Below are positions 1-64,000 of a DNA stretch of 64,000 nt, one piece after another (the stretch's first letter is position 1; each line of letters opens with the position of its first letter). The translations under genes and the position numbers were made by a program. The stretch is from Bacillus sp. OxB-1 (GTDB taxonomy: Bacteria > Bacillota > Bacilli > Bacillales_A > Planococcaceae). The stretch covers positions 1,189,001 through 1,253,000 of the forward strand of contig NZ_AP013294.1 in assembly GCF_000829195.1 (NCBI RefSeq), given 5' to 3'. The notes beneath the pieces are model-generated. The model ran no database searches, was not told the DNA's origin, and saw only the letters and a program-made list of their open reading frames with translations.

Positions 1-2
1 AA

Positions 3-1139
3 TATGAATACACGGATGGCATCGACGTGGAACTGGTGAAGGAAGGGGACACTTTCTCCATCGGTAACATTGATTTTCAGGTATGGCATACGCCTGGTCA
101 TACCCCGGAGAGTATCTCATTCCTTTTGACGGATCGCGGCGGCGGTGCGACGGAACCGATGGGAATACTTACAGGGGATTTCGTATTTGTGGGCGATGTC
201 GGCCGGCCGGATTTATTGGAAGAGGCGGCTGGTATGGTCGGGACGGCGGATAGCGGTGCCCGCGATATGTTCCGGTCGGTGCAACGATTTAAACAATTGC
301 CGGACCATTTAATCGTTTGGCCCGGGCATGGAGCAGGTTCTGCTTGTGGAAAATCGCTGGGCGCTGTACCGATTTCAACAGTCGGGTATGAGAAGAATTT
401 CAACTGGGCGATGCAAATAAAGGACGAAGAAGCTTTTGTGGAAGCTTTATTGAAAGACCAGCCGGAAGCTCCGGTTTACTTTGCGCAGATGAAAAAGTTG
501 AATAAGCTAGGTCCGACCATTTTGGAAAGAGAAGAGACAAACGTGATTTTCGACGCAGCTTCTTTCGAGCAAGCTATCGGAGAAAACCGTTTAATATTGG
601 ATACACGTGCCGCAGTAACGGCAGCACAAGGCTTAGTAAAAGGCTCGATCAATATCCCGTTCAATAAATCGTTTACGAACTGGGCCGGCTGGCTTGCGAA
701 ATACGACGAACCGCTTCTGGTCATTGCAGACGAAACGACCCGTTCTGACGTAAAACAAGCATTGCAATCCGTCGGGTTGGATCAAATCGAAGCCTTCGTC
801 GATCCGGTCGCATTGGAAGGAATGGAATTACTAACGTATGAAACATTGTCCGTCGATGAGTTCGTCGAGGAGATGAAAAATCCCGATGCGTTCGTCATTG
901 ATGTCCGCAATGACGCCGAATGGCAAGCGGGCCATCTCGCCGAAGCAACGCATCGATTCCTGGGCCATTTGCGTACTCTCGATGTGCCGGTGGATCGGAA
1001 ACTTTTGATTCATTGCCAAAGCGGGGCTCGATCCGCAATCGCGGCCAGCATCTTAAAAGCACGCGGATTTGAGACGGTGAAGCATATGGCGGGCGGCTAC
1101 AAGGCGTATGTAGCTGCCGGTCTGCCGGTAATCTTATAA
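3..1139 (+). CDS. CstB-like persulfide dioxygenase-rhodanese fusion (5' partial)
   Basis: The reading frame is open through the left edge, so the true start lies outside the window; the first GTG inside (27) is not a convincing start. What remains is the C-terminal half of a metallo-beta-lactamase fold (metal-ligand motif HTPGH, then VGDVGRPD and the persulfide-dioxygenase-type segment WPGHGAGSACG), followed by two rhodanese domains at roughly residues 185-275 and 283-375 of the visible part. The first rhodanese lacks the active cysteine (its loop reads ADETTRSD); the second has it (CQSGARS, Cys codon at 1015). This order matches Staphylococcus CstB, which oxidises low-molecular-weight persulfides to thiosulfate/sulfite with non-haem iron. 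The HxHxDH motif would be upstream. It is followed after 18 bp by another rhodanese gene. Family assignment is firm; substrate is inferred. Confidence 0.85.
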   Translation, partial: YEYTDGIDVELVKEGDTFSIGNIDFQVWHTPGHTPESISFLLTDRGGGATEPMGILTGDFVFVGDVGRPDLLEEAAGMVGTADSGARDMFRSVQRFKQLPDHLIVWPGHGAGSACGKSLGAVPISTVGYEKNFNWAMQIKDEEAFVEALLKDQPEAPVYFAQMKKLNKLGPTILEREETNVIFDAASFEQAIGENRLILDTRAAVTAAQGLVKGSINIPFNKSFTNWAGWLAKYDEPLLVIADETTRSDVKQALQSVGLDQIEAFVDPVALEGMELLTYETLSVDEFVEEMKNPDAFVIDVRNDAEWQAGHLAEATHRFLGHLRTLDVPVDRKLLIHCQSGARSAIAASILKARGFETVKHMAGGYKAYVAAGLPVIL

Positions 1140-1157
1140 AAGAGGAGGGACCTATGG

Positions 1158-1511
1158 ATGGAATGGATTTTCATATTACTCATCATCGGCTTTTTCGCCT
1201 GGCGGATGATGCCGGCGACAGGCGTTCGAACCTTATCCACCGATGAGCTGAAAGGGATGCTCCCAGACAAGACGAAGCAGTTTGTCGATGTCCGGACACC
1301 GGCGGAATACAAGGGGCGGCATATCAAAGAGTTTAAAAACATCCCGCTCCAAACGTTGAAATCGCAGTTGGGAAGCTTGGATAAGGAGAAAGAAGTCATC
1401 GTCATCTGCCAAAGCGGCATGCGCAGTTCCCAAGCGGCAGGACTATTGAGAAAAGCAGGATTCGCCAAAGTGACCAATGTCCAAGGCGGCATGAGCGCGT
1501 GGCGCGGATGA
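1158..1511 (+). CDS. membrane-anchored single-domain rhodanese
   Basis: A 117-residue protein with one N-terminal hydrophobic helix (about residues 3-18) and a single rhodanese domain (about 25-116). The catalytic loop CQSGMRS carries Cys84, so sulfurtransferase activity is expected. The start at 1158 sits behind a GAGGAGGG-like ribosome binding site; an ATG four bases earlier is in another frame. It lies 18 bp after the persulfide dioxygenase-rhodanese gene and was probably co-transcribed, passing sulfane sulfur to membrane-side or cytosolic acceptors. Similar to YqhL/YibN-type proteins of Bacillales. The acceptor is not known from sequence. Confidence 0.88.
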   Translation: MEWIFILLIIGFFAWRMMPATGVRTLSTDELKGMLPDKTKQFVDVRTPAEYKGRHIKEFKNIPLQTLKSQLGSLDKEKEVIVICQSGMRSSQAAGLLRKAGFAKVTNVQGGMSAWRG

Positions 1512-1527
1512 TAATTGTTATAGAAGG

Positions 1528-1580
1528 AAGCCGTTCCCCCGGGCAGTATGACTGGCCGGGAGAAACGGCTTTTTTTTTGG
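1528..1580 (+). terminator. Rho-independent terminator after the rhodanese gene
   Basis: AAGCCGTT...CCGG pairs with CCGG...AACGGCTT and is followed by a run of nine T. It closes the dioxygenase-rhodanese operon just before the repeat array. Confidence 0.85.
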
Positions 1581-1618
1581 AATGAAATTGGGGTGAAGAG
1601 TTTTCAATGAAGCGGTGG

Positions 1619-2430
1619 AGTTGTGCAACGATTTGCCCCCCAATGTGCAACGATCCCGCTGGGTTGACCAAAAAACTGGGGAGTTCTACAATCACCGGTC
1701 GGGTTTCCAACGAAGTAGTGAAGATGTCCAACGAATCGCCCCTGATGTCCAACGATCCCGCCAAGTTGTCCAACGAACCTGGGGAGTTCCCCAACCACCC
1801 GCCAGGTTTCCAACGAAGTGGTGAAGATGTCCAACGAATCGCCCCCGATGTCCAACGACCCCGCCAAGTTGTCCAACGAACCTGGGGGAGCTCCCCAACC
1901 ACCCGCCAGGTTTCCAACGAAGTGGTGAAGATGTCCAACGAATCGCCCCCGATGTCCAACGACCCCGCCAAGTTGTCCAACGAACCTGGGGGAGCTCCCC
2001 AACCACCCGCCAGGTTTCCAACGAAGTGGTGAAGATGTCCAACGAATCGCCCCCGATGTCCAACGACCCCGCCAAGTTGTCCAACGAACCTGGGGGAGCT
2101 CCCCAACCACCCGCCAGGTTTCCAACGAAGTGGTGAAGATGTCCAACGAATCGCCCCCGATGTCCAACGACCCCGCCAAGTTGTCCAACGAACCTGGGGG
2201 AGCTCCCCAACCACCCGCCAGGTTTCCAACGAAGTGGTGAAGATGTCCAACGAATCGCCCCCGATGTCCAACGACCCCGCCAAGTTGTCCAACGAACCTG
2301 GGGGAGCTCCCCAACCACCCGCCAGGTTTCCAACGAAGTGGTGAAGATGTCCAACGAATCGGCCCCGATGTCCAACAAAAGCGCCAAGTTGTCCAACGAA
2401 CCTGGGTAGTTCTCCAACCAACACGCCAAA
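1619..2430. repeat. 104-bp tandem repeat array with 21-bp sub-period
   Basis: Five identical 104-bp copies run from 1807 to 2326. They are flanked by a diverged 103-bp copy (1704-1806) and a diverged last copy (2327-2430), with still more degenerate 21-22-bp units back to about 1619. Each 104-bp unit consists of three 21-bp subunits starting TCCAACGA plus one 41-bp subunit holding the perfect palindrome GGGGAGCTCCCC. There are no stop codons in several frames, which creates long but spurious reading frames on both strands (up to 359 codons). Because 104 is not a multiple of 3, no frame keeps a constant peptide repeat, which argues against coding. Function unknown. Confidence 0.95.
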
Positions 2431-2528
2431 ACATATTAAAAACCTGTCGAAATCTCTCATCTTTCCGGCAGTGCCCAACACACTTCGTTAGGCATATACA
2501 TACAATTTATATGAAGAGGTGGTGAACG

Positions 2529-3350
2529 TTGAAAAAAGAGGAGACGGCTGTACGATATGATCCATTTGAGATCGAACAGCGGGAGTGGAAACAGAAGCAA
2601 ACGAAAGAGCGGTTAAAACGGATGCTAACGATCATTTCGCCCATTTTCCTCCTTGCCTTATGGGAGCTCTTGTCGAGGACCGGAATGATTGATGTTCGTT
2701 TTTTTCCGCCGCCATCTGCAATTATAGGCACGTTTTGGCAGATGCTGACAAGCGGTGTAATGGCTGGCCATATCGGAGTTTCGCTTTACCGGATCTTTGC
2801 CGGGTTCCTGGCCGGTGTCATTCCAGGCGTGGTCATTGGCTTGCTGATGGGTCTGTATTCACCGATCCGGCACTTCGTTTCCCCGATTGTGATGGCTCTC
2901 ATGCCGATTCCCACCTTGGCTTTGCTACCCATCATCATCATTTTATTCGGCATTGGTGATTTGTCGAAAGTTGTAACGATCGCGGGAAGCGTTTTTTTCC
3001 CCGTCGTCATCAATACAGCAGCCGGCGTCATCAATATCGACAAGATCTACCTTGATGTGGCACAAAACTATGGAGCTAGCCGATGGAATTTCTTCTGGAA
3101 GATCGCGCTACCTGGCGCCATGCCGGTCATGTTGGAAGGGATCCAAATGGGGCAGGCGATTGCACTTCTGACGATTGTGGCTGCGGAAATGATGGGAGCG
3201 ACTTCGGGAATCGGTTATTTGATATGGGTGTCGTATAAAGCATTCCTTCTTAAGGAAATGTATGTGGGCCTCATTCTGATATCATTTTTCGGGTATCTGT
3301 TCTCGTTAGTGCTTCGGGGAATCCAGAAGAAAATCCTGCCATGGAGGTGA
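2529..3350 (+). CDS. ABC transporter permease, sulfonate/nitrate/taurine type
   Basis: A 273-residue inner-membrane permease of the SsuC/TauC/NrtB family. About six hydrophobic segments lie after a charged N-terminus (residues 1-35); the EAA-type loop that docks to the ATPase is around residues 175-200 (DVAQNYGASRWNFFWKI). The TTG start at 2529 follows GAGGTGGTG at a good distance. The ATPase starts 4 bp after the stop and the binding protein follows, so this is a complete three-gene importer. The neighbouring rhodanese and dioxygenase genes make an organosulfur substrate attractive, but the family also moves nitrate, pyrimidines and other small molecules, so the substrate is open. Confidence 0.88.
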   Translation: MKKEETAVRYDPFEIEQREWKQKQTKERLKRMLTIISPIFLLALWELLSRTGMIDVRFFPPPSAIIGTFWQMLTSGVMAGHIGVSLYRIFAGFLAGVIPGVVIGLLMGLYSPIRHFVSPIVMALMPIPTLALLPIIIILFGIGDLSKVVTIAGSVFFPVVINTAAGVINIDKIYLDVAQNYGASRWNFFWKIALPGAMPVMLEGIQMGQAIALLTIVAAEMMGATSGIGYLIWVSYKAFLLKEMYVGLILISFFGYLFSLVLRGIQKKILPWR

Positions 3351-3354
3351 GCGG

Positions 3355-4143
3355 ATGGGTGGAAAAACAAAGATTGCAATACAGAATTTGACCAAAGCCT
3401 TCTATAAAAAGCAGGGGAGCGTCACAGCGCTTGATAATATCAACTTGACAATCGACGAAGGGGAATTCGTCTGTCTTGTCGGTCCGAGCGGCTGTGGCAA
3501 AACGACGCTGCTCCGAATTTTGGCCGGACTGGAAAGCCCGAGCATTGGAGACTTCACCATTGCCACGGCAGGAGAGGATCGGCCGCTTCAATCGATGGTG
3601 TTTCAGGAACGGGGAATCATCCCATGGCTCACCGTGGAGGAAAATGTGGCATTTGGTCTGAAAATGCGACATTTGCCAAAGAAACTCATACGAGAACGGA
3701 CCGACTATTATTTGAAAAAGACGGGGTTACAAAAATTTTCGTCCCTCTATCCGAAAGAACTTTCCGGCGGGATGAAGCAACGGGTCAGCATCGCCCGAGC
3801 CTTCGCCAATGATCCAGAAATCTTGCTAATGGATGAACCGTTCGCCGCGTTGGATGAGCAAAATAAGTTCATCTTGCAGGAAGAGCTTTTATCAATTTGG
3901 GAAGAAACCGGAAAGACGGTGCTTTTCATTACCCATAGCATCGATGAAGCTTTGCTTCTCGGTGACCGCATCCTATTGATGAGCTCCCAGCCCGGCCGGA
4001 TTGTAGAGGAGATCCGGGTAGATATGCCGCGTCCCCGTACAATGGAAGACATTCGAAAAGATCCGATCATGGCCAGTCGATTTGTTGACATTTGGCAACA
4101 TTTGCAAGATGAAGTGCAACGGTCCAGACGAGAAAAAGCGTAA
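3355..4143 (+). CDS. ABC transporter ATP-binding protein, SsuB/TauB type
   Basis: A 262-residue nucleotide-binding subunit. Walker A is GPSGCGKTT (about residue 43), the signature is LSGGMKQR, Walker B is ILLMDEPF and the switch histidine is in LFITHS. It energises the permease encoded 4 bp upstream. The family pattern (including the DRILLMSSQPGRI region after the switch) fits sulfonate/nitrate importers. The binding-protein gene starts 14 bp downstream. Confidence in class is high; substrate unresolved. Confidence 0.9.
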   Translation: MGGKTKIAIQNLTKAFYKKQGSVTALDNINLTIDEGEFVCLVGPSGCGKTTLLRILAGLESPSIGDFTIATAGEDRPLQSMVFQERGIIPWLTVEENVAFGLKMRHLPKKLIRERTDYYLKKTGLQKFSSLYPKELSGGMKQRVSIARAFANDPEILLMDEPFAALDEQNKFILQEELLSIWEETGKTVLFITHSIDEALLLGDRILLMSSQPGRIVEEIRVDMPRPRTMEDIRKDPIMASRFVDIWQHLQDEVQRSRREKA

Positions 4144-4157
4144 AGAGGAGAGATGAT

Positions 4158-5264
4158 GTGACAAAGTGGTTGAAGAATGGTTGGTTGACGATGGTCGTCG
4201 GACTTGTTCTGATCCTTGGGGCTTGTACTCCGAAAGAATCGTCCCAACCGAAACCCGCTCCTGCCCCTGTTCCGACACCAGAAACTCCGGCTGAGGAGGC
4301 AACCGATAAACTGACTCCGTTGGACGAACGGGTAAAAATCTTGATTGCCGAAGATGGCGCGGCTTCGGGTGCGGGATTCTATATCGCAAAAGAAAAAGGA
4401 TATTTTGAAGAAATGAATATCGAAGTGGATTTTGCCGATTTTGCGAACAGTGATGATATGTTGCCAGCCCTGGCTGCCGGAGAAGTAGACATTGCGGGCG
4501 GCGTGTCAACTGCATCTTTCTTTAACGCCATTGCGCAAGGAATCGACGTGCGCATCATTGCGGATAAGGGCCATAATATGCCGGGGAAATCGTATTTCAC
4601 GTTTGTCATCGGCAACCATATGGTCGATGTGATCAAGGATTATCCAGACTTCAAAGGAAAGAAAATTGCCGTCTCATCCCGTAACTCCATTGATGGATAT
4701 ATTTATGAAGAGATGTTGAAGCATGCCGGCCTCACAGAGGATGATGTGGAATACGTCCATATTGCGGACTTCGGGGCGATGTTGGGGGCGATTGACTCCG
4801 GTACGATTGATGCCGCGCTCAGTATCGAGCCGCTCATTGCACAAGGAGTCGCCAATGGGTTCCACCACCGGTTCAAAGATGCGACAGATTATGCGCCTGA
4901 ATCACAGATCGCCATGGTTCTCGCCTCGCCGAAGTTCATGGAAAACGATCCCGTATCCTTGCGTTTCATGGCTGCTTATTTAAAAGGAGTCCGTGACTAT
5001 AATGACGCGTTTTTCAAAGACATCGGCAAGGAAGAGGTCGTGGATATAATGGTGAAGCATACGGCCTTGAAAGACCCAGCCCTATGGGATCAGGTGAACG
5101 TCACCGGCCTAGATGCAAACGGCAAGATGTTCGTAGAGGATATAAAGAAACAATATGATACGTATAAGGCGAACGGGGCGATCCGGGGAGAAATCGATTT
5201 TGATAAAGCGGTTGACACTTCCTTGGCGGAAGAGGCCGTTGAAATATTGGGAGTGTATGAGTAA
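4158..5264 (+). CDS. ABC transporter substrate-binding lipoprotein, SsuA/NMT1 family
   Basis: A 368-residue lipoprotein: hydrophobic signal sequence with lipobox LGAC (lipid-modified Cys at about residue 23), a proline/alanine-rich linker (about 30-50), then a periplasmic-binding fold. The stretches GFYIAKEKGYFEE and LAAGEVDIAGG are typical of SsuA/ThiY/NMT1 proteins. GTG start at 4158 follows AGAGGAGA. It completes the importer with the two preceding genes. No residue visible here identifies the ligand; sulfonate is a context guess only. Confidence 0.87.
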   Translation: MTKWLKNGWLTMVVGLVLILGACTPKESSQPKPAPAPVPTPETPAEEATDKLTPLDERVKILIAEDGAASGAGFYIAKEKGYFEEMNIEVDFADFANSDDMLPALAAGEVDIAGGVSTASFFNAIAQGIDVRIIADKGHNMPGKSYFTFVIGNHMVDVIKDYPDFKGKKIAVSSRNSIDGYIYEEMLKHAGLTEDDVEYVHIADFGAMLGAIDSGTIDAALSIEPLIAQGVANGFHHRFKDATDYAPESQIAMVLASPKFMENDPVSLRFMAAYLKGVRDYNDAFFKDIGKEEVVDIMVKHTALKDPALWDQVNVTGLDANGKMFVEDIKKQYDTYKANGAIRGEIDFDKAVDTSLAEEAVEILGVYE

Positions 5265-5330
5265 AGTGAGCAAGAAGCGGCGTCATGATTCGGTCAGAAG
5301 TTTGGCCGGGTTATGGCGTTTTTTAGCTTT

Positions 5331-5660
5331 ATTCAGCGGAAGACTCCCACTTATATAGGTGGTGGGATAAATGCGGTTTCATCTCCTGTTCGGCGGGTAT
5401 TCAAATTCCCGCTGAATAGGGGAACTCAGACTAAAACCGCCGCATCCTGAAAGGTGCCTTAATTTCTGCAAAGATCGCAGAAATTAAGGCAAATCGAACC
5501 CTATGCTGTTCGATTGTCAACGTCTGAGTGACCAACTTCCTGTTGGCCCTAAGCCTCCGACGCACAGGACGTGGCGTTTGTGTCGGCGGACGGGTGTCAT
5601 GGATTTTTAAGGGAAGCCTAATTACAGTTTTTTCAGACAGCAAGAGATATAATTTTACTA
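5331..5660. repeat. folded non-coding element, possibly an IS200/IS605-type relic
   Basis: This gap holds no convincing gene but is full of dyads. An outer inverted repeat ATTCAGCGG (5331) / CCGCTGAAT (ending 5417) spans 87 bp. TCCCAC pairs with GTGGGA inside it. A perfect 13-bp stem CCTTAATTTCTGC / GCAGAAATTAAGG lies at about 5457-5490, and CCAAC/GTTGG and CCGACGCA/TGTGTCGG hairpins follow to about 5600. The same 87-bp inverted-repeat layout recurs at 40091-40177. The end segment (CGGA..GTCA..GATTTTTAAGGGA) recurs near 27.1 and 40.2 kb. Dense subterminal hairpins and a TTTAT just before the left arm recall IS200/IS605 non-autonomous elements and their guide RNAs; that identity is a hypothesis. 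Confidence 0.6.
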
Positions 5661-5684
5661 GACAGATGAAAAAGGAGTTGATTG

Positions 5685-5996
5685 ATGATGAATACGATTT
5701 TTATCGCTGGACATGCAAGGCTCCCATCAGGAATGGCGGCACAAAATATGTATGAAACACTCACGATTACGGCTGAAATTGATAAGAAGTACGGCGTAAT
5801 CGTGACGGCTAGTTGTACGTTGGCGACACTTCACGGAAGGGATTTTTTTCAACAAATTTTAAAAGGCCATAGTTTGCAGGATGGTATTGAAAAGCCTATC
5901 GCGGATATTAAAAATCATTACTTGGGAAAGGCGAGCAATGCGTTGGTCTCTGCGCTGAAGGACTTACATAAACAATATGAAAATCTCAAAGGTTGA
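5685..5996 (+). CDS. DUF3870 domain-containing protein
   Basis: A 103-residue protein that opens with the DUF3870 pattern (IFIAGHARLPSGMAAQ) and continues with a tract around TASCTLAT that is conserved in this family. The function of DUF3870 is not established. The start is ambiguous between 5685 and 5688 (ATGATG); both sit behind AAAGGAG. In Bacillales such genes often lie near acyl-CoA catabolic clusters, and here the cyclohexanecarboxylate-type cluster begins 280 bp downstream, but a terminator-like hairpin separates them. Family call good, role unknown. Confidence 0.8.
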   Translation: MMNTIFIAGHARLPSGMAAQNMYETLTITAEIDKKYGVIVTASCTLATLHGRDFFQQILKGHSLQDGIEKPIADIKNHYLGKASNALVSALKDLHKQYENLKG

Positions 5997-6191
5997 GAGA
6001 TGGCAGATTAAATATTTGAATAAATTAGACATTTCTATTTACATTTCAGTTTAGTTGTACTACTATTACTAGTAACACATCATGCAGAAACGTTGCCACG
6101 TTCACCACGCATGAGTTATGAGAGAAATTAAAAAGCCAAAATCTGCCTAGTCTGCAAAAACCCTTCGCCAGGGGTTGTGACGTAGACATGA

Positions 6192-6245
6192 AGCCAGTTC
6201 AATTTGACTCCAGCATGCCTGAAGTCTATTTGAATTGGCTTTTTA
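6192..6245 (+). terminator. terminator-like hairpin ahead of the acyl-CoA cluster
   Basis: AGCCAGTTCAA pairs with TTGAATTGGCT (one G-T pair) and is followed by TTTTT. A smaller hairpin (AACCC...GGGGTT) precedes it at about 6159-6177. It ends only about 30 bp before the first dehydrogenase gene. It could terminate the DUF3870 transcript or act as an attenuator in the leader of the next operon. The rest of 5997-6190 is AT-rich and shows no gene. Confidence 0.6.
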
Positions 6246-6277
6246 CATTTCCGATCAAAACGAAAAGGAGAATGGAT

Positions 6278-7480
6278 ATGAATTTTACTTTTACAGAAGA
6301 GCAGGAAATGTTGCGCAATACGGTACGAGGTTTTGTGGATAAGGAAATTATGCCGTACATCGGGGAATGGGATCGTGCCGGCCAGTCCGATCCAGCAATA
6401 TTCAAACGGCTTGCCGAACTCGGTTTGATGGGGGTGTGCATTCCAGAAGAATATGGCGGAAGCGGGATGGACTATAATTCATTAGCCATCGTTTGTGAAG
6501 AATTGGAACGGGGAGATACCGCTTTCCGGACGGCTGTTTCCGTCCATACGGGATTGAATAGTATGACGTTATTGCAGTGGGGGACGGAGGAACAAAAGAG
6601 GAGATATTTAATTCCCCAATCGAAGGGTGAGAAGATTGGGGCCTTCGGTTTGACGGAGCCCGGGGCCGGTTCGGATGTCGCGGCTCTGGAGACGACCGCG
6701 AAGCGCGAGGGGGATCACTATATCCTCAATGGTCAGAAGACCTGGATCTCTCTCTCTGACATTGCGGACAACTTCATCGTGTTTGCTTATACGGGTGACC
6801 GTGCAGAAAAACATAAAGGGATTTCAGCATTTATCGTAGAACGTAGTTGGGAGGGGTTCTCATCAAAAGCGATCAAAGGGAAATTGGGAATCCGCGCGGG
6901 GAATACGGGGGAACTTTTCTTTGAAGATGTGAAAGTCCCGAAAGAAAATCTGCTTGGCAAAGAGGGCGAAGGATTTAAAATTGCCATGGCAGCACTGGAT
7001 AACGGCCGTTTCACTGTCGCAGCCGGAGCTGTCGGGCAAATCATGGCTTGTCTGGAGGCGAGTGTGAACTATTGCCACGAACGTGAAACGTTTGGCAAAG
7101 AGATCGGCAAGCATCAGCTTGTCCAGCAGATGATTGCGAAGATGGAAGCGGGTTATCAGATGAGCAGATTGCTAGTGTACCGCGCCGGAGAATTAAAGAA
7201 TGCGGGCAAACGGAACACGAGAGAGACTTCGCTCGCCAAATGGCAGGCATGTGATTTTGCCAATCAAGCAGCGGATGATGCCGTACAAATCCACGGGGCT
7301 TACGGTTATTCGGATGAGTACCCGGTCGAGCGTTACTTGCGAAATTCCAAGGCGCCGGTCATTTATGAAGGGACACGTGAAATCCATACGATCATGCAGG
7401 CGGAATACGTACTTGGGTACCGGGAAGATAAGCTGCTGAATCAAATGCTCCCTGCCTGGAAAGTCGAACAGACCATCTAG
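6278..7480 (+). CDS. acyl-CoA dehydrogenase (first of cluster)
   Basis: A 400-residue FAD flavoprotein. The N-terminal helical domain starts TFTEEQEMLRN, the middle FAD/substrate strand has GLTEPGAGSD, and the C-terminal helices carry the catalytic base region VIYEGTREIH (Glu conserved). Start chosen at 6278 because AAGGAG ends 7 bp before it; the frame is open further upstream to 6188 through the terminator-like hairpin, which cannot be coding. The C-terminus resembles glutaryl-/pimeloyl-type dehydrogenases. It could oxidise pimeloyl-CoA or cyclohexanecarboxyl-CoA within the pathway encoded by the following genes; which step is not decidable by eye. Confidence 0.88.
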   Translation: MNFTFTEEQEMLRNTVRGFVDKEIMPYIGEWDRAGQSDPAIFKRLAELGLMGVCIPEEYGGSGMDYNSLAIVCEELERGDTAFRTAVSVHTGLNSMTLLQWGTEEQKRRYLIPQSKGEKIGAFGLTEPGAGSDVAALETTAKREGDHYILNGQKTWISLSDIADNFIVFAYTGDRAEKHKGISAFIVERSWEGFSSKAIKGKLGIRAGNTGELFFEDVKVPKENLLGKEGEGFKIAMAALDNGRFTVAAGAVGQIMACLEASVNYCHERETFGKEIGKHQLVQQMIAKMEAGYQMSRLLVYRAGELKNAGKRNTRETSLAKWQACDFANQAADDAVQIHGAYGYSDEYPVERYLRNSKAPVIYEGTREIHTIMQAEYVLGYREDKLLNQMLPAWKVEQTI

Positions 7481-7600
7481 TCCGCGGTAAAGGGGGAAGC
7501 CCGCTGACGATGCTTCCCCTTCCCAAAGACTTGATTGCAAACGGTTACATAACCCTTGGATCCGTTTAAATAAGACCATCTGATGGGAGTGTGGATGAAG

Positions 7601-8752
7601 ATGAATTTTGATTTTGATATTGAACAGGTGTCTTTTCAGGAGATGTTGCGGGACTTTTCACTGAAAGAACTCCTTCCCCAGTATACGAAATGGGATCGAG
7701 ACAATACCTTCCCTCGGCATTTATGGAAAAAGCTTGGGGAACTGGGCGTCAACGGACTTCGGATCCCGGAAGAATACGGGGGGAGCGGCGCGGATTGCGT
7801 CATGACCGGTATAGCAGCGGAGGAAATCGGCAGGGGAGATTTCAATTTGACGTATGCGGTCATGTTAAATGCCCTAGCGTCAGAGATCATTAGTAATCAC
7901 GCGACGGAAGAATTGAAGAAAACGTGGCTTCCTCAAATTGTGAGCGGCGAAAAAGTGGTCGGTGTCGCCATTACCGAACCGGCGGCGGGAACAGATGCAG
8001 GCGGCATCCTTTCCACTGCTAGGCGGAAAGGGGATCATTATATCCTGAACGGTGAAAAGTCCGGAATCAGCGCGGCGACAATCGGTGATATGTTCATTGT
8101 GTTTGCCAAGACCGACCTAGATGCGGGAAGCCGGGGGATCAGCGCATTCATCGTTCCTACCGATCTCCCGGGGGTGGAATGCAAAGGCTATGACGATATG
8201 GGGAATAAGCTGATCGGAAGAGGCTCCGTTTATCTGAATGATGTGGAAGTGCCGGCTGAGAATTTGATTGGCCTAGAGAATCGCGGGTTTGCCCAAGTGA
8301 TGAACGGTTTCGACTTAAGTCGTTTGCTCATCGGGCTCCAATGTGCCGGAGCGGCGTTCCAAAGCATTGATGAAACGATCGAACATGTGAAGAACCGGCA
8401 TTCATTCGGAAAACCATTGGCGACCTACCAGGGCGTCTCCTTTCCGATCGTTACCCATTACACCAACTTGGAATTGATCAAATGGCAAGCCTATCGCGGT
8501 CTATGGCTGCGAGATCAAGGAAGAAAGCATTCCAAAGAAGCGTCATCCGTGAAATGGCTCGGCCCTAAAATGAGTCAAGAAGCTATTCACGAGTGCATGT
8601 TGCTAAATGGGCATTATGCCTATACGGAGGAGATGCCGCTGGAGCAGCGCTTGCGGGATGTGATCGGTTTGGAAATCGGGGATGGTACGGCCCAGGCGAA
8701 TAAATTTGTCATTGCCAAAGAGATCATTGGAAAAGAGTATCGACCGTATTGA
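7601..8752 (+). CDS. acyl-CoA dehydrogenase with Asp at the usual base position (AliB-like candidate)
   Basis: A 383-residue member of the acyl-CoA dehydrogenase family with the FAD-domain motif ITEPAAGTDAGG. Where most relatives have IYEGT, this protein has IGDGT, placing Asp361 at the catalytic-base position. Non-standard bases are known among cyclohexanecarboxyl-CoA and cyclohex-1-ene-1-carboxyl-CoA dehydrogenases, which suits the BadI/BadH/AliA-like neighbours. I infer that this enzyme makes the ring double bond. Starts at 7595 or 7583 are also in frame; 7601 gives a terminus (MNFDFDIEQ) like that of the preceding paralogue. Confidence 0.82.
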   Translation: MNFDFDIEQVSFQEMLRDFSLKELLPQYTKWDRDNTFPRHLWKKLGELGVNGLRIPEEYGGSGADCVMTGIAAEEIGRGDFNLTYAVMLNALASEIISNHATEELKKTWLPQIVSGEKVVGVAITEPAAGTDAGGILSTARRKGDHYILNGEKSGISAATIGDMFIVFAKTDLDAGSRGISAFIVPTDLPGVECKGYDDMGNKLIGRGSVYLNDVEVPAENLIGLENRGFAQVMNGFDLSRLLIGLQCAGAAFQSIDETIEHVKNRHSFGKPLATYQGVSFPIVTHYTNLELIKWQAYRGLWLRDQGRKHSKEASSVKWLGPKMSQEAIHECMLLNGHYAYTEEMPLEQRLRDVIGLEIGDGTAQANKFVIAKEIIGKEYRPY

Positions 8753-8783
8753 TTTCTCAAAATAGGAAATGGAGGACGACAAC

Positions 8784-9584
8784 ATGGAATTACAAGATGT
8801 GATTTATAAAAAAGAGGATGGGGTGGCAACGATCACCATCAACCGACCAGAAGTGTATAATGCTTTTCGCTCTCTGACAGTGAAGGAGCTGATTTGGTCC
8901 TTTCGGGATGCGTGGGATGACAACCAGATTGGGGCCGTTATTTTAACTGGTGTCGGAGAGAAAGCATTTTGCACGGGAGGCGACCAAAGCAAAAAGGGGG
9001 ATGATAGCGGATATGATGGTTCTGGCGGGCTTGGCGGCGGTATCGGAATGGAAATCGAAGCATTGCATCATACGATCCGGAATATTCCCAAACCGGTCAT
9101 TGCGGCAGTGAATGGCTATGCCATCGGAGGCGGGCATGTGCTTCACGTCATCTGTGATTTGACCATTGCATCCGAAACGGCCATCTTCGGCCAGACCGGC
9201 CCGAAAGTGGGCAGCTATGACGCCGGCTTCGGCTCGGCTTATTTGGCCCGCGTTGTCGGAGAGAAAAAAGCAAGGGAAATTTGGTATTTATGCGAGAAGT
9301 ACTCCGCGGAAGAGGCAAAGGAAATGGGACTGGTGAATAAAATCGTACCGGCTTCAGAATTGATGGCCGCTGCGGAGGATTGGGCGAGAAAAATTGCTGA
9401 AAAGAGCCCGACAGCCATCAAGATGTTGAAATACTCATTCAACGCAGATTCGGCAAACATCAGTGGTATTACACAAATGGCGATGGGCAGCCTAGCCATG
9501 TTTTACAACACGGAAGAATCCGCGGAAGGACGAGATGCTTTTTTGGAGAAACGCCCTGTGGACTTTAAAAAATTTAGAGGATAG
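8784..9584 (+). CDS. badI: BadI-like 2-ketocyclohexanecarboxyl-CoA hydrolase
   Basis: A 266-residue crotonase-fold enzyme. It shows the BadI/MenB signature set: FCTGGDQS, GYAIGGGHVLHVICD, FGQTGPKVGS and AREIWYLCEKYS. In Rhodopseudomonas palustris BadI hydrolytically opens the ring of 2-ketocyclohexanecarboxyl-CoA to pimeloyl-CoA; MenB makes naphthoate in menaquinone synthesis and is its closest paralogue. Context decides for BadI: the AliA-like ligase and BadH-like dehydrogenase follow directly, and no other men gene is present. Start 8784 follows GGAGG at 8 bp; an upstream in-frame ATG (8769) overlaps that site. Confidence 0.82.
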   Translation: MELQDVIYKKEDGVATITINRPEVYNAFRSLTVKELIWSFRDAWDDNQIGAVILTGVGEKAFCTGGDQSKKGDDSGYDGSGGLGGGIGMEIEALHHTIRNIPKPVIAAVNGYAIGGGHVLHVICDLTIASETAIFGQTGPKVGSYDAGFGSAYLARVVGEKKAREIWYLCEKYSAEEAKEMGLVNKIVPASELMAAAEDWARKIAEKSPTAIKMLKYSFNADSANISGITQMAMGSLAMFYNTEESAEGRDAFLEKRPVDFKKFRG

Positions 9585-9603
9585 CAAATAAGGAGGAGTA
9601 ATA

Positions 9604-11247
9604 ATGGGATATGAGACAATCTTAGACTCTGCTTATCTGAATAACTATCAATCAAAGTGGCCGAATAAAACAATTTTGGACTACCTAAATGAACAAATTG
9701 CAAAGTCTCCGGATAAAGTTGCGATTATTGATAAAAAAAGCCGCTATACGTATAAAGAACTTGGTGAACTGGTCGATCGCGTTGCACTCGGACTATTGGA
9801 AATCGGTTTGAAAAAAGGAGACGTCATTTCATTCCAACTTCCCAATTGGAATGAGTTCGTCATTTTATATTTTGCCGCTACGCGTATCGGAGCAATCAGT
9901 AATCCATTGATCCCGATTTACCGGGAACGTGAAATTGGCTTTATGGTGAAGATGGCAGAGTCCAAAATGATTGTCATTCCCGACGAGTTCCGAGGGTTCC
10001 AATATGCGGAGATGATTGGCAAACTACTGCCGCAATGGCCTTCCATGGAACATGTCTATGTACTGGGGGACAAGATCCCGCCAGGCATGAAGTCTTTCGA
10101 TTCCTTACTTGCAGAGCCATGGGAAAAACGGAAGGATGTCGCCGTACTTGATGAAATTGTCCATGATCCGAATGAAGTGACGGAAATCATCTTCACTTCA
10201 GGAACGACAGGAGATCCAAAAGGAGTTATGCATACGCATAATACGATTAATGTCGCGGCTTCCTATTGGATCGATCATCTATCGTTGACACCTGAGGATA
10301 CTATTTTCATGGCTTCGACGTTCGCGCATCAGACAGGATTTCTTTATGGTGTCAATTTGCCGATCATCTATGGAGGAACGGGTGTCTTCCAGGATATTTG
10401 GAATCCGGAAGAATTCCTTGAATTGATTGAGAAGGAAAACATCACCTTCACGGCGAGTGCTACGCCGTTTTTACAAGATACTGTCAAAGCGGCAAAAGCG
10501 AGCACAAATGATGTGAGCTCCCTTCGGATTTTCATTGCAGTCGGGGCGCCGATCCCGCGTGTTCTCGTGAAGGAGGCACGCAAAGCGTTGCCATGTGCCA
10601 TCTTGACGGGTTGGGGGCAAACGGAAAATGGCATGGTGACCATTACCTTGGTGGACGATACGGAAGAAAAAATTACAGGAACGGATGGGAAAGCGTTTCC
10701 GGATATGGAAGTGAAAGTGGTCGATCCATCGGGGAACACATTGCCGCCTCATGAAGAAGGCTATCTGATGTGCAAAGGTCCCGCCTTGTTTGTCGGCTAT
10801 TTGAAACGAATTACAGAAACGAAAGACGAATTCCAGGACGGCTGGTTCACTACAGGGGATAGCGCGGTAATGGATGAGGACGGCTATATTCGAATTACCG
10901 GACGTGTCAAAGACATCATCATCCGGGGTGGTGAAAATATCCCAGTTGCGTACGTTGAAAATGTCCTCTATGAACATCCGGATATTGAAACCGTTCAGCT
11001 CGTGGCGATCCCGGATGATCGTCTTCAAGAGAAGGCCTGCGCTGTCGTCAAGATGAAAGAGGACAGGGCTCCTCTGACGATGGAGAAAATACAAAAATTT
11101 TTGGAGGAAAAAGGGATCGCCAAGCAATATTGGCCGGAGTATCTTGAATTGATGGACGAGCTGCCGACTACTGCGAGTGGCAAAATCCAAAAATTCAAGC
11201 TCCGCGAAATGATAAATGAAAAAATCTCTACTCATACGATGGGGTAG
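9604..11247 (+). CDS. aliA: AliA-like cyclohexanecarboxylate-CoA ligase
   Basis: A 547-residue AMP-forming acyl-CoA synthetase (ANL superfamily). Motifs in order: FTSGTTGDPKGVMHTH (phosphate loop), GWGQTENG, TTGDSAVMDEDGYI, GRVKDIIIRGGENI and the C-terminal catalytic lysine in TASGKIQKFKLRE. The early region (FQLPNWNEFV, NPLIPIYRERE, DEFRGF) resembles cyclohexanecarboxylate-CoA ligase AliA. It would activate the free acid with ATP and CoA in the cytosol and so start the pathway. AAGGAGGAG precedes the ATG. Other cyclic or aromatic acids remain possible substrates. Confidence 0.8.
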   Translation: MGYETILDSAYLNNYQSKWPNKTILDYLNEQIAKSPDKVAIIDKKSRYTYKELGELVDRVALGLLEIGLKKGDVISFQLPNWNEFVILYFAATRIGAISNPLIPIYREREIGFMVKMAESKMIVIPDEFRGFQYAEMIGKLLPQWPSMEHVYVLGDKIPPGMKSFDSLLAEPWEKRKDVAVLDEIVHDPNEVTEIIFTSGTTGDPKGVMHTHNTINVAASYWIDHLSLTPEDTIFMASTFAHQTGFLYGVNLPIIYGGTGVFQDIWNPEEFLELIEKENITFTASATPFLQDTVKAAKASTNDVSSLRIFIAVGAPIPRVLVKEARKALPCAILTGWGQTENGMVTITLVDDTEEKITGTDGKAFPDMEVKVVDPSGNTLPPHEEGYLMCKGPALFVGYLKRITETKDEFQDGWFTTGDSAVMDEDGYIRITGRVKDIIIRGGENIPVAYVENVLYEHPDIETVQLVAIPDDRLQEKACAVVKMKEDRAPLTMEKIQKFLEEKGIAKQYWPEYLELMDELPTTASGKIQKFKLREMINEKISTHTMG

Positions 11248-11269
11248 GCAAAGGATGGGGGAATGTCCG

Positions 11270-12016
11270 ATGGAAAAGCGGATTGCATTTGTGACAGGTG
11301 GCGGGAGCGGCTTGGGAAGGGAGATTGCCCGAGTCCTGGCCTCGAAAGCGATGAAGGTCGTAGTGGCGGATATCAATAAAGAAAATGCCGAGGAAACGGT
11401 TGCGCTGATTGAGGAAGAGGGCAATGAAGCGAAAGCGGTCTATTGCGATGTCTCCGATTTGGAAGTCGTACAGAACGCCGTGAAGGAATCTGTCCAACAT
11501 TACGGAAAAATCGATGTGTTGATCAATAATGCGGGATGGGACAAAGTGGAGCCGTTCCTCCAGAGTGAGCCTGATACTTGGCAGAAAATCATCAATATTA
11601 ACCTGCTTGGCCAAATCAATACTTGCAAAGAAATTTTACCTCTTATGATTGAAAATGGCTATGGAAAGGTGGTCAATATCGCTTCGGATGCTGCCCGGGT
11701 CGGATCGAGCGGGGAAGCGGTCTATTCCGCCGCAAAAGGTGGTGTTGTAGCGTTCACGAAGACGTTGGCGCGTGAGATGGCACGTCATAAATTGAACGTG
11801 AATTGCGTCGCTCCTGGACCTGCCGATACACCTCTATTCCAAAAGATCGGGGAAGAATTCGAAGGGCTTGCCAACTCTTTGGAAAAAGCGATCCCCCTTC
11901 GCCGATTGGCACAGCCAAAAGATATCGCGGGGGCAGTCGCCTATTTCGTTTCGGAAGATGCGGAGTATGTGACAGGCCAAACGCTCTCCGTCAGTGGCGG
12001 TTTGACCATGATTTGA
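11270..12016 (+). CDS. badH: BadH-like 2-hydroxycyclohexanecarboxyl-CoA dehydrogenase (SDR)
   Basis: A 248-residue short-chain dehydrogenase/reductase. TGGGSGLG (about 9-16) binds NAD; INNAGWD follows; catalytic Ser139, Tyr152 and Lys156 are all present (NIASDAARVGSSGEAVYSAAK region). The DAARVGSSGEAVY stretch and the ending SVSGGLTM are characteristic of BadH, which oxidises 2-hydroxycyclohexanecarboxyl-CoA to the ketone used by BadI. Start 11270 follows GGGGGA at 8 bp; the open frame extends back into the ligase gene. It sits 22 bp after that gene and is clearly in the same operon. Confidence 0.85.
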   Translation: MEKRIAFVTGGGSGLGREIARVLASKAMKVVVADINKENAEETVALIEEEGNEAKAVYCDVSDLEVVQNAVKESVQHYGKIDVLINNAGWDKVEPFLQSEPDTWQKIININLLGQINTCKEILPLMIENGYGKVVNIASDAARVGSSGEAVYSAAKGGVVAFTKTLAREMARHKLNVNCVAPGPADTPLFQKIGEEFEGLANSLEKAIPLRRLAQPKDIAGAVAYFVSEDAEYVTGQTLSVSGGLTMI

Positions 12017-12108
12017 TGTTGGGGGAGCCGTCACTACATTGGATAGTGCGGCTTTTCTTCTTTTGTAAGGTTCGTTCAAGCAGCTATGCACGCATGGGAG
12101 GGATGGAA

Positions 12109-12858
12109 ATGGATCTTGGCATAAAGGGAAGGACAGTGTTGGTTACCGGTGCTGCAAAAGGAATCGGAAGAGCGATTGCGACAGCGCTGGCGAAAGAAGG
12201 TGCCCATGTGGCGCTTCACTACCAAACTTCGGAAGAGGAAGCGCAGGAAACGAAGGAGATGATCTGGAATTCAGGCGGCCAGGTTACCTTGGTGAAAGGG
12301 GATCTTGCTTCGCTGGAAGATGTGCAGCATATGAAGGATACGATTGAGTCGGAGCTCGGCTTTGTCCATTCGATTGTAAATAATGCCGGCTATGCACAGT
12401 ACAAACCTTTTTTTAAATACAGCCCCAATGAATGGAGACGGGAGGTAGATGTGTGCCTCTATGGAGTTGTCCATCTGGCACATGTGTTCATTCCAGATAT
12501 GATAGAACAAAAGGGAGGTAAATTGATAAATATTATTGGAGATTCTGCCCGTACCGGTGACCGGAATTTGATCATATCTGCAGCTGCCCGAAGCGGCGCG
12601 GTCAGTTTTCTAAAATCCTTGGCGCAAGAGGTCGGACGCCATCAGATTCAATGTAATACGGTTTCGCTAGGACTGACCGATCAAGGGCAGTCGTATGAAG
12701 CTGCTACATTGGATAAAATTTTAAAACAATATCCATTGAAACGGCTCGGAACACCGGATGATGTAAAGGGGGCCGTCCTTTTTTTATTATCGTCTTTGTC
12801 AGATTGGATCACTGGCCAAGTGCTGTCTGTCAATGGAGGACAAAGCATGATGGATTAA
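12109..12858 (+). CDS. SDR-family protein lacking the catalytic triad
   Basis: A 249-residue Rossmann protein with an intact nucleotide motif TGAAKGIG (about 14-21) and NNAG (91-94). All three catalytic positions are changed when aligned to the BadH-like neighbour: Ser to Gly144, Tyr to Ser157 and Lys to Arg161. It therefore cannot be a standard SDR dehydrogenase. It may be a pseudoenzyme, a subunit partner for the preceding SDR, or a relative with another chemistry. The gene is uninterrupted, has a GGGAGG site 8 bp before 12109, and sits in the operon between two normal enzymes, so it looks maintained. In-frame ATGs at 12094 and 12103 are alternatives. Confidence 0.82.
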   Translation: MDLGIKGRTVLVTGAAKGIGRAIATALAKEGAHVALHYQTSEEEAQETKEMIWNSGGQVTLVKGDLASLEDVQHMKDTIESELGFVHSIVNNAGYAQYKPFFKYSPNEWRREVDVCLYGVVHLAHVFIPDMIEQKGGKLINIIGDSARTGDRNLIISAAARSGAVSFLKSLAQEVGRHQIQCNTVSLGLTDQGQSYEAATLDKILKQYPLKRLGTPDDVKGAVLFLLSSLSDWITGQVLSVNGGQSMMD

Positions 12859-12888
12859 TCCATATACAAATAGAATGGAGGAAATGCA

Positions 12889-14040
12889 ATGCTGGATACA
12901 TTTGCGCCCGAAATCGATCAAATCAAACAAATGGTTCGAAACTTCGTGGACAAGGAGGTAGAGCCTTTTGCCCAACAAATTGAAGAGGAAGACCATATTC
13001 CTGGACACTTAGTTGAGACAGCGAAAGAACTAGGCTTGTTTGGAATGAGCATACCGGAAGAATACGGTGGAATCGGCTTAAGCGTTGTTGGAAAAGCAGC
13101 CGTTCTAGGGGAATTGGGACGTTCCAGTAATGGCTTTGCCACTTTGATTAGCGCTCACACCGGAATTGGAAGTGTCGGCTTGGTCCGATTGGGTTCCGAA
13201 AGACTAAAACAGAAGTATTTGCCGGATATGGCAATCGGTAAAAAGATCGGCGCGTTCGCCCTCTCGGAGCCGGGAGCGGGATCGGATGCGACAAACTTAG
13301 CGACGATTGCAGAAAAGCGCGGAGATAAATGGATACTCAATGGGACCAAACATTTCATCACCAATGCACCGATCGCAGATGTTTTTACAGTGTTCGCTTT
13401 GACGGATAAAGAAAAAGGGGCAAAAGGGGGAATCACTTCATTCGTCGTAGAAAAAGAGTTTCCCGGGCTGACCATCGGCAAGCAGGATAAAAAAATGGGG
13501 TTGCGTGGCTCCTATACGGCTCAGCTGATTTTCGATAATTGTGAGGTGCCGGAGGAGAATGTCATTGGAGAAGTCGGCATGGGATATATGTCGGCATTGA
13601 AAATTTTAGGCGAAGGCCGGGTGGGGCTTGCCGCCAGAGCAGTCGGGTCCTGTGAAAAGTTAATTGAATTATCCGCTTCTTATGCGCAAGAACGAGAGCA
13701 ATTCGGAAAACCGATCGCAGAAAATCAGGCGATTCAATGGATGCTGGCCGATATGGCGACGGAAACGGAAGCGGCCCGCATGCTTATGCTGAAAGCTGCG
13801 AACCTGTTGGACGTCGGAAAGAAAGCGATTAAAGAAGCCGCTATGGCCAAGTTATATGCCTCCGAAGTATTTAACCGGGTCGCCGATAAAGCGGTTCAGA
13901 TCCATGGCGGCATGGGATATGTATCCGACTATCCAATTGAAAGGTTTTACCGGGATGCACGAATCACGACCATTTACGAAGGGACGAGTGAAGTGCAGCG
14001 GATTATTATCGCTCGGGATGTGTTGCAAGCAAACCAATAA
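12889..14040 (+). CDS. acyl-CoA dehydrogenase (third of cluster)
   Basis: A 383-residue member with the full set of family motifs: FALSEPGAGSD in the FAD-binding strand, QIHGGMGY near the flavin, and TTIYEGTSEVQR with the catalytic Glu. It resembles short/medium-chain acyl-CoA dehydrogenases. In this operon it most likely acts on pimeloyl-CoA or the next beta-oxidation intermediates after ring opening. GGAGG lies 7-8 bp before the ATG. Step assignment is inferred from order and from the other dehydrogenase having an atypical base. Confidence 0.88.
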   Translation: MLDTFAPEIDQIKQMVRNFVDKEVEPFAQQIEEEDHIPGHLVETAKELGLFGMSIPEEYGGIGLSVVGKAAVLGELGRSSNGFATLISAHTGIGSVGLVRLGSERLKQKYLPDMAIGKKIGAFALSEPGAGSDATNLATIAEKRGDKWILNGTKHFITNAPIADVFTVFALTDKEKGAKGGITSFVVEKEFPGLTIGKQDKKMGLRGSYTAQLIFDNCEVPEENVIGEVGMGYMSALKILGEGRVGLAARAVGSCEKLIELSASYAQEREQFGKPIAENQAIQWMLADMATETEAARMLMLKAANLLDVGKKAIKEAAMAKLYASEVFNRVADKAVQIHGGMGYVSDYPIERFYRDARITTIYEGTSEVQRIIIARDVLQANQ

Positions 14041-14092
14041 AAAATGTCGGTGGAGTTGGTTCTTAGTGTGAAGGATGGAGTGAAAATAGAAA

Positions 14093-14971
14093 ATGGAAAT
14101 AAATAACGTAGCTGTCGCAGGTTCTGGCGCGATGGGGTCGCAAATTGCGATGGTCTGTGCGCTTGCGGGTTATCCAGTCGTGTTACAGGATATTTCACAG
14201 GAAAGCCTCCAGCATGCGAAGCATTTTCTGGAAAAGCAGATAGAACGGCGGGTCGAAAAAGGGAGATACTCAAGGAGAGAGGTCGGGGAGGCATTCAGGT
14301 GCCTCACCTTTACGACCGAAATTGAAGAAATGGCGAATGCCAATATTGTCATTGAAGCGATTGTTGAAAAATTGGATGCCAAGCGAGAGTTGTTTACGAA
14401 GCTCGACCGGTTTGTTGCCCCCGATACGATATTGGCAACAAATAGTTCGACCATCGTCAGTTCGAAAATAGCCGATGCTGTCGGCCGGCCGGAAAATGTT
14501 TGCAATATCCATTTTTTTAATCCTGCCCTTGTCATGGAGCTGGTTGAAGTGGTGAAAGGTCCTCATACTTCTGAGGAAACTGCTGCAAAAAGTGTGGAAT
14601 TCGTGGAGAGCATCCGGAAAGTGCCCGTGTTGCTCAACAAGGAGATTTCAGGTTTCATTGCCAATCGAATTCTTGGAAAATTAACAGATGAGGCGATCTT
14701 TCTCTATGAAAATGGCTATGCGACGCCGGAAGAGATCGATCTTGCCTGCATGAAAGCATTGAATCATCCGATTGGTCCATTCGCACTGATGGATTTGACT
14801 GGCTTGGATGTACATTACCTCGTTCGGAAGCAGCGGTATGACGAAAGTGGTGATGAGAAGGAAAAGCCGTCGCGGACTGTTACTGAAAAAGTGGAAAAAG
14901 GCGAACTTGGCAAAAAGACGGGAAAAGGATTTTATGATTACGACGCCCAAGGCAATTGGTTGGGCCGTTAA
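14093..14971 (+). CDS. 3-hydroxyacyl-CoA dehydrogenase
   Basis: A 292-residue NAD-dependent enzyme of the 3-hydroxybutyryl-CoA dehydrogenase family. The N-terminal Rossmann domain has GSGAMGSQIA (about 10-19), the conserved TNSST and HFFNPALVMELVEVV (catalytic His) follow, and the C-terminal dimerisation domain is complete (DLTGLD...GKGFYDY). It would carry out the third step of beta-oxidation on the pimeloyl-CoA derived chain. Its ribosome binding site is weak. The next gene starts 29 bp downstream. A thiolase is missing from this cluster; one is encoded in the paa region. Confidence 0.88.
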   Translation: MEINNVAVAGSGAMGSQIAMVCALAGYPVVLQDISQESLQHAKHFLEKQIERRVEKGRYSRREVGEAFRCLTFTTEIEEMANANIVIEAIVEKLDAKRELFTKLDRFVAPDTILATNSSTIVSSKIADAVGRPENVCNIHFFNPALVMELVEVVKGPHTSEETAAKSVEFVESIRKVPVLLNKEISGFIANRILGKLTDEAIFLYENGYATPEEIDLACMKALNHPIGPFALMDLTGLDVHYLVRKQRYDESGDEKEKPSRTVTEKVEKGELGKKTGKGFYDYDAQGNWLGR

Positions 14972-15000
14972 ACGCAAACCACAGGCAGGAGGGAAGGGGA

Positions 15001-15783
15001 TTGAAAAGCTATCGCAATATCATCGTCGAAAAAAAGAATAAACTAGCCTATTTGATCATTAATTTACCGGAACAACGAAATGCCTTGAGTAAGGAAACGC
15101 TGGATGAAATGAGGAACGCACTAGAATGGCTGAAAGAAGACGACGAGACCCATTGCGTCATTTTTACGGGACAAGGGGATACATCATTTGCGGCAGGAGC
15201 AGATATTAAACAGCTGGAAAACCGCCGGCCGATGGATGTCTTTTCCGTCGGAAGCATGCAGGACGTCTACGATTATATCGAAGCGTATGACAAACCAACT
15301 GTCGCCATGGTAAATGGATTTGCACTTGGCGGTGGATGCGAGCTCGCGATGGCCTGTGATATTCGGATCGCTTCCGCTACTGCAAAATTTGGGCTTCCCG
15401 AACTGAATCTTGGCGTCATCCCAGGGGCAGGGGGCACACAGCGGCTGGCCCGTCTGATCGGTAAAGGAAAAGCGATTGAATTGATTCTGACAGGAAAAAT
15501 TATCACTGCGGAAGAAGCCGAAAGAATCGGTCTGATTTCCGAATATGTTTCTCAAGATCGGTTGCAAGAGGCGGTGGAAGAAACGGCAAACTGTATCATA
15601 ACAAAAGGTCCATTAGCTGTGAAGCTTGCTAAAATGGTTATTCACACAGGATTTGATACGGATATGAAGGCAGGTTTGCTCATTGAAAAGCTTGGACAAG
15701 CCGCCTTATATTCGACAGAAGATAAAATGGAGGGCACTCGTGCCTTTTTAGAGAAACGCACACCTGAATTTATTTCAAAATAG
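15001..15783 (+). CDS. enoyl-CoA hydratase, BadK-like candidate
   Basis: A 260-residue crotonase. Both hydratase glutamates are visible, in ALGGGCELAMACD and LPELNLGVIPGAGG, so it should add water across an enoyl-CoA. BadK hydrates cyclohex-1-ene-1-carboxyl-CoA in the Rhodopseudomonas pathway and is otherwise an ordinary crotonase, so this could be the ring hydratase, the straight-chain hydratase, or both. TTG start at 15001 follows AGGAGGGA at 6 bp; the frame is open back into the preceding gene. It is the last gene of the cluster and is followed by a terminator. Confidence 0.85.
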   Translation: MKSYRNIIVEKKNKLAYLIINLPEQRNALSKETLDEMRNALEWLKEDDETHCVIFTGQGDTSFAAGADIKQLENRRPMDVFSVGSMQDVYDYIEAYDKPTVAMVNGFALGGGCELAMACDIRIASATAKFGLPELNLGVIPGAGGTQRLARLIGKGKAIELILTGKIITAEEAERIGLISEYVSQDRLQEAVEETANCIITKGPLAVKLAKMVIHTGFDTDMKAGLLIEKLGQAALYSTEDKMEGTRAFLEKRTPEFISK

Positions 15784-15800
15784 CTTTTTAGCTGGTAAAT

Positions 15801-15848
15801 GAAGAAACAACCTGTACTTGTCCTAAGTCACAGGTTGTTTCTTTTTCG
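15801..15848. terminator. terminator at the end of the cyclohexanecarboxylate-type cluster
   Basis: AAGAAACAACCTGT pairs with ACAGGTTGTTTCTT and is followed by TTTTTC on the plus strand. It overlaps the last codons of the convergent efflux gene. Confidence 0.85.
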
Positions 15849-16782
15849 ATACCGCGGTTTGATAGCTATGTAATCCCATGCCGATAACGATGATAACAAC
15901 GCCGGCCAATGATATCGGGCCGGGCAGGGGGAGGCTGAGAATCAACATTTCCCCGAGCATGGCGAAGATGAGCTCTGTGGATTGGGTCGCTTCCACGGCT
16001 GCCAACTTTCCTTGATCTTCCCGGACGAGGTCGGTTGCCATGAAGAACAGCGATGTCGCAATGACGCCTGAACTGACCGCCACGATGAGAGATTGGACAA
16101 CCTGGCTCCAAGACGGCGGCCCGACTGTCCATAAAGCGTAGATTGCAAATCCGATCCAAACGGGAAGCGTCATGAGAGTCATGGCAAGCACCCGTTGGAA
16201 CATGTCGAGCCGCCCGCCGAGCAAGTCCATCATTTTCCGGTTCCCGAGCGGATAGGCAAAGGCGGCTATCAATAAAGGCAAGGTTCCGAGCCATAAGACT
16301 TGTGCCTCGACACTTTGCGCATTCGGAATTTGGATGATTATAATCCCGATGAAGATGATGGATGAAATGCCGAGCGACAATAGGGGAATGCGCTGACGTA
16401 TGTTCCGTTCGCCTTGGCTCGTTTGCACCCTAATTGAAAAGAGCGGTGCCAGGAGAACACCGGCAACGATCGTCAATTGCCAAGTCCCGGCGAGCAGCCA
16501 TCCGGGACTATAAGCAGCGGAGAAGGTGAGCGGCGCATAGAACAGGACGAATGCCACGAAGCTCCATAGAAAAAATGGAGCGGGTTTTGCGGACATCTCC
16601 CTTTTCACATCGCCGAGCCCTTTCCGGTACGCCACAATCGCCACCAAGAATGGAACCATGAAAAAATAGCGGAGTGACGCACTCCAGAGCCAGCTGCCGC
16701 CCGATAATTCCATCGAGCGGTTCAAGACAAAGGTGACTGCGAAGAAGAGGGAGGAGAGGATCCCGATCCAGATGGCCTTCAT
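15823..16782 (-). CDS. EmrE/DMT-type multidrug efflux family membrane protein
   Basis: A 319-residue protein with about ten hydrophobic helices arranged as two five-helix halves, the pattern of drug/metabolite transporters and of the Pfam multidrug resistance efflux family. It starts MKAIWIGILSSLFFAVTF. The stretch LVREDQGKLAAVEATQSTELIF near the last helices is typical of this subgroup. Substrate unknown. It is convergent with the acyl-CoA cluster and 11 bp downstream of pepT on the same strand. Confidence 0.8.
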   Translation of the reverse strand: MKAIWIGILSSLFFAVTFVLNRSMELSGGSWLWSASLRYFFMVPFLVAIVAYRKGLGDVKREMSAKPAPFFLWSFVAFVLFYAPLTFSAAYSPGWLLAGTWQLTIVAGVLLAPLFSIRVQTSQGERNIRQRIPLLSLGISSIIFIGIIIIQIPNAQSVEAQVLWLGTLPLLIAAFAYPLGNRKMMDLLGGRLDMFQRVLAMTLMTLPVWIGFAIYALWTVGPPSWSQVVQSLIVAVSSGVIATSLFFMATDLVREDQGKLAAVEATQSTELIFAMLGEMLILSLPLPGPISLAGVVIIVIGMGLHSYQTAVSKKKQPVT

Positions 16783-16793
16783 TCCAAACCCTC

Positions 16794-18020
16794 TCAGGCG
16801 CGAGCTTCGAAAAGCTTCACGGCCTCAATGATGACCTCGGTCGCCTTCACCATATTATCAGCGGAGATATATTCATATTTCCCGTGATAGTTTTCGCCGC
16901 CTGTGAAAATATTCGGCGTCGGCATGCCCATATAGGAAAGCTGGGACCCATCCGTCCCGCCCCGGATCGGGATGATTGCCGGCTCGATATCCAATTGCTT
17001 GAACGCCTCTGCGATGATGTCGACAATTTCCATGACCGGCTCGATTTTTTCCCGCATATTGAAGTATTGGTCTGTCAGTTCTAGTGTGATGGCCTGCTCT
17101 CCGTACCGCGTTTGCAAATCTTGCACCACATCTTCAAAAAGCTGTTTTCTCGCTTCGAACTGGTCACGGTCAAAATAGCGGATGATATAGTGAAGTGTCG
17201 TTTCCTCGACCGTTCCCTCCACTTCCATGAGATGAATAAACCCTTCATACCCTTCCGTCTTCTGTGGTATTTCTTCCGTGGGCATCGCCGCTTGAAATTC
17301 GTGGGCGATCAAAAGAGAATTCACCATCTTGCCCTTGGCGGAGCCAGGATGGATATTCGTACCATGGAACGTGACTTTCGCTCCGGCTGCATTAAAACTC
17401 TCATATTGTAACTCGCCGAGCGGCCCTCCATCCATCGTGTAAGCAAATTCGGCGCCGAATGCCTCCACGTCAAATTTATGCGGCCCCCGTCCGATTTCTT
17501 CATCCGGCGTGAACGCGACACGCAGTTTCCCGTGTTTGATCTCCGGATGTTGAATCAAATACTCCATCGCGGTCATGATTTCTGCGATGCCAGCTTTATT
17601 ATCCGCACCTAGCAGAGTCGTCCCGTCGGTAGTGATCAATGTGTGGCCCACATAATTCGTGAGCTCCGGGAAATCGGAGACCTTCATAACCGTGTTTTCA
17701 TTCAACCGGATATCTGTCCCGTCGTAGTGATCCACCCGCTGAGGATTCACATTCTTCCCTGTATAGTCTGTCGCCGTATCCACATGGGCCAGAAATCCGA
17801 TGACGGGAATGTCCCGTGCCGTATTGGCAGGCAAGGTGGCAAATAAATAGCCGTTGTCGTCCAATGTGATTTCCTGCATGCCGATTGCTGTCAATTCCTT
17901 TTCCAGCTCATGCAATAAATTCCATTGCCCTGGCGTGGAAGGGGTCGATTGGCTATCGGCGTCCGATTGTGTGTCGATTTTGGCATACCGGATCAATCGT
18001 TCGATCAGGCGTTCTTTCAT
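16794..18020 (-). CDS. pepT: peptidase T (tripeptide aminopeptidase)
   Basis: A 408-residue zinc aminopeptidase of the M20B family. The metal-site motifs are visible: GFLAHVDTA (His and Asp), [11 protein letters not shown] (bridging Asp), [10 protein letters not shown] (Glu pair), YTMDGG and, near the end, [16 protein letters not shown] and ENYHGKYEY. It releases N-terminal residues from tripeptides in the cytosol. Start taken at 18020, where AGGAGG precedes by about 8 bp; the longer open frame to 18146 has no signal. Confidence 0.93.
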
Positions 18021-18154
18021 AACTGCATACCTCCTTAGTCGAAATTCCACTTCATCCAGCTTAGGTTTTATCTTATCAGACTTTTCTGCCTCACGGAATA
18101 GATGACGCACCAGCTGTCGATACTCGCTGCAATAGGGTAGTGGCACACTGGGAT

Positions 18155-19042
18155 TCAGTCGCCGTACATCATTTTCAGCTCATTGATAAACACTTCGACG
18201 TGCCGTTTTTCTCCCATCAACGGAGAGTGCAAAGTGGAAAACACCCTTTTTTGCGGTATGACATCCACCTTCAATGGAACGAGCTCCCCCCGATCCAGCG
18301 CCCTTTTTGCCGTGTGGACCGAAACGGCGGCAATGCCGAGGCCGCTCAGCAAGGCTTGTTTCACGCCTTCATTGGACCCGAAAATGGTACAGGACGGGTT
18401 GACCTGGCCGATGGACCGAAGCAGATAATCCGTAAATTGACGGGTGCCGGACCCTTTTTCACGCATGACCCAATGGGCTGATTGGAGGTCGGTCAACTCG
18501 ACATGGTCCAGTTTGGCAAGCGGATGTGTATTCACTGCCACCAGAATCAGTTCGTCATACATGAACGGCTTGATGATCAATTCCTTTGCAGGCACACCCC
18601 CTTCGATGCAACCGACATCGCATCGCAGTTCGCGGACCGCCGTCTCTACATCCTCGGTATTTTCAATCGTCACTTCGGCTTGCAAATGAGGAAATTTCCG
18701 GTGGAGCACTGTCAATACTTCCGGCAGTAAGTATTCCCCGATTGTATAGCTTGCAGAAATCCGCAGCTTGCCGCTCACTTCTCGATGCTTCCATAAAATC
18801 TCTTCCTTTGTCTTCTCCGCCAGTTTTAGCAATTGGATCGCTCGTTCATAGAGCAATTCCCCCTCTGGCGTCACGTGAAAAGTTCGATGGGAACGGATGA
18901 GCAGGGGGACGTTCAACTCGCTCTCCAAGTTTTTAATATGAAGACTGACGGTCGGCTGTGCGAGATTCAGCTTCTTTGCCGCCTTCGTGAAGTTCTGGTG
19001 TTCCACAACGGTTATAAAGGTATTCAATTCTTCCAACAGCAT
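18155..19042 (-). CDS. LysR-family transcriptional regulator, CysL-like
   Basis: A 295-residue regulator with an N-terminal winged helix-turn-helix (about 1-60, [23 protein letters not shown] region) and a C-terminal effector-binding domain (about 90-295). It is transcribed divergently from the YeiH-type transporter, the classic LysR arrangement, so it probably controls that gene and itself. CysL (YwfK) of B. subtilis and YeiE of E. coli are plausible relatives. The neighbouring sulfur genes make a sulfur-related effector likely but unproven. Confidence 0.85.
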
Positions 19043-19148
19043 CGGATGGTTCCCTCCTTACATCAGGAAAACTGATGGATTCTATTTAAAATACTCATTT
19101 TACTGATGATGGAATCCATTCTATCATGGAATAGAAGGAGAGGTTACT
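19043..19148. promoter_or_regulatory. divergent lysR-yeiH control region with inverted repeat
   Basis: ATGGATTC (19075-19082) and GAATCCAT (19112-19119) form an inverted repeat, and ACTGATG occurs beside each arm. A further TGGAATAG lies near 19127. This is a plausible LysR binding region serving both directions. No certain -35/-10 pair was assigned. Confidence 0.45.
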
Positions 19149-20138
19149 TTGAATAAAAATTTCTGGACAGGTATCGGCTTAACGCTGATCATCGCGGTGA
19201 TCGCAAAACTGGCAACGTCGCTTCCTTATCTCTCGTTGATCGGCCCGTTAGTCATCGCGATTTTAATCGGAATCATATGGAATACCTTTTTCCCCGTCCG
19301 GAACACTTGGGAGCCGGGCATCCAATTTTCATCCAAGAAACTATTGCGCGCAGGAATCATTCTACTTGGGATGCGGTTGAATCTAAGCGATATTGCAGCG
19401 GCGGGATGGCCTGCTTTTCTACTGGCGACGAGCAGCGTCGTCATCGGGATTTCGGCTGTATATGGGGTCGCGAAACTGCTAAAGGTCGATAGCACGATCG
19501 GCTTCTTGACCGCCTGTGGAACAGGGATTTGCGGCGCGGCAGCCATCGTCGCTGTTTCATCGCAAATGAAGGCGAGGGCCGAACAGACCGCAGTGGCCGT
19601 GGCAATCATCGCACTGCTCGGCACGTTGTTTACGTTCCTCTATTCGATCTTCTATTCGGCACTGGGGCTGTCGAGTGAAGCGTACGGCATGTTCGCAGGC
19701 GGCACGCTTCATGAAATCGCGCATGTCGTGGCAGCAGGGGATGTTGGGGGAGCCGCAGCTCTCGATTTGGCGTTGGTCGTCAAATTGACGCGGGTCATCC
19801 TGTTAGTTGTGGTCGCAGCAGGCGTCGGCTTCTGGATGGCGAAAAGGAACCGGCAGGAAGGGGAGGCTTTCAGCTTCAGGAAACTCCCGATTCCATGGTT
19901 CATTTTCGGATTTTTGGCGGTGAGTGCCATCTACTCGACTGGGATTGTACCTGAGCAAGTTGCGTCCATGCTTGTATCATTGGCTTATATCTTGATGGCG
20001 ATGGCGATGGCAGGCCTCGGATTGAACGTAAAATTGGCCGCATTCAAACGGGCAGGTGCCAAACCTTTCATTGCCGGATTGGGTGGAACAATCGTCCTAG
20101 TGGCAGTCGAATATGGGTTTATCCGTTTTTTATTTTAA
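19149..20138 (+). CDS. YeiH-family putative sulfate exporter
   Basis: A 329-residue integral membrane protein with about ten hydrophobic helices, of the UPF0324/YeiH family. Family marks are LLRAGIILLGMRLNLSDI near the N-terminus, TACGTGICGAAAI in the middle and the CPA-like GGTLHEIAHVVAAG. The family is annotated as a putative sulfate exporter, though the substrate evidence is thin. TTG start at 19149 follows GAAGGAGAGG. It is divergent from a LysR gene and next to the CstR sulfur operon, consistent with sulfur anion handling. Confidence 0.85.
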   Translation: MNKNFWTGIGLTLIIAVIAKLATSLPYLSLIGPLVIAILIGIIWNTFFPVRNTWEPGIQFSSKKLLRAGIILLGMRLNLSDIAAAGWPAFLLATSSVVIGISAVYGVAKLLKVDSTIGFLTACGTGICGAAAIVAVSSQMKARAEQTAVAVAIIALLGTLFTFLYSIFYSALGLSSEAYGMFAGGTLHEIAHVVAAGDVGGAAALDLALVVKLTRVILLVVVAAGVGFWMAKRNRQEGEAFSFRKLPIPWFIFGFLAVSAIYSTGIVPEQVASMLVSLAYILMAMAMAGLGLNVKLAAFKRAGAKPFIAGLGGTIVLVAVEYGFIRFLF

Positions 20139-20146
20139 TAAAAAAG

Positions 20147-20176
20147 AAAGGCTGTCCGACATTCCGGACAGCCTTT
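20147..20176 (-). terminator. terminator for the DUF2187 gene
   Basis: AAAGGCTGTCCG pairs with CGGACAGCCTTT. The T-run lies on the minus-strand side, so it best serves the leftward small gene, though the stem may also stop the yeiH transcript. Confidence 0.75.
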
Positions 20177-20181
20177 AAACG

Positions 20182-20403
20182 TTACACAATGGAATAATTT
20201 TTATGGGAGACAACGGTCAAGTTGGATGCGGCACCGATCCGTTCAGCATCCGCCTCCGAAAGCTCAACAATGACAGAGTTCTCCAAAATTTTGAAGATCG
20301 TGCCATTTACTCTATGATCATTACGGACGAATGAAATCTCTTCGTCGATTTCGCGCGCAGCGACAAAATCGCATACATCCTTTTCCTTACGTGGAAAGGC
20401 CAT
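20182..20403 (-). CDS. DUF2187 (YkvS-like) small protein
   Basis: A 73-residue protein with the DUF2187/YkvS pattern: a small beta-rich domain containing VNGTIFKILENSVIVELS and ending VVSHKNYSIV. YkvS-type proteins are widespread in Bacillales and of unknown function; the fold resembles small SH3-like nucleic acid or ribosome-associated domains, which is only a suggestion. It is a single-gene unit with its own terminator, convergent with yeiH and divergent from the cstR promoter. Confidence 0.75.
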   Translation of the reverse strand: MAFPRKEKDVCDFVAAREIDEEISFVRNDHRVNGTIFKILENSVIVELSEADAERIGAASNLTVVSHKNYSIV

Positions 20404-20620
20404 TCAGATTCCCCCCAATGTCTAGTCTCATCTCGCAAATAAAAAAACTTAGGCAGTACCTAAGCGTGGGAGATGGCGACAACTATATACCTCGTTGGAA
20501 GTTGTCTTCCTATTATTGTATCATAGTTTTAAATAATATGGAAATTCCAATAGGTTTTTCAGTATTAAAGGTGGATTCTTTCAATCTGTCGTGCGAACTG
20601 TCCGTCGCCGGATTACAGGG

Positions 20621-20649
20621 TTGACATTATACCTCGAGGGGTATATTAT
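20621..20649 (+). promoter_or_regulatory. cstR promoter with overlapping CstR-type operator
   Basis: TTGACA (20621) is separated by 17 bp from TATTAT (20644). Within the spacer and running into the -10 lies TATACC-TCGAGG-GGTATA (20628-20645), an inverted repeat of the CsoR/CstR operator style. Repressor binding would block polymerase, giving autoregulation. Confidence 0.8.
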
Positions 20650-20683
20650 AAAGACAATGAACACGGAGAAAGGAGCTGATAAC

Positions 20684-20947
20684 ATGGAGTACAGCGATCA
20701 GGTGAAAAATCGGTTGAAGCGGATCGAGGGCCAAATTAAAGGCATCTTACGTATGATGGAAGAAGACAAAGATTGTAAAGACGTCATTACACAATTATCG
20801 GCTTCCCGTTCGGCAATCGATCGCGCGATTGGCGTGATCGTCAGTACGAATCTGATTTCCTGCATTCAAAATATGGAAGAGAACGATGCAAGGGTGCAAG
20901 AGGATATTGTAAAAGAAGCAGTTGATCTTCTCGTAAAGAGTCGCTAA
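20684..20947 (+). CDS. cstR: CstR-like persulfide-sensing repressor (CsoR family)
   Basis: An 87-residue all-helical CsoR-family repressor. It has Cys31 (DCKDVITQL) and Cys60 (NLISC), the two positions used by CstR to form di- and trisulfide bridges when persulfides rise. The copper-ligand histidine that CsoR has four residues before the second cysteine is Asn here, arguing against copper sensing. Start 20684 is set by AAGGAG; the frame opens earlier but across the promoter. It heads an operon of rhodaneses, TusA, DsrE and a persulfide dioxygenase, and matching operators lie at 20628, 20975 and 21822. Confidence 0.9.
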   Translation: MEYSDQVKNRLKRIEGQIKGILRMMEEDKDCKDVITQLSASRSAIDRAIGVIVSTNLISCIQNMEENDARVQEDIVKEAVDLLVKSR

Positions 20948-20970
20948 TGACTCTTTCTTTTTCGGAATAA

Positions 20971-20990
20971 AATATACCCCATGGGGTAAT
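20971..20990 (+). promoter_or_regulatory. second CstR-type operator
   Basis: TACCCCATGGGGTA at 20975-20988 is a perfect 14-bp palindrome located between cstR and the DsrE gene. Same arms as the site over the cstR promoter. Confidence 0.8.
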
Positions 20991-21011
20991 TATTAAAAAG
21001 GAGAGATTGTA

Positions 21012-21491
21012 TTGGAAGAAACGAAAAAGACGACGATCGTCTTGTTCAGTGGAGATTATGACAAGGCGATGGCCGCGTATATCATTGCAAACGGGGCGGC
21101 GGCCTATGACCATGAGGTGACCATTTTTCACACGTTCTGGGGATTGAATGCACTGCGAAAAGACGCAACAGTACCTGTGAAAAAAGGCGTCCTGGAAAAG
21201 ATGTTCGGAAAAATGATGCCTCGCGGAGCCGATAAAATGGGCATCTCCAAAATGAATTTTGCGGGCATGGGACCGAAAATGATCAAACATGTCATTAAAA
21301 AGCATAACGCCATGACATTGCCGCAATTGATCGATATGGCGCAGGAACAAGATATCAAATTGGTCGCCTGTACGATGACGATGGATCTTCTTGGGCTGGA
21401 TCAAAAAGAATTGATGGATGACGTAGAATACGCCGGGGTTGGCGCCTATCTGGCAGATGCACAAGACGGCCAGGTGAACTTATTCATTTAA
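21012..21491 (+). CDS. DsrE/DsrF/DrsH-like (DsrE2) protein
   Basis: A 159-residue protein of the DsrE2 family (TTIVLFSGDYDKAMAAYIIANGAA... region at the start). A conserved cysteine sits in VACTMTMDLLG, about residue 120, the position used as sulfur acceptor in this family. It likely shuttles sulfane sulfur between rhodanese and TusA proteins encoded next to it. TTG start at 21012 follows AAGGAGAG. It lies just downstream of a CstR-type palindrome, so it is probably induced by persulfide stress. Confidence 0.85.
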   Translation: MEETKKTTIVLFSGDYDKAMAAYIIANGAAAYDHEVTIFHTFWGLNALRKDATVPVKKGVLEKMFGKMMPRGADKMGISKMNFAGMGPKMIKHVIKKHNAMTLPQLIDMAQEQDIKLVACTMTMDLLGLDQKELMDDVEYAGVGAYLADAQDGQVNLFI

Positions 21492-21506
21492 AAGGAGAGA
21501 GAAACA

Positions 21507-21803
21507 ATGAAAGAAATCACGGCTACGGATCTACTAGAAGCGATGGAGAAGAAGGAACCGATCCATCTAATCGACGTCCGCGAAACGGATGAAGTCGCAG
21601 AAGGGAAAATTCCGGGGGCGGTCAATATCCCGCTTGGCCTATTGGAATTCCGTCTACATGAATTAGATAAATCAAAGGAATACACGATGGTTTGCCGTTC
21701 GGGAGGGCGCAGCGGAAGAGCTGCACAATTGCTGGAGAGCCATGGATATAGAGTGGTCAATATGACGGGCGGCATGATGGCGTGGGACGGTCCGACCGAA
21801 TAA
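21507..21803 (+). CDS. single-domain rhodanese
   Basis: A 98-residue cytosolic rhodanese with LIDVRE at the start of the fold and the active loop CRSGGRSG (Cys63). No membrane anchor or extra domain. It is the second gene of the CstR-controlled block, 15 bp after the DsrE-like gene. It would accept sulfur from persulfides or thiosulfate and hand it on. Confidence 0.9.
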   Translation: MKEITATDLLEAMEKKEPIHLIDVRETDEVAEGKIPGAVNIPLGLLEFRLHELDKSKEYTMVCRSGGRSGRAAQLLESHGYRVVNMTGGMMAWDGPTE

Positions 21804-21816
21804 TTTTTTCGCAAAA

Positions 21817-21840
21817 ATAAATACCCATAGGGGCATAAGT
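21817..21840 (+). promoter_or_regulatory. third CstR-type operator
   Basis: ATACCCATAGGGGCAT (21821-21836) is a near palindrome matching the two upstream sites, 20 bp before the TusA-rhodanese start. A weaker half site, GGGGTATG, precedes the dioxygenase gene at about 22439. Confidence 0.65.
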
Positions 21841-21855
21841 AAAGGAGAACATGCA

Positions 21856-22422
21856 ATGATCCAATCTCATGTAATACTTGATGCAAAAGGATTGGCGTGT
21901 CCGATGCCGATCGTCAAGACGAGGAAAGCGGTAAAAGAAATGGAACCTGGTGAAGTGATTGAAGTTCAGGCTACGGATAAAGGTTCGACAGCAGATTTGA
22001 AAGCTTGGGCGGACAGTTCGGGGCATCACTATTTGGGCACCATCGAAAAGGATGGCCATCTGAAGCATTATGTCCGAAAATCGGCAGGAGAAGAAATCGC
22101 AGAAACACGTCATCCGCATATCGTCTCCAATGAAGAACTCCAAGCTATCTTGGAGGACCATGCTGGCGATATCGTGCTGGATGTGCGCGAATCGGCGGAA
22201 TATGCGTTCAGCCATATCCCGGGTGCTCTTTCCATCCCATTGGGGGAACTTGAGGACCAAATGGCGGCTCTTCCGAAGGGGGCACCAATCTATATCGTAT
22301 GCCGAACTGGAAACCGCAGCGACTTGGCTGCGCAACAGTTGACGGAAGCCGGTTTCACGGATGTCAAAAATGTCGTTCCCGGAATGAGTGCATGGAACGG
22401 GCCGAGTGAAAAATCTATTTAG
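21856..22422 (+). CDS. TusA-rhodanese fusion sulfur carrier
   Basis: A 188-residue two-domain protein. Residues 1-75 are TusA-like with the carrier cysteine Cys15 in GLACPMP; residues 88-185 are a rhodanese with Cys149 in VCRTGNRS. The fusion recalls Staphylococcus CstA, which joins rhodanese, TusA and DsrE-like domains; here the DsrE part is a separate gene upstream and the order is TusA first. It probably relays sulfane sulfur toward the dioxygenase encoded next. Start 21856 follows AAAGGAG; the ATG at 21851 meets a stop at once. Confidence 0.9.
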   Translation: MIQSHVILDAKGLACPMPIVKTRKAVKEMEPGEVIEVQATDKGSTADLKAWADSSGHHYLGTIEKDGHLKHYVRKSAGEEIAETRHPHIVSNEELQAILEDHAGDIVLDVRESAEYAFSHIPGALSIPLGELEDQMAALPKGAPIYIVCRTGNRSDLAAQQLTEAGFTDVKNVVPGMSAWNGPSEKSI

Positions 22423-22450
22423 AGAAGAAATACAACAGGGGGTATGAAAA

Positions 22451-23578
22451 ATGTCACTTAAACCGATGACAGCAAGTGAAATGACGAAAAAGATTGTAAA
22501 GAAAGAACCGGTTTTCATTCTCGATGTACGAAATGATGACGCATTTGCCGACTGGAAAATCGAAGGGGAGCACATCCAGCATCTCAATATCCCTTATTTT
22601 GACCTGTTGGATGGTGTGGAGGATATCATGGACCAGCTTCCGACCGATCAGGACATCGTAGTCGTCTGTGCCAAAGAAGGTTCTTCCGTGATGGTAGCGG
22701 AGATGATCGCAGAACAAGGCAGGGCCGCTTTCTATTTGGAAGGGGGCATGAAAGCTTGGAGCGAACATTTGGAACCGGTCAAAGTCGGTGATTTGGCGGA
22801 TGGAGGTGAATTGTATCAATTCGTTCGGATCGGCAAAGGATGCCTTTCCTATATGATCGTTTCCCACGGGGAAGCGGCAATCGTCGATGCGACCCGGATG
22901 ACGGATGTGTTCATAAGCTTTGCGGAAGAATTGGACGCAAAAATCACTCATGTGTTCGACACGCATTTGCATGCCGATCATATTTCGGGAGGACGTAAAA
23001 TCGCGGAGCAGGTGGGCGGTACGTATTGGCTTCCTCCGAAAGATGCAGGCGAAGTGACATTTGCCTATGAACCGCTCGAAGAAGGGCGGGACGTCCGGAT
23101 CGGCAAGTCGACGATCGCCATCCAACCTCTTTACTCGCCGGGGCATACGATTGGTTCCACTTCCTTCGTGGTAGACAGCAAGTATTTACTGTCAGGCGAT
23201 ATTTTGTTCATCGATTCCATCGGACGTCCGGACCTCGCCGGTTTAGCAGATGACTGGGTCGGCGATTTGCGTGAGTCTCTCTATAAACGGTATAAGGAGT
23301 TGTCCGGAGAACTCCTCGTCCTTCCCGCTCACTTCATGATCATCGATGAATTGAAGGATGACGGCAGTGTCGCGGAGAAGCTAGGCGTTTTATTTGAACA
23401 GAATCATGGGCTGAATGTGGAGAGTGAAACTGAGTTCAGGAGAATGGTGACGGAGAATTTGCCGCCTCAACCGAATGCGTATCAGGAAATCCGGAAGACG
23501 AATATGGGTCGAATTACGCCTGATGAAGAGACGCAACGTGAAATGGAAATCGGCCCGAATCGCTGTGCCGTACGATAA
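22451..23578 (+). CDS. rhodanese-persulfide dioxygenase fusion
   Basis: A 375-residue protein with an N-terminal rhodanese (about 5-110, Cys73 in VVCAKEGSS) and a C-terminal metallo-beta-lactamase domain (about 118-350). The iron/zinc motif [11 protein letters not shown] holds His172, His174, Asp176 and His177; SPGHTIGS and [14 protein letters not shown] follow. This is the persulfide dioxygenase (ETHE1-like) fold, expected to oxidise persulfide to sulfite. The domain order is the reverse of the fusion at the window's left edge, so the genome carries two different versions. In the middle of the CstR operon. Confidence 0.9.
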
Positions 23579-23601
23579 TTCAACTAAAGGAGAAGATATA
23601 T

Positions 23602-23829
23602 ATGGAATCGACAAAATTTTTAGATGCAAAAGGGCTCGCCTGCCCGATGCCTGTCGTCCGCACAAGAAAGGTGATCAAAGAATTGGCGGAAGGTGAAGTC
23701 TTGGAAGTTCATACGACGGATAAAGGTTCGGTGGCGGATTTGACTGCCTGGTCCAAGTCGAGCGGCCATCAACTGTTGGAGCAATCCGAAGAGGCCGGCG
23801 TCTTTCGCTTTTGGATCCAAAAGGGCTGA
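23602..23829 (+). CDS. TusA-family sulfur carrier
   Basis: A 75-residue stand-alone TusA protein with the carrier cysteine in GLACPMPVVRTRK and the conserved TTDKGSVADL turn. It is closely similar to the TusA half of the fusion encoded 1.2 kb upstream and looks like a duplicate of it. It would accept persulfide sulfur from a rhodanese. AAAGGAG lies before the ATG. It is the penultimate gene of the operon. Confidence 0.92.
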   Translation: MESTKFLDAKGLACPMPVVRTRKVIKELAEGEVLEVHTTDKGSVADLTAWSKSSGHQLLEQSEEAGVFRFWIQKG

Positions 23830-23853
23830 CGACCGCGAAAGGAGGGGGTTGAA

Positions 23854-24627
23854 ATGGATTTCGCTTTTATTGTGACGATGTTCCTGATCGGATTTATCGG
23901 CTCATTCATCTCGGGGATGGTGGGAATCGGTGGGTCGATCATCAAGTACCCGATGTTGCTCTATCTCCCGCCGGTGCTCGGAGTGGCAGCGTTCACCGCC
24001 CATGAAGTGTCGGGGATCAGCGCCATCCAAGTGTTTTTTGCAACGATTTCTGGCGTCTGGGCGTATCGGAAAAGCGGGTTGATCAACAAAGCGCTCCTCC
24101 TTTATATGGGAGTCAGTGTTCTGCTCGGAAGTTTAATCGGTGGATTCGGCTCGGACCTGCTGTCGGAGAATATGGTCAACCTGGTCTATGGTCTGTTGGC
24201 GACCATCGCCGCCATCATGATGTTCGTTCCGAAAAAAGGGTTGGACAATATTCCAGCCGAACAAGTGACATTCAATAGATGGCTGGCGGCAAGTCTCTCA
24301 TTTCTCGTCGGGATTGGAGCCGGAATCGTCGGTGCAGCGGGTGCGTTCATCTTAGTACCGATCATGTTGATTGTCTTGAAAATCCCGACCCGCATGACGA
24401 TTGCCACATCGCTGGCGATTACGTTCCTCTCCTCCATCGGTTCGACAGTTGGGAAAGTAGTGACCGATCAAGTACTATATGGCCCTGCCGCCATCATGGT
24501 CGTTGCCAGCGTCCTAGCCGCGCCGCTTGGAGCGAAAGTCGGCCAAAAGATGAATACGAAAATATTGCAAGGGATTTTGGCAGTTCTCATCCTGGGAACG
24601 GCTGTCAAAATATGGATGGATTTTTAA
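23854..24627 (+). CDS. TSUP family (TauE/SafE) sulfite/sulfur exporter-like permease
   Basis: A 257-residue membrane protein with about eight hydrophobic helices in two repeats, of the TauE/SafE (TSUP) family. The N-terminal segment [15 protein letters not shown] and the second repeat [17 protein letters not shown] are the paired family motifs. At the end of a persulfide oxidation operon it most likely exports sulfite, as TauE does in S. aureus cst loci. GAAAGGAGG precedes the start. A terminator follows. Confidence 0.9.
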
Positions 24628-24632
24628 TGAAC

Positions 24633-24692
24633 AAGGGCTGGCATGAGAATCAGTGAAAACTGAATCTCGATGCCAGCCCTTATCTGTTTTTC
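24633..24692 (+). terminator. terminator of the CstR sulfur operon
   Basis: AAGGGCTGGCAT...GAGA pairs with TCTC...ATGCCAGCCCTT and is followed by a T-rich tract (ATCTGTTTTT). Confidence 0.9.
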
Positions 24693-24722
24693 AAAGCATG
24701 AAGTGAACTAGTAGTTGTCTAA

Positions 24723-25892
24723 TCAATGGATAGAAGAACTTTTGGCAGCTTTAGAAGGCAAAGCCAGAGAAAAAATGGCGCAGACGAGCGATATTACCAC
24801 CACACCGGCTCCGACACTGGCCGTGCTGACCACAGAACCGGTAGAATCTAGCACCGCTCCGCCAATGCCCGAACCCAGGGCAATCCCGATTTGAAGGGCA
24901 GAGTTATTCAGGCTCTGGTGTATATCGGAAGACTCGGGATCGGTGTTGATCAGATAATTTTGCATAGGAGGCGCCAAAGCCCAGCTCAATGCGCCCCACA
25001 CCATCATTACACCAAAAAATACAATATGGGAAAACGTGGAGTAGGGAAGCACGAAAAGGATGAAAGCAAAAGATCCGATGACAATCAAAATACTTTTCGG
25101 CGATCCGATTTGATCAGCTAAGGTTCCCCCTAAAGCGCCGCCGCTTACCGCTGCAATTCCAAAAAGAAGATAGCTGATGCTGATCCAATACGGGTTGAAA
25201 TGCAAAGTGGTTTCTAGAAAAGGTGTAAAATATGCATAAACGGTATAGTGGCCGGCTAACATGAACATCATCGCTAAATGTGCGCCCACAATTTTTAAAT
25301 TTCCGAGGGATTTTATCTGTGCCGATAGCGGCAGGATATTCCCCGAAGGGACTTTCTCCAAAAGTGTATAAACCAGTACAGCGGAACCGATTGAAAGAAC
25401 AGCGATCCCTAGAAATACGGTACGCCAGCCAAATGCCTCGGTCACGATGATCCCGATCGGTACCCCCAACACAAGCGAGGAGCTGATTCCCATATAAATG
25501 ATGCCCAATGATTTGGCCCGATGCCTCGGCTCTACAATCCGGGAGGTAATGGTCAGGGACAGTATGATAACTAACGATGCACTCATAGCTGTGATGATTC
25601 TGGCGGCCATGATGAGTGAAAAAGTAGGGCTGAAATACGTCATTAGATTTCCGATGAAAAATACTGTCAACGCGATAAGATACAACTTTTTCCGCTCTAT
25701 TTTTGCGGTTACCGATAAAAGGACAGGACCGGAAATGGCATACACAAGAGCGAATACGGTAATAAGTTGTCCAGCAGCATGAAGGGACACCTGTAAATCC
25801 TCCGCGATGATAGGCAAGATCCCGCCGACAATCAACTCGACCAATCCAACAGTGACAGCGGCTGCTGCCAGTATGAAAACTTTAAAATTCAT
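24723..25892 (-). CDS. pbuE: PbuE-type purine efflux transporter (MFS)
   Basis: A 389-residue, 12-helix major facilitator. The start MNFKVF..AA...VGLVELIVGGILP and many later stretches (AGHYT.YAYF.PFLETTLH, SALQIGIALGSGIGG) match B. subtilis PbuE, which pumps out hypoxanthine and adenine. Start 25892 is fixed by GGAGGT about 10 bp upstream; the longer frame to 25946 would run into the riboswitch terminator. A purine riboswitch with terminator occupies its leader, as in B. subtilis, so expression should rise when the ligand base binds. Confidence 0.9.
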   Translation of the reverse strand: MNFKVFILAAAAVTVGLVELIVGGILPIIAEDLQVSLHAAGQLITVFALVYAISGPVLLSVTAKIERKKLYLIALTVFFIGNLMTYFSPTFSLIMAARIITAMSASLVIILSLTITSRIVEPRHRAKSLGIIYMGISSSLVLGVPIGIIVTEAFGWRTVFLGIAVLSIGSAVLVYTLLEKVPSGNILPLSAQIKSLGNLKIVGAHLAMMFMLAGHYTVYAYFTPFLETTLHFNPYWISISYLLFGIAAVSGGALGGTLADQIGSPKSILIVIGSFAFILFVLPYSTFSHIVFFGVMMVWGALSWALAPPMQNYLINTDPESSDIHQSLNNSALQIGIALGSGIGGAVLDSTGSVVSTASVGAGVVVISLVCAIFSLALPSKAAKSSSIH

Positions 25893-25945
25893 AAGAAAAT
25901 ACCTCCAATATACATAAAGATGCTCTGTAATTAAATTTCTAGGCA

Positions 25946-26040
25946 TAAAAAAATCCCGACTACAATTGAATTATGTAGTCAGGATGTTACGGTTCCTGGT
26001 AGAGACCCTCAAACCATATTATTGAGGTTATACATACGGA
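25946..26040 (-). promoter_or_regulatory. purine riboswitch with expression-platform terminator (pbuE leader)
   Basis: Read on the minus strand, the aptamer (about 26038 to 25970) has the conserved P2/L2 core (CCTCAATAATATGGTTTGAGG), TCTACC and CCGTAA, almost identical to the B. subtilis pbuE aptamer. The P3 exit reads CCTG-ACTACA: the base equivalent to position 74 is C, which pairs with guanine, whereas B. subtilis pbuE has U and binds adenine. ATCC(T/C)GACTACA then pairs with TGTAGTCGGGAT followed by seven T, a terminator that the folded aptamer would prevent. Confidence 0.92.
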
Positions 26041-26116
26041 GCTTATAAAAAATTTCTGTTTTCAAACCTACCATACTTATGCTGATTTATCAAGTCTCGG
26101 AAGGCGGGAATGTTTT

Positions 26117-26749
26117 CTATACCGTTTTTTTCTTTTTAAATACGGCTGAAACCCGGTTTTCCTGTCCATTTCGCAGGCGTTTAAAGTTTTCAAGATGCTT
26201 CCAAATAGCCAAAAAGAACAACAGCGCGGCCAAGCCGACTTCCCAAACACCGCCGATCCAGAAAGCAGTGAAAAGAAGGACAACGTATAACGCCATCACT
26301 CCGAAGACAATAAAATCCGTTATGCAAGTGACGACGATGAAAAGGAGTAGACCAATAAGTCCCAATTTCCAATCAAGGGCGAGCAGAATTCCGATCAGTG
26401 TAGCTGTCCCTTTCCCACCATCGAATCCCATATGGAACGGGAAGATATGCCCGATGACCGCGGCTGCACCTGCAAGGAATAACAAGGCGGTGCTACTGCC
26501 CGCGGATAATCCGGCAAACTCGATCGCCCAGCCTGTCAGCCAGACGGCCACCACACCTTTTCCGATATCTATCAAAGCGACAAGCGCACCGAATTTCTTG
26601 CCTAAGACGATGGTAGCATTGGAGGCACCTGCGTTTTTGACGCCGGTCTCTTTCAAATTGACTCCAGATAGTTTTTGAGCGACGACCGAACCGTGCAAGC
26701 ATCCGATTGCGTATCCCCATAGCAAGACTCCGAATAACCAAATACCCAT
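26117..26749 (-). CDS. PlsY-like glycerol-3-phosphate acyltransferase family protein
   Basis: A 210-residue membrane protein with five to six helices. PlsY motifs are visible: a GSVVAQ segment early, GVKNAGASNATIVLG (the glycerol-phosphate/acyl-phosphate site region) and HIFPFHMGFDGGKGTAT. The canonical PlsY uses acyl-phosphate to acylate glycerol-3-phosphate in phospholipid synthesis. The first motif is less canonical than usual and the C-terminal tail is lysine-rich, so this may be a second, divergent copy (YneS-like paralogue) rather than the housekeeping enzyme. Start 26749 follows GGGGGA. Confidence 0.78.
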   Translation of the reverse strand: MGIWLFGVLLWGYAIGCLHGSVVAQKLSGVNLKETGVKNAGASNATIVLGKKFGALVALIDIGKGVVAVWLTGWAIEFAGLSAGSSTALLFLAGAAAVIGHIFPFHMGFDGGKGTATLIGILLALDWKLGLIGLLLFIVVTCITDFIVFGVMALYVVLLFTAFWIGGVWEVGLAALLFFLAIWKHLENFKRLRNGQENRVSAVFKKKKTV

Positions 26750-26830
26750 AAAAATTCCCCCATAGTCGGTATACCTTGAGTATAGCATCTTTAAAGTAAC
26801 CGCAAGTTTCAGAAATTTTTCAATAAAACC

Positions 26831-26859
26831 TTGACAAAGAAACCGAGCAACCTCTATAC
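26831..26859 (+). promoter_or_regulatory. metY promoter
   Basis: TTGACA (26831-26836), 17-bp spacer, TATACT (26854-26859). It drives the S-box leader starting about 30 bp downstream. Confidence 0.85.
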
Positions 26860-26893
26860 TGTTTCACAAGATGGAAAACTGAAATCTACATAA

Positions 26894-27061
26894 CTCTTAT
26901 CAAGAGCGGCGGAGGGACTAGGCCCTGCGATGCCCGGCAACCGGCAAGTCAACCACTTGTTAAGGTGCTACTTCCTACAGATTCGTGCAAACGGTCTGAA
27001 AGATAAGGGGAGGAATAGCGAAAGCATAACCCTCTTCTTAAGCGAAGGGGGTTTTATTTTA
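26894..27061 (+). promoter_or_regulatory. SAM-I (S-box) riboswitch with terminator
   Basis: The S-box core is present: CTTATC at the start pairing with GATAAG at 27002, then AGAGCGGCGGAGGGACTAGGC, GATGCCCGGCAACC and GGTGCTAC. A terminator (AACCCTCTTC...GAAGGGGGTT then TTTTATTTT, 27028-27061) follows. High S-adenosylmethionine should stop transcription before metY. Confidence 0.96.
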
Positions 27062-27084
27062 TCTGAATCTGGTAGATGCTCAAT

Positions 27085-27200
27085 TACCTGTTGAATTCAG
27101 AGCAAGCCTCCGGCGGATATCGTCATAGATCTTTTTAGAGGAGCTTTTCGAGCAAAATCGAGAAGAATTAGGGATCAATTACATCAATTGTTTCCAACCC
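27085..27200 (+). repeat. partial copy of the 5.3/40.1-kb element in the metY leader
   Basis: GAATTCAGAGCAAGCCTCCGGCGGAT (starting near 27092) and GGAGCTTTTCGAGCAA match the right part of the element at 40.17-40.26 kb, followed by inverted AATT-rich sequence ending near 27195. The left arm is missing. It lies between the S-box terminator and metY, so it lengthens the transcript leader by about 190 nt. Confidence 0.65.
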
Positions 27201-27253
27201 CTGCCGCGCCTGTAATTCCATCTAAACCACTACACTTTTGGAGGTAATCAATT

Positions 27254-28543
27254 ATGTCCAGTTTGCATCCTGAAACACTTTTATTGCATGGCGGTCAGAA
27301 TCCCGATCCGGTAACGGGATCTCGCGCGTTGCCGATCCATCGTACGACTTCTTTTGTTTTCCGTGACACGGAGCATGCACAAAATCTGTTTGGTCTTAAA
27401 GAAGCGGGCAATATTTATACACGCATTACAAACCCGACTGTATCGGTCTTTGAAGAGAGGATTGCTCTTTTGGAAGGCGGTTCCGCAGCGGTTGCACTAT
27501 CCTCCGGGATGGCGGCCATCGCGTTCTCCGTTATGAATATCGCGGGTGCGGGAGATGAGATCGTAGCGGCAGGAAATCTCTACGGTGGGACATACAATCT
27601 ATTCGCCGTCACATTACCGCGCTACGGCATTAACGTGAAATTCGTCGATGCAACTGACCCTGAAAACTTCCGTGCGGCTATAACCGATAAAACAAAAGCG
27701 TTGTTTGCCGAAACGATTGGAAATCCGAGTCTCCACGTCTTGGATATCGAGGCAGTGGCGAATATTGCACATGAAAATGATATTCCGTTATTGATCGACA
27801 ATACATTTGCTTCCCCATACGGTTGCAACCCGATCGAATTCGGTGCTGACGTCGTCATTCATTCCGCGACGAAATGGATTGGCGGCCATGGCACGACTAT
27901 CGGCGGCGTAGCAGTTGATGCAGGAAAGTTCGATTGGACGAAAGGCAAATTCCCTGGCTTCACAGAGCCGGATGAAACCTATCACGGACTCCGCTATGGC
28001 ATTGATACGGCAGGTGCCGCATTTGCAACGAAACTGCGCGTACAACTATTGCGCGATTTCGGACCTTGCCTGGATCCGGACAGTGCATTCAACTTCCTGC
28101 AAGGATTGGAAACACTTCATCTACGTGTGACAAGACACAATGAAAACGCGCTGAAAGTAGCGGAATTCCTGCAAGAGCATCCTTCCGTCGAATGGGTGAC
28201 CTATACAGGGTTGGAAGATCATCCATCCTATGGGGCAGCGAAAAAGTATTTGAAACACGGTGAGGGTTCTATTATTGTATTCGGCATCAAGGGCGGCCGT
28301 GAAGCAGGACGGAAAGTGATCGACAACGTGAACATCTGGTCACATGTAGCCAATGTAGGGGACGCAAAATCACTTATTATTCATCCTGCTTCGACGACTC
28401 ATCAACAATTGAGCGCAGAAGATCTGATTACATCCGGAGTTACAGAAGAACTCATCCGTTTATCTGTCGGATTGGAATCGGCAGAAGATATTATTGCCGA
28501 CTTGAAACAAGCCATCGAAAAAGCGACAGCTGAAGAAGCTTGA
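27254..28543 (+). CDS. metY: O-acetylhomoserine sulfhydrylase
   Basis: A 429-residue PLP enzyme of the Cys/Met metabolism family. It starts PETLLLHGGQ, has the aldolase-like PLP-lysine site HSATKWIGGHGT (about residue 208) and the subfamily-typical LQGLETLHLRV.RH and IHPASTTHQQLS. It joins sulfide to O-acetylhomoserine to give homocysteine. The S-box leader ties it to methionine supply. It links the sulfur genes upstream with amino acid synthesis by consuming sulfide. A terminator at 28553-28592 closes it as a single gene. Confidence 0.95.
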   Translation: MSSLHPETLLLHGGQNPDPVTGSRALPIHRTTSFVFRDTEHAQNLFGLKEAGNIYTRITNPTVSVFEERIALLEGGSAAVALSSGMAAIAFSVMNIAGAGDEIVAAGNLYGGTYNLFAVTLPRYGINVKFVDATDPENFRAAITDKTKALFAETIGNPSLHVLDIEAVANIAHENDIPLLIDNTFASPYGCNPIEFGADVVIHSATKWIGGHGTTIGGVAVDAGKFDWTKGKFPGFTEPDETYHGLRYGIDTAGAAFATKLRVQLLRDFGPCLDPDSAFNFLQGLETLHLRVTRHNENALKVAEFLQEHPSVEWVTYTGLEDHPSYGAAKKYLKHGEGSIIVFGIKGGREAGRKVIDNVNIWSHVANVGDAKSLIIHPASTTHQQLSAEDLITSGVTEELIRLSVGLESAEDIIADLKQAIEKATAEEA

Positions 28544-28552
28544 TATCCAATC

Positions 28553-28592
28553 AAAAGAGCGATTTCCCATTCGAAATTGCTCTTTTATTTTG
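28553..28592 (+). terminator. metY terminator
   Basis: AAAAGAGCGATTTC pairs with GAAATTGCTCTTTT, followed by ATTTT. Confidence 0.88.
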
Positions 28593-28839
28593 GTTATTTA
28601 AATCATTAGTAGTTATATGAATATATTTATTGATAGATAAATAGGCATGTAGGACTATTGTTTTATTCATCTTCGGATGGGGTTATTTGGATTCATTTTC
28701 AAAGCTGTTGGATTTGCAAACAAGTAAAAAAATAGCCTGAAACCATAATGAAAGAGCTTTCAAACCTTGACTTTCAGTAGTGAATTATCAGAAATTAGTA
28801 TTGACTTTATATAAAATATGTATTAATCTAATGTTTATA
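28593..28839. other. AT-rich intergenic stretch between metY and paaK
   Basis: No gene and no recognisable repeat. A TTGACT at 28801 could be a further -35 element but has no good -10 partner. Confidence 0.5.
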
Positions 28840-28868
28840 TTACAGATAAACGTGAATTCGTTTATAAT
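28840..28868 (+). promoter_or_regulatory. paaK promoter with palindromic operator
   Basis: A -10 TATAAT (28863-28868) is 17 bp from a weak -35 TTACAG (28840-28845). The spacer is filled by ATAAACG-TGAATT-CGTTTAT (28846-28865), a perfect 7-bp-arm inverted repeat. Its position over the promoter suggests a repressor site; PaaX, encoded at 47.4 kb, is the natural candidate. Confidence 0.65.
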
Positions 28869-28920
28869 TTGTTATATTAATTGCAACTAAACTACTATGC
28901 AATTGGGAGGAAAGGCTATT

Positions 28921-30249
28921 ATGTATAATCCAGAAATTGAATCAGCCTCACGCACTCAGATGGAAGAGTGGCAGTTGAGCGGTCTGCAGTCAACGGTGAA
29001 AAGTGTCTATGAGAATGTGGAATTTTACAAAAAGAAATTTGATGAACTAGGCATCAAGCCAGAGGATATTCAATCTATAGATGATATTGTAAAACTTCCT
29101 TTCACGATCAAGAAAGATTTCCGTGATCAATATCCATATGGTCTATTCGCTGTTCCAATTGAAGAGGTAACCCGTATCCATGGTTCTTCCGGGACAAGTG
29201 GAAAGCCTACAATTGTCGGGTACACCGAAAAGGACTTGAAAAACTGGGGAGTAATCGTAGCTAGAGCACTCGTTGCTGCGGGTGGTCAAAAATCGGATGT
29301 CTTTCATAACGCTTACGGATATGGATTGTTTACAGGCGGACTGGGTCTTCATCAAGGGGCTGACGAATTGGGTGTCGCGACGGTTCCGATTTCAGGAGGA
29401 AATACAGAGCGCCAGATTACACTTATTAAAGACTTGAAGCCTAGAGGGATCTGTGGTACGCCATCTTACATTTTAAGTATCGTTGAAAAGATGGAAGACT
29501 TGGGCATGAATCCACGTGAGACCGAATTGAAGTACGGTATTTTCGGTGCGGAAGCTTGGTCTGAAGAAATGCGTGCGACGCTTGAAGAGAAATTGGATAT
29601 TAAAGCAGTTGATATTTATGGTCTAAGTGAAATCATGGGGCCGGGCGTTGCTGTGGAATGCCACGAAGCGCAAGACGGACTGCATATAGCAGAGGATCAT
29701 TTCCTAATCGAAATCATCAATCCGGATACACTTCAACCGGTACCGGATGGCGAAGATGGAGAAGTTGTCTTTACTAGTCTTCAAAAGGAAGCGCTGCCAG
29801 TCATCCGTTACCGTACAGGTGATATCGCTTCCATTACTCGCGAAAAATGCAAATGTGGCCGTACGACAACTCGGATGTCCCGTGTAAAAGGCCGTACGGA
29901 TGATATGTTGATTATCCGCGGTGTAAACGTTTTCCCTTCCGAAATGGAAAGAGAGCTTCTGAAAATCGAAGGATTGTTCCCGGTCTATCAAATCCACCGG
30001 ATCCGCAAAGGCGCCATGGATGGCATCGAGCTTCATGTTGAATGCGACTCAGCTTTGTATGCGGAAGTGGGAGAAGATCTGACCCATGGATCGATTGCCG
30101 CGCTTAAGAAAAAAATCCAACATCAAATGAAATCGACATGCCTCATTTCAGTTGATGTCGTCATCAATGCACCAAAAACAATTCCACGTTCGGAAGGAAA
30201 AGCGATCCGTTTGATCGATAAGCGGGAAACGAACCCGATCGGTGTTTAA
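28921..30249 (+). CDS. paaK: phenylacetate-CoA ligase
   Basis: A 442-residue AMP-forming ligase of the PaaK subfamily. Motifs: HGSSGTSGKPTIVGYT (phosphate loop), YGYGLFTGGLGLH, DIYGLSEIMGPGVA, YRTGDI and MLIIRGVNVFPSE. It converts phenylacetate to phenylacetyl-CoA with ATP, the entry step of the paa pathway. Start 28921 follows GGGAGGA; the in-frame ATG at 28897 overlaps that site. It heads an apparent operon with the Liv-type transporter 27 bp downstream and is separated by about 7.7 kb from paaABCD. Confidence 0.95.
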   Translation: MYNPEIESASRTQMEEWQLSGLQSTVKSVYENVEFYKKKFDELGIKPEDIQSIDDIVKLPFTIKKDFRDQYPYGLFAVPIEEVTRIHGSSGTSGKPTIVGYTEKDLKNWGVIVARALVAAGGQKSDVFHNAYGYGLFTGGLGLHQGADELGVATVPISGGNTERQITLIKDLKPRGICGTPSYILSIVEKMEDLGMNPRETELKYGIFGAEAWSEEMRATLEEKLDIKAVDIYGLSEIMGPGVAVECHEAQDGLHIAEDHFLIEIINPDTLQPVPDGEDGEVVFTSLQKEALPVIRYRTGDIASITREKCKCGRTTTRMSRVKGRTDDMLIIRGVNVFPSEMERELLKIEGLFPVYQIHRIRKGAMDGIELHVECDSALYAEVGEDLTHGSIAALKKKIQHQMKSTCLISVDVVINAPKTIPRSEGKAIRLIDKRETNPIGV

Positions 30250-30276
30250 GGATCCGCTGGAAAAGGAGTGTAGCAT

Positions 30277-31155
30277 ATGGGGGATCTTCTTCAGTTTACG
30301 TTGACTGGAGTGACAATTGGCAGTATTTATGCCATTGTCGCTCTGGGCTTCGTCACAATATACAGTGTTACGAAAGTGATCAATCTAGCGCAAGGTGAGT
30401 TTGTCATGCTGGGCGGGTTGACGATGTTCTCATTGACAACTGCCGGACTTCCGTATTGGGTCGCTTTTTTTGTTACCATTTTCTTTGTACTCATTCTCGG
30501 TTGGCTTATGGAATTCATTTTGATTCGACGGGCAAAGGGAGCGGACGCAATCAGTTTGATCATCTTAACGATCGGGGCGTCCATTTTCATCCGGGGAATT
30601 GCGAGTGTCGTATGGGGGAAAGATCAATTGCGGGTCGCCCCATTCACGGGCAATGCGCCGGTCAATATCATGGGGGCTACCATCACGCCGCAAGCGATGT
30701 GGGTTGTGCTAATCATGCTATTGGTTGTATTCCTTCTTTATATTCTGATTGACAAGACAATGGTCGGGAAGGCCTTCCAAGCCTCATCAGTGAATCCGTT
30801 GGCAGCGCGGTTAATGGGTGTCAGCCCGATTAAAATGTCATCGCTTTCATTTACATTGAGTGCAGCGCTTGGCGCATTGGCTGGACTAGCGGTTGCCCCG
30901 ATCATGTTCCCTGCTTATGACATGGGTGCGATGCTCGGCATCAAAGGATTCTCAGCAGCTATCCTTGGAGGTCTAGGAAGCGCACCGGGCGCTGTAGTCG
31001 GCGGTCTCTTGATCGGTTTATTGGAGTCATTGGGCGCTGGGTATATCAGTTCCGGTATGAAAGACGCAATTACGTTCTCAGCGATCCTATTGATCTTGTT
31101 GATTCGTCCAAGTGGAATTCTTGGTGAAAAAAGTGTCGGAAAAGGAGGATTGTAA
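30277..31155 (+). CDS. branched-chain-type ABC transporter permease (LivH family)
   Basis: A 292-residue permease with about eight hydrophobic helices. The early NLAQGEFVMLG and the late GAMLGIKGFSAAILGGLGSAPGAVVGG stretches are LivH family marks. It forms the membrane channel with the LivM-like protein, whose ATG overlaps this stop codon (TAATG at 31153). AAAAGGAG precedes the start. Position between paaK and the paa operon suggests uptake of phenylacetate or another aromatic acid rather than amino acids; such transporters are known for aromatic acids, but specificity is not shown by sequence. Confidence 0.9.
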   Translation: MGDLLQFTLTGVTIGSIYAIVALGFVTIYSVTKVINLAQGEFVMLGGLTMFSLTTAGLPYWVAFFVTIFFVLILGWLMEFILIRRAKGADAISLIILTIGASIFIRGIASVVWGKDQLRVAPFTGNAPVNIMGATITPQAMWVVLIMLLVVFLLYILIDKTMVGKAFQASSVNPLAARLMGVSPIKMSSLSFTLSAALGALAGLAVAPIMFPAYDMGAMLGIKGFSAAILGGLGSAPGAVVGGLLIGLLESLGAGYISSGMKDAITFSAILLILLIRPSGILGEKSVGKGGL

Positions 31156-32186
31156 TGAAGCTTCATGGTGTTCAACAGACCAAGTGGTCGGGTGTACTGA
31201 TTTTCGCTTTATTAATCCTGGTCTTTCCTATGATCGTCACGCAATCATTCTATCTGACTCAGGCAACATTTGCAGGAATCTACGCGATTATCGCAATTGG
31301 ACTTGGATTATTGATGGGATATGCCGGCCAGATTTCATTGGGGCAGGCCGCCTTTTACGGAATCGGGGCGTACACGACTTCGGTTTTGACGGCGACGATG
31401 GGATGGAGTCCATGGATCAGCTTGCCGGTCGCTATATTAGTACCAGCGGTTGTCGCTTTCTTCATGGGTTATACGATGTCTAGATTGAGCGGTTATTATT
31501 TAGCGATGGCAACTCTCGCATTGGGGATTATCGTCCATACCTTATTAGTGGAATGGCGCGGAGTGACGAAAGGGGCATCCGGATTCTTCGGGATTCCTCA
31601 ACTGAACTTGTTCGGTATGACCATTAACCAGGGAGTTCCTTATTACTATCTAGTTTGGTTCTTTGTCTTGGTTGTGCTAGTCCTTTCTTTGAATATTGTT
31701 CATTCACGGGTTGGTAGAGCGCTCCGTTCCATTCACGACAGTGAAATCGCTTCCAGTGCAATGGGTGTCAATACAGGGAAATACAAGATGCAGATCTTCA
31801 TCTTGAGTGCCATGTTCGCCGGTTTGGCTGGATGGTTATTCGCACATATGAGTTACAGTATTTCTCCGGCGGCCTTTACGATGGATGCGTCCATTCTCTT
31901 TCTGGCAATGGTCGTCCTTGGAGGAAGCGGTAGTGTCTGGGGCGCTTTGATCGGAACCTTGCTGATCCGCGTAGTCGGTATCGTAGTCCACGCTCTTGGG
32001 GAAAAGTTTCCTTTCATTACGAGTGACTTTGAACATGTCATTTATGGGCTGATTCTGATGCTCGTTGTCATTTTTATGCCACGCGGCTTATTCCCCTCGG
32101 TTATGGGCTGGTTTGAATCGTTGGCGACGAAGCGGTCGAGTAAGAAATCAATGCTAGAAGTAGCTGCAGCAAAACGGGAAGTGTAA
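31155..32186 (+). CDS. branched-chain-type ABC transporter permease (LivM family)
   Basis: A 343-residue permease with about nine to ten helices and the family motifs GYAGQISLGQAAFYGIGAY and VVLGGSGSVWGALIG. It overlaps the stop of the LivH gene by one base, indicating translational coupling. It pairs with LivH, two ATPases and a lipoprotein encoded downstream. After it there is a 139-bp gap without a recognisable gene before the LivG gene. Confidence 0.9.
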   Translation: MKLHGVQQTKWSGVLIFALLILVFPMIVTQSFYLTQATFAGIYAIIAIGLGLLMGYAGQISLGQAAFYGIGAYTTSVLTATMGWSPWISLPVAILVPAVVAFFMGYTMSRLSGYYLAMATLALGIIVHTLLVEWRGVTKGASGFFGIPQLNLFGMTINQGVPYYYLVWFFVLVVLVLSLNIVHSRVGRALRSIHDSEIASSAMGVNTGKYKMQIFILSAMFAGLAGWLFAHMSYSISPAAFTMDASILFLAMVVLGGSGSVWGALIGTLLIRVVGIVVHALGEKFPFITSDFEHVIYGLILMLVVIFMPRGLFPSVMGWFESLATKRSSKKSMLEVAAAKREV

Positions 32187-32325
32187 CCTCATTTTTCGGA
32201 ATAGGAGGGCAATTGGGATATTCCCTCTTCTGGACCTTCATTACTTGCAGTAGTTGAAATGGGTTTGGTAAGCGGCAGTGAACATTATGTCGAAGTGTAT
32301 TTGATGGAAAGCGAGGCGGTATGAA

Positions 32326-33117
32326 TTGTTACAAGTTGAATCCATTACAAAAAGATTCGGTGGGGTCGTGGCGAATAGCGATGTGACTTTTTCGGTTCAG
32401 GAAGGGCAGATTGTCGGATTGATCGGTCCGAACGGGGCTGGGAAAAGTACAATGTTCAATATGATCTCGTCCGTTTTTCCGCCTACGGAAGGAACGATTA
32501 CTTTCCTGGGACAGCGGATTGACAAGCTGCCTTCATTCCAGGTTGCGCCATTGGGCATTTCACGCACGTTCCAAAACTTGCAGGTGTTCAAGAATATGAC
32601 AGTCATTGAAAATGTGATGGTCGGTCAGCATATGAAAACAAAAACCAATTTACTCGGAATGGCATCCACGCTGCTCGGATTGACGAAAGGCGAACGGAAA
32701 ACATACGACGAAGCGATGAGTTATTTGGAGTTTTTTGGCCTGGAAGACCTCTACGATCAAAAAGCGGCAAGCTTGTCGCTAGGAAAGTTAAGGTTATTGG
32801 AATTTGCCCGGGCATATGCAACGGAACCGAAGCTGTTATTGCTGGATGAGATTGCAGCGGGCCTGAATCATAAAGAGACATTGGAAATGAGCGCTCTCAT
32901 TGAAAAAGTCCGTGATGCGGGAGTCACCATACTCGTTGTAGAGCATGATATGGACTTGGTCATGAGCATTTGCGATAAGCTCGTCGTGTTGGACCAAGGC
33001 GTGAAAATCGCCGAAGGTACACCGAAGGAAATACAGGGGAATGAAGCGGTTATCACTGCCTATTTAGGTGCTGATATAGATGAAACTGAAGCTGAAAAGG
33101 TGGAGGAGGCGATATGA
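32326..33117 (+). CDS. ABC transporter ATP-binding protein (LivG family)
   Basis: A 263-residue ATPase: Walker A GPNGAGKST (about 33-41), Walker B LLLLDEIAAGLN and switch His in VVEHDMD. The signature reads LSLGKLRLLEFARA, where most relatives have LSxGxQR; the second Gly and Gln are replaced, which is seen in some LivG proteins. TTG start at 32326 follows GAGGCGG. Its last codons overlap the LivF start (ATGA at 33114). It is one half of the heterodimeric motor. Confidence 0.88.
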   Translation: MLQVESITKRFGGVVANSDVTFSVQEGQIVGLIGPNGAGKSTMFNMISSVFPPTEGTITFLGQRIDKLPSFQVAPLGISRTFQNLQVFKNMTVIENVMVGQHMKTKTNLLGMASTLLGLTKGERKTYDEAMSYLEFFGLEDLYDQKAASLSLGKLRLLEFARAYATEPKLLLLDEIAAGLNHKETLEMSALIEKVRDAGVTILVVEHDMDLVMSICDKLVVLDQGVKIAEGTPKEIQGNEAVITAYLGADIDETEAEKVEEAI

Positions 33118-33854
33118 GCACGGAAAAATTATTGGAAGTCATTGATCTTTCGGTCAGCTACGGACCCATTCAAGCCTTGGACAAAGTCTCCCTATCCGTC
33201 AGCAAAGGGGAGATAGTTGCTCTGTTAGGGGCGAATGGAGCCGGAAAAACCACATTATTGCAAACGATATCAGGACTCTTGAAGCCGATCGGCGGAAAAG
33301 TGATGTATCAAGGAACGGATATTACGGGGATGGAAGCCGAAAAAGTGGTGGGAAAGCATTTGGTGCATGTCCCGGAACACCGTCAAGTCTTTTCTACGAT
33401 GACTGTGTTGGACAACCTCTATTTAGGGGCCTATCATCACCGTAAACAATCAAAAATGAAAAAAATCGAGGAAGACATCGAAAAGGTTTTTGATTTATTC
33501 CCAATTTTGAAAGACCGGAAGGACCAACTTGGTGGAACCATGTCCGGGGGTCAGCAACAGATGTTGGCAATCGCGCGCGGTGTGATGGCTGAACCTGAAC
33601 TGCTTTTGCTTGATGAACCGACATTGGGGCTTGCTCCGATCATCGCAAAAGATGTTCTGGAATTGGTCCGTGATCTGCGGGAGGAATTCGGTACGACGGT
33701 TCTATTGATAGAGCAGAACGTTACGGCATCCTTGAAAATCGCCGATCGGGGCTATGTCATTTCACATGGCGAGATTGTGAAAAGCGGGAAGTCCAGTGAA
33801 TTGTTACATGATCCTGAAGTGAAAGAAGCGTATCTTGGTCACACAGTAAACTAA
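33114..33854 (+). CDS. ABC transporter ATP-binding protein (LivF family)
   Basis: A 246-residue ATPase with Walker A GANGAGKTT, signature MSGGQQQMLAIARG, Walker B LLLLDEPTLGLAP and switch histidine replaced by Gln (LLIEQNV), as is normal for LivF. It overlaps the LivG gene by four bases and is followed 15 bp later by the binding-protein gene. It completes the transporter motor. Confidence 0.9.
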   Translation: MSTEKLLEVIDLSVSYGPIQALDKVSLSVSKGEIVALLGANGAGKTTLLQTISGLLKPIGGKVMYQGTDITGMEAEKVVGKHLVHVPEHRQVFSTMTVLDNLYLGAYHHRKQSKMKKIEEDIEKVFDLFPILKDRKDQLGGTMSGGQQQMLAIARGVMAEPELLLLDEPTLGLAPIIAKDVLELVRDLREEFGTTVLLIEQNVTASLKIADRGYVISHGEIVKSGKSSELLHDPEVKEAYLGHTVN

Positions 33855-33869
33855 AATGGGGGATTTTTG

Positions 33870-35084
33870 ATGAAGAAATTACTTTTGCCATTTCTAATGG
33901 CTATCTTGGCGGCATTGCTTCTTGCAGCATGCGGCAGTGATTCAGGCGCCGGTACAGAGAAAGAAGAAGGCGGTTCGACAGGCGGCAGCGAGGGTGCTGG
34001 AGAAGTAACTGAATACAAAATCGGGGCGATTTATTCCAAAACAGGCCCGAACAGTCCACTTGGTGAGCCGGAGTGGAACGCAACAAAATTAATAGAGGAA
34101 AAAATCAATGCTGAAGGCGGCATCAACGGTGTGCCCTTGAAAATCATCCTTGCAGATGATGAGTCCAGCCAAGAAAAAGCGACACAAGAAGCAAACCGTC
34201 TGATCAATGACGAAAAAGTCATCGCGATTCTAGGTTCTTCGGGTAGTGGTGAAAGTTTGGCGATGAAAGGAATTGCCATGCAGCAACAAGTGCCGATGGT
34301 CTCAGCGGCAGCTAGTGCTCATGTTGTTGAACCTGTAGAAGATTCAAAGTGGGTATTTAAAACACCTCAATCTGATAAACTTGCAGTAGAGCGGGTATAT
34401 ATGTATTTGAATGAACAAGGAATCGGCAAAGTCGGTTTGATTACGGACTCCAACGCATTCGGTTCAAGTGGTCTTGAATATCTAGAGGCTTTGGATCAAG
34501 ATTATGACATTGAGATCGTGGCAAAAGAAAGCTTCAACACACAAGACCCAGACATGAGTGCGCAATTGACAAAAATCAATAGTGCAGGTGCAGAGGCTAT
34601 CATCGTTTGGGGAACAAACCCAGGCCCAGCAGTTATCGCAAAAAATACGCGTGATCTAGGTATCGACCTTCCGATCATCGGAAGCCATGGGATTGCAAAC
34701 CAGAACTTCATTACACTAGCGGAAGCAGCAGCGGAAGGTGTTGTAATTCCAACTGGTAAGCTTCTATTCCCAAGTGAAATTCCTGCAGACGATCCGCAGT
34801 ATGATGTTATTTCTACATTCTACGAAGAGTATACTGCGAAATACAGCAGCGAACCAACTAACTTCGGTTCATACGGATATGATAATATCATGCTTGTAAT
34901 CGAAGCGTTGAAAAACGGTGCAACAGACCGCGAATCAATCCGCGACTACTTGGAAACAAACATTAATGATTGGGTCGGAACGACAGGAGTATTCAACTTC
35001 ACGGCAGAAGACCACAACGGCTTGACGCCGGACAGCTTGGTCATGGCAGTTGTCAAAGACGGAAAATGGACGTTTCTTGAGTAA
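33870..35084 (+). CDS. ABC transporter substrate-binding lipoprotein (LivK family)
   Basis: A 404-residue lipoprotein: signal helix, lipobox LAAC, Gly/Ser/Glu-rich linker, then a type I periplasmic-binding fold beginning YKIGAIYSKTGPNSPLGEPE. Family marks include LADDESSQEKATQEANRLI and GSSGSGESLA. It captures the ligand for the preceding permeases. Start 33870 has GGGGGA 6 bp upstream; a TTG one codon earlier is possible. Aromatic acid or branched-chain substrates are both compatible; the paa context favours the first. Confidence 0.88.
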   Translation: MKKLLLPFLMAILAALLLAACGSDSGAGTEKEEGGSTGGSEGAGEVTEYKIGAIYSKTGPNSPLGEPEWNATKLIEEKINAEGGINGVPLKIILADDESSQEKATQEANRLINDEKVIAILGSSGSGESLAMKGIAMQQQVPMVSAAASAHVVEPVEDSKWVFKTPQSDKLAVERVYMYLNEQGIGKVGLITDSNAFGSSGLEYLEALDQDYDIEIVAKESFNTQDPDMSAQLTKINSAGAEAIIVWGTNPGPAVIAKNTRDLGIDLPIIGSHGIANQNFITLAEAAAEGVVIPTGKLLFPSEIPADDPQYDVISTFYEEYTAKYSSEPTNFGSYGYDNIMLVIEALKNGATDRESIRDYLETNINDWVGTTGVFNFTAEDHNGLTPDSLVMAVVKDGKWTFLE

Positions 35085-35100
35085 ATCAGTAGAGTGACAG

Positions 35101-35132
35101 AACGAGGTGCTTTCGCAAGCGCCTCGTTTTTC
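35101..35132 (+). terminator. terminator of the paaK-liv operon
   Basis: AACGAGGTGCTT-TCGC-AAGCGCCTCGTT followed by TTTTCG. Confidence 0.9.
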
Positions 35133-35222
35133 GTTTGGGGGAGTCAAAGGTGGGAGACTGACACAATCACAATTCATCTCCTGGACAACCCTATTATATA
35201 GTAGAGATTTGATCGGAAAGAA

Positions 35223-35424
35223 AGGGGCTGTCCAGAAAGTGGATTTTCCGGTTAAACACACAAAAAGCAAGGGCTCTGGTCGCTTTCCGCGGGCCAGCCG
35301 ACGAGCCTCCTCCGGCTTACAGCCGTGCGGGGGTCTCGTCGGTCGGCTTTCCCGCAGGAGTCTCACGGCGCCCTTGCTTTTTGCTAGTATCCAACTCTGT
35401 GCCTGGACTTTTCGGACAGCCCCT
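35223..35424. repeat. palindromic interspersed element, copy 1
   Basis: Outer arms AGGGGCTGTCC (35223) and GGACAGCCCCT (ending 35424) enclose an inner block (35262-35382) bounded by AAAAAGCAAGGGC / GCCCTTGCTTTTT and rich in GC (GGTCGCTTTCCGCGGG, TTTCCCGCAGGAG). The inner block is nearly identical, in reverse orientation, to 46405-46526. It may act as a strong bidirectional terminator. No coding content. Confidence 0.85.
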
Positions 35425-35427
35425 CGA

Positions 35428-35877
35428 TCAGTTTTCCACAGGAACAAAGTATTCGTTTTTCCGATAAACCATAGCCTGCATAGTGGCGATCAATTCTTTT
35501 CCGTTAGTGATTTCAATCGTATACCAGGCGAGGCGATGGTTGCGTTTGTCTTCGCGGGCCGTTGCGGTAAGTTTCTCTCCGGCGAAGGCTGCCGACATGA
35601 AATTCATCGTCGTCGTTACACCAACCGCCGTTTTTCCGTATGAGTTGCTTGCCACGGCGAATACGTAGTCAGCCAATGAGAAAAGAACTGCACCGTGTAC
35701 GGTGTTGTGGGCATTGACCATGTCTTTGGTTGGCACCAATTCGGCAGTAGCGCTTCCAAGGCCTAGGTCGACTAATTTCATGCCCAGATATTGTGCATAA
35801 GGTTCCTGCTCAAGAAATGAACGGATCTCTTCATAATGTTGTTCGTGTATTTCTGTTTCGTCTATACGTTTTGTCAT
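35428..35877 (-). CDS. PaaI-like hot-dog thioesterase
   Basis: A 149-residue hot-dog fold protein. The motif NAHNTVHGAVLFSLADYVFAVA carries the HG and Asp that define PaaI-type acyl-CoA thioesterases. PaaI rescues CoA from stalled phenylacetyl-CoA derivatives and this gene sits between the paaK-liv block and paaABCD, so that role is likely. Start 35877 (MTKR) follows AGGAAG at 8 bp; a GTG nine bases upstream is in frame. It is leftward, alone in the paa region, with a cre-like site about 40 bp before it. Confidence 0.82.
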   Translation of the reverse strand: MTKRIDETEIHEQHYEEIRSFLEQEPYAQYLGMKLVDLGLGSATAELVPTKDMVNAHNTVHGAVLFSLADYVFAVASNSYGKTAVGVTTTMNFMSAAFAGEKLTATAREDKRNHRLAWYTIEITNGKELIATMQAMVYRKNEYFVPVEN

Positions 35878-35914
35878 TCGATCCACTTCCTATCTTTTAT
35901 TATAAAAATTCAAT

Positions 35915-35928
35915 GGAAAGCGATTACA
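35915..35928. promoter_or_regulatory. cre-like CcpA site near the thioesterase gene
   Basis: GGAAAGCGATTACA differs from the cre consensus TGAAAGCGNTWWCA at the first base only. It lies 38 bp upstream of the leftward thioesterase gene. The rest of the gap to 36162 is AT-rich with no gene seen. Confidence 0.5.
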
Positions 35929-36162
35929 TTTAAAAAAAGAAAAACACCTCTCTCTTGTACATGCTGGTATAATATACTACAAAAATTGAACGGTACGGAA
36001 AAAACAGATATATTATACTCTAAAACAGTACCATAAATGATTCATAATGTGAATAAGATTCAGTCAATTACTTAAAAGCTTATACATAAAAGATGGTTTT
36101 AAGCATCTAGTAAAGGATATAAAAGAAGCTTCGAAACGTTAGAGAGTATTCAGAAACTAGTG

Positions 36163-36191
36163 TTGACAGTGAAGAAAGAATAGTTTAAAAT
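36163..36191 (+). promoter_or_regulatory. promoter for ferredoxin reductase gene
   Basis: TTGACA (36163-36168), 17-bp spacer, TAAAAT (36186-36191); about 100 nt of leader follow. Confidence 0.8.
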
Positions 36192-36293
36192 ACTTTATAT
36201 CACAGGAATTGCAATACCCGTTTAAATTCTGTTATACGAGGGTAAATAAAGGACACGAACATACACAAAAAATTGGAAAAGAGGGATTGTTTC

Positions 36294-37316
36294 ATGCAAG
36301 AAGAACAGATCTTCGACGTGACGGTAATAGGAGGCGGTCCGGTCGGATTATTCACGGCTTTTTACGCGGGAATGCGAAAAATGTCGGTCAACCTGATTGA
36401 AAGCCTACCACAATTGGGTGGTCAGCTTTCTGCATTATATCCAGAAAAATTCATTTACGATATCGCTGGATTCCCGAAAGTCAGCGGACAGGAGCTAATC
36501 GACAACCTAGTCGAGCAAATGTCTCAATTCAATCCGACGATCACTTTGGAGCAAGACGTTCAAGAAGTTGAGAAATTGGAGAACGGCGTGTTCAAGTTAA
36601 CGACAAACCGTGAAATCCACTATTCCAAAGCGATTATCATCACGGCTGGGAACGGTGCTTTCCAACCGCGGAAGATTGAGTTGGACGGCTCGGAAAAATA
36701 TGAAGGCAAAAACCTTCATTACTTCATTAAAGATTTGAATCAGTTCGCGGGCAAAAATGTCCATGTATACGGCGGAGGCGACTCGGCGGTTGACTGGTCC
36801 CTCATGTTGGAACCGATTGCAGAAAAAGTGACACTTATCCATCGTCGCGATAAATTCCGTGCGCATGAAGCAAGTGTTGAAAACCTCATGAAATCGAAAG
36901 TTGAAGTGAAGACTCCTTACGTTCCTATCGGTTTCGTCGGCGAAGAAGGAATTGAAAAGGTTGTCTTGGAGAAAGTGAAAGCGGACGTCACAGAAGAAGT
37001 GGAAGTCGATGATGTAATCGTCAACTACGGTTTCGTCTCCTCTCTTGGCCCGATTGCTGATTGGGGATTGGAAATTGAAAAAAATAGCATCGTAGTAAAC
37101 TCCAAAATGGAGACGAACATCGAAGGAATCTATGCAGCTGGTGACATTTGCACATATGAAGGAAAAGTGAAATTGATTGCCAGCGGTTTCGGCGAAGCAC
37201 CGACCGCAGTCAGCAATGCGAAAGTCTACATCGACCCGACGGCGAGAGTTCAAGCGGTTCACAGTACGACGCTCATGGAGCAAAAAGAAAACAAAAAAGT
37301 AAAAGTCGGACAATAA
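36294..37316 (+). CDS. ferredoxin-NADP reductase, YumC type
   Basis: A 340-residue thioredoxin-reductase-like flavoprotein without the redox cysteine pair. FAD motif GGGPVGLF (about 12-19), NADPH motif [10 protein letters not shown] (about 160) and the second FAD motif [11 protein letters not shown] near the C-terminus. YumC-type enzymes pass electrons from NADPH to ferredoxin. Start 36294 follows GAGGGA; the frame opens at a TTG 21 bp earlier. The next gene, 36 bp downstream, is a ferredoxin, and paaABCD follows without paaE, so the pair may power the epoxidase. Confidence 0.92.
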
Positions 37317-37592
<276 letters not shown>

Positions 37593-37650
37593 GTTGCAAC
37601 CATAACACAAAGCTGAGACCTTTCTTGATTTGAGAAATACAGGATAGGCC

Positions 37651-37729
37651 CGACCCGCCTTTTGTAAAAGAGGCGGGATTGCTATGCACTGATGTTCCCC
37701 TGTGCTCCGTTCAAGGGTGAACGGAGCAT
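37651..37729 (+). terminator. two hairpins after the ferredoxin gene
   Basis: CCCGCC...GGCGGG at about 37657-37680 and the perfect 11-bp stem TGCTCCGTTCA-AGGG-TGAACGGAGCA at 37703-37728. Neither has a strong T-run, so termination is likely but not certain. They separate the ferredoxin unit from the paaA promoter. Confidence 0.55.
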
Positions 37730-37765
37730 AAGGCGTTTAATTGAATATACTAGTGTAGAAGCATT

Positions 37766-37779
37766 TGAAAGCGCTTGCC
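37766..37779. promoter_or_regulatory. cre site upstream of paaA
   Basis: TGAAAGCGCTTGCC matches the CcpA site core TGAAAGCGNTWWCA except near the 3' end. It lies about 40 bp upstream of the paaA -35 box, suggesting carbon catabolite control of the paa operon. Confidence 0.65.
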
Positions 37780-37819
37780 GAAAAATGGGCAATTGGCAGC
37801 TATATTTGTCAGAATACAT

Positions 37820-37882
37820 TTGCTTTGTATAGCGTAATGTACTATACTAAACTTATATATAACGATAAGTAGTCATGTCGTT
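37820..37882 (+). promoter_or_regulatory. paaA promoter and candidate operator
   Basis: TTGCTT (37820-37825), 17-bp spacer, TATACT (37843-37848). Just after the expected start point AACGA (37861) and TCGTT (ending 37882) form an inverted pair, related in sequence to the paaK operator arms (AAACG/CGTTT) but with wider spacing. Confidence 0.7.
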
Positions 37883-37945
37883 TGGATGTTGTTATACCAA
37901 GTGAAGGCATATTGAATACAATCAATATGAAGGAGGAAAACAAAG

Positions 37946-38899
37946 ATGGTTACATTGACAACGATGACAGAAGAAGAAAAAATGGCGCGCTTCATGGAGC
38001 GCATCGAAGCGGGAGAGAAGATTGAAGCGGATGATTGGATGCCGGACGATTACCGTGAAACACTCATCAAATTGATCTCCATGCACGGTATCAGTGAAAT
38101 TATGGGAGCGCTTCCTGAAAAAGAATGGGTTCCTAAAGCGCCTTCCCTATATCGTAAACTTGGCATCATGGCAAAAGTCCAAGACGAAATGGGCCATGGC
38201 CAGCTTCTACTTCGCGTAGCGGAAGATTTGATGAAACCTTACGGCAAGACACGCGGCGATCTCATGCAAGATCTTTTCAACGAAGATCTGAAATTCCACA
38301 ACGTCTTCCATATGGAAACGAAAACATGGGCGGACGCTGGATTGATCGGTTGGCTCGTAGACGGGGCAGCGATCATTTCCCAAACGAATATGCTTGGTGC
38401 TTCTTACGGTCCATATGCAAAAGCATTACAGCGGATCTGTGCAGAGGAAGTTTTCCACGCACAGCATGGCGAGGCAATCATCATGGCATTGGCAGAAGGT
38501 ACGGAAGAACAAAAAGCGATGATTCAAGATGCGTTGAACCGCTGGTGGCCATCCCTTCTTATGTTCTTTGGCCCAGCGAGCAAATCGACGACAGGCAGCT
38601 CGAAACAGGATACGACGATCAAATATAAAATCCGAATCAATACGAACGAGGAATTGCGTCAAAGCTTCCTGGATAAATATATCCCAAGGATCCTGTCTCT
38701 CGGCCTGACAATCCCTGATCCGACACTTCACTACGACGAAGAGAAAGGCGAATGGGTCTATGAGCAGCCTGACTGGAATGAATTCAAGAAAATCATCGGC
38801 AACCAAGGACCGAGATCACAGGCTCGCCTGAATTTGCGACGCTCTTCATATCAAAATAACGCATGGGTACGTGAAGCGTTAGCTGCGGTAGTAAATTAA
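37946..38899 (+). CDS. paaA: 1,2-phenylacetyl-CoA epoxidase, catalytic subunit A
   Basis: A 317-residue di-iron oxygenase subunit. Two ExxH-type iron motifs are visible, DEMGHGQLLLR and CAEEVFHAQHGE, in the ferritin-like helical bundle. PaaA inserts one oxygen atom into the ring of phenylacetyl-CoA together with PaaB and PaaC. AAGGAGGAAA precedes the ATG. First gene of the paaABCD operon behind a clear promoter. Confidence 0.96.
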   Translation: MVTLTTMTEEEKMARFMERIEAGEKIEADDWMPDDYRETLIKLISMHGISEIMGALPEKEWVPKAPSLYRKLGIMAKVQDEMGHGQLLLRVAEDLMKPYGKTRGDLMQDLFNEDLKFHNVFHMETKTWADAGLIGWLVDGAAIISQTNMLGASYGPYAKALQRICAEEVFHAQHGEAIIMALAEGTEEQKAMIQDALNRWWPSLLMFFGPASKSTTGSSKQDTTIKYKIRINTNEELRQSFLDKYIPRILSLGLTIPDPTLHYDEEKGEWVYEQPDWNEFKKIIGNQGPRSQARLNLRRSSYQNNAWVREALAAVVN

Positions 38900-38926
38900 C
38901 GGGACGTTAAGGGAGGAAAGAAGATT

Positions 38927-39274
38927 ATGTCAGAGAAAACTTTTTATCAGGAATTTGAAGTGTTCAGCAAGAGAACACCGACTTCCTCATTTCAACATCA
39001 ATTTGACCTATTGGCTCCAAACGAAGATATGGCTCTCATCTTGGCGCAAGAGAACTTCATGCGCCGGGAGCCTGTAGTTGATATCTGGGTCGTCAACAAG
39101 AAAGACGTACGGAAAATGGATGAAGAGGAGAGATTGTCTCTTCAACGTTTGGATAATAAAGATTACCGGACTACGAAAGGGTACGGATATCTTCGTAAAA
39201 AATGGCGTGAGTACGAACAAGGCATGCTGGACGAGAAGGAAATACTGTCATGGGCGGGAGGAAGAAAGAAATGA
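38927..39274 (+). CDS. paaB: 1,2-phenylacetyl-CoA epoxidase subunit B
   Basis: A 115-residue small subunit with the PaaB pattern (FEVFSKRTPTSSFQHQF near the N-terminus, then LAQENFMRREPVVDIWVV). It bridges PaaA-PaaC heterodimers in the epoxidase complex. The C-terminal tail is longer and more charged than in E. coli PaaB (95 aa). Its stop overlaps the paaC start by four bases (ATGA at 39271), indicating coupled translation. Confidence 0.94.
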   Translation: MSEKTFYQEFEVFSKRTPTSSFQHQFDLLAPNEDMALILAQENFMRREPVVDIWVVNKKDVRKMDEEERLSLQRLDNKDYRTTKGYGYLRKKWREYEQGMLDEKEILSWAGGRKK

Positions 39275-40083
39275 GCAATACGGAAAAAGTACTAACTACA
39301 GAAGAGAAAGACGCACTAAAAGCACTTTTATTCCAACTGGCTGATGACGACTTCCTGTTTTCTTATCGTGCATCCGAATGGCTTGGCTTGGCTCCACACA
39401 TCGAGGAGGACGTGGCATCTTCTTCCATCACGCAAGACACGATGGGCCATTCGGCAATGTACTATAAACTATTGGAAGACCTTGGTGCAGGGAAAGCGGA
39501 TGATTTGGCTCATCTGCGCCCAGCGGGAGAGAGACGCAACAGCGTATTGGTGGAACGTGTAAACGGAGAAGGCTATTACATGGAGACGCCGCAATACGAC
39601 TGGGCGTATACAGTCGTAAGAAGTTATTTCTACACGCAAGCGAAAAAAGTGAAAATCGATTCTTTGCGCACAAGCGCTTACGAGCCATTAGCGGACATAG
39701 CTATCAAGGCGAATATGGAACTCTATTATCACTTGATGCATTGGAAGCTTTGGTTCGAGCAGCTTCTCAGCTCAACAGATGACGCGAAGAACCGGATGAA
39801 GCAAGCGATCGAATTGGTCGTTCCGGATTTCGGCGACGTGTTCTCTTACGGAAATGAAAAAGAAAACATTGAAAAAGCAGGATTCATTGCATCGGAAGAA
39901 GAATTGAAAGCTAACTGGGTTGCTGCACTTACCCCTGTTTTCGAGAAATTAGGACTCGATCTTCCGACAATCCCTGCAAAACCTGAAATGAATGGCCGTA
40001 ACGGCGAACATACAAAAGACTTGGAAGATGCTATTGCAACACTTTCCGAAGTCTATCGATTGGACACTACAACTGCCTGGTGA
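39271..40083 (+). CDS. paaC: 1,2-phenylacetyl-CoA epoxidase subunit C
   Basis: A 270-residue structural homologue of PaaA with degenerate iron ligands (QDTMGHSAMYY in place of the first ExxH), as expected for the non-catalytic partner. The segment DFLFSYRASEWLGLAPHIEEDVASSSITQD region is typical of PaaC. Start 39271 overlaps the paaB stop and follows GGAGGAAG; the open frame from 39250 lies inside paaB. A 211-bp gap with a repeat element follows before paaD. Confidence 0.94.
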   Translation: MSNTEKVLTTEEKDALKALLFQLADDDFLFSYRASEWLGLAPHIEEDVASSSITQDTMGHSAMYYKLLEDLGAGKADDLAHLRPAGERRNSVLVERVNGEGYYMETPQYDWAYTVVRSYFYTQAKKVKIDSLRTSAYEPLADIAIKANMELYYHLMHWKLWFEQLLSSTDDAKNRMKQAIELVVPDFGDVFSYGNEKENIEKAGFIASEEELKANWVAALTPVFEKLGLDLPTIPAKPEMNGRNGEHTKDLEDAIATLSEVYRLDTTTAW

Positions 40084-40090
40084 TTAACTG

Positions 40091-40275
40091 AATTCAGCAA
40101 AACCCTTCTGCTTCTGCAAGTGGTAAGGTGGACGTATGGACGGCTCGAATTTAGTATGTTTCAGATCCTGCTGAATTTAGTTAATGCCTCCGGCGGATGT
40201 CACAGATTTTTAAGGGAGCTTTTCGAGCAAGCTCGAAAAAATCTGGACGCAATTACGCCGAGGCGTAATTGATCT
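40091..40275 (+). repeat. folded intergenic element between paaC and paaD
   Basis: AATTCAGCA (40091-40099) and TGCTGAATT (40169-40177) form an inverted repeat 87 bp across, the same span as at 5331-5417. It is followed by GCCTCCGGCGGATGTCA, GATTTTTAAGGGAGC, the hairpin TTTTCGAGC-AA-GCTCGAAAA and AATTACGCC/GGCGTAATT. The right part recurs at 27.1 kb. It interrupts the otherwise tight paaABCD operon; no terminator T-run is present. Confidence 0.8.
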
Positions 40276-40294
40276 ATAGAAAGAGGTGTCCGTA

Positions 40295-40795
40295 ATGGTA
40301 CTATCTACAAATCCGGAGGTTGAGGCAGTGCTCCAAGTTCTTGGGACTGTCAAAGACCCGGAAATCGATACGGTAAGCATTGTGGATCTTGGAATGGTAG
40401 AGAAGGTCGAGACGGAAAACAATAACGTCACTGTGACTCTATTGCCGACATTTTTAGGCTGCCCAGCGCTTGAAATCATTCGGGAGAACACTAGAAAAGC
40501 TGTCTCAGCGCTTCCTGACGTGGGGGAAGTGACGGTGGACTTCATCTATAGTCCACCTTGGACTTCGGACCGCGTGACGGAACAAGGACGTGCGGGGCTG
40601 AAAGAGTTCGGTATTGCAGCCCCTCCACGTCACATCGAAGAAGACGGTTCGTGGCATGTGGATTGCCCATATTGTGAATCGACGTATGTGACGATGGAAA
40701 ATATTTTTGGCCCGACTGCTTGCAGAAGCATTTTATATTGCAAAAACTGCAAAACCCCTTTCGAGGCGATGAAACCTGTTTCAACATTAATGTAA
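40295..40795 (+). CDS. paaD: PaaD, DUF59/SufT-like iron-sulfur assembly factor
   Basis: A 166-residue protein: a MIP18/SufT-like (DUF59) domain at about 1-100 with the conserved TFLGCPALE, then a zinc-finger-like tail with CPYC and CKNC pairs (about 125-160), the PaaD layout. PaaD is needed for epoxidase activity in vivo and is thought to help iron-sulfur cluster assembly on PaaE. As paaE is missing here, the ferredoxin upstream could be the client. Start 40295 follows AAGAGG at 8 bp; a GTG at 40286 is less likely. Confidence 0.93.
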   Translation: MVLSTNPEVEAVLQVLGTVKDPEIDTVSIVDLGMVEKVETENNNVTVTLLPTFLGCPALEIIRENTRKAVSALPDVGEVTVDFIYSPPWTSDRVTEQGRAGLKEFGIAAPPRHIEEDGSWHVDCPYCESTYVTMENIFGPTACRSILYCKNCKTPFEAMKPVSTLM

Positions 40796-40809
40796 AACGG
40801 AGGAGAACA

Positions 40810-41112
40810 ATGGCTAAACTGATCGCTCTTTACAAACATCCAGAAAACAAGGAAGAATTCGACGAACACTATTTCAATGTTCACGGCCCGATCACTGCTA
40901 AGATTCCGGGATTGCGTGAAATGAAAGTGACAAAATTCAACGGAACTCCAATGGGTGGAGAAGCTCCATACTATTTAATGTGCGAAATGATTTACGATGA
41001 CATGGAATCACTTCAGGCAGGACTTCGTTCCGACGAAGGAAAGGCATCCGGCAAGGACTTGATGGGCTTTGCTGGTAAACTGGTAACATTGATGATCGGC
41101 GAGGACAGCTAA
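40810..41112 (+). CDS. EthD-family protein
   Basis: A 100-residue dimeric alpha-beta barrel protein of the EthD family (AKLIALYKHPENKEEFDEHYFNVHGPITAKIPG region with the conserved His). EthD-like proteins recur in aromatic and ether degradation clusters and in Gram-positive paa operons; the exact role is unknown. Start 40810 follows GGAGAAC. Its stop overlaps the next ATG (TAATG at 41110), so it is firmly part of the operon. Confidence 0.85.
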   Translation: MAKLIALYKHPENKEEFDEHYFNVHGPITAKIPGLREMKVTKFNGTPMGGEAPYYLMCEMIYDDMESLQAGLRSDEGKASGKDLMGFAGKLVTLMIGEDS

Positions 41113-41888
41113 TGAGCGGTTATGAGTTCATTGAGACGTCGGTTGACAATATGACAGGTGTCATCGAACTCAATCGGCCGCGTCAATATAATTCAATCAA
41201 CCGTAAAATGGTAAGCGAAATCTTACATGCCATGCAAACGTTTGACCAGGATGACGAAGTGCGCGTCATCCTGGTTGCTGGCAAAGGGAAGGCTTTCTCC
41301 GCAGGTGCCGATATCGATGAGATGGCGGAAGCCGATTCCATGAGCTTGGAATTATTGAACCAATTCGAGGATTGGGATCGCTTGGCCCTCATCAAGAAAC
41401 CGGTCATCGGTGCAGTCCATGGCTTCGTATTCGGCGGGGGCTTCGAACTGGCTCTTTGCTGTGACGTGATCTTGGCGGCAAAAGGAACGGAGTTTTCATT
41501 CCCGGAAGTGAGCCTTGGCGTCATGCCGGGTGCAGGCGGGACACAACGGTTGACGAAACTGGTCGGCCGGGCGAAAGCAATCGAATGGTTGTGGACGGGA
41601 GAACGGATTCCAGCAGAAGAGTTGTTGAAATATGGGGCTATCAATCGGATCGTTTCACCGGAAGTTCTACGGGAAGAAGCTCTTCGATTCGCAAACCGGA
41701 TCGCCAAGATGCCGCCTCTTTCCCTTCGGTTGATCAAAGACTCGGTGAATAAGGCAGTCGATTATTCACTGTATGAAGGAATGCAGTACGAACGTAAGAA
41801 CTTCTATTTATTATTTTCTTCGGAAGATCAAAAAGAAGGTATGAACGCCTTCATTGAAAAGAGAAAACCGAATTACAAAGGGAAATGA
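41112..41888 (+). CDS. paaF: enoyl-CoA hydratase, PaaF-like
   Basis: A 258-residue crotonase with both hydratase glutamates, in FGGGFELALCCD and FPEVSLGVMPGAGG. In the paa pathway PaaF hydrates 2,3-dehydroadipyl-CoA. Translationally coupled to the EthD gene and 15 bp before paaG. Another hydratase-like paralogue is encoded at 46.6 kb, so the two names could be swapped; one of them may instead serve in oxepin-CoA ring opening. Confidence 0.8.
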   Translation: MSGYEFIETSVDNMTGVIELNRPRQYNSINRKMVSEILHAMQTFDQDDEVRVILVAGKGKAFSAGADIDEMAEADSMSLELLNQFEDWDRLALIKKPVIGAVHGFVFGGGFELALCCDVILAAKGTEFSFPEVSLGVMPGAGGTQRLTKLVGRAKAIEWLWTGERIPAEELLKYGAINRIVSPEVLREEALRFANRIAKMPPLSLRLIKDSVNKAVDYSLYEGMQYERKNFYLLFSSEDQKEGMNAFIEKRKPNYKGK

Positions 41889-41903
41889 TGGAGGTGCGGC
41901 TTC

Positions 41904-42677
41904 GTGTTCGAAACGATTACGTATGAGATAAAAGACGGTGTAGCATGGCTTACGATGAACCGGCCAGACAAATTAAACGCATTTATCGCCCAGATGAACC
42001 GTGAGATCAAAGATGCCATTCGATCGGCTTCTCAGGATGAGTCGGTGCGCTGTATTGTTCTGACAGGTGAAGGCCGTGCCTTTTGTTCTGGACAGGATCT
42101 TTCGGAAGTGACGGAAGACATGGATTTGGGACAAGTATTGCGGGATCACTACGGGCCTATGATACTTCAAATCGAAAAATGTGAAAAACCGATCATCGCA
42201 GCCATCAATGGCGTGGCGGCGGGGGCTGGCTTCAGTCTGGCCCTGGCATCCGATTTCCGTCTCATTTCAGAACGTGCCAGCTTGGTAAACGCATTCATCC
42301 ATGTTGGATTGATTCCGGATTCGGGGAATCTGTATTACTTAACACAACTGGTCGGTCCTGCAAAAGCAGCCGAACTTTCAATCCTCGGGGAGAAAGTGAC
42401 AGCTGACCAAGCGGTTGAGTGGGGCTTGGCCAACCGCAAAATTGCGGAAGAGGCGTGGGAAGAGGAAGTTACTGCCTTCGCAGCACGCATTGCGGCTTTG
42501 CCAACGAAGACAATCGGTTTGATCAAACGCGGACTGAAAGATGCAGCGGCACTTCCTTTCGAGACTTTCCTGGAAAGGGAAGCGGAGGGACAACGGATCG
42601 CAGGCCTTACGGAAGATCACCGCGAAGGCGTCACTGCATTTTTGGAAAAACGGAAGCCTGTATATAAAGGAAAATAA
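41904..42677 (+). CDS. paaG: 1,2-epoxyphenylacetyl-CoA isomerase
   Basis: A 257-residue crotonase of the PaaG branch. The first hydratase Glu is absent (AAGAGFSLALASD) and the second is replaced by the isomerase Asp in VGLIPDSGN, the hallmark of PaaG. It converts the ring epoxide to oxepin-CoA and can also shift double bonds. GTG start at 41904 follows GGAGGTG. Located directly between the PaaF-like and aldehyde dehydrogenase genes. Confidence 0.92.
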   Translation: MFETITYEIKDGVAWLTMNRPDKLNAFIAQMNREIKDAIRSASQDESVRCIVLTGEGRAFCSGQDLSEVTEDMDLGQVLRDHYGPMILQIEKCEKPIIAAINGVAAGAGFSLALASDFRLISERASLVNAFIHVGLIPDSGNLYYLTQLVGPAKAAELSILGEKVTADQAVEWGLANRKIAEEAWEEEVTAFAARIAALPTKTIGLIKRGLKDAAALPFETFLEREAEGQRIAGLTEDHREGVTAFLEKRKPVYKGK

Positions 42678-42692
42678 GAGGAGGATCTATTC

Positions 42693-44210
42693 ATGACTAA
42701 AACACAAGAAACAGCAGTTGAAACTCAATCCATGAAGCGCGACTACTACAAGCTTTTCATCAACGGCGAACAAGTCGATGCGAGCAACGGTGCCCGCACG
42801 AAAGTCGTCAACCCTGCCACAGGGGAAGTTTTTGCTGAAGTAGCGAAAGCGACACAAGAGGATGCTCAACGTGCTGTTGAAGCAGCTAGAGCAGCATTCG
42901 ACAACGGGAAATGGAAACGTACTCCTACAGGACGCCGTGCCCGCGTTTTGAACAAAATTGCGGCAATCATGCGCAGCCGTTTCAACGAACTCGTTGAATT
43001 GGAAGTTCTGAACACAGGTAAATCGATCGGTGCAGCACAAGCACAAATCAACCAAGCAGTTGAAGATTTCGAATTCTACGCAGGTGCGATTGTCGCTCAC
43101 CGCGGCTCTGTCAATAACGTTCCTGGACAATTCCACAACTACACGGAGAAAGAGCCGATTGGTGTCGCTGCACAAATCATCCCTTGGAACTATCCATTGA
43201 TGATGGCTGCTTGGAAAATTGCGCCGGCAATCGCTGCGGGCTGTTCCGTTATCATCAAGCCTGCATCTTTGACTCCATTGACAGCTATCATCCTTGGGGA
43301 AATCTGTCACGAAGCAGGTGTTCCAGAAGGCGTCGTCAACATCCTTCCAGGCTCCGGTTCTGAAATCGGAAACTTCCTAGTAGAGCACGAGCTAGTCAAC
43401 AAAGTGGCATTCACAGGTTCGACGCCAATCGGGAAAGATATCATGGCACGCGCTTCCAGCACTTTAAAACGCGTCACGCTTGAACTTGGCGGTAAATCTC
43501 CGAACCTCGTATTCGAAGATGCGGACATCGATGCAGCAGTAGACGGTTCCCTCTATGGTATCTTCAACAACACGGGACAATCTTGTGAAGCAAGATCCCG
43601 TCTATACATTCATGAAAGCATTTATGATGAGTTCATGGAGAAATTCATCGAGAAAACGAACCGAATCGTCCTAGGCGATCCATTCAGCCAAGAGACGCAT
43701 GTTGGCGCGGTTATTGACCAAGGTCAATTGGACACAGTGAAATATTATGTTCAATCCGCAATCGATGAAGGCGCTGAAATCTTAGCAGGTGGAAAACAAC
43801 TGCATCCAGAAGGCTTCGAAAATGGATTCTGGTATGCACCAACTGTCATCGGCAACGTCACACAAGATATGAAAGTCGTTCAAGAAGAAATCTTCGGACC
43901 AGTTGTTGTCGTTTCTAAATTCTCCGATGAGAAGGAAGCGATCAAATTGGCGAACGACACAGAATTCGGCCTCGGATCTGCAATCTGGTCGAAAGACGGA
44001 GCGAGATGTACTCGTGTTGCGAATCAGATTGAAGCGGGAATTGTCATGGTCAACTGCCCATTCTCTGCATTCCCTGGAACACCATTTGGCGGATACAAAC
44101 AATCCGGTTTCGGACGCGAGCTAGCAATCGAAACATTGGACCTTTATTCAGAAACGAAGAGCATTATGTCTTACTTCGGTGCACGTCCACTGAATCCGTT
44201 CGGACTATAA
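42693..44210 (+). CDS. aldehyde dehydrogenase, probable PaaZ-type semialdehyde oxidation step
   Basis: A 505-residue NAD(P)-dependent aldehyde dehydrogenase with IIPWNYPL, TLELGGKSPN (general-base Glu) and NNTGQSCEARSR (nucleophile Cys298), plus the EIFGPV and cofactor regions. In E. coli, PaaZ joins an aldehyde dehydrogenase to a MaoC-like hydratase; this protein has only the dehydrogenase. It could oxidise the 3-oxo-5,6-dehydrosuberyl-CoA semialdehyde, with ring hydrolysis done by another protein, or it could be a phenylacetaldehyde dehydrogenase feeding phenylacetate into the path. Context supports the first somewhat more. Confidence 0.85.
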   Translation: MTKTQETAVETQSMKRDYYKLFINGEQVDASNGARTKVVNPATGEVFAEVAKATQEDAQRAVEAARAAFDNGKWKRTPTGRRARVLNKIAAIMRSRFNELVELEVLNTGKSIGAAQAQINQAVEDFEFYAGAIVAHRGSVNNVPGQFHNYTEKEPIGVAAQIIPWNYPLMMAAWKIAPAIAAGCSVIIKPASLTPLTAIILGEICHEAGVPEGVVNILPGSGSEIGNFLVEHELVNKVAFTGSTPIGKDIMARASSTLKRVTLELGGKSPNLVFEDADIDAAVDGSLYGIFNNTGQSCEARSRLYIHESIYDEFMEKFIEKTNRIVLGDPFSQETHVGAVIDQGQLDTVKYYVQSAIDEGAEILAGGKQLHPEGFENGFWYAPTVIGNVTQDMKVVQEEIFGPVVVVSKFSDEKEAIKLANDTEFGLGSAIWSKDGARCTRVANQIEAGIVMVNCPFSAFPGTPFGGYKQSGFGRELAIETLDLYSETKSIMSYFGARPLNPFGL

Positions 44211-44260
44211 AATGGGCAATGAGGAACAGGGGCCAGTCGGCCACCTGTTCCTTGCTCATT
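44211..44260 (+). other. long intercistronic hairpin between aldehyde dehydrogenase and paaH
   Basis: GGAACAGG...GGCC-AGTC-GGCC...CCTGTTCC, extended outward by GCAA/TTGC and CATT-type pairs, gives a stem of about 20 bp. There is no T-run, so it looks more like an mRNA stability or processing element than a terminator. Confidence 0.65.
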
Positions 44261-44281
44261 CAACACATAGGGGGAAAACTG

Positions 44282-45151
44282 ATGATCAAAAATATTGTAG
44301 TTGTCGGATCCGGCGTCATGGGAAGAGGAATCGCCTACGTCGGAGCGACAGGCGGATACTCCGTCACCATCGTAGATATTAATCAAGACGCTCTGCAAAA
44401 CGCGGAAAAGGAAATCGACCTGATTTTCGACAAAGGGCTGGAACGCGGCAAAATTACAAATGAAGCAGCTGAGCAGGCGCGCGAAAATCTGTACTATGCA
44501 ACGGATTTGGCGGAAGCTGCCAAATCAGCTGATCTTGTCATAGAGGCGGTTCCTGAAATTGCAGATATTAAAAAAGGTGTATTTGAAACGATTGAAGAAC
44601 ATGCTCCTGCCCATTGCTACTTCGCGACAAACACATCGACGATGAGCCCGACGGAAATCGCATCATATGCAAAACGTCCGGAAATGACAATCGCGATGCA
44701 CTTCTTCAATCCTGTACATAAAATGCCGTTGGTCGAAATCATCCGTGGACTTGAAACAAGTGATGAAACTGCTGATGTAATCCGCCAAGTCGCTATCAAT
44801 ATGGGCAAAGAGACAGTTGTCATCAACGAGTTCCCGGGATTCGTTACAAGCCGAATCAGCGCTCTTGTTGGAAACGAAGCATTCTATATGCTGCAGGAAG
44901 GACTCGGAACTCCAGAAGAAATCGACAAGGCAATCAAATTAGGTTTGAATTATCCGATGGGACCTTTCGAACTCGTCGACTTGGTCGGCCTCGATGCCCG
45001 TCTGAACAACCTCAGATACATGCACGAAAAACTGGGCGAAAAATACCGTCCGGCGCCGTTGCTCGAACAATATGTCAAAGCGGGACGCCTGGGCCGGAAA
45101 AGCGGCAAAGGGGTCTATGACTATACACAAAAGGAGAAGGATGACAAATGA
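44282..45151 (+). CDS. paaH: 3-hydroxyadipyl-CoA dehydrogenase
   Basis: A 289-residue 3-hydroxyacyl-CoA dehydrogenase: Rossmann motif [25 protein letters not shown], catalytic-His region [15 protein letters not shown] and C-terminal domain ending [10 protein letters not shown]. In the paa route it oxidises 3-hydroxyadipyl-CoA to 3-oxoadipyl-CoA. Start 44282 follows AGGGGGAA; the open frame upstream crosses the hairpin. Its stop overlaps the thiolase start by four bases. Confidence 0.92.
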
Positions 45152-46347
45152 AGGAAGTCGTAATCGTTGATGCCGTCCGCACGCCATTCGGCCGATATAA
45201 AGGTGCATTGAAGTCGGTAAGACCGGATGATTTAGGTGCGGTTGTCATCAAGGCTTTATTGGAACGGAATCCGAAACTCCCGCCTGAGCAAATTGAAGAA
45301 GTTGTCTTCGGAAACGCAAATCAGGCAGGAGAAGATAACCGGAACGTCGCGAGGATGTCTGCGTTGCTTGCAGGGCTTCCAATCGAAGTTGGAGGCACGA
45401 CAGTGAACCGTCTATGCGGTTCAGGCCTCGATGCAGTCATGTACGCTGCAAGGGCAATCATGGCAAATGAAGGGGACATCTACATCGCGGGTGGAACAGA
45501 AAGCATGACGCGCGCTCCATTCGTCATGGGGAAACCGGAAGTGGATTACCCGCGTGGCGATATGAAAATGTTCGACACGACGATCGGCTGGCGCTTTACA
45601 AACAAAAAACTGGAAGCCATGTACGGCTCCGATACGATGCCGAAAACAGCTGAAAATGTGGCGGAACGTTTCAATATTACACGCGAAGAGCAAGATGCGT
45701 TCGCATTGGAAAGCCAGCGACGTGCGAAAAAAGCGATGGAAGAGAATGCATTCAAAGATGAAATCGTCCCTGTCGTCTACAAGGACCGGAAAGGGAATGA
45801 AATCGTTGTCGACACCGATGAACATCCACGCCCGGAAACGACAGCGGAAGCTTTGGGCAAACTGCGTCCGATCTTCGAAGGCGGCACGGTAACAGCCGGA
45901 AACGCATCAGGAGTGAACGACGGCGCTGCGGCCCTACTCGTCATGAGTGCGGACAAAGCAAAAGAGCTAGGTTTGAAACCGTTAGCGAAATACGTAGTGG
46001 GCGCAACGGCCGGACTGGAGCCTGCGGTCATGGGCTTGGGTCCAATCTACGCTTCCCGGAAAGCGATGCAGCGCGCTGGATTGACAGTAGACGATATCGG
46101 CTTAGTCGAGCTGAACGAAGCTTTTGCTTCCCAATCATTGGAGTGTATTCGCCAATTGGAATTGGATACGGAAAAAGTCAATGTCAACGGCGGAGCAATC
46201 GCATTCGGACACCCACTTGGCGCAAGCGGAGCTCGTATTTTGACTACCCTCATCTATGAAATGAATAAGCGTGATACCCAATACGGTTTGGCAACAATGT
46301 GCATCGGCGTCGGCCAAGGTATTGCTACGATTGTAGAAAAAGCATAA
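45148..46347 (+). CDS. paaJ: 3-oxoadipyl-CoA thiolase
   Basis: A 399-residue thiolase with the acylated cysteine in [10 protein letters not shown] (about residue 91), the [11 protein letters not shown] signature, [10 protein letters not shown] (His) and CIGVGQG (second Cys). It cleaves 3-oxoadipyl-CoA to succinyl-CoA and acetyl-CoA and also the dehydrosuberyl intermediate. Coupled to paaH through ATGA. It may also serve the cyclohexanecarboxylate-type cluster, which has no thiolase of its own in the window. Confidence 0.93.
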
Positions 46348-46360
46348 AAATGAGTGAATG

Positions 46361-46568
46361 GAAAGGGACTGCCTCATAAGTCGCTTGCCCAAGTATATTA
46401 CCGCAAAAAGCAAGGGCGGCGGGAGACTCCTGCGGGAAAGCCGGCCGGCAAGACCCCGCACGGCTCTGCAAGCCGGAGGAGGCTTCGCGGCTGGCCCGCG
46501 GAAAGCGACCAGAGCCCTTGCTTTTTGATTGTTCAACGGTAAGGTTGGCTTTTTAAGATAGCCCTTTC
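46361..46568. repeat. palindromic interspersed element, copy 2 (inverted)
   Basis: GAAAGGG (46361) and CCCTTTC (ending 46568) flank an inner block 46405-46526 that is, in reverse complement, almost the same as 35262-35382, with the same terminal AAAAAGCAAGGGC / GCCCTTGCTTTTT arms. It separates paaJ from the next crotonase gene. Confidence 0.85.
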
Positions 46569-46591
46569 TTTCAACAAGGAGTGGGAACAAC

Positions 46592-47368
46592 GTGGAGCCT
46601 ATTTTATATGAAAAGAAAAACAATATCGCTTATGTGACAATCAATCGTGAAGAAGCGTTAAACTGCTTCAACTATGAAGCGCTTCAAAAATTACAGGAAG
46701 TGACTAATTCAATCGCTTTGGATCCGGAAGTCCGTGTCGTCATCTTCACGGGCGCCGGGGAGAAGGCTTTCAGTGCGGGAGCCGACTTGAAAGAGCGGAA
46801 AACTTTGAATGATACCGAAGTGAGACGGAATGTAAAAGCGATCCGCGATGCCTTCAACGGCATTGCCGAACTACCACAGCCAACGATTGCGGCGGTTAAT
46901 GGCTATGCACTTGGCGGCGGGTTCGAACTGATGGTGGCATGCGACTTCCCGATTGCGGTGAAAGAAGCAACACTCGGGTTGACGGAAACGAGCTGGGCGA
47001 TTATTCCAGGCGCGGGCGGTACACAACGTTTGCCACGCCTGATAGGTGAGATGAAAGCAAAGGAATTGATCTTTACGGCGAAACGGTTGACGGCAGAGGA
47101 AGCATATGACATTGGCCTCCTCCTGCAAGTGGTGGAGAAGGAAAACCTGATTTCCAGCTGTGAGCAATTAGCGGAAAATATTTTGAAAAACGGTCCGGTT
47201 GCCATCAAACAAGCAAAATATGCAATCAATGAAGGACTGAATACCGACTTGAGGACGGGTCTCGCAATCGAGTCGAAAGCATACGAATTGACCATTCCGA
47301 CAGAAGATCGGATGGAAGCTCTTCACGCCTTCAGTGAAAAGAGAAAGCCCGTATTCTCAGGCAAATAA
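46592..47368 (+). CDS. enoyl-CoA hydratase/isomerase family protein
   Basis: A 258-residue crotonase with Glu at both usual positions (ALGGGFELMVACD and GLTETSWAIIPGAGG). GTG start at 46592 after AAGGAGTGGG. It lies after the palindromic element and before paaX, so it may have its own promoter. It resembles methylglutaconyl-CoA/enoyl-CoA hydratases. A role as PaaF, or as a general beta-oxidation hydratase, cannot be settled by eye. Confidence 0.85.
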   Translation: MEPILYEKKNNIAYVTINREEALNCFNYEALQKLQEVTNSIALDPEVRVVIFTGAGEKAFSAGADLKERKTLNDTEVRRNVKAIRDAFNGIAELPQPTIAAVNGYALGGGFELMVACDFPIAVKEATLGLTETSWAIIPGAGGTQRLPRLIGEMKAKELIFTAKRLTAEEAYDIGLLLQVVEKENLISSCEQLAENILKNGPVAIKQAKYAINEGLNTDLRTGLAIESKAYELTIPTEDRMEALHAFSEKRKPVFSGK

Positions 47369-47370
47369 TC

Positions 47371-47400
47371 TTGTCTGTCACTCTCCCTCATTGCTATAAT
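47371..47400 (+). promoter_or_regulatory. paaX promoter
   Basis: TTGTCT (47371-47376), 18-bp spacer, TATAAT (47395-47400). The -10 box overlaps the first in-frame ATG of the paaX frame (47399), so that ATG is probably not used. Confidence 0.75.
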
Positions 47401-47434
47401 GGAAAGGAGAATACGGAGAATAACAGATGAAAGC

Positions 47435-48325
47435 GTGGTTAGTTCCATTTCAAATACACAATCAATGATTTTTACGATATTTGGTGATTACATTCGTCAT
47501 TATGGAAACAAAATATGGATTGGCAGTTTAATCAGGCTGATGAAGGAATTCGGCCACAATGAGCAATCTGTGCGGGTCGCTGTTTCACGTATGATGAAAT
47601 TGGGATGGTTCAATACCGAAAGGCAAGGGAAAAAGAGCTACTATTATCTGACGCCTCGGGGTGTATCCCGGATGGATGAAGCGGCGTCGCGTATCTTTAA
47701 ACTGGATCCACATGCGTGGGACGGGAAATGGCGGATGCTTATGTACACGATTCCGGAAGAGAAGCGGCAAATCCGGGATGAACTCCGGAAGGAATTGCTA
47801 TGGAGTGGATTCGGCAGCTTTTCCAATGGATGCTGGATTTCTCCGAATAACTTGGAAAAAGAAGTGAATCTCCTAATCGAGAAGTATGAGATCAGTGAGT
47901 ATGTTGATTTCTTTATTTCAGAACATCGAGGGCCGCAAACAGATCGATCCCTTGTGGAGCGGAGCTGGCCGTTAGAGGAGATTGAGGAAAAGTACGAGGA
48001 GTTCATCTCCACGTACAGTAAGAAATATATCATCTCCAACAGCCAAATGGAGAGCGGTCAGATGACAGATGCTCAATGTTTCGTGGAAAGGACGAATCTC
48101 GTCCACGAATATCGGAAATTTCTATTTACGGACCCGGGCCTTCCGAAAGAACTTCTTCCCGAAATGTGGAATGGGAACCACGCGGCACTTTTATTTGCTC
48201 AATATTACAAACTGCTTGCCCAACCCGCAAGCCGTTTCTTCGAAGAGGTTTTTCGAAAAGATAATGATTTGAGCCATAAAGATGAATCCTACGATGCAAT
48301 CGATCATCCGATGATAATCCGATAG
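47435..48325 (+). CDS. paaX: PaaX-family phenylacetate-responsive repressor
   Basis: A protein of about 296 residues: N-terminal winged helix-turn-helix (MIFTIFGDYIRHYG, then VRVAVSRMMKLGWF), central PaaX domain and C-terminal PaaX_C domain (DPGLPKELLPEMWNG). PaaX represses paa promoters until phenylacetyl-CoA binds. The start is uncertain: ATG 47399 lies in the -10 box; GTG 47435 keeps the usual short N-terminal tail; ATG 47465 overlaps the stop of a 13-codon reading frame (47427-47468) that has its own GGAG site. I prefer 47435. Confidence 0.9.
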   Translation: MVSSISNTQSMIFTIFGDYIRHYGNKIWIGSLIRLMKEFGHNEQSVRVAVSRMMKLGWFNTERQGKKSYYYLTPRGVSRMDEAASRIFKLDPHAWDGKWRMLMYTIPEEKRQIRDELRKELLWSGFGSFSNGCWISPNNLEKEVNLLIEKYEISEYVDFFISEHRGPQTDRSLVERSWPLEEIEEKYEEFISTYSKKYIISNSQMESGQMTDAQCFVERTNLVHEYRKFLFTDPGLPKELLPEMWNGNHAALLFAQYYKLLAQPASRFFEEVFRKDNDLSHKDESYDAIDHPMIIR

Positions 48326-48402
48326 GGTGGCCGGCGATACGACGCCCGGCTGGAGTAACCTCCTGCGCTTTTGCGGTTGCCGCGTCTAAAAAGTGGGAGA
48401 TG

Positions 48403-48439
48403 AAAAAACCGGGAGCTTTGTGCAGCTACCGGTTTTTTT
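48403..48439. terminator. bidirectional terminator between paaX and the gamma-carbonic anhydrase gene
   Basis: AAAAAACCGG...ACCGGTTTTTTT with a GAGCTT/CAGCT loop region; T-runs on both strands serve the two convergent genes. Confidence 0.88.
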
Positions 48440-48440
48440 G

Positions 48441-48971
48441 TTAAGCTTGTTCGGCTTCGTCTTTCAGGATTTCGTTAAAATCATGTCCTTTTTGGACGTA
48501 TGTGTCGATGGAAAGCTGGATCAGGTCCAAGTCTTCCTGCGTCAGTTCACGGACGACCTTCCCCGGCGAACCGACAACCAATGAGCGGGGAGGGATGACC
48601 TTTCCGGAAGGGATGAGGGTATTCGCTCCGATAATACATTCCTCGCCAATTTCCGCATTGTCGAGAATGGTGGTTCCCATCCCAATAATAGAGCGCTTTC
48701 TAATTGTGCACCCATGCAGGATGACGTTGTGGCCGACCGTCACTTCGTCTTCGACTAAGACAGGAGCTCCTTCATATAAATGGATGGTGGAGTTGTCCTG
48801 GATGCTGCATCGTTTCCCAATCGTAATGGAGCCTTCATCTCCACGTAATACCGCATTGAACCAGATGGTGGACTCTTCGTCGATGGTCACGTCCCCGATC
48901 AGATAGGCACCCGGGGCGACGAATACCGATGGATGTACATCCGCTTTTTTGCCGTTGTATGGAATAATCAT
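48441..48971 (-). CDS. gamma-carbonic anhydrase family protein, PaaY-like
   Basis: A 176-residue left-handed beta-helix protein with hexapeptide repeats. The metal histidines sit in HLYEGAPV..., VGHNVILHGC and related turns; RGDEGSITIGKRCSIQDNSTIH is the family core. PaaY in E. coli belongs to this family and acts as a thioesterase helping to clear stalled CoA esters; the paaX neighbour supports that role, but housekeeping YtoA-type proteins look alike. Start 48971 follows GGAGG at about 8 bp. Confidence 0.82.
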   Translation of the reverse strand: MIIPYNGKKADVHPSVFVAPGAYLIGDVTIDEESTIWFNAVLRGDEGSITIGKRCSIQDNSTIHLYEGAPVLVEDEVTVGHNVILHGCTIRKRSIIGMGTTILDNAEIGEECIIGANTLIPSGKVIPPRSLVVGSPGKVVRELTQEDLDLIQLSIDTYVQKGHDFNEILKDEAEQA

Positions 48972-49057
48972 CACTATTACCTCCGTTTGCTGGAAAAGCA
49001 TTCTATCATTCTATTTTAACACAAATTACTTAATCTATAGAGGGGAGAGCTTGCCGT

Positions 49058-50014
49058 ATGAATGAACTCTGTACAGTATTATCAATCCGATACCCAATCC
49101 TTCAAGGGGGAATGGGGAATATTAGTAGTACGAAGCTGGCAATCGCTGTTTCGGAAGCTGGAGGACTCGGGACGATCGGTTGCGGAACATCGGAAGTCGA
49201 GGAAGTCGAAGAAAAGATCATTGAAATCAAAAAGGGCACATCCAAAAGTTTTGCGGTCAATATCGCCATCGGTGTAACACCACATACCGACGAACTGATC
49301 GACTTGGTCATTACACATAAAGTGCCTGTCGTATCGCTGTCGGCCGGTAACCCAGCACCCTACATACCGCGTCTTCATGAAAACGGAATCAAAGTCATTG
49401 CCATCGTAGCAGCAGTTAAACATGCGCAAAAAGCGGAGCAGGCGGGAGCGGATGTGTTGGTGGCGGAAGGATTTGAAGCGGCGGGTATCAATTCAAACTT
49501 GGAGTTGACCACATTTACGTTGATTCCACAAATTGCGGCGAGCGTGAATATTCCAGTCGCGGCAGCAGGAGGAATCGGAGATGGAAAAGGATTGGCCGCT
49601 GCGCTTGCTTTAGGTGCATCCGGAGTGCAAATGGGCACTCGTTTCATCGCAACTCAGGAAATGCCGGTCCATGATGTCTATAAGCAACGGCTGATCGATG
49701 CTTCGGACACGGAGACGATGATCATCGGCCGTAACGTCGGGCGGGTCCGCCGCGTATTGAAAAACGATTACGCGGAAGAGCTGTTCAAACGGGAACGGGA
49801 AGGTTTGACATTGGAACAATTCAATGAGCTGACGACAGAGAAGCAACATATCCAAGGGGCCATCGACGGTGATATGAAACAAGGCTTCATCAATGGCGGA
49901 CAAGTGTCCGGGCTCATTTCGGATATCCCGACCGTCAAAGAACTGCTGGACGGAATGATCCGCGATGCCCAAGATACACTGAGCCGTTCCCTTGATGGAA
50001 TCAAGAGTATATAG
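49058..50014 (+). CDS. nitronate monooxygenase/FabK-like flavin oxidoreductase
   Basis: A 318-residue FMN TIM-barrel protein of the 2-nitropropane dioxygenase family. It opens YPILQGGMGNISS, has AEGFEAAGINSN where most relatives have a GGH motif, and AAGGIGDGKGLAAALALGASGVQMGTRF near the phosphate site. The catalytic His of nitronate monooxygenases is replaced by Ile/Asn at AAGIN, so the chemistry may differ. AGGGGAG precedes the start. Single gene. Confidence 0.8.
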   Translation: MNELCTVLSIRYPILQGGMGNISSTKLAIAVSEAGGLGTIGCGTSEVEEVEEKIIEIKKGTSKSFAVNIAIGVTPHTDELIDLVITHKVPVVSLSAGNPAPYIPRLHENGIKVIAIVAAVKHAQKAEQAGADVLVAEGFEAAGINSNLELTTFTLIPQIAASVNIPVAAAGGIGDGKGLAAALALGASGVQMGTRFIATQEMPVHDVYKQRLIDASDTETMIIGRNVGRVRRVLKNDYAEELFKREREGLTLEQFNELTTEKQHIQGAIDGDMKQGFINGGQVSGLISDIPTVKELLDGMIRDAQDTLSRSLDGIKSI

Positions 50015-50028
50015 GATGATGGGGCCAA

Positions 50029-50225
50029 CTATATAGGTTGAATTTATTATTTTACCTATTAATTTAGTTGATTGGAGTGCAGAGTGGCGACTCCAGCGGG
50101 AACAGCACGAGCTGAAAGCCCCGCAGGAGCGCAGCGACGAGGAGATTGAAGCCGTGCCCGCGGAAAGCGTCCGCTCGGAACGGAAATCAACAGTTAGAAG
50201 AAGTTATTTATTTCAACTTATATAG
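50029..50225. repeat. palindromic interspersed element, copy 3 (diverged)
   Basis: CTATATAGGTTGAA (50029) and TTCAACTTATATAG (ending 50225) match with one mismatch. The interior has CCGCAGGAGCG and GCCCGCGGAAAGCGTCCGC like the copies at 35.3 and 46.5 kb. No gene in this 243-bp gap. Confidence 0.75.
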
Positions 50226-50257
50226 ATTCAGCCAAAGTACTGAAGGGGGGAAGAGAC

Positions 50258-51076
50258 ATGTTGCAGAAATTAGAAGAGATTAAAAACAATCTGCCTTATT
50301 TTCAACAAACCTATCCAGAAGATACATGCATGATCTTATGTGATAAGGACACGATCATCGGATACTTGCCTGGAGAGAGGGTCGACTTGAAATTAAAAGT
50401 CGGTGAAAAGATGGAAAAGTATAAGGGAGCTGCCACTTATAAAGTGTTGCAGAGCGGAAAACAGCTTCGGGAGGAAGTGCCCGCCAATTTCCTGGGGATT
50501 CCGTATATTTCATCATGCATCCCATTGTATGAAAACGGACAAATGATCGGCGCCTTGGCGGCAGTCACCTCAAACGAAAAAATCGAGAACTTGCGAAAAA
50601 GCGCAGATGAACTGAGCAAAGTGATCGAACAAATGACAGCATTCTCAGAAGAAATAACGAAAGCGACTGACACTTCCGCTTCTCGGTTACAAGAGCTGTC
50701 CCAGCAATCTGAAACGATGAAAGATAATATGAAGAACATCGAACGGATCATCGGGCATGTAAAAGGGATTGCTCAAAAATCGAATATTCTTGGGTTAAAT
50801 GCAGCTATTGAAGCCGCCCGATCTGGAGAAAGCGGGAAAGGATTCGCTGTCGTGGCTGATGAAATCCGGAAGATGGCGGCCAATAGCAATACCGCCGCGG
50901 AAGACATCCAAAAGCAACTGGAGTTGACGGAACAAGATATCCTGAAGATCAATAACTCCGTCCAAGATGTAGCGGCGCAAACGGAGGAATATTCAGCAAG
51001 CATCCAAGAATTCCATTCGATGCTGGAACAAGTATCGGCCACGGCCAGTTTGTTAAGCGATCAGGGGAAAGTGTAA
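50258..51076 (+). CDS. soluble methyl-accepting chemotaxis-like protein (YfmS type)
   Basis: A 272-residue protein with no membrane helix. Residues 1-110 form a small sensor-like domain rich in hydrophobic strands; residues about 130-272 are a coiled-coil MCP signalling domain with the conserved tip [38 protein letters not shown]. subtilis YfmS has this size and layout and talks to the CheA/CheV system. The ligand is unknown. GAAGGGGGG precedes the ATG. Confidence 0.88.
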
Positions 51077-51146
51077 GCAGTAAATTAGGATTCTTCCAAT
51101 TCACCCTATAAAATAGGTATATAGATAGTATAGGGAGATGAAATTA

Positions 51147-51710
51147 TTGAGCATTTACAACTACTTGGTAAAGAAGCCAAATGGGGAAATCCTCTCAATG
51201 GAGACGTACCGTGGAAAAGCGATCTTGATAGTCAACACGGCCAGTCAGTGCCGATTTACGTATCAGTTTGAAGAGCTTCAGAAAATGTACAATCAGTACA
51301 AAGAGCAAAATTTTATCGTATTGGGATTTCCTTGTGATCAATTCGGCCAGCAGAATCCGGAAAACGGGGAAGAATCCGTTCAATTTTGCCAATTGAACTA
51401 TGGGGTCAACTTTCCGGTCTTCGATCTTGTACAGGTGAACGGGGAGGGGATGGATCCGCTCTTCTCCTATTTGAAACATGAAGTGCCATTTCGGGAACTG
51501 GACGAATCGGTGATGACGGAAAAAATGCTGAAGATGCGCTTGCAAGAAGAATACCCTGATTATTTAATCGGCAGGAACATTCGTTGGAACTTTACGAAAT
51601 TCCTAGTGGATGCGAATGGAAAAGTCATCAAACGGTTCGAGCCGACCGATTCCGCGTTGGATATCGAGGAGGAAATCGAACGGGTCCTGCCTCAAGCTGC
51701 TCTATCATGA
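51147..51710 (+). CDS. glutathione peroxidase family protein
   Basis: A 187-residue thioredoxin-fold peroxidase. The active site is VNTASQCRFTYQFEEL (Cys35 in place of selenocysteine), followed by GFPCDQFGQQNP (Gln, and a possible resolving Cys) and WNFTKFLVD (Trp, Asn). In Bacillales such enzymes usually use thioredoxin or bacillithiol. TTG 51147 has AGGGAG at 9-10 bp; the ATG at 51138 overlaps that site. Downstream terminator at 51729. Confidence 0.88.
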   Translation: MSIYNYLVKKPNGEILSMETYRGKAILIVNTASQCRFTYQFEELQKMYNQYKEQNFIVLGFPCDQFGQQNPENGEESVQFCQLNYGVNFPVFDLVQVNGEGMDPLFSYLKHEVPFRELDESVMTEKMLKMRLQEEYPDYLIGRNIRWNFTKFLVDANGKVIKRFEPTDSALDIEEEIERVLPQAALS

Positions 51711-51728
51711 GGCGAGCGGGCAATAGAC

Positions 51729-51768
51729 GAAAAAAGGGCTATCCGCGACTACGGCAGATAGCCTTTTT
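51729..51768. terminator. bidirectional terminator after the peroxidase gene
   Basis: AAAAAAGGGCTATC...GATAGCCTTTTT; serves the rightward peroxidase and the leftward HTH gene. Confidence 0.88.
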
Positions 51769-51998
51769 CAATCTTCATCTTTTATATCGGGATCGGGCGG
51801 AAGCGGCTCGCTCCAATAGTCCTCAATCAGCTGTTTCGCCGTTTCCAACTGCTCGAAATAGAGGCTGAATTGGGCTTGATTGACTAGGAACTGATCGCCG
51901 TCGTGCACTGCACGGATCCGGCCGTCCAAAATATACTTTTCCACTTGTTCGACGGGCATGCCCAAGTATTCGGCAGTTTCCTCGACAGTTCTATACAT
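51768..51998 (-). CDS. excisionase-type helix-turn-helix protein
   Basis: A 76-residue protein with a MerR/excisionase-like helix-turn-helix at the N-terminus (VEETAEYLGMPVEQVEKYILDGRIRAV region) and an acidic C-terminal tail. Such proteins are annotated as excisionase-family DNA-binding proteins, but nothing around suggests an integrated element. Role unknown. It is 28 bp downstream of queT on the same strand and may share its transcript. Confidence 0.8.
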   Translation of the reverse strand: MYRTVEETAEYLGMPVEQVEKYILDGRIRAVHDGDQFLVNQAQFSLYFEQLETAKQLIEDYWSEPLPPDPDIKDED

Positions 51999-52026
51999 AG
52001 AAATCGACTCCTCGATAGAGTGGATT

Positions 52027-52512
52027 TTAGATTAACTTTTCCAGCTTTAACCGTTTGTTGAGCGCCAGCATGAGGGGGATGCCCACTGCCATGACGGCGA
52101 ATTCCCCAACCGCGACGAACAGCCACGTGAGAAGGAAAGGGAAGCCTAGTACCAAATTCAATTCGAATGCGATGATGCACATCGTGAAGGTGAAGACCAA
52201 TGTGTTGACGATCATCCGCTTGAACGGGCTGGCTATGAAACGGCCCGCCAGAATGGTGATGCCCAACGAGAGGATGGAATGGCCGACGCCGAACACCAAG
52301 TCGATCGGCCCCAAGTCGGAAAACAGCATATTCGCGACAAAGACGCCGAGCACCACTCCGTAGATGTACTTCTTGTTAAACACGACGAGGTGGTTGAATA
52401 TCTCGGAAACCCGGAATTGGACATTCGTAAATCCAAACGGCGCTACCAAAAACGTGACAGCGACATACAACGCAGCGATAATTCCGCTCGTTGCCAAGGT
52501 TTTGACTTTCAT
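52027..52512 (-). CDS. queT: QueT-type queuosine-precursor transporter (ECF S component)
   Basis: A 161-residue membrane protein with about five helices and the QueT pattern (VAPFGFTNVQFRVSEIFNHLV region early, PFLLTWLFVAVGEFAVM late). QueT is the substrate-binding subunit that, with the shared ECF module encoded elsewhere, imports preQ1 or related 7-deazaguanines. The preQ1-I riboswitch overlapping its ribosome binding site supports this strongly. Confidence 0.92.
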   Translation of the reverse strand: MKVKTLATSGIIAALYVAVTFLVAPFGFTNVQFRVSEIFNHLVVFNKKYIYGVVLGVFVANMLFSDLGPIDLVFGVGHSILSLGITILAGRFIASPFKRMIVNTLVFTFTMCIIAFELNLVLGFPFLLTWLFVAVGEFAVMAVGIPLMLALNKRLKLEKLI

Positions 52513-52520
52513 TATTCTGT

Positions 52521-52560
52521 TCCTCCTAGTTTTTTTACGTGGGATGGTTTCGAACCACGG
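52521..52560 (-). promoter_or_regulatory. preQ1-I riboswitch
   Basis: On the minus strand CGTGG-TTCGAAACCA-TCCCACG-TAAAAAAACTA-GGAGG has the class I layout: P1 stem with C-rich loop, then an A-rich tail whose end runs into the ribosome binding site. Ligand binding would hide GGAGG and reduce queT translation. Confidence 0.9.
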
Positions 52561-52628
52561 GCAAAAAAGCCTGCCTTTTAATGTAGCACAGTTTTGCGTT
52601 TACGTACACGTTTTTAGAGGATTATATA

Positions 52629-53339
52629 TTATTCCTCATTGGGCCCATACAATCGTTTGGCCGGATTGCCTGAATTGCCAAGTTGGACACGCTTGTTCAG
52701 TGTGTTTTTCCAGTTAATCGGGAGCCATTCGCATGCGGCTAGCGCGACAGCCTGTTCTATGTCTTCTTTATTGACGTGCATGACGTGATTGCAATTGGCG
52801 ATTGTCCATTCCGGAGCGGGGCGGTTTACCAATGTCAAGGTTTGCCCGGAGTGGATAAATCCTTCTTGAAGCACGCGGAAATACCAGCCGGTTCTGCCGG
52901 AGTTTTGGATTAGCAAGGAAAGGTCCTTTCGTTTAAACCGCCGCGCAGGTTTCCAGCAAGGCTGCCTCGGTTGTGAGACTTGAATCAATGCGCCCCCGAT
53001 TTCATATGTGTCCCCTATGCAAACATCCCGTTCCAGCATGTTTAACAAGGATAGATTTTCACCCATCCCGCCCGCCTGCATTGCCGTCAAGCCATATTCC
53101 TGATGAAAAAAGGAATAGTGTTCAACGGGATAGGCAAATACCGCTTTCTCGGGTCCTCCATGATTCTTCAAATCTGCTTGGCCATCTCCCTCCAAGTTTG
53201 TTCGGCCGACCCAGATTTCACCTGAAACCGCTTCTTTGAAAATCCCGCTTTTCCATTCCCGTTCCATTGGCGATACCGCCTTTTTGTCTCCAACCGTTTT
53301 CGGTTTGCCTGTAAATATCTGTTGCACTAGAAAATTCAA
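52629..53339 (-). CDS. MOSC domain-containing protein (YiiM-like)
   Basis: A 236-residue protein with a MOSC domain (about 15-165: NHGGPEKAVFAYPVEHYSFF, GGMGENLSL, QVSQPRQPCWKPARRF with the conserved Cys) and a C-terminal helical tail of the YiiM/3-alpha type. Such proteins handle molybdenum-cofactor-linked reductions of N-hydroxylated compounds or 6-hydroxylaminopurine. It is a stand-alone gene, divergent from ogt. No molybdopterin genes are nearby. Confidence 0.87.
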   Translation of the reverse strand: MNFLVQQIFTGKPKTVGDKKAVSPMEREWKSGIFKEAVSGEIWVGRTNLEGDGQADLKNHGGPEKAVFAYPVEHYSFFHQEYGLTAMQAGGMGENLSLLNMLERDVCIGDTYEIGGALIQVSQPRQPCWKPARRFKRKDLSLLIQNSGRTGWYFRVLQEGFIHSGQTLTLVNRPAPEWTIANCNHVMHVNKEDIEQAVALAACEWLPINWKNTLNKRVQLGNSGNPAKRLYGPNEE

Positions 53340-53459
53340 AGCCGTTCCCCTCTTTCTAATCTTCTACAAACAGTATATAGTAACGGTAAACTAATTCGTA
53401 ATAAAGCAAGCTTGGCCATTCATAGAAGGGTTGGCTTTGCGCAATGGAGGGGAATTTGA

Positions 53460-53966
53460 ATGGAAAAGGCTAAGACAGTCGCTTGGACGGAACTTCATCT
53501 CAAACAATGGAAGCTTCATATCGCAGCTACACCAAAAGGGCTTTGCTATGTCGGGTCCCCCGGGGCACCATTTGAGGAGCTGGCGAAATGGATCAGCAAA
53601 CGGCTTCCCGATCATGAAGTGGTGGAAGATGAAAAGCTGCTGGAACCGTATGCAAGGGAATTGACGGAGTATTTGGAGGGGCGGCGCCAAGACTTTTCGA
53701 TGGCGGTTGATTTGCACGGGACTGCTTTCCAACAAACGGTTTGGGAGGCGTTGTTGGGGATTCCGTTTGGCGAAACCGTCACGTATTCCCAAATGGCGGA
53801 ACGACTCCAAAAACCGAGCGCCGTCCGGGCGGTGGCTTCGGCAATCGGAGCCAATCCAGTCATGATCGCCGTGCCATGCCACCGGGTCATCGCGAAAAAT
53901 GGGAAGCTCGCCGGTTTTCGTGGCGGCTTGGAAATGAAAGAAAAGTTGCTTTTGTTAGAAAGTTGA
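53460..53966 (+). CDS. ogt: methylated-DNA-protein-cysteine methyltransferase
   Basis: A 168-residue suicide repair protein. The acceptor site IAVPCHRVI holds Cys140; the DNA-binding helix-turn-helix is around TYSQMAERLQKPSAVRAVASAIGANP. It removes alkyl groups from O6-alkylguanine. ATG 53460 follows GGAGGGGAA. The N-terminal domain is short and there is no Ada part, so Ogt type fits. Confidence 0.93.
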   Translation: MEKAKTVAWTELHLKQWKLHIAATPKGLCYVGSPGAPFEELAKWISKRLPDHEVVEDEKLLEPYARELTEYLEGRRQDFSMAVDLHGTAFQQTVWEALLGIPFGETVTYSQMAERLQKPSAVRAVASAIGANPVMIAVPCHRVIAKNGKLAGFRGGLEMKEKLLLLES

Positions 53967-54051
53967 GCTTTTTATGCGCTATTCTGTTCAGTTTTGTATA
54001 TGATAAGGGCGGCATCGTTGGAATGCACTATGAACCAAAGGAGTATGCATG

Positions 54052-54609
54052 ATGACTATTAACGTAAAAGCCATTATCGGAAGTACGAGTTCCACGTCCC
54101 ATAACTTGAAAGTGGTCGAGTTTATGAGAAAACGGTATTCGGAACAATTACAGATCACACCGGTCTTCATCAACGATCTCGAAACGTTTTCCATCGATAT
54201 TGAAAATGAGGCACCTCCTTCAGTGCAGCGGTTCAAGGAGGATGTAAAAGTCTCGGATGCTGTGTTAATTGCGGTTCCTGAATACAATTACTCCATCCCG
54301 GGCGCCCTGAAAAACGCGATTGATTGGTGTTCGCGGGGAGATTTGGTACTGCAAGGGAAACCGACCTTTTTAATTGGAGCTTCCATTGGAGCATTAGGGA
54401 CCGTCCGTGCGCAGCTTCACTTGAAAGAAATTCTAACCAACCCGATGCTTGCCCCGGTCATCTTACCGGGCAACGACGTATTCATCGGTACTGTGCAAAA
54501 TAAGTTGGATGCAGAGGGCGATATCACGGATCAGGCGACCATTGATTTTCTTGATAAGGTTGTACAGAACTTTGTCGAGTTTTATAGGAAGAACAGGGCA
54601 GGAGCATAA
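54052..54609 (+). CDS. NADPH-dependent FMN reductase
   Basis: A 185-residue flavodoxin-like protein with IIGSTSSTSHN (FMN phosphate loop) and VAVPEYNYSIPGALKNAIDW, typical of the azoreductase/YhdA and chromate-reductase group. It reduces FMN or quinones with NADPH in the cytosol. AAAGGAG is 8 bp before 54052; an adjacent ATG at 54049 is possible. Terminator at 54616-54662. Confidence 0.9.
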   Translation: MTINVKAIIGSTSSTSHNLKVVEFMRKRYSEQLQITPVFINDLETFSIDIENEAPPSVQRFKEDVKVSDAVLIAVPEYNYSIPGALKNAIDWCSRGDLVLQGKPTFLIGASIGALGTVRAQLHLKEILTNPMLAPVILPGNDVFIGTVQNKLDAEGDITDQATIDFLDKVVQNFVEFYRKNRAGA

Positions 54610-54615
54610 GGAAGG

Positions 54616-54662
54616 AAAACAGATCAAACCGGACCGAGATGTTCGATGAGATCTGTTTTTTT
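54616..54662 (+). terminator. terminator of the FMN reductase gene
   Basis: AAAACAGATC pairs with GATCTGTTTT followed by further T. Confidence 0.85.
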
Positions 54663-54671
54663 ACATGTTCT

Positions 54672-54765
54672 CTAGGTTCTCTTGCACCCGTCCGACGTTT
54701 GCTTGCAAGAATGGAGAAGTTGCTTGCACTCACCGAAGGTTTGCTTGCGAAACAAGGCTTTTAGA
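54672..54765. repeat. 21-bp-period repeat, TTGCTTGCA type
   Basis: About four units spaced 21 bp, each beginning (T)TTGCTTGCA or a variant (CTTGCACCC, TTGCTTGCAAG, TTGCTTGCACT, TTGCTTGCGAA). It follows the terminator directly, as the 104-bp array does at 1.6 kb. The core differs from the other two arrays. No function seen. Confidence 0.8.
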
Positions 54766-54874
54766 CTTATGCTTGGTGCGTGTCTCAAGTAAATATCCAC
54801 AAGGAACCCCCCCTACTCAGGCAAGCTCCATCTGTGTTATGTTTTAGATAAAGATTGTGAGAGGGGGAGGGGCG

Positions 54875-55750
54875 GTGTCTCAACGGATTTCTTTTGTGGC
54901 GGTGCTGCTCGGAGCGATGCTATGGGGAACGACAGGGACGGCGCAGACGTTCATGCCGCAAACTGTGCACCCGTTGGCGGTCGGGGCGTCCCGGCTTGCG
55001 GTCGGTGGGTTCACGTTATTGCTTGTGCTCTTGTTGATGCGCAAAATTCAACTCCGTGAATGGCCCTGGAAAGCGACCATCCTATCGGCGTTGGCGATGG
55101 CTATTTTCCAGCTTTGCTTCTTCACTTCCATCCGGCTGACCGGCGTGGCCATCGGAACGGTCGTGGCGATTGGCAGCGCACCGATGTTTTCCGGCTTTAT
55201 TGAATGGCTGTTTCTGAAACGCCGCCCGACCAAAGTATGGGTCGCAGCGACATGCCTCGCGATCGTCGGGTGTGCCTTATTGTTTTCCAATAAAGAAGGG
55301 ATGGTCGTCCAGCCGGTAGGTGTCATGCTTTCCTTATGCGCAGGCCTTCTGTTTGCGCTTTATACGTTTTTCAATAAAGATGTACTGGAACAGGAAGAAG
55401 CGGTCGCTTCCGTCGCAGTCATCTTCTCCGTCAGTGCCGCCATGCTTCTCCCTTTTCTGTTCATTTTCGAAACGGAGGGGCTGCTGACAGGACGCGGGGT
55501 GGCGACAACGATTTACTTAGGTATCGCAGCGACAACAATTGCTTATATTCTTTTTTCGAAGGGACTTCAAAACATCCCATCTTCCTCGGCTGTCACGCTC
55601 TCACTTGCAGAACCGCTTACTGCCGCCGTATTAAGTGTGTTGATCGTTGGCGAACGGCTTGATCTGCTTTCGTGGTTGGGCGTTTCGATGTTGCTCGGGG
55701 GGATTCTTGTTTTGACCTTGAAAGGACGCGCTGACCGGGAAACTTCCTGA
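54875..55750 (+). CDS. EamA-family (DMT) transporter
   Basis: A 291-residue protein with ten hydrophobic helices in two EamA repeats (GAMLWGTTGTAQTFMP in the first, LCAGLLFALYTFFNKD in the second). Substrate unknown; relatives export amino acids or metabolites. GTG start at 54875 follows GGGGGAGGGG; a second in-frame GTG at 54857 overlaps that site. The stop lies inside a terminator stem (55726-55762). Confidence 0.85.
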   Translation: MSQRISFVAVLLGAMLWGTTGTAQTFMPQTVHPLAVGASRLAVGGFTLLLVLLLMRKIQLREWPWKATILSALAMAIFQLCFFTSIRLTGVAIGTVVAIGSAPMFSGFIEWLFLKRRPTKVWVAATCLAIVGCALLFSNKEGMVVQPVGVMLSLCAGLLFALYTFFNKDVLEQEEAVASVAVIFSVSAAMLLPFLFIFETEGLLTGRGVATTIYLGIAATTIAYILFSKGLQNIPSSSAVTLSLAEPLTAAVLSVLIVGERLDLLSWLGVSMLLGGILVLTLKGRADRETS

Positions 55751-55762
55751 TCAGCGCGTTTT
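55726..55762 (+). terminator. terminator overlapping the EamA gene end
   Basis: ACGCGCTGA pairs with TCAGCGCGT, followed by TTTC; the stop codon is in the loop. Confidence 0.75.
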
Positions 55763-56322
55763 CAAGTTTCTTTTAAAAAGGCGGGCCGAAGAGGTGCAGC
55801 ACGCCGGATGGCCCCGATAAGCAAGAGGAACGCGATATCCATGACGATCAAGAAGATGCCAAGCAAGAAGCTTACCGTCATCCAAGCATCCCCGCTAGCA
55901 TTCATAGAGAAGGAATTGACCGCCAGCACGGCAAGATGGACGCCGATATGGAGCCTGAAAACGGTTTGCGTCCTGCCGACCAAGGATTTATTATCCAAAT
56001 TCCCAGCAACTTGAAGCAGCACGGTAAATAAATAATAAGCGACAATTGTTTTCAAGAAAAGCAGCACGTACGCATACAATCCCCACCATCCGAATAGCTG
56101 CTCCGTCAAGTTGACGAATACCCCCGGCAGGGAAATGAAAATCCCGATCGCAGCCCAAATCCCCGCTTTTTTTGCGGATGGATAAGCGTCGGATAGCTTT
56201 GTACAAGCGGTCGCAATCATGATGTAGCCAAATGGGTCTGCCAGCCAGTCAATGCCGATCTGCACGCGAAAGAAGATGAAGAGATAACCCCAGAATAAGG
56301 TTCGCATCGCTTGGTTGGTCAT
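55762..56322 (-). CDS. uncharacterised membrane protein
   Basis: I do not recognise this 186-residue protein. It has about five hydrophobic helices (around 8-20, 45-66, 80-105, 122-140, 150-170) and a short basic tail. Its ATG overlaps the stop of the upstream gene (56319-56322), so both are translated together and may act together. The pair faces the rightward two-component system 1 kb away. No motif suggests a function. Confidence 0.7.
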   Translation of the reverse strand: MTNQAMRTLFWGYLFIFFRVQIGIDWLADPFGYIMIATACTKLSDAYPSAKKAGIWAAIGIFISLPGVFVNLTEQLFGWWGLYAYVLLFLKTIVAYYLFTVLLQVAGNLDNKSLVGRTQTVFRLHIGVHLAVLAVNSFSMNASGDAWMTVSFLLGIFLIVMDIAFLLLIGAIRRAAPLRPAFLKET

Positions 56323-57200
56323 GAAGCAGGTGCCTCCTTTTTCTTCTTCTCCTTGACGATTTCCTTGACTTGTTCCTGTGTGAGATGGTAAGAAGGTGCA
56401 AAACTGCTGTACATGCCGCCGTGGAATTCTTCTCCGGAATGGGTCGTTCCGGAAATGGACAGCAGCGGTTCCATAGCGTCCGACAACCTTTTTCTGAACA
56501 CATATAGTTTGTCATCCGCCTCCATCGACATCGGCAATTCCAATTGGCGATAATCCGTTCCCGGCAATGAATCCCACTCGGTTATAGATCCAAGGGAAGG
56601 TGCGTCTTGTACGACCTTGACAATGGTTTCTTCTCCGGCGTCGGGGAGGACTTCGAATTTCTCGATGACAAGCGGTTCCGTCGCTTGGAACTCTTCCTCC
56701 ATCCATTCCGAATGACTGCCCGATGACATATGACGCAGCGGATCCGGTGTATCCTGGGGCTCTTGCAAAATAATCGCCCCGATCGGCACCTCCATCTCCC
56801 CGCCGGTGGAAAACCATATCTTCATCGTCGTAAATGAAACTGTTCCCTCCTTCATCAAAGGCTCCAGCACATGAGGGCGAAGTTCCACTTCCATTTTACG
56901 CAGTACATGATGCGTAAACGTTTGCACATTCAAATCGGACCGGTCCCGTTCGTAGGAAGAGTGTGTTCCGTTTACAAACGTCTCAATGCCTTCGATACGC
57001 ATAGCGGATGCCGAGCTTCTATCGTCCTTGTTGGTCAGATAATAAAAGGTCAGGACAGGTGATTCTTCCGTCATATCGACTTTCGTGTATTGTTTCAGAA
57101 ATATTGGTTCATCCAGCTTCTGGGATTGGGCGTAAAGAGAATTAGCGATCCAACTTAAGCCGATGAGACCAAGGGCAATCCAAAAAAACGAAGACCGCAT
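56319..57200 (-). CDS. uncharacterised membrane-anchored extracytoplasmic protein
   Basis: A 293-residue protein with one N-terminal hydrophobic helix (about residues 4-22), then a long polar domain expected outside the membrane, ending in a lysine-rich tail (KEIVKEKKKKEA). No family recognised. Start 57200 has AAAGGAG 8 bp upstream; the ATG at 57218 overlaps that site. Overlaps the next membrane-protein gene by four bases. Divergent from the response regulator gene, so it could be its target. Confidence 0.7.
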   Translation of the reverse strand: MRSSFFWIALGLIGLSWIANSLYAQSQKLDEPIFLKQYTKVDMTEESPVLTFYYLTNKDDRSSASAMRIEGIETFVNGTHSSYERDRSDLNVQTFTHHVLRKMEVELRPHVLEPLMKEGTVSFTTMKIWFSTGGEMEVPIGAIILQEPQDTPDPLRHMSSGSHSEWMEEEFQATEPLVIEKFEVLPDAGEETIVKVVQDAPSLGSITEWDSLPGTDYRQLELPMSMEADDKLYVFRKRLSDAMEPLLSISGTTHSGEEFHGGMYSSFAPSYHLTQEQVKEIVKEKKKKEAPAS

Positions 57201-57390
57201 TTGGTATTCTCCTTTCATTCCCCCGAATTATCTCAATTCCTTCCAGTATAGCATTCTGTGTATTATTCTCAAAATATGTCTGAAGATGTGCAAATGTCCT
57301 TCTTAAGAATTTCTTCATAATTGCGATGGGGGAAAGTTAAGATTTGGCGACTACAATTGGTATCATAAGAGAAAAGCGAGGTGCGCAAGG

Positions 57391-58080
57391 ATGGCAACAT
57401 TCACAGTGCTCGTGGCGGATGACGACCAGGACATCCGCGACGGCATCGAGATCTACTTAAAAAATGAAGGCTATCAAGTATTAAAGGCGGCGGATGGGAA
57501 AGAGGCGTTGGATTTGCTGGCGTCCCATGAGGTCCATCTGCTCATCCTCGATATTATGATGCCGAATATGGACGGAATAACGGCGACATTCAAGATTCGC
57601 GAGGCGCGCAATATCCCGATCATCATGCTGAGTGCCAAGGCGGAGGATTCCGATAAGATTCACGGCTTGTCGGTGGGGGCGGATGATTATGTGACGAAGC
57701 CGTTCCATCCGATGGAGCTGATGGCGCGGGTCAAGTCGCAATTGCGGCGCTATGTCCAGCTCGGTACATACGATGGGCAGCGGAAGATTGAAATCGACGG
57801 GCTTGTGTTGGATGAAGAGTCGAAGGAAATCACCGTAGATGGGAAACCGGTGAAGCTGACGCCGATCGAATATAAAATCACCGAATTGCTCATGAAACAC
57901 GCAGGTCGGGTCTTCTCCATCAATGAAATTTACGAGCGGGTGTGGAATGAAGAAGCATACAATGCGGAAAATATCGTGGCAGTCCATATACGGAAAATCC
58001 GGGAAAAAATCGAAGCGGATCCGAAAAATCCGAGATACGTGAAGGTGGTGTGGGGTATTGGTTACAAAATCGAAAAATGA
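57391..58080 (+). CDS. OmpR-family response regulator
   Basis: A 229-residue two-domain regulator: receiver (1-120; acidic pocket DDD at 10-12, phospho-acceptor Asp54 in LILDIMMP, Lys in TKPF) and winged-helix DNA-binding domain (about 130-229; IEYKITELLMKHAGRVFS, VAVHIRKIREKI). The closest style is VanR/ArlR-like. It is followed by a small membrane-protein gene that overlaps its 3' end and then the kinase gene. Confidence 0.93.
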   Translation: MATFTVLVADDDQDIRDGIEIYLKNEGYQVLKAADGKEALDLLASHEVHLLILDIMMPNMDGITATFKIREARNIPIIMLSAKAEDSDKIHGLSVGADDYVTKPFHPMELMARVKSQLRRYVQLGTYDGQRKIEIDGLVLDEESKEITVDGKPVKLTPIEYKITELLMKHAGRVFSINEIYERVWNEEAYNAENIVAVHIRKIREKIEADPKNPRYVKVVWGIGYKIEK

Positions 58081-58237
58081 TTGGGCGTTGTTCTGGTCGC
58101 TTGTTGCGATATTCATCGCCTTGCTAAGTATCGGCTATTGTTTTTCTCATATTTTTGAGTTGGTCAGTCATGGTGTCGAGCGGACGAGTCGGACCATCGC
58201 CTATTTCACACGTCTCGTAAAAGGGAGTATATTATGA
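58058..58237 (+). CDS. small membrane protein between response regulator and kinase
   Basis: A 59-codon frame starting at TTG 58058 and ending at TGA 58235-58237. It overlaps the regulator gene by 23 bp and the kinase ATG by four bases (ATGA). AAGGTGGTG lies 7 bp before the start. The product has a short polar N-terminus (VTKSKNDW), one strong hydrophobic helix (about 10-31, ALFWSLVAIFIALLSIGY) and a basic amphipathic C-terminal part (ERTSRTIAYFTRLVKG). Tight coupling on both sides argues that it is real. It could tune the kinase; that is inference. Confidence 0.65.
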   Translation: MVTKSKNDWALFWSLVAIFIALLSIGYCFSHIFELVSHGVERTSRTIAYFTRLVKGSIL

Positions 58238-60519
58238 TGAAAAAAAGTCATGGATTTGCCTTGACGCTCTGGTCGGCATTCGCCGCAATTTTCTTGCTGG
58301 CTCTATTGACCTTCATTCAGGACGGCTCCCGATATATCGGTAAAAGTTATATCGATCTGGATGAATTTCAAAGGGGACTGGATGATTTTTATCAGACTTT
58401 GGGTTCGACGGTTCTCAATCCGATTAATATTGAGGCGGAGAAGAAGCGAATCAGTGTATCGAAAGCGGAGATCGAGGAACATCGCAATCGGTATGGTACG
58501 TTGAGCGAGCAAATTGAGAATATTGAAATGCAGTATGAAGAACGGATTGCTGATGCGGAAGCCGGAAACAGCGAAAGGCTGAAGGACGCCTTGGTCAAGG
58601 AACGAGATTCGAAAATCGAGGATATCCGGCAGAATTTTGAGGACGACGCGCATGTAGAGGCGAAGGTTCGGGCCGAGAAAGAAGCACAGTTGGAATCGTA
58701 TTTAAGGGATTATATAAACAACCTGAAGAGTCAGTCGACGTTGCCGGCTGCTTATGAATTGAAGGATGTTGACACAGGGGAAGTCTTCTCTTCCGGAGAT
58801 ATCAATGCACCTGCCGTCTATGAACAGAACTTCAATGTGGAAAACGGATATTTCAAGGCGGAGAGCATTCGGGACAGTGACTTGGGTTATCACGGTTTTG
58901 ACGATATGTATGGTGAACATGCTCCCCGTGTTCAAGTAGAAACAGAAAGTCCATTCAAAGAAGAAACTGCAACGTCCGCGTCGGATGCCGCGACGGTGCC
59001 CCAGTCGGAAATCGCAGCGCCTATCCGTTCATTTGAAGGGACAGTGATCGTTCCGAAAAGCATGTTGTCCAAAGGAGAACTGGGCCGAGATGTGCGGAAC
59101 TTTAATTGGACGAAAACGGGAATGTACATCCTTTGGGGAATCGGGTTGCTCGCTTTGATTGCCATGGTGACGGTTTTCCGATTCAAAAAGGAATGGGTGA
59201 CCGAAAGTCGGCTGTTTGAGCAGTATAACCGGTTGAAAATCGATTTTAGGGTCGCGCTGTTGCTGTTCAGTGCATTTTGGACATTCATTGCGTTGGAGAC
59301 GATTCCGGGCCGGTATTCTTGGTTCTTCTATCGAATAAGTGTAGACAATATCGTAAGCCTGGGAATCCTCTTCGTTTTTTATATCCTATTCACCTCTGCC
59401 ACCGCTTTTCAAATCGTCGCCATTTGGGAGCGGCTGAAAGTGGAGGGGGCTTTTGAACGGGAACTGAAAAGCAGTTATGCGGTGAAGTTTTTGAAGGCAT
59501 TGCAAGATATGTTCCTGAACCGGAAAATCGGGACGCAGATGTTGTTTCTGCTGATCGGGTTTTTCCTGGCGGGGATTGGATTTGCTGGTGTACTGCTCCA
59601 ACCGTCTTTAATAGTGGTTTACGCACCGCTCGCATTGTTTATCGGAATGCCTTTCATCTATATCTTTGTCCGGAGAACTGCTTATCTGAACCGGATTATG
59701 ATTGCTACGGAAGCGATGGCGGAAGGGCGGCTTCAGAAGGAAATCGGGGTGGAAGGCAAATCTCCGCTAGCGAAGCATGCAGCCAATTTGAACAACGTCC
59801 GGGAAGGCGTCCGGATATCCATGAGCGAGCAGGCGAAGAGCGAGCGGTTGAAAACGGAGCTGATCACGAATGTCAGTCATGACTTGCGGACACCGCTCAC
59901 TTCCATTATCACGTATACCGATCTGTTGAAGAATGAGGGATTATCCATCGAGGATCGTTTGAAATATGTTGATATTCTTGATAAGAAGTCACAGCGCTTG
60001 AAGACGCTTATCGAGGATCTGTTCGATGTGTCCAAGATGGCGAGCGGCAATATGGAGTTGACGAAACAGCGGGTGGATTTGACGCAGTTATTACAACAGG
60101 CACTGGCGGAGCATGCAGCCGAAATTGAAGAATCGGGTCTGGATTTCCGTACGACCATGCCCGAGTTGCCATTGATTGCCTATGTCGATGGGCAACGATG
60201 GTGGCGCGTACTGGATAACTTGATTGTCAATGCGATCAAGTACACGCTGCCAGGTACCCGGGTGTATATTTCACTCCGGCAAGTGGGAAGCCAAGCCGAA
60301 TTTGTTGTGAAAAATGTGACGAAATACGAGTTGGGTGAAAATGTGGACGAATTATTCGAGCGTTTCAAACGAGCGGACACTTCCCGCCATACGGATGGTT
60401 CGGGCCTCGGCCTTGCCATTGCACAATCGATTGTCGATCTGCATGGGGGCATGATGAAAATTGAAGTCGACGGGGATTTGTTCAAAGTAACAGTAACGGT
60501 TCCCGCGCTGCCGATGTAA
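58234..60519 (+). CDS. multi-pass membrane sensor histidine kinase
   Basis: A 761-residue kinase. TM1 at about 10-27, a large outer domain (about 28-295) with a charged coiled-coil (about 70-165), then about five more helices (around 296-315, 338-356, 366-385, 430-450, 455-475), a linker, HisKA with NVSHDLRTPL (His549) and an ATPase domain (DNLIVNAIKY, GSGLGLAIAQ). The coiled-coil ectodomain plus a five-helix bundle is unlike the usual two-helix sensor. AAGGGAG precedes ATG 58234; 58237 is equally possible. Partner of the regulator upstream. Confidence 0.9.
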   Translation: MMKKSHGFALTLWSAFAAIFLLALLTFIQDGSRYIGKSYIDLDEFQRGLDDFYQTLGSTVLNPINIEAEKKRISVSKAEIEEHRNRYGTLSEQIENIEMQYEERIADAEAGNSERLKDALVKERDSKIEDIRQNFEDDAHVEAKVRAEKEAQLESYLRDYINNLKSQSTLPAAYELKDVDTGEVFSSGDINAPAVYEQNFNVENGYFKAESIRDSDLGYHGFDDMYGEHAPRVQVETESPFKEETATSASDAATVPQSEIAAPIRSFEGTVIVPKSMLSKGELGRDVRNFNWTKTGMYILWGIGLLALIAMVTVFRFKKEWVTESRLFEQYNRLKIDFRVALLLFSAFWTFIALETIPGRYSWFFYRISVDNIVSLGILFVFYILFTSATAFQIVAIWERLKVEGAFERELKSSYAVKFLKALQDMFLNRKIGTQMLFLLIGFFLAGIGFAGVLLQPSLIVVYAPLALFIGMPFIYIFVRRTAYLNRIMIATEAMAEGRLQKEIGVEGKSPLAKHAANLNNVREGVRISMSEQAKSERLKTELITNVSHDLRTPLTSIITYTDLLKNEGLSIEDRLKYVDILDKKSQRLKTLIEDLFDVSKMASGNMELTKQRVDLTQLLQQALAEHAAEIEESGLDFRTTMPELPLIAYVDGQRWWRVLDNLIVNAIKYTLPGTRVYISLRQVGSQAEFVVKNVTKYELGENVDELFERFKRADTSRHTDGSGLGLAIAQSIVDLHGGMMKIEVDGDLFKVTVTVPALPM

Positions 60520-60563
60520 GTTTATATGGTACGCGTTTGTCGCTTGGATGGGCAAACGCGTTT

Positions 60564-61214
60564 TCACTTAAAATAAAAAAGGTACGCTCCGATAAGCAGA
60601 ATGCCGGCATCCGCCCACATATGGACAATCCAGGAGGGAAGGATGACGCCGCTTTTTTCATTCAGCAATTGAAAAATGATACCGCCCGCCCAGAGTCCAC
60701 CGACGGCAAGCGCCAAAAGCGGTGGGGTGAACCACGGGAGGAAGATGGCAATATGATAAACGGCAAAAAAGAGGGAAGGTAAAAACAGACGGTACCGCGA
60801 TTGCCGTAACAGATCCGGTAAAATCCCCCGGAAGAAAAATTCTTCAATAAAGGAGTTCCCTAACAAGATATAAAATGCTATAATGGGAAATATCAAACTA
60901 TTCACACCAGAGTCTTCTAAATCGAGTCGCAAGGATTCGAGATCGATGTAAGGTTGTAGTAGGCTGAATGTCCCAACGATGATGGCAAGCATCCCGATTC
61001 CCGCCCCGCTGGAGATCAGGATGCTTTTTCGGTCAATTTTCCTGAACTGTAAAAAGGGAAGGCGCGTCGGCCGGAATAGGAAAAATGGGATGAGCAGGAA
61101 AAGAATAATTTTGGCGGCCGTTTTCCAACCGTAGGAAATCTGGAGCCCCTGCTCAATCCACAATAGGATGGCTATATTGACAAAAGGCAATCCAAAAGCG
61201 GCTATTTTTTTCAT
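60564..61214 (-). CDS. CPBP-family intramembrane metalloprotease
   Basis: A 216-residue membrane protein with about six helices and the Abi/CAAX protease motifs NSFIEEFFFRG (EExxxR) and FFAVYH, plus a later His in WIVHMWAD. Family members are glutamate-type intramembrane proteases involved in prenyl-protein processing or bacteriocin immunity; the substrate here is unknown. Start 61214 follows GGGAGG at 8 bp; ATG 61223 is too close to it. Confidence 0.88.
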   Translation of the reverse strand: MKKIAAFGLPFVNIAILLWIEQGLQISYGWKTAAKIILFLLIPFFLFRPTRLPFLQFRKIDRKSILISSGAGIGMLAIIVGTFSLLQPYIDLESLRLDLEDSGVNSLIFPIIAFYILLGNSFIEEFFFRGILPDLLRQSRYRLFLPSLFFAVYHIAIFLPWFTPPLLALAVGGLWAGGIIFQLLNEKSGVILPSWIVHMWADAGILLIGAYLFYFK

Positions 61215-61398
61215 TCGATGCACCTCCCAAGTTATGTTAAAGGACGATTAGGGAGTGTTTTTGTTTCAAATACTGTTTTTTCCGGAAAAAAGGTTTAGGA
61301 ATGAAGAAGATGGGGAATAGTAAACACTAGGTAAAGTATGTGAGAGGCGAAATCGATGAAATTTAGTTGAATCGCCGTTCGAAAAGGAGGAATGTTGG

Positions 61399-61713
61399 AT
61401 GATTACGAACAAAGATAAGTATCCGAACAAAGAGGACTATGAACCAAGAGGTGTTGTGCGTTCCGGAGAACTTCCGCTTTCGGATCCTTCTGACTCGAAC
61501 GTTTCGGACGTATTCCGCAAAAATGAGTTGACGAAAACAGGTGCCAACAAGCCTTCCGCATTCAATGAGAATAAAAAAGAATCGGCCAAGGAAACGGTAC
61601 TGCCCAACCTGTCCGTGGAATTCGGGATGGAGCAGCCGTCATACACATTCAATAAAGACGTCCATAAAAAATGGAACGATTTGAATCCGAAAGAAAACCC
61701 GGTTAGGGAATAA
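61399..61713 (+). CDS. uncharacterised hydrophilic small protein
   Basis: A 104-residue, strongly polar protein rich in Asn, Lys, Glu, Ser and Pro with no hydrophobic core, probably largely disordered. A good AAAAGGAGG site precedes the ATG and a terminator follows, so it is very likely expressed. Codon use resembles the neighbours. No family recognised; a spore- or stress-associated protein is one possibility, without direct evidence. Confidence 0.7.
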   Translation: MITNKDKYPNKEDYEPRGVVRSGELPLSDPSDSNVSDVFRKNELTKTGANKPSAFNENKKESAKETVLPNLSVEFGMEQPSYTFNKDVHKKWNDLNPKENPVRE

Positions 61714-61719
61714 AGAGTG

Positions 61720-61753
61720 AAAAACGACTCCTCGAGAAGGGGTCGTTTTTTTG
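61720..61753 (+). terminator. terminator of the small hydrophilic protein gene
   Basis: AAAACGACTCC-TCGAGAA-GGGGTCGTTTT followed by T. Confidence 0.88.
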
Positions 61754-61762
61754 AGGACTATT

Positions 61763-61831
61763 GGTGACAGTCACCTATGCAATCTGGAAACGATTCGGAG
61801 TAGTGTAGGAATTGCCTGGGTGACTGTCACC
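61763..61831. repeat. inverted pair of 13-bp GGTGACNGTCACC palindromes
   Basis: GGTGACAGTCACC (61763-61775) and GGTGACTGTCACC (61819-61831) are each palindromic about a central base and are reverse complements of each other, 43 bp apart. The layout resembles REP/RAYT-type elements, but no transposase is in the window. Confidence 0.7.
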
Positions 61832-61909
61832 ACGCCAAACTAAAGCCATTTACTTTTCTTATTCGTAGACTTAAGATACAGTTGTAAATAGAAAAGGGGG
61901 AAGATTCAA

Positions 61910-62371
61910 ATGTCTACATTACAACAGTTGAGCTTTGCCAGAATGTACACGCTTGGACAAGTCAAGCAATCGCCGGAAGCAGAATGGGATGTCCAGCCGG
62001 AGGGATTCAGCAACACGATCCGTTGGAATATCGGACATATTTATGTTGTTATGGAGAACTTCATTTCAAAGGCGTTGCCTGGTTATGAAGTGGTGAATGC
62101 CGAATGGATGCCGCTTTTTGTTCCGGGTTCCAGCCCATCCAAGTGGGAAACGGAAGCCCCGTCCAACAAGGAATTATGGGATGCGTTGAAAGAGCAGGAG
62201 CAACGGGTGACTTCGGCGTTGGAAGGCAAGTTGAACGATCCGTTGCCGGAGCCGGTGCAGATCCGGGATCATAAGATGGAAACGGTCGACGCCCTCGTCC
62301 AATTTACAGTATGGCATGAAGGTGTACATGCCGGCGTAATCTCCGGGTTGAATCGCGTCGTATCCAAGTAA
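61910..62371 (+). CDS. DinB-family protein
   Basis: A 153-residue four-helix protein of the DinB/YfiT superfamily with the three metal-binding histidines in NIGHIY, WHEG and VHAG. Many members are bacillithiol-dependent transferases or have no known role. GGGGGAAG precedes the ATG. Terminator at 62383-62419. Single gene. Confidence 0.88.
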   Translation: MSTLQQLSFARMYTLGQVKQSPEAEWDVQPEGFSNTIRWNIGHIYVVMENFISKALPGYEVVNAEWMPLFVPGSSPSKWETEAPSNKELWDALKEQEQRVTSALEGKLNDPLPEPVQIRDHKMETVDALVQFTVWHEGVHAGVISGLNRVVSK

Positions 62372-62382
62372 GCTTAGCGTGG

Positions 62383-62419
62383 AAGACTGTCTTGAAGGAA
62401 TTCGAGATGGTCTTTTTTA
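62383..62419 (+). terminator. terminator of the DinB gene
   Basis: AAGACTGTCT...AGATGGTCTT followed by TTTT. Confidence 0.7.
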
Positions 62420-62461
62420 TTTGTGACCGGGGATGGTATTTTGATTGCATTCGAAAGGGGA

Positions 62462-62548
62462 TTGTTAGCGTTCGGAGTTGATTTGCTTATGTTCGGACGT
62501 AGTTTGCTTACGCTCAGACATAGTTTTCTTACGTTCAACGTTCGATAG
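62462..62548. repeat. 21-bp-period repeat, TTACGTTCGGAC type
   Basis: Four units spaced 21 bp with consensus TTAYGTTCGGACRTAGTTTGC; the outer units are diverged. On the minus strand it spells a seven-residue repeat (SERKQTT-like) that creates a spurious reading frame. It lies between the DinB terminator and the cobA terminator. Confidence 0.85.
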
Positions 62549-62602
62549 CCTGCAAAAAGCTTTGCAGTTGGGTGAAGTGACGATTATCCATGCACGACAA
62601 AC

Positions 62603-62632
62603 AAAAAAAACCGCCCTCAACGGACGGCTTTT
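62603..62632 (-). terminator. cobA terminator
   Basis: On the minus strand CCGTCC-GTTGA-GGGCGG followed by eight T. Confidence 0.8.
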
Positions 62633-63396
62633 CAACGTGGTGCGACTGATTCCTTTTCGAACCATTGGATCGTGTCGCGCAAGCTGACGACGCTGCCGAC
62701 GACGATGATGGCGGGGTGGGTGATGGCTGCCTCAGCGGCGATGCCTTCAATTGTTTCCAATGTCCCAGTCACGGTGCGCTGCTTTTCCAACGTGCCCCAT
62801 TCGATGAGGGCGACCGGGGTTGTTCCGTCTTTCCCGTGCTCGACCAGCTGGCCGCAAATATAGGATAGGTTTTGGACACCCATATAGAAGACGAGCGTGT
62901 CAATTCCCGTTGCGTAGGCTTTCCATTTCTCTTCGACAAAGTTGCCTTGGTGCAAATGACCTGTGATCATGGCAAAGGAAGAACTGTGGTCCCGGTGTGT
63001 TACGGGAATGCCCGCAAACATCGGAGCCGCAATGCCTGCAGTGACTCCGGGGACGATTTCGTATGAAATGCCAGCATGCTTCAAGACCGCCGCCTCTTCG
63101 GCGACTCGTCCGAACACTGCCGGATCGCCGCCTTTCAAACGGGTGACGGTCAGCCCTAGGGACGCCTTTTCTACGAGCAAGTCATTGATTTCCTCTTGAC
63201 GCAAGGTATGGTGTTTCGGCAATTTTCCGCAATAAATGAGCTCTGCCTCGGGCTTCGCATGTTCCAATAACTCCGAGTTCGCCAATCGGTCGTAAACGAT
63301 GACATCCGCCTCTTGAATACATTCCAATCCGCGGACTGTGATCAGTTTGACATGGCCGGGTCCTGCACCGACGAGATAGACTTGTCCTGTTGCCAT
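62632..63396 (-). CDS. cobA: uroporphyrinogen-III C-methyltransferase
   Basis: A 254-residue SAM-dependent methyltransferase: VYLVGAGPGHVKLIT near the N-terminus, YDRLAN, the signature VTRLKGGDPAVFGR, PGVTAG and THRDHSSSFAMITGH. It methylates uroporphyrinogen III at C-2 and C-7 to precorrin-2, the branch to cobalamin and sirohaem. It overlaps the upstream cbiG-like gene by 55 bp and ends the operon, with a terminator right after the stop. Sirohaem supply would also suit sulfur assimilation. Confidence 0.94.
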   Translation of the reverse strand: MATGQVYLVGAGPGHVKLITVRGLECIQEADVIVYDRLANSELLEHAKPEAELIYCGKLPKHHTLRQEEINDLLVEKASLGLTVTRLKGGDPAVFGRVAEEAAVLKHAGISYEIVPGVTAGIAAPMFAGIPVTHRDHSSSFAMITGHLHQGNFVEEKWKAYATGIDTLVFYMGVQNLSYICGQLVEHGKDGTTPVALIEWGTLEKQRTVTGTLETIEGIAAEAAITHPAIIVVGSVVSLRDTIQWFEKESVAPR

Positions 63397-64000
63397 TTCG
63401 GTTCCCTCCCATCAAATGTTTTCCGTGCAATCGATATCGTGACATTGCCGCTTTTCTTCTTTTCCAAGAGCAACGTATCCGCATCTGCGGATAGTTTCGC
63501 TGCTGGCTCGCTGACGCCATAAGCCCCTGTGAATTTGAATACGGTCTCTGACGGGTTTTCAATCGGCACGGCGTTCAATTGGTCCGGTGCATACCAGGTG
63601 AACTCCCACCCATATTTCTTACACACTTCCAACAGACCATCTTCATCTTTTTTCAGCTCAATCGTCGAAATGCCTTTGACGGATTGAAGGGACAGTTGCA
63701 GTTCCGCCAAAGTGGATACGATCACTTCTTCTATCTCTTCCGCAGAAGTGCCGCGGTTGCAGCCGATTCCCAGATGGAGGGTTTTCGGTCGATAGAGGAC
63801 CCAGTTATCCGAGAGGGGACCTGTTGTCAAATGTTCAGGGATGATCCGGTCTGTAATGACCAGGGCCGCTTTGAATTCTTTCTTCAGTGCCTCTTCACAA
63901 GAGTCGACCACTTGGATGTGGGAAGGGATCGCGCGTTCATGTTTCCACCAATTCCGTTCCCCGGCCTCTTGGACGACGACGAGCGGCTCTTCATTCACAA
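63342..64000 (-). CDS. cbiG: CbiG-like cobalt-precorrin-5A hydrolase (5' partial)
   Basis: About 219 residues of the C-terminal part are inside the window; the frame runs off the right edge. The middle CbiG region (ALVITDR) and the C-terminal domain (LGIGCNRGTSAEEIEE, FTGAYGVSEPAAKLSA) are recognisable. CbiG opens the delta-lactone of cobalt-precorrin-5A in anaerobic-type cobalamin synthesis. Its last 55 bp overlap cobA, so a corrin operon continues to the right. The C-terminus after GREPKW is extra and somewhat variable. Confidence 0.85.
   Translation of the reverse strand, partial: VNEEPLVVVQEAGERNWWKHERAIPSHIQVVDSCEEALKKEFKAALVITDRIIPEHLTTGPLSDNWVLYRPKTLHLGIGCNRGTSAEEIEEVIVSTLAELQLSLQSVKGISTIELKKDEDGLLEVCKKYGWEFTWYAPDQLNAVPIENPSETVFKFTGAYGVSEPAAKLSADADTLLLEKKKSGNVTISIARKTFDGREPKWQQDKSISSVQDPAMSN

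What the first reader, a model, noticed from the sequence alone, without database searches (positions are those of the whole stretch)
6278..15783. Cyclohexanecarboxylate-to-pimeloyl-CoA pathway in a Bacillales genome
BadI-like hydrolase, AliA-like ligase and BadH-like SDR are encoded in a row, together with three acyl-CoA dehydrogenases, a 3-hydroxyacyl-CoA dehydrogenase and a BadK-like hydratase. These are the enzymes of the Rhodopseudomonas ali/bad alicyclic route. Benzoyl-CoA reductase genes are absent, so the likely substrate is a saturated or partly saturated ring acid. The route is best studied in Proteobacteria.
Basis: partly seen in the sequence, partly recalled or inferred. Interest (0 to 1): 0.72.

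Follow-up and report, generated by a model that had tools for sequence, protein, structure and literature searches.

The report
Ring-acid degradation island in Bacilli
A bacterium of the Bacillus class carries a block of nine enzyme genes that likely opens and burns cyclohexane-type ring acids, a route so far studied mainly in Proteobacteria, and many related copies in the same phylum sit beside a sigma-54 activator gene and promoter element that probably form a different on-switch.

Summary
Window 6278-15783 encodes, in order, a glutaryl-CoA-dehydrogenase-like enzyme, AliB, BadI, AliA and BadH homologues, a second SDR, a third acyl-CoA dehydrogenase, a 3-hydroxyacyl-CoA dehydrogenase and an enoyl-CoA hydratase. 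AliB carries the GDG motif published for cyclohexanecarboxyl-CoA dehydrogenases. The BadI homologue lies outside MenB (100/100 support) and the genome has a separate menB beside menH, but it is a third lineage, and NCBI's menB model accepts it. All four core proteins miss NCBI's equivalog cut-offs. The order aliB-badI-aliA-badH recurs in 16 of 20 loci of one named-genome scan. The block is absent from the same site in eight same-genus genomes that lack aliB, so it is likely an acquired island; the upstream ABC transporter is not part of it. New here: 17 of 19 aliB loci of that scan have a sigma-54 enhancer-binding protein gene, with a -24/-12 element upstream of aliB in 16. In a second set 2 of 18 have the gene, both with the element. 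The window lacks both. The published survey of bad-ali clusters describes MarR and TetR regulators. Function is untested. New variant of a known kind.

The parts
5265..15822 (.). likely inserted island between ssuA and the DMT-transporter gene (edges approximate)
   Evidence: nine same-genus contigs have ssuA and the DMT gene as neighbours (gap 11 to 3,715 bp) with neither DUF3870 nor any of the nine enzyme genes between
5685..5996 (+). DUF3870 protein, function unknown
   Evidence: PF12986, E 3.6e-32; near the GcdH-like gene in the window, L015, L031, L103 and L105
6278..7480 (+). acyl-CoA dehydrogenase, likely glutaryl-CoA dehydrogenase (glutaryl-CoA to crotonyl-CoA)
   Evidence: Arg aligned with an Arg of glutaryl-CoA dehydrogenase 3mpi, YEG motif; 82% paralogue follows aldehyde and saccharopine dehydrogenase genes
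7535..7550 (+). cre-like site (catabolite repression, a lead only)
   Evidence: perfect match to a recalled consensus; 3 in window versus 0.27 expected; present in near-identical L105 but upstream of aliB in 0 of 18 other loci, plus strand scanned
7601..8752 (+). AliB: predicted cyclohexanecarboxyl-CoA dehydrogenase
   Evidence: TIGR03207 392.5 bits; GDG motif; groups with annotated AliB, SH-aLRT 100
8784..9584 (+). BadI-type ring-opening hydrolase (predicted 2-ketocyclohexanecarboxyl-CoA hydrolase)
   Evidence: outside MenB at 100/100; intermediate model scores; between aliB and aliA in 17 of 20 loci
9604..11247 (+). AliA: predicted cyclohexanecarboxylate-CoA ligase
   Evidence: TIGR03208 573.1 bits, next 477.5; groups with AliA references, SH-aLRT 92
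11270..12016 (+). BadH: predicted 2-hydroxycyclohexanecarboxyl-CoA dehydrogenase
   Evidence: TIGR03206 290.3 bits, next 234.3; groups with SDRs of reference bad clusters, weak SH-aLRT 69
12103..12858 (+). second SDR (role unknown)
   Evidence: separate SDR branch from BadH
12889..14040 (+). general acyl-CoA dehydrogenase, candidate pimeloyl-CoA dehydrogenase
   Evidence: YEG motif, not the YGG reported for pimelyl-CoA dehydrogenases
14093..14971 (+). 3-hydroxyacyl-CoA dehydrogenase
   Evidence: PF02737 and PF00725
15001..15783 (+). enoyl-CoA hydratase, candidate BadK and/or 2,3-dehydropimeloyl-CoA hydratase
   Evidence: PF00378; a related hydratase directly follows badH in L020, L021 and L023

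Best explanation
The block at window 5265-15822 is a likely acquired catabolic island that is predicted to convert cyclohexanecarboxylate, or a close ring acid, to pimeloyl-CoA by the ali/bad route and then towards crotonyl-CoA. Predicted steps, all inferred from homology: AliA makes the CoA ester; AliB puts in the 1,2 double bond; the hydratase (15001-15783) adds water; BadH oxidises the 2-hydroxyl; the BadI homologue cleaves the 2-ketoacyl ring to pimeloyl-CoA; the third acyl-CoA dehydrogenase, the hydratase and the 3-hydroxyacyl-CoA dehydrogenase carry out one beta-oxidation round to 3-oxopimeloyl-CoA; a thiolase from elsewhere (eight full-length Thiolase_N matches exist, one in the paa cluster of this window) gives glutaryl-CoA; the first acyl-CoA dehydrogenase gives crotonyl-CoA. 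Shown directly: gene content, order, motifs, tree positions, the separate menB, and absence of the block at the same site in same-genus genomes. Also shown: many related Bacillota loci have a sigma-54 enhancer-binding protein gene and a -24/-12 element by aliB, both missing here; that these control the operon is inferred.
For: Conserved order aliB-badI-aliA-badH in 16 of 20 loci. AliB GDG motif in the window, in 16 of 18 related rows (the other 2: a split gene and one that ends before the motif) and in 3 of 3 annotated AliB; GDG is the motif given for cyclohexanecarboxyl-CoA dehydrogenases (passage of PMC8360864). AliB, AliA and BadH group with references at SH-aLRT 100, 92 and 69. BadI homologue outside MenB at 100/100, and a separate menB next to menH. 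Glutaryl-CoA-dehydrogenase-like residues and a paralogue behind a saccharopine dehydrogenase gene. L103 holds ligase, AliB, BadI, BadH, thiolase, 3-hydroxyacyl-CoA dehydrogenase, ACAD3, hydratase, GcdH-like and CaiB genes in one 17-kb stretch. Public sources already name several Bacillaceae AliB homologues cyclohexanecarboxyl-CoA dehydrogenase. The pathway is experimentally established in Aromatoleum (PMC9795900, sections and passages read).
Against: No core protein reaches its NCBIfam equivalog cut-off. The BadI homologue scores about equally with menB and badI models and passes the menB cut-off (349.6 versus 342.7); AU tests leave its sister group open (p 0.244 and 0.36). ACAD3 has YEG, not the YGG reported for pimelyl-CoA dehydrogenases. 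No thiolase and no dedicated regulator in the island. One hydratase would have to serve two steps or be helped from elsewhere. Two actinobacterial rows inside the AliB group have ADG, not GDG, so the motif is not fixed in the group. The exact ring acid cannot be told from sequence.
Confidence: 0.8

Rival explanations
1. The route acts on a substituted or partly unsaturated ring acid (monoterpene-derived such as perillate, or another naphthenic acid), not cyclohexanecarboxylate itself.
For: A badKHI cluster without aliAB was suggested for monoterpene degradation in Aromatoleum (PMC9795900), and a Cupriavidus plasmid has badI, an SDR and a ligase with no annotated aliB in the 17 kb seen; sequence does not fix ring substituents.
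Against: The window has AliB with the GDG motif, needed only if the ring enters saturated at C1-C2 (inference); AliA is nearest the cyclohexanecarboxylate ligase model.
Confidence: 0.25
2. The BadI homologue is a second MenB or a promiscuous crotonase, and the cluster is ordinary branched or medium-chain acyl-CoA oxidation.
For: It passes the menB model cut-off TIGR01929 and is 54-55% identical to the genome's MenB.
Against: MenB-type rows are a separate clade at 100/100; true menB lies elsewhere beside menH; the protein sits between aliB and aliA in 17 of 20 loci; it lacks the C-terminal FPRFP tail seen in three of the four MenB references.
Confidence: 0.07
3. The island mainly supplies pimeloyl-CoA for biotin synthesis.
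For: A bad-ali cassette fed biotin synthesis in an E. coli bioH mutant (PMC9795900, passage).
Against: GcdH-like and beta-oxidation genes lie in the same block, which points to full breakdown; biotin genes were not examined.
Confidence: 0.05

Closest known systems
bad-ali cluster of Rhodopseudomonas palustris and Aromatoleum sp. CIB (PMC9795900)
   Same: AliA, AliB, BadH and BadI homologues clustered, with beta-oxidation genes nearby
   Different: no MarR-type BadR; BadI homologue of another lineage; gene order aliB-badI-aliA-badH (Aromatoleum has an aliB-badH-badI-aabA operon)
bad-ali clusters of Rhodococcus and Corynebacterium (PMC9795900, Figure 6 legend)
   Same: Gram-positive hosts
   Different: those carry a TetR-type regulator; many Bacillota loci carry a sigma-54 enhancer-binding protein, the window neither
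MenB, 1,4-dihydroxy-2-naphthoyl-CoA synthase
   Same: same protein family, 52-60% identity to the BadI homologue; shared Ser/Asp and Tyr positions (role recalled)
   Different: separate clade, other gene context, no FPRFP tail
glutaryl-CoA dehydrogenase (PDB 3mpi; human GCDH)
   Same: an Arg aligned with 3mpi and the catalytic Glu in the first acyl-CoA dehydrogenase
   Different: YEG as reported for decarboxylating enzymes rather than the VEG of 3mpi; below the NCBIfam NF045552 cut-off (374 of 470)

Membership tests
bad-ali cyclohexanecarboxylate pathway | AliA, AliB, BadH and BadI homologues encoded together | tested here: met
bad-ali cyclohexanecarboxylate pathway | AliB with GDG active-site motif | tested here: met
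   motif assignment from PMC8360864 (passage)
bad-ali cyclohexanecarboxylate pathway | AliB, AliA and BadH group with reference cluster proteins | tested here: met
   SH-aLRT 100, 92 and 69 (the last weak), quick trees; each group also holds 1-3 other rows
bad-ali cyclohexanecarboxylate pathway | BadI groups with proteobacterial BadI rather than MenB | tested here: inconclusive
   outside MenB 100/100, but sister group unresolved
bad-ali cyclohexanecarboxylate pathway | NCBIfam equivalog cut-offs (an annotation threshold) | tested here: not met
   0 of 4; the Marinobacter reference BadI, beside an annotated aliB, also misses (457 of 467.6)
bad-ali cyclohexanecarboxylate pathway | MarR (Gram-negative) or TetR (Gram-positive) regulator in the cluster (usual, not essential) | tested here: not met
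   between 2529 and 15783 one search lists no ORF of 120 aa or more apart from the scanned genes and ORFs overlapping them
bad-ali cyclohexanecarboxylate pathway | BadK ring hydratase | tested here: inconclusive
   one hydratase present, generic model scores
bad-ali cyclohexanecarboxylate pathway | growth on cyclohexanecarboxylate dependent on these genes | not testable with these tools
   needs culture
MenB | clusters with MenB in a tree | tested here: not met
MenB | encoded with menaquinone genes | tested here: not met
   island context; true menB beside menH, TIGR03695 over its cut-off, and a menD end
MenB | NCBIfam TIGR01929 cut-off | tested here: met
   349.6 of 342.7, although PRK07396 is missed (367.6 of 380)
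glutaryl-CoA dehydrogenase (first acyl-CoA dehydrogenase) | Arg for the distal carboxylate and YEG catalytic motif | tested here: met
   alignment with 3mpi; YEG from PMC8360864, Arg94/Tyr from PMC3169403; that the 3mpi Arg equals human Arg94 is recalled, no direct alignment with human GCDH was made

The most novel reading that the evidence does not exclude
In a large part of the Bacillota, cyclohexanecarboxylate catabolism is a mobile sigma-54 regulon: a dedicated enhancer-binding protein, usually encoded beside aliB, fires a -24/-12 promoter some 43-80 bases upstream of it, a third control scheme next to MarR and TetR, built on a third lineage of ring-opening hydrolase that databases would call MenB; the window's island has shed this switch.
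Probability: 0.7. Interest if true: 0.55.

Novelty: new variant of a known kind. Interest (0 to 1): 0.5.

Why it matters
It extends an alicyclic-acid pathway, known from Proteobacteria and Actinobacteria, to many spore-former genera, where the key ring-opening enzyme passes NCBI's menB model and so may be overlooked. It gives a checkable regulatory model (activator gene plus promoter element) and candidate genes for breaking down naphthenic-acid-type compounds in Gram-positive hosts.

Tried and rejected
Upstream ABC transporter (SsuC/B/A-like, 2529-5264) as the uptake system: rejected as part of the unit, because it sits next to the DMT gene in same-genus genomes without the island. LysR gene 18155-19042 as regulator: not pursued; it lies beyond the DMT and PepT genes (these names, and YeiH for the next gene, are by eye). 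Sigma-54 element upstream of the window's aliB or of the first acyl-CoA dehydrogenase: none (best scores 6 and 9 of 13), and no close enhancer-binding protein in the genome (best 40%). MaoC-like protein as a replacement for BadK: not supported, as both occur together in several loci. Rooting the BadI/MenB tree with crotonases: failed through very long branches. Fixed-column comparison of MenB and BadI: only 6 columns; the window matches BadI in 3 (one of them a shared gap), MenB in 0, neither in 3. The cre-like site occurs upstream of aliB in 0 of 18 other loci (L028 has a match inside aliB). A random-segment control for the promoter motif (27 of 360 segments at 10 or more) was poor because segments could contain the real elements; it was replaced by shuffles (4 of 3600) and other gene starts (4 of 329, one of them the L029 element). 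No structure was predicted.
Full report
Observation. Family scans give the expected domains. Among NCBIfam models the best match is the ali/bad one for three of the four core proteins: AliB 392.5 bits (next 279.5), AliA 573.1 (477.5), BadH 290.3 (234.3). For the fourth, MenB PRK07396 (367.6) leads badI (353.6) and menB TIGR01929 (349.6). None of the four reaches its ali/bad equivalog cut-off. In 261 genomes of the order and 398 evenly drawn from the class no AliB match reaches that cut-off either, so it seems tuned to other phyla.

Is it BadI or MenB? The genome (one 3.59-Mb contig) has another protein, 55% identical, at C1:9817-10590, next to menH (TIGR03695, 289.5 bits, over its cut-off) and the end of a menD; it scores 441 for menB and 325 for badI. 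An annotated proteobacterial BadI scores 312 and 481. The window protein (350 and 354) and the two Bacillota relatives scanned (358/341 and 357/346) lie between. In a 35-row tree the five MenB-type rows (four references and L033) split from the 30 others at 100/100; proteobacterial BadI is a clade at 100/99; the 22 remaining Bacillota rows hold together only weakly, 65/30, although 11 of them did so at 99/97 in a smaller tree. With an outgroup, AU tests reject neither BadI nor MenB as nearest kin (p 0.244 and 0.36; outgroup branches very long). So it is not MenB by tree, but a third lineage, and its function rests on context.

Other core enzymes. The dehydrogenase at 7601-8752 has IGDGT at the catalytic position, as have 16 of 18 related rows (of the other two, L029 is a split gene and L031 ends before the motif) and 3 of 3 references annotated AliB; the two other window dehydrogenases have YEGT; two actinobacterial rows that fall inside the AliB group have ADGT. 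A published comparison gives GDG for cyclohexanecarboxyl-CoA dehydrogenases, YEG for glutaryl-CoA and several others, YGG for pimelyl-CoA dehydrogenases (PMC8360864, passages read). Quick trees on 37 chosen loci (up to 60 best hits each) group window AliB (56 rows), AliA (29) and BadH (48) with the references at SH-aLRT 100, 92 and 69; the groups also take in three, one and one other rows. Public sources already call several Bacillaceae AliB homologues cyclohexanecarboxyl-CoA dehydrogenase (best 120 of 6171 hits seen), so the enzyme name itself is not new there.

Lower pathway. The dehydrogenase at 6278-7480 aligns an Arg with an Arg of the glutaryl-CoA dehydrogenase 3mpi, which chains 4l1f and 5ol2 lack, and has YEG where 3mpi has VEG. 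In GCDH an Arg (94 in human) and the Tyr of this motif are reported to bond to each other, the Tyr contacting the distal carboxylate (PMC3169403, passages); that the aligned Arg is this one is recalled. Its 82% paralogue (C1:1348479) follows an aldehyde dehydrogenase and a saccharopine dehydrogenase gene, which fits lysine breakdown through glutaryl-CoA. ACAD3 has YEG, so it is not of the published YGG pimelyl type. No thiolase lies in the island; the genome has ten Thiolase_N matches, nine over the cut-off, of which eight are full-length and one partial, one of the eight being in this window's paa cluster (45148-46347). Benzoyl-CoA reductase families PF06050 and PF01869 have no match in the genome; class II enzymes were not searched.

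Distribution and mobility. One scan of named genomes gave 20 loci (peptide patterns from the window's BadI, so biased to close relatives). The order aliB-badI-aliA-badH is in 16 (L015-L026, L028, L031, L032, L034); L027 lacks a detected BadH; L029 and L030 are rearranged; L033 is a MenB-type protein alone. AliB at E 1e-90 or better is in 7 of 261 genomes of the order and 13 of 398 of the class, own genome included in both. Of 18 further loci from those genomes (L107 repeats the L015 contig, by length; L105 is 94-100% identical to the window over the genes compared), seven have the same order; L093 and L102 have aliB-badI-badH-aliA; in five (L094-L097, L101) only distant ligases (28-37%) accompany aliB-badI-badH; L098-L100 are rearranged; L109 is cut by the contig end. 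In nine chosen same-genus contigs (of 57 genomes with the DMT gene) ssuC-ssuB-ssuA is followed by the DMT gene with 11 to 3,715 bp between, and neither DUF3870 nor any of the nine enzyme genes is there; the one distant SDR match lies outside the gap. Eight of the nine are not among the seven aliB holders; the ninth (G222) has aliB on another contig. The island is therefore likely inserted, though loss elsewhere is not excluded, and the transporter is not part of it.

Regulation. In the first set 17 of 19 aliB loci have an enhancer-binding protein gene (for L017: sigma-54 activation, AAA lid and Fis domains; GAFSGA read by eye) of 43-100% identity to that of L017, in most directly upstream of aliB and in 14 preceded by a MaoC-like gene; L015 and L016 have none. 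A -24/-12 element (consensus recalled) starts 43-59 bases before aliB in 15 of 18 loci scanned, scoring 11-13 of 13 in 14 and 9 in L026. L030, added later, has one (11 of 13) 80 bases before aliB; in L029 the element precedes an aliA-activator reading frame. L016 has an element-like remnant that has lost the -12 GC. Dinucleotide shuffles of the same 110-base stretches reach 11 in 4 of 3600; the starts of 329 other genes in these loci reach it in 4, one being the L029 element (there the count of real loci, also 15 of 18, includes L016's remnant and not L026). In the second set, not used to find the element, 2 of 18 loci have a close activator (L103 beside aliB, L104 about 7 kb away) and both have the element (12 and 11); none of the other 16 exceeds 9, two of which (L106, L108) have distant activator matches of 27-28%. 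So the association of gene and element is tight, but the switch is far from universal. The window has neither, though sigma-54 itself is encoded. It does have a cre-like site ending 51 bases before the aliB start, shared only with the near-identical L105. Control by the activator is inferred.

Literature. PMC9795900 (abstract, sections 3, 21, 22 and passages read) proves the route genetically in Aromatoleum, including aerobic growth, and lists clusters in Proteobacteria, Rhodococcus and Corynebacterium with MarR or TetR regulators; no Bacillales strain is named in the Figure 6 legend. Searches pairing the pathway with Bacillus, Bacillaceae or Firmicutes listed no paper whose title or abstract start describes such a cluster in Bacillota: searches (2 of 2 listed; 4 of 4; 20 of 5,409; 15 of 2,865), listings only; the library lacks most subscription journals. 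Two sigma-54 surveys searched by term (PMC12316311, PMC3162934) do not contain 'cyclohex' in the main text; the former reports acyl-CoA dehydrogenases enriched among sigma-54 targets in Bacilli and Clostridia, which agrees with the present finding and makes sigma-54 control of such genes in general not new.

Verdict. The finding is real and the interpretation sound; it is a new variant of a known pathway with a new regulatory association, function untested.

Noticed in passing
window 8784-9584; L015 and L017 homologues: NCBIfam's menB model TIGR01929 accepts all three Bacillota ring hydrolases scanned (350-358 bits, cut-off 342.7), so automatic annotation may call them MenB.
   Followed up: yes
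window 5685-5996; L015, L031, L103, L105: DUF3870 gene near the GcdH-like gene, with a CaiB-type CoA-transferase also near in L015 and L103: a lead for the function of DUF3870. One paper in the library holds the term (listing only).
   Followed up: partly
L030 (Thermincola ferriacetica MAG) 2025-5192: An activator gene (43%) and two -24/-12-like elements upstream of an AliB homologue in family Thermincolaceae.
   Followed up: partly
L029 (Brevibacillus massiliensis) 6893-8776 and 8808-9957: One reading frame joins the first 186 residues of AliA to the activator, and aliB is in two frames: rearranged or misassembled locus.
   Followed up: no
L093 (contig length equals that of Alicyclobacillus dauci): aliB-badI-badH-aliA in what looks like Alicyclobacillus, a genus known (recalled) for cyclohexyl fatty acids; L094-L097 and L101 have a similar set with a distant ligase.
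   Followed up: no
window 1600-2428: Eight copies of a 104-bp tandem repeat (94% match) giving spurious long ORFs on the minus strand.
   Followed up: no
window 37946-48325: Phenylacetate (paa) cluster with PaaA, PaaC, PaaX and its own thiolase and hydratases.
   Followed up: partly
window 5415-5546, 25956-26055, 26894-27009, 52520-52564: Bacillaceae-1 RNA inside the island's left edge; purine, SAM and preQ1 riboswitches elsewhere.
   Followed up: no
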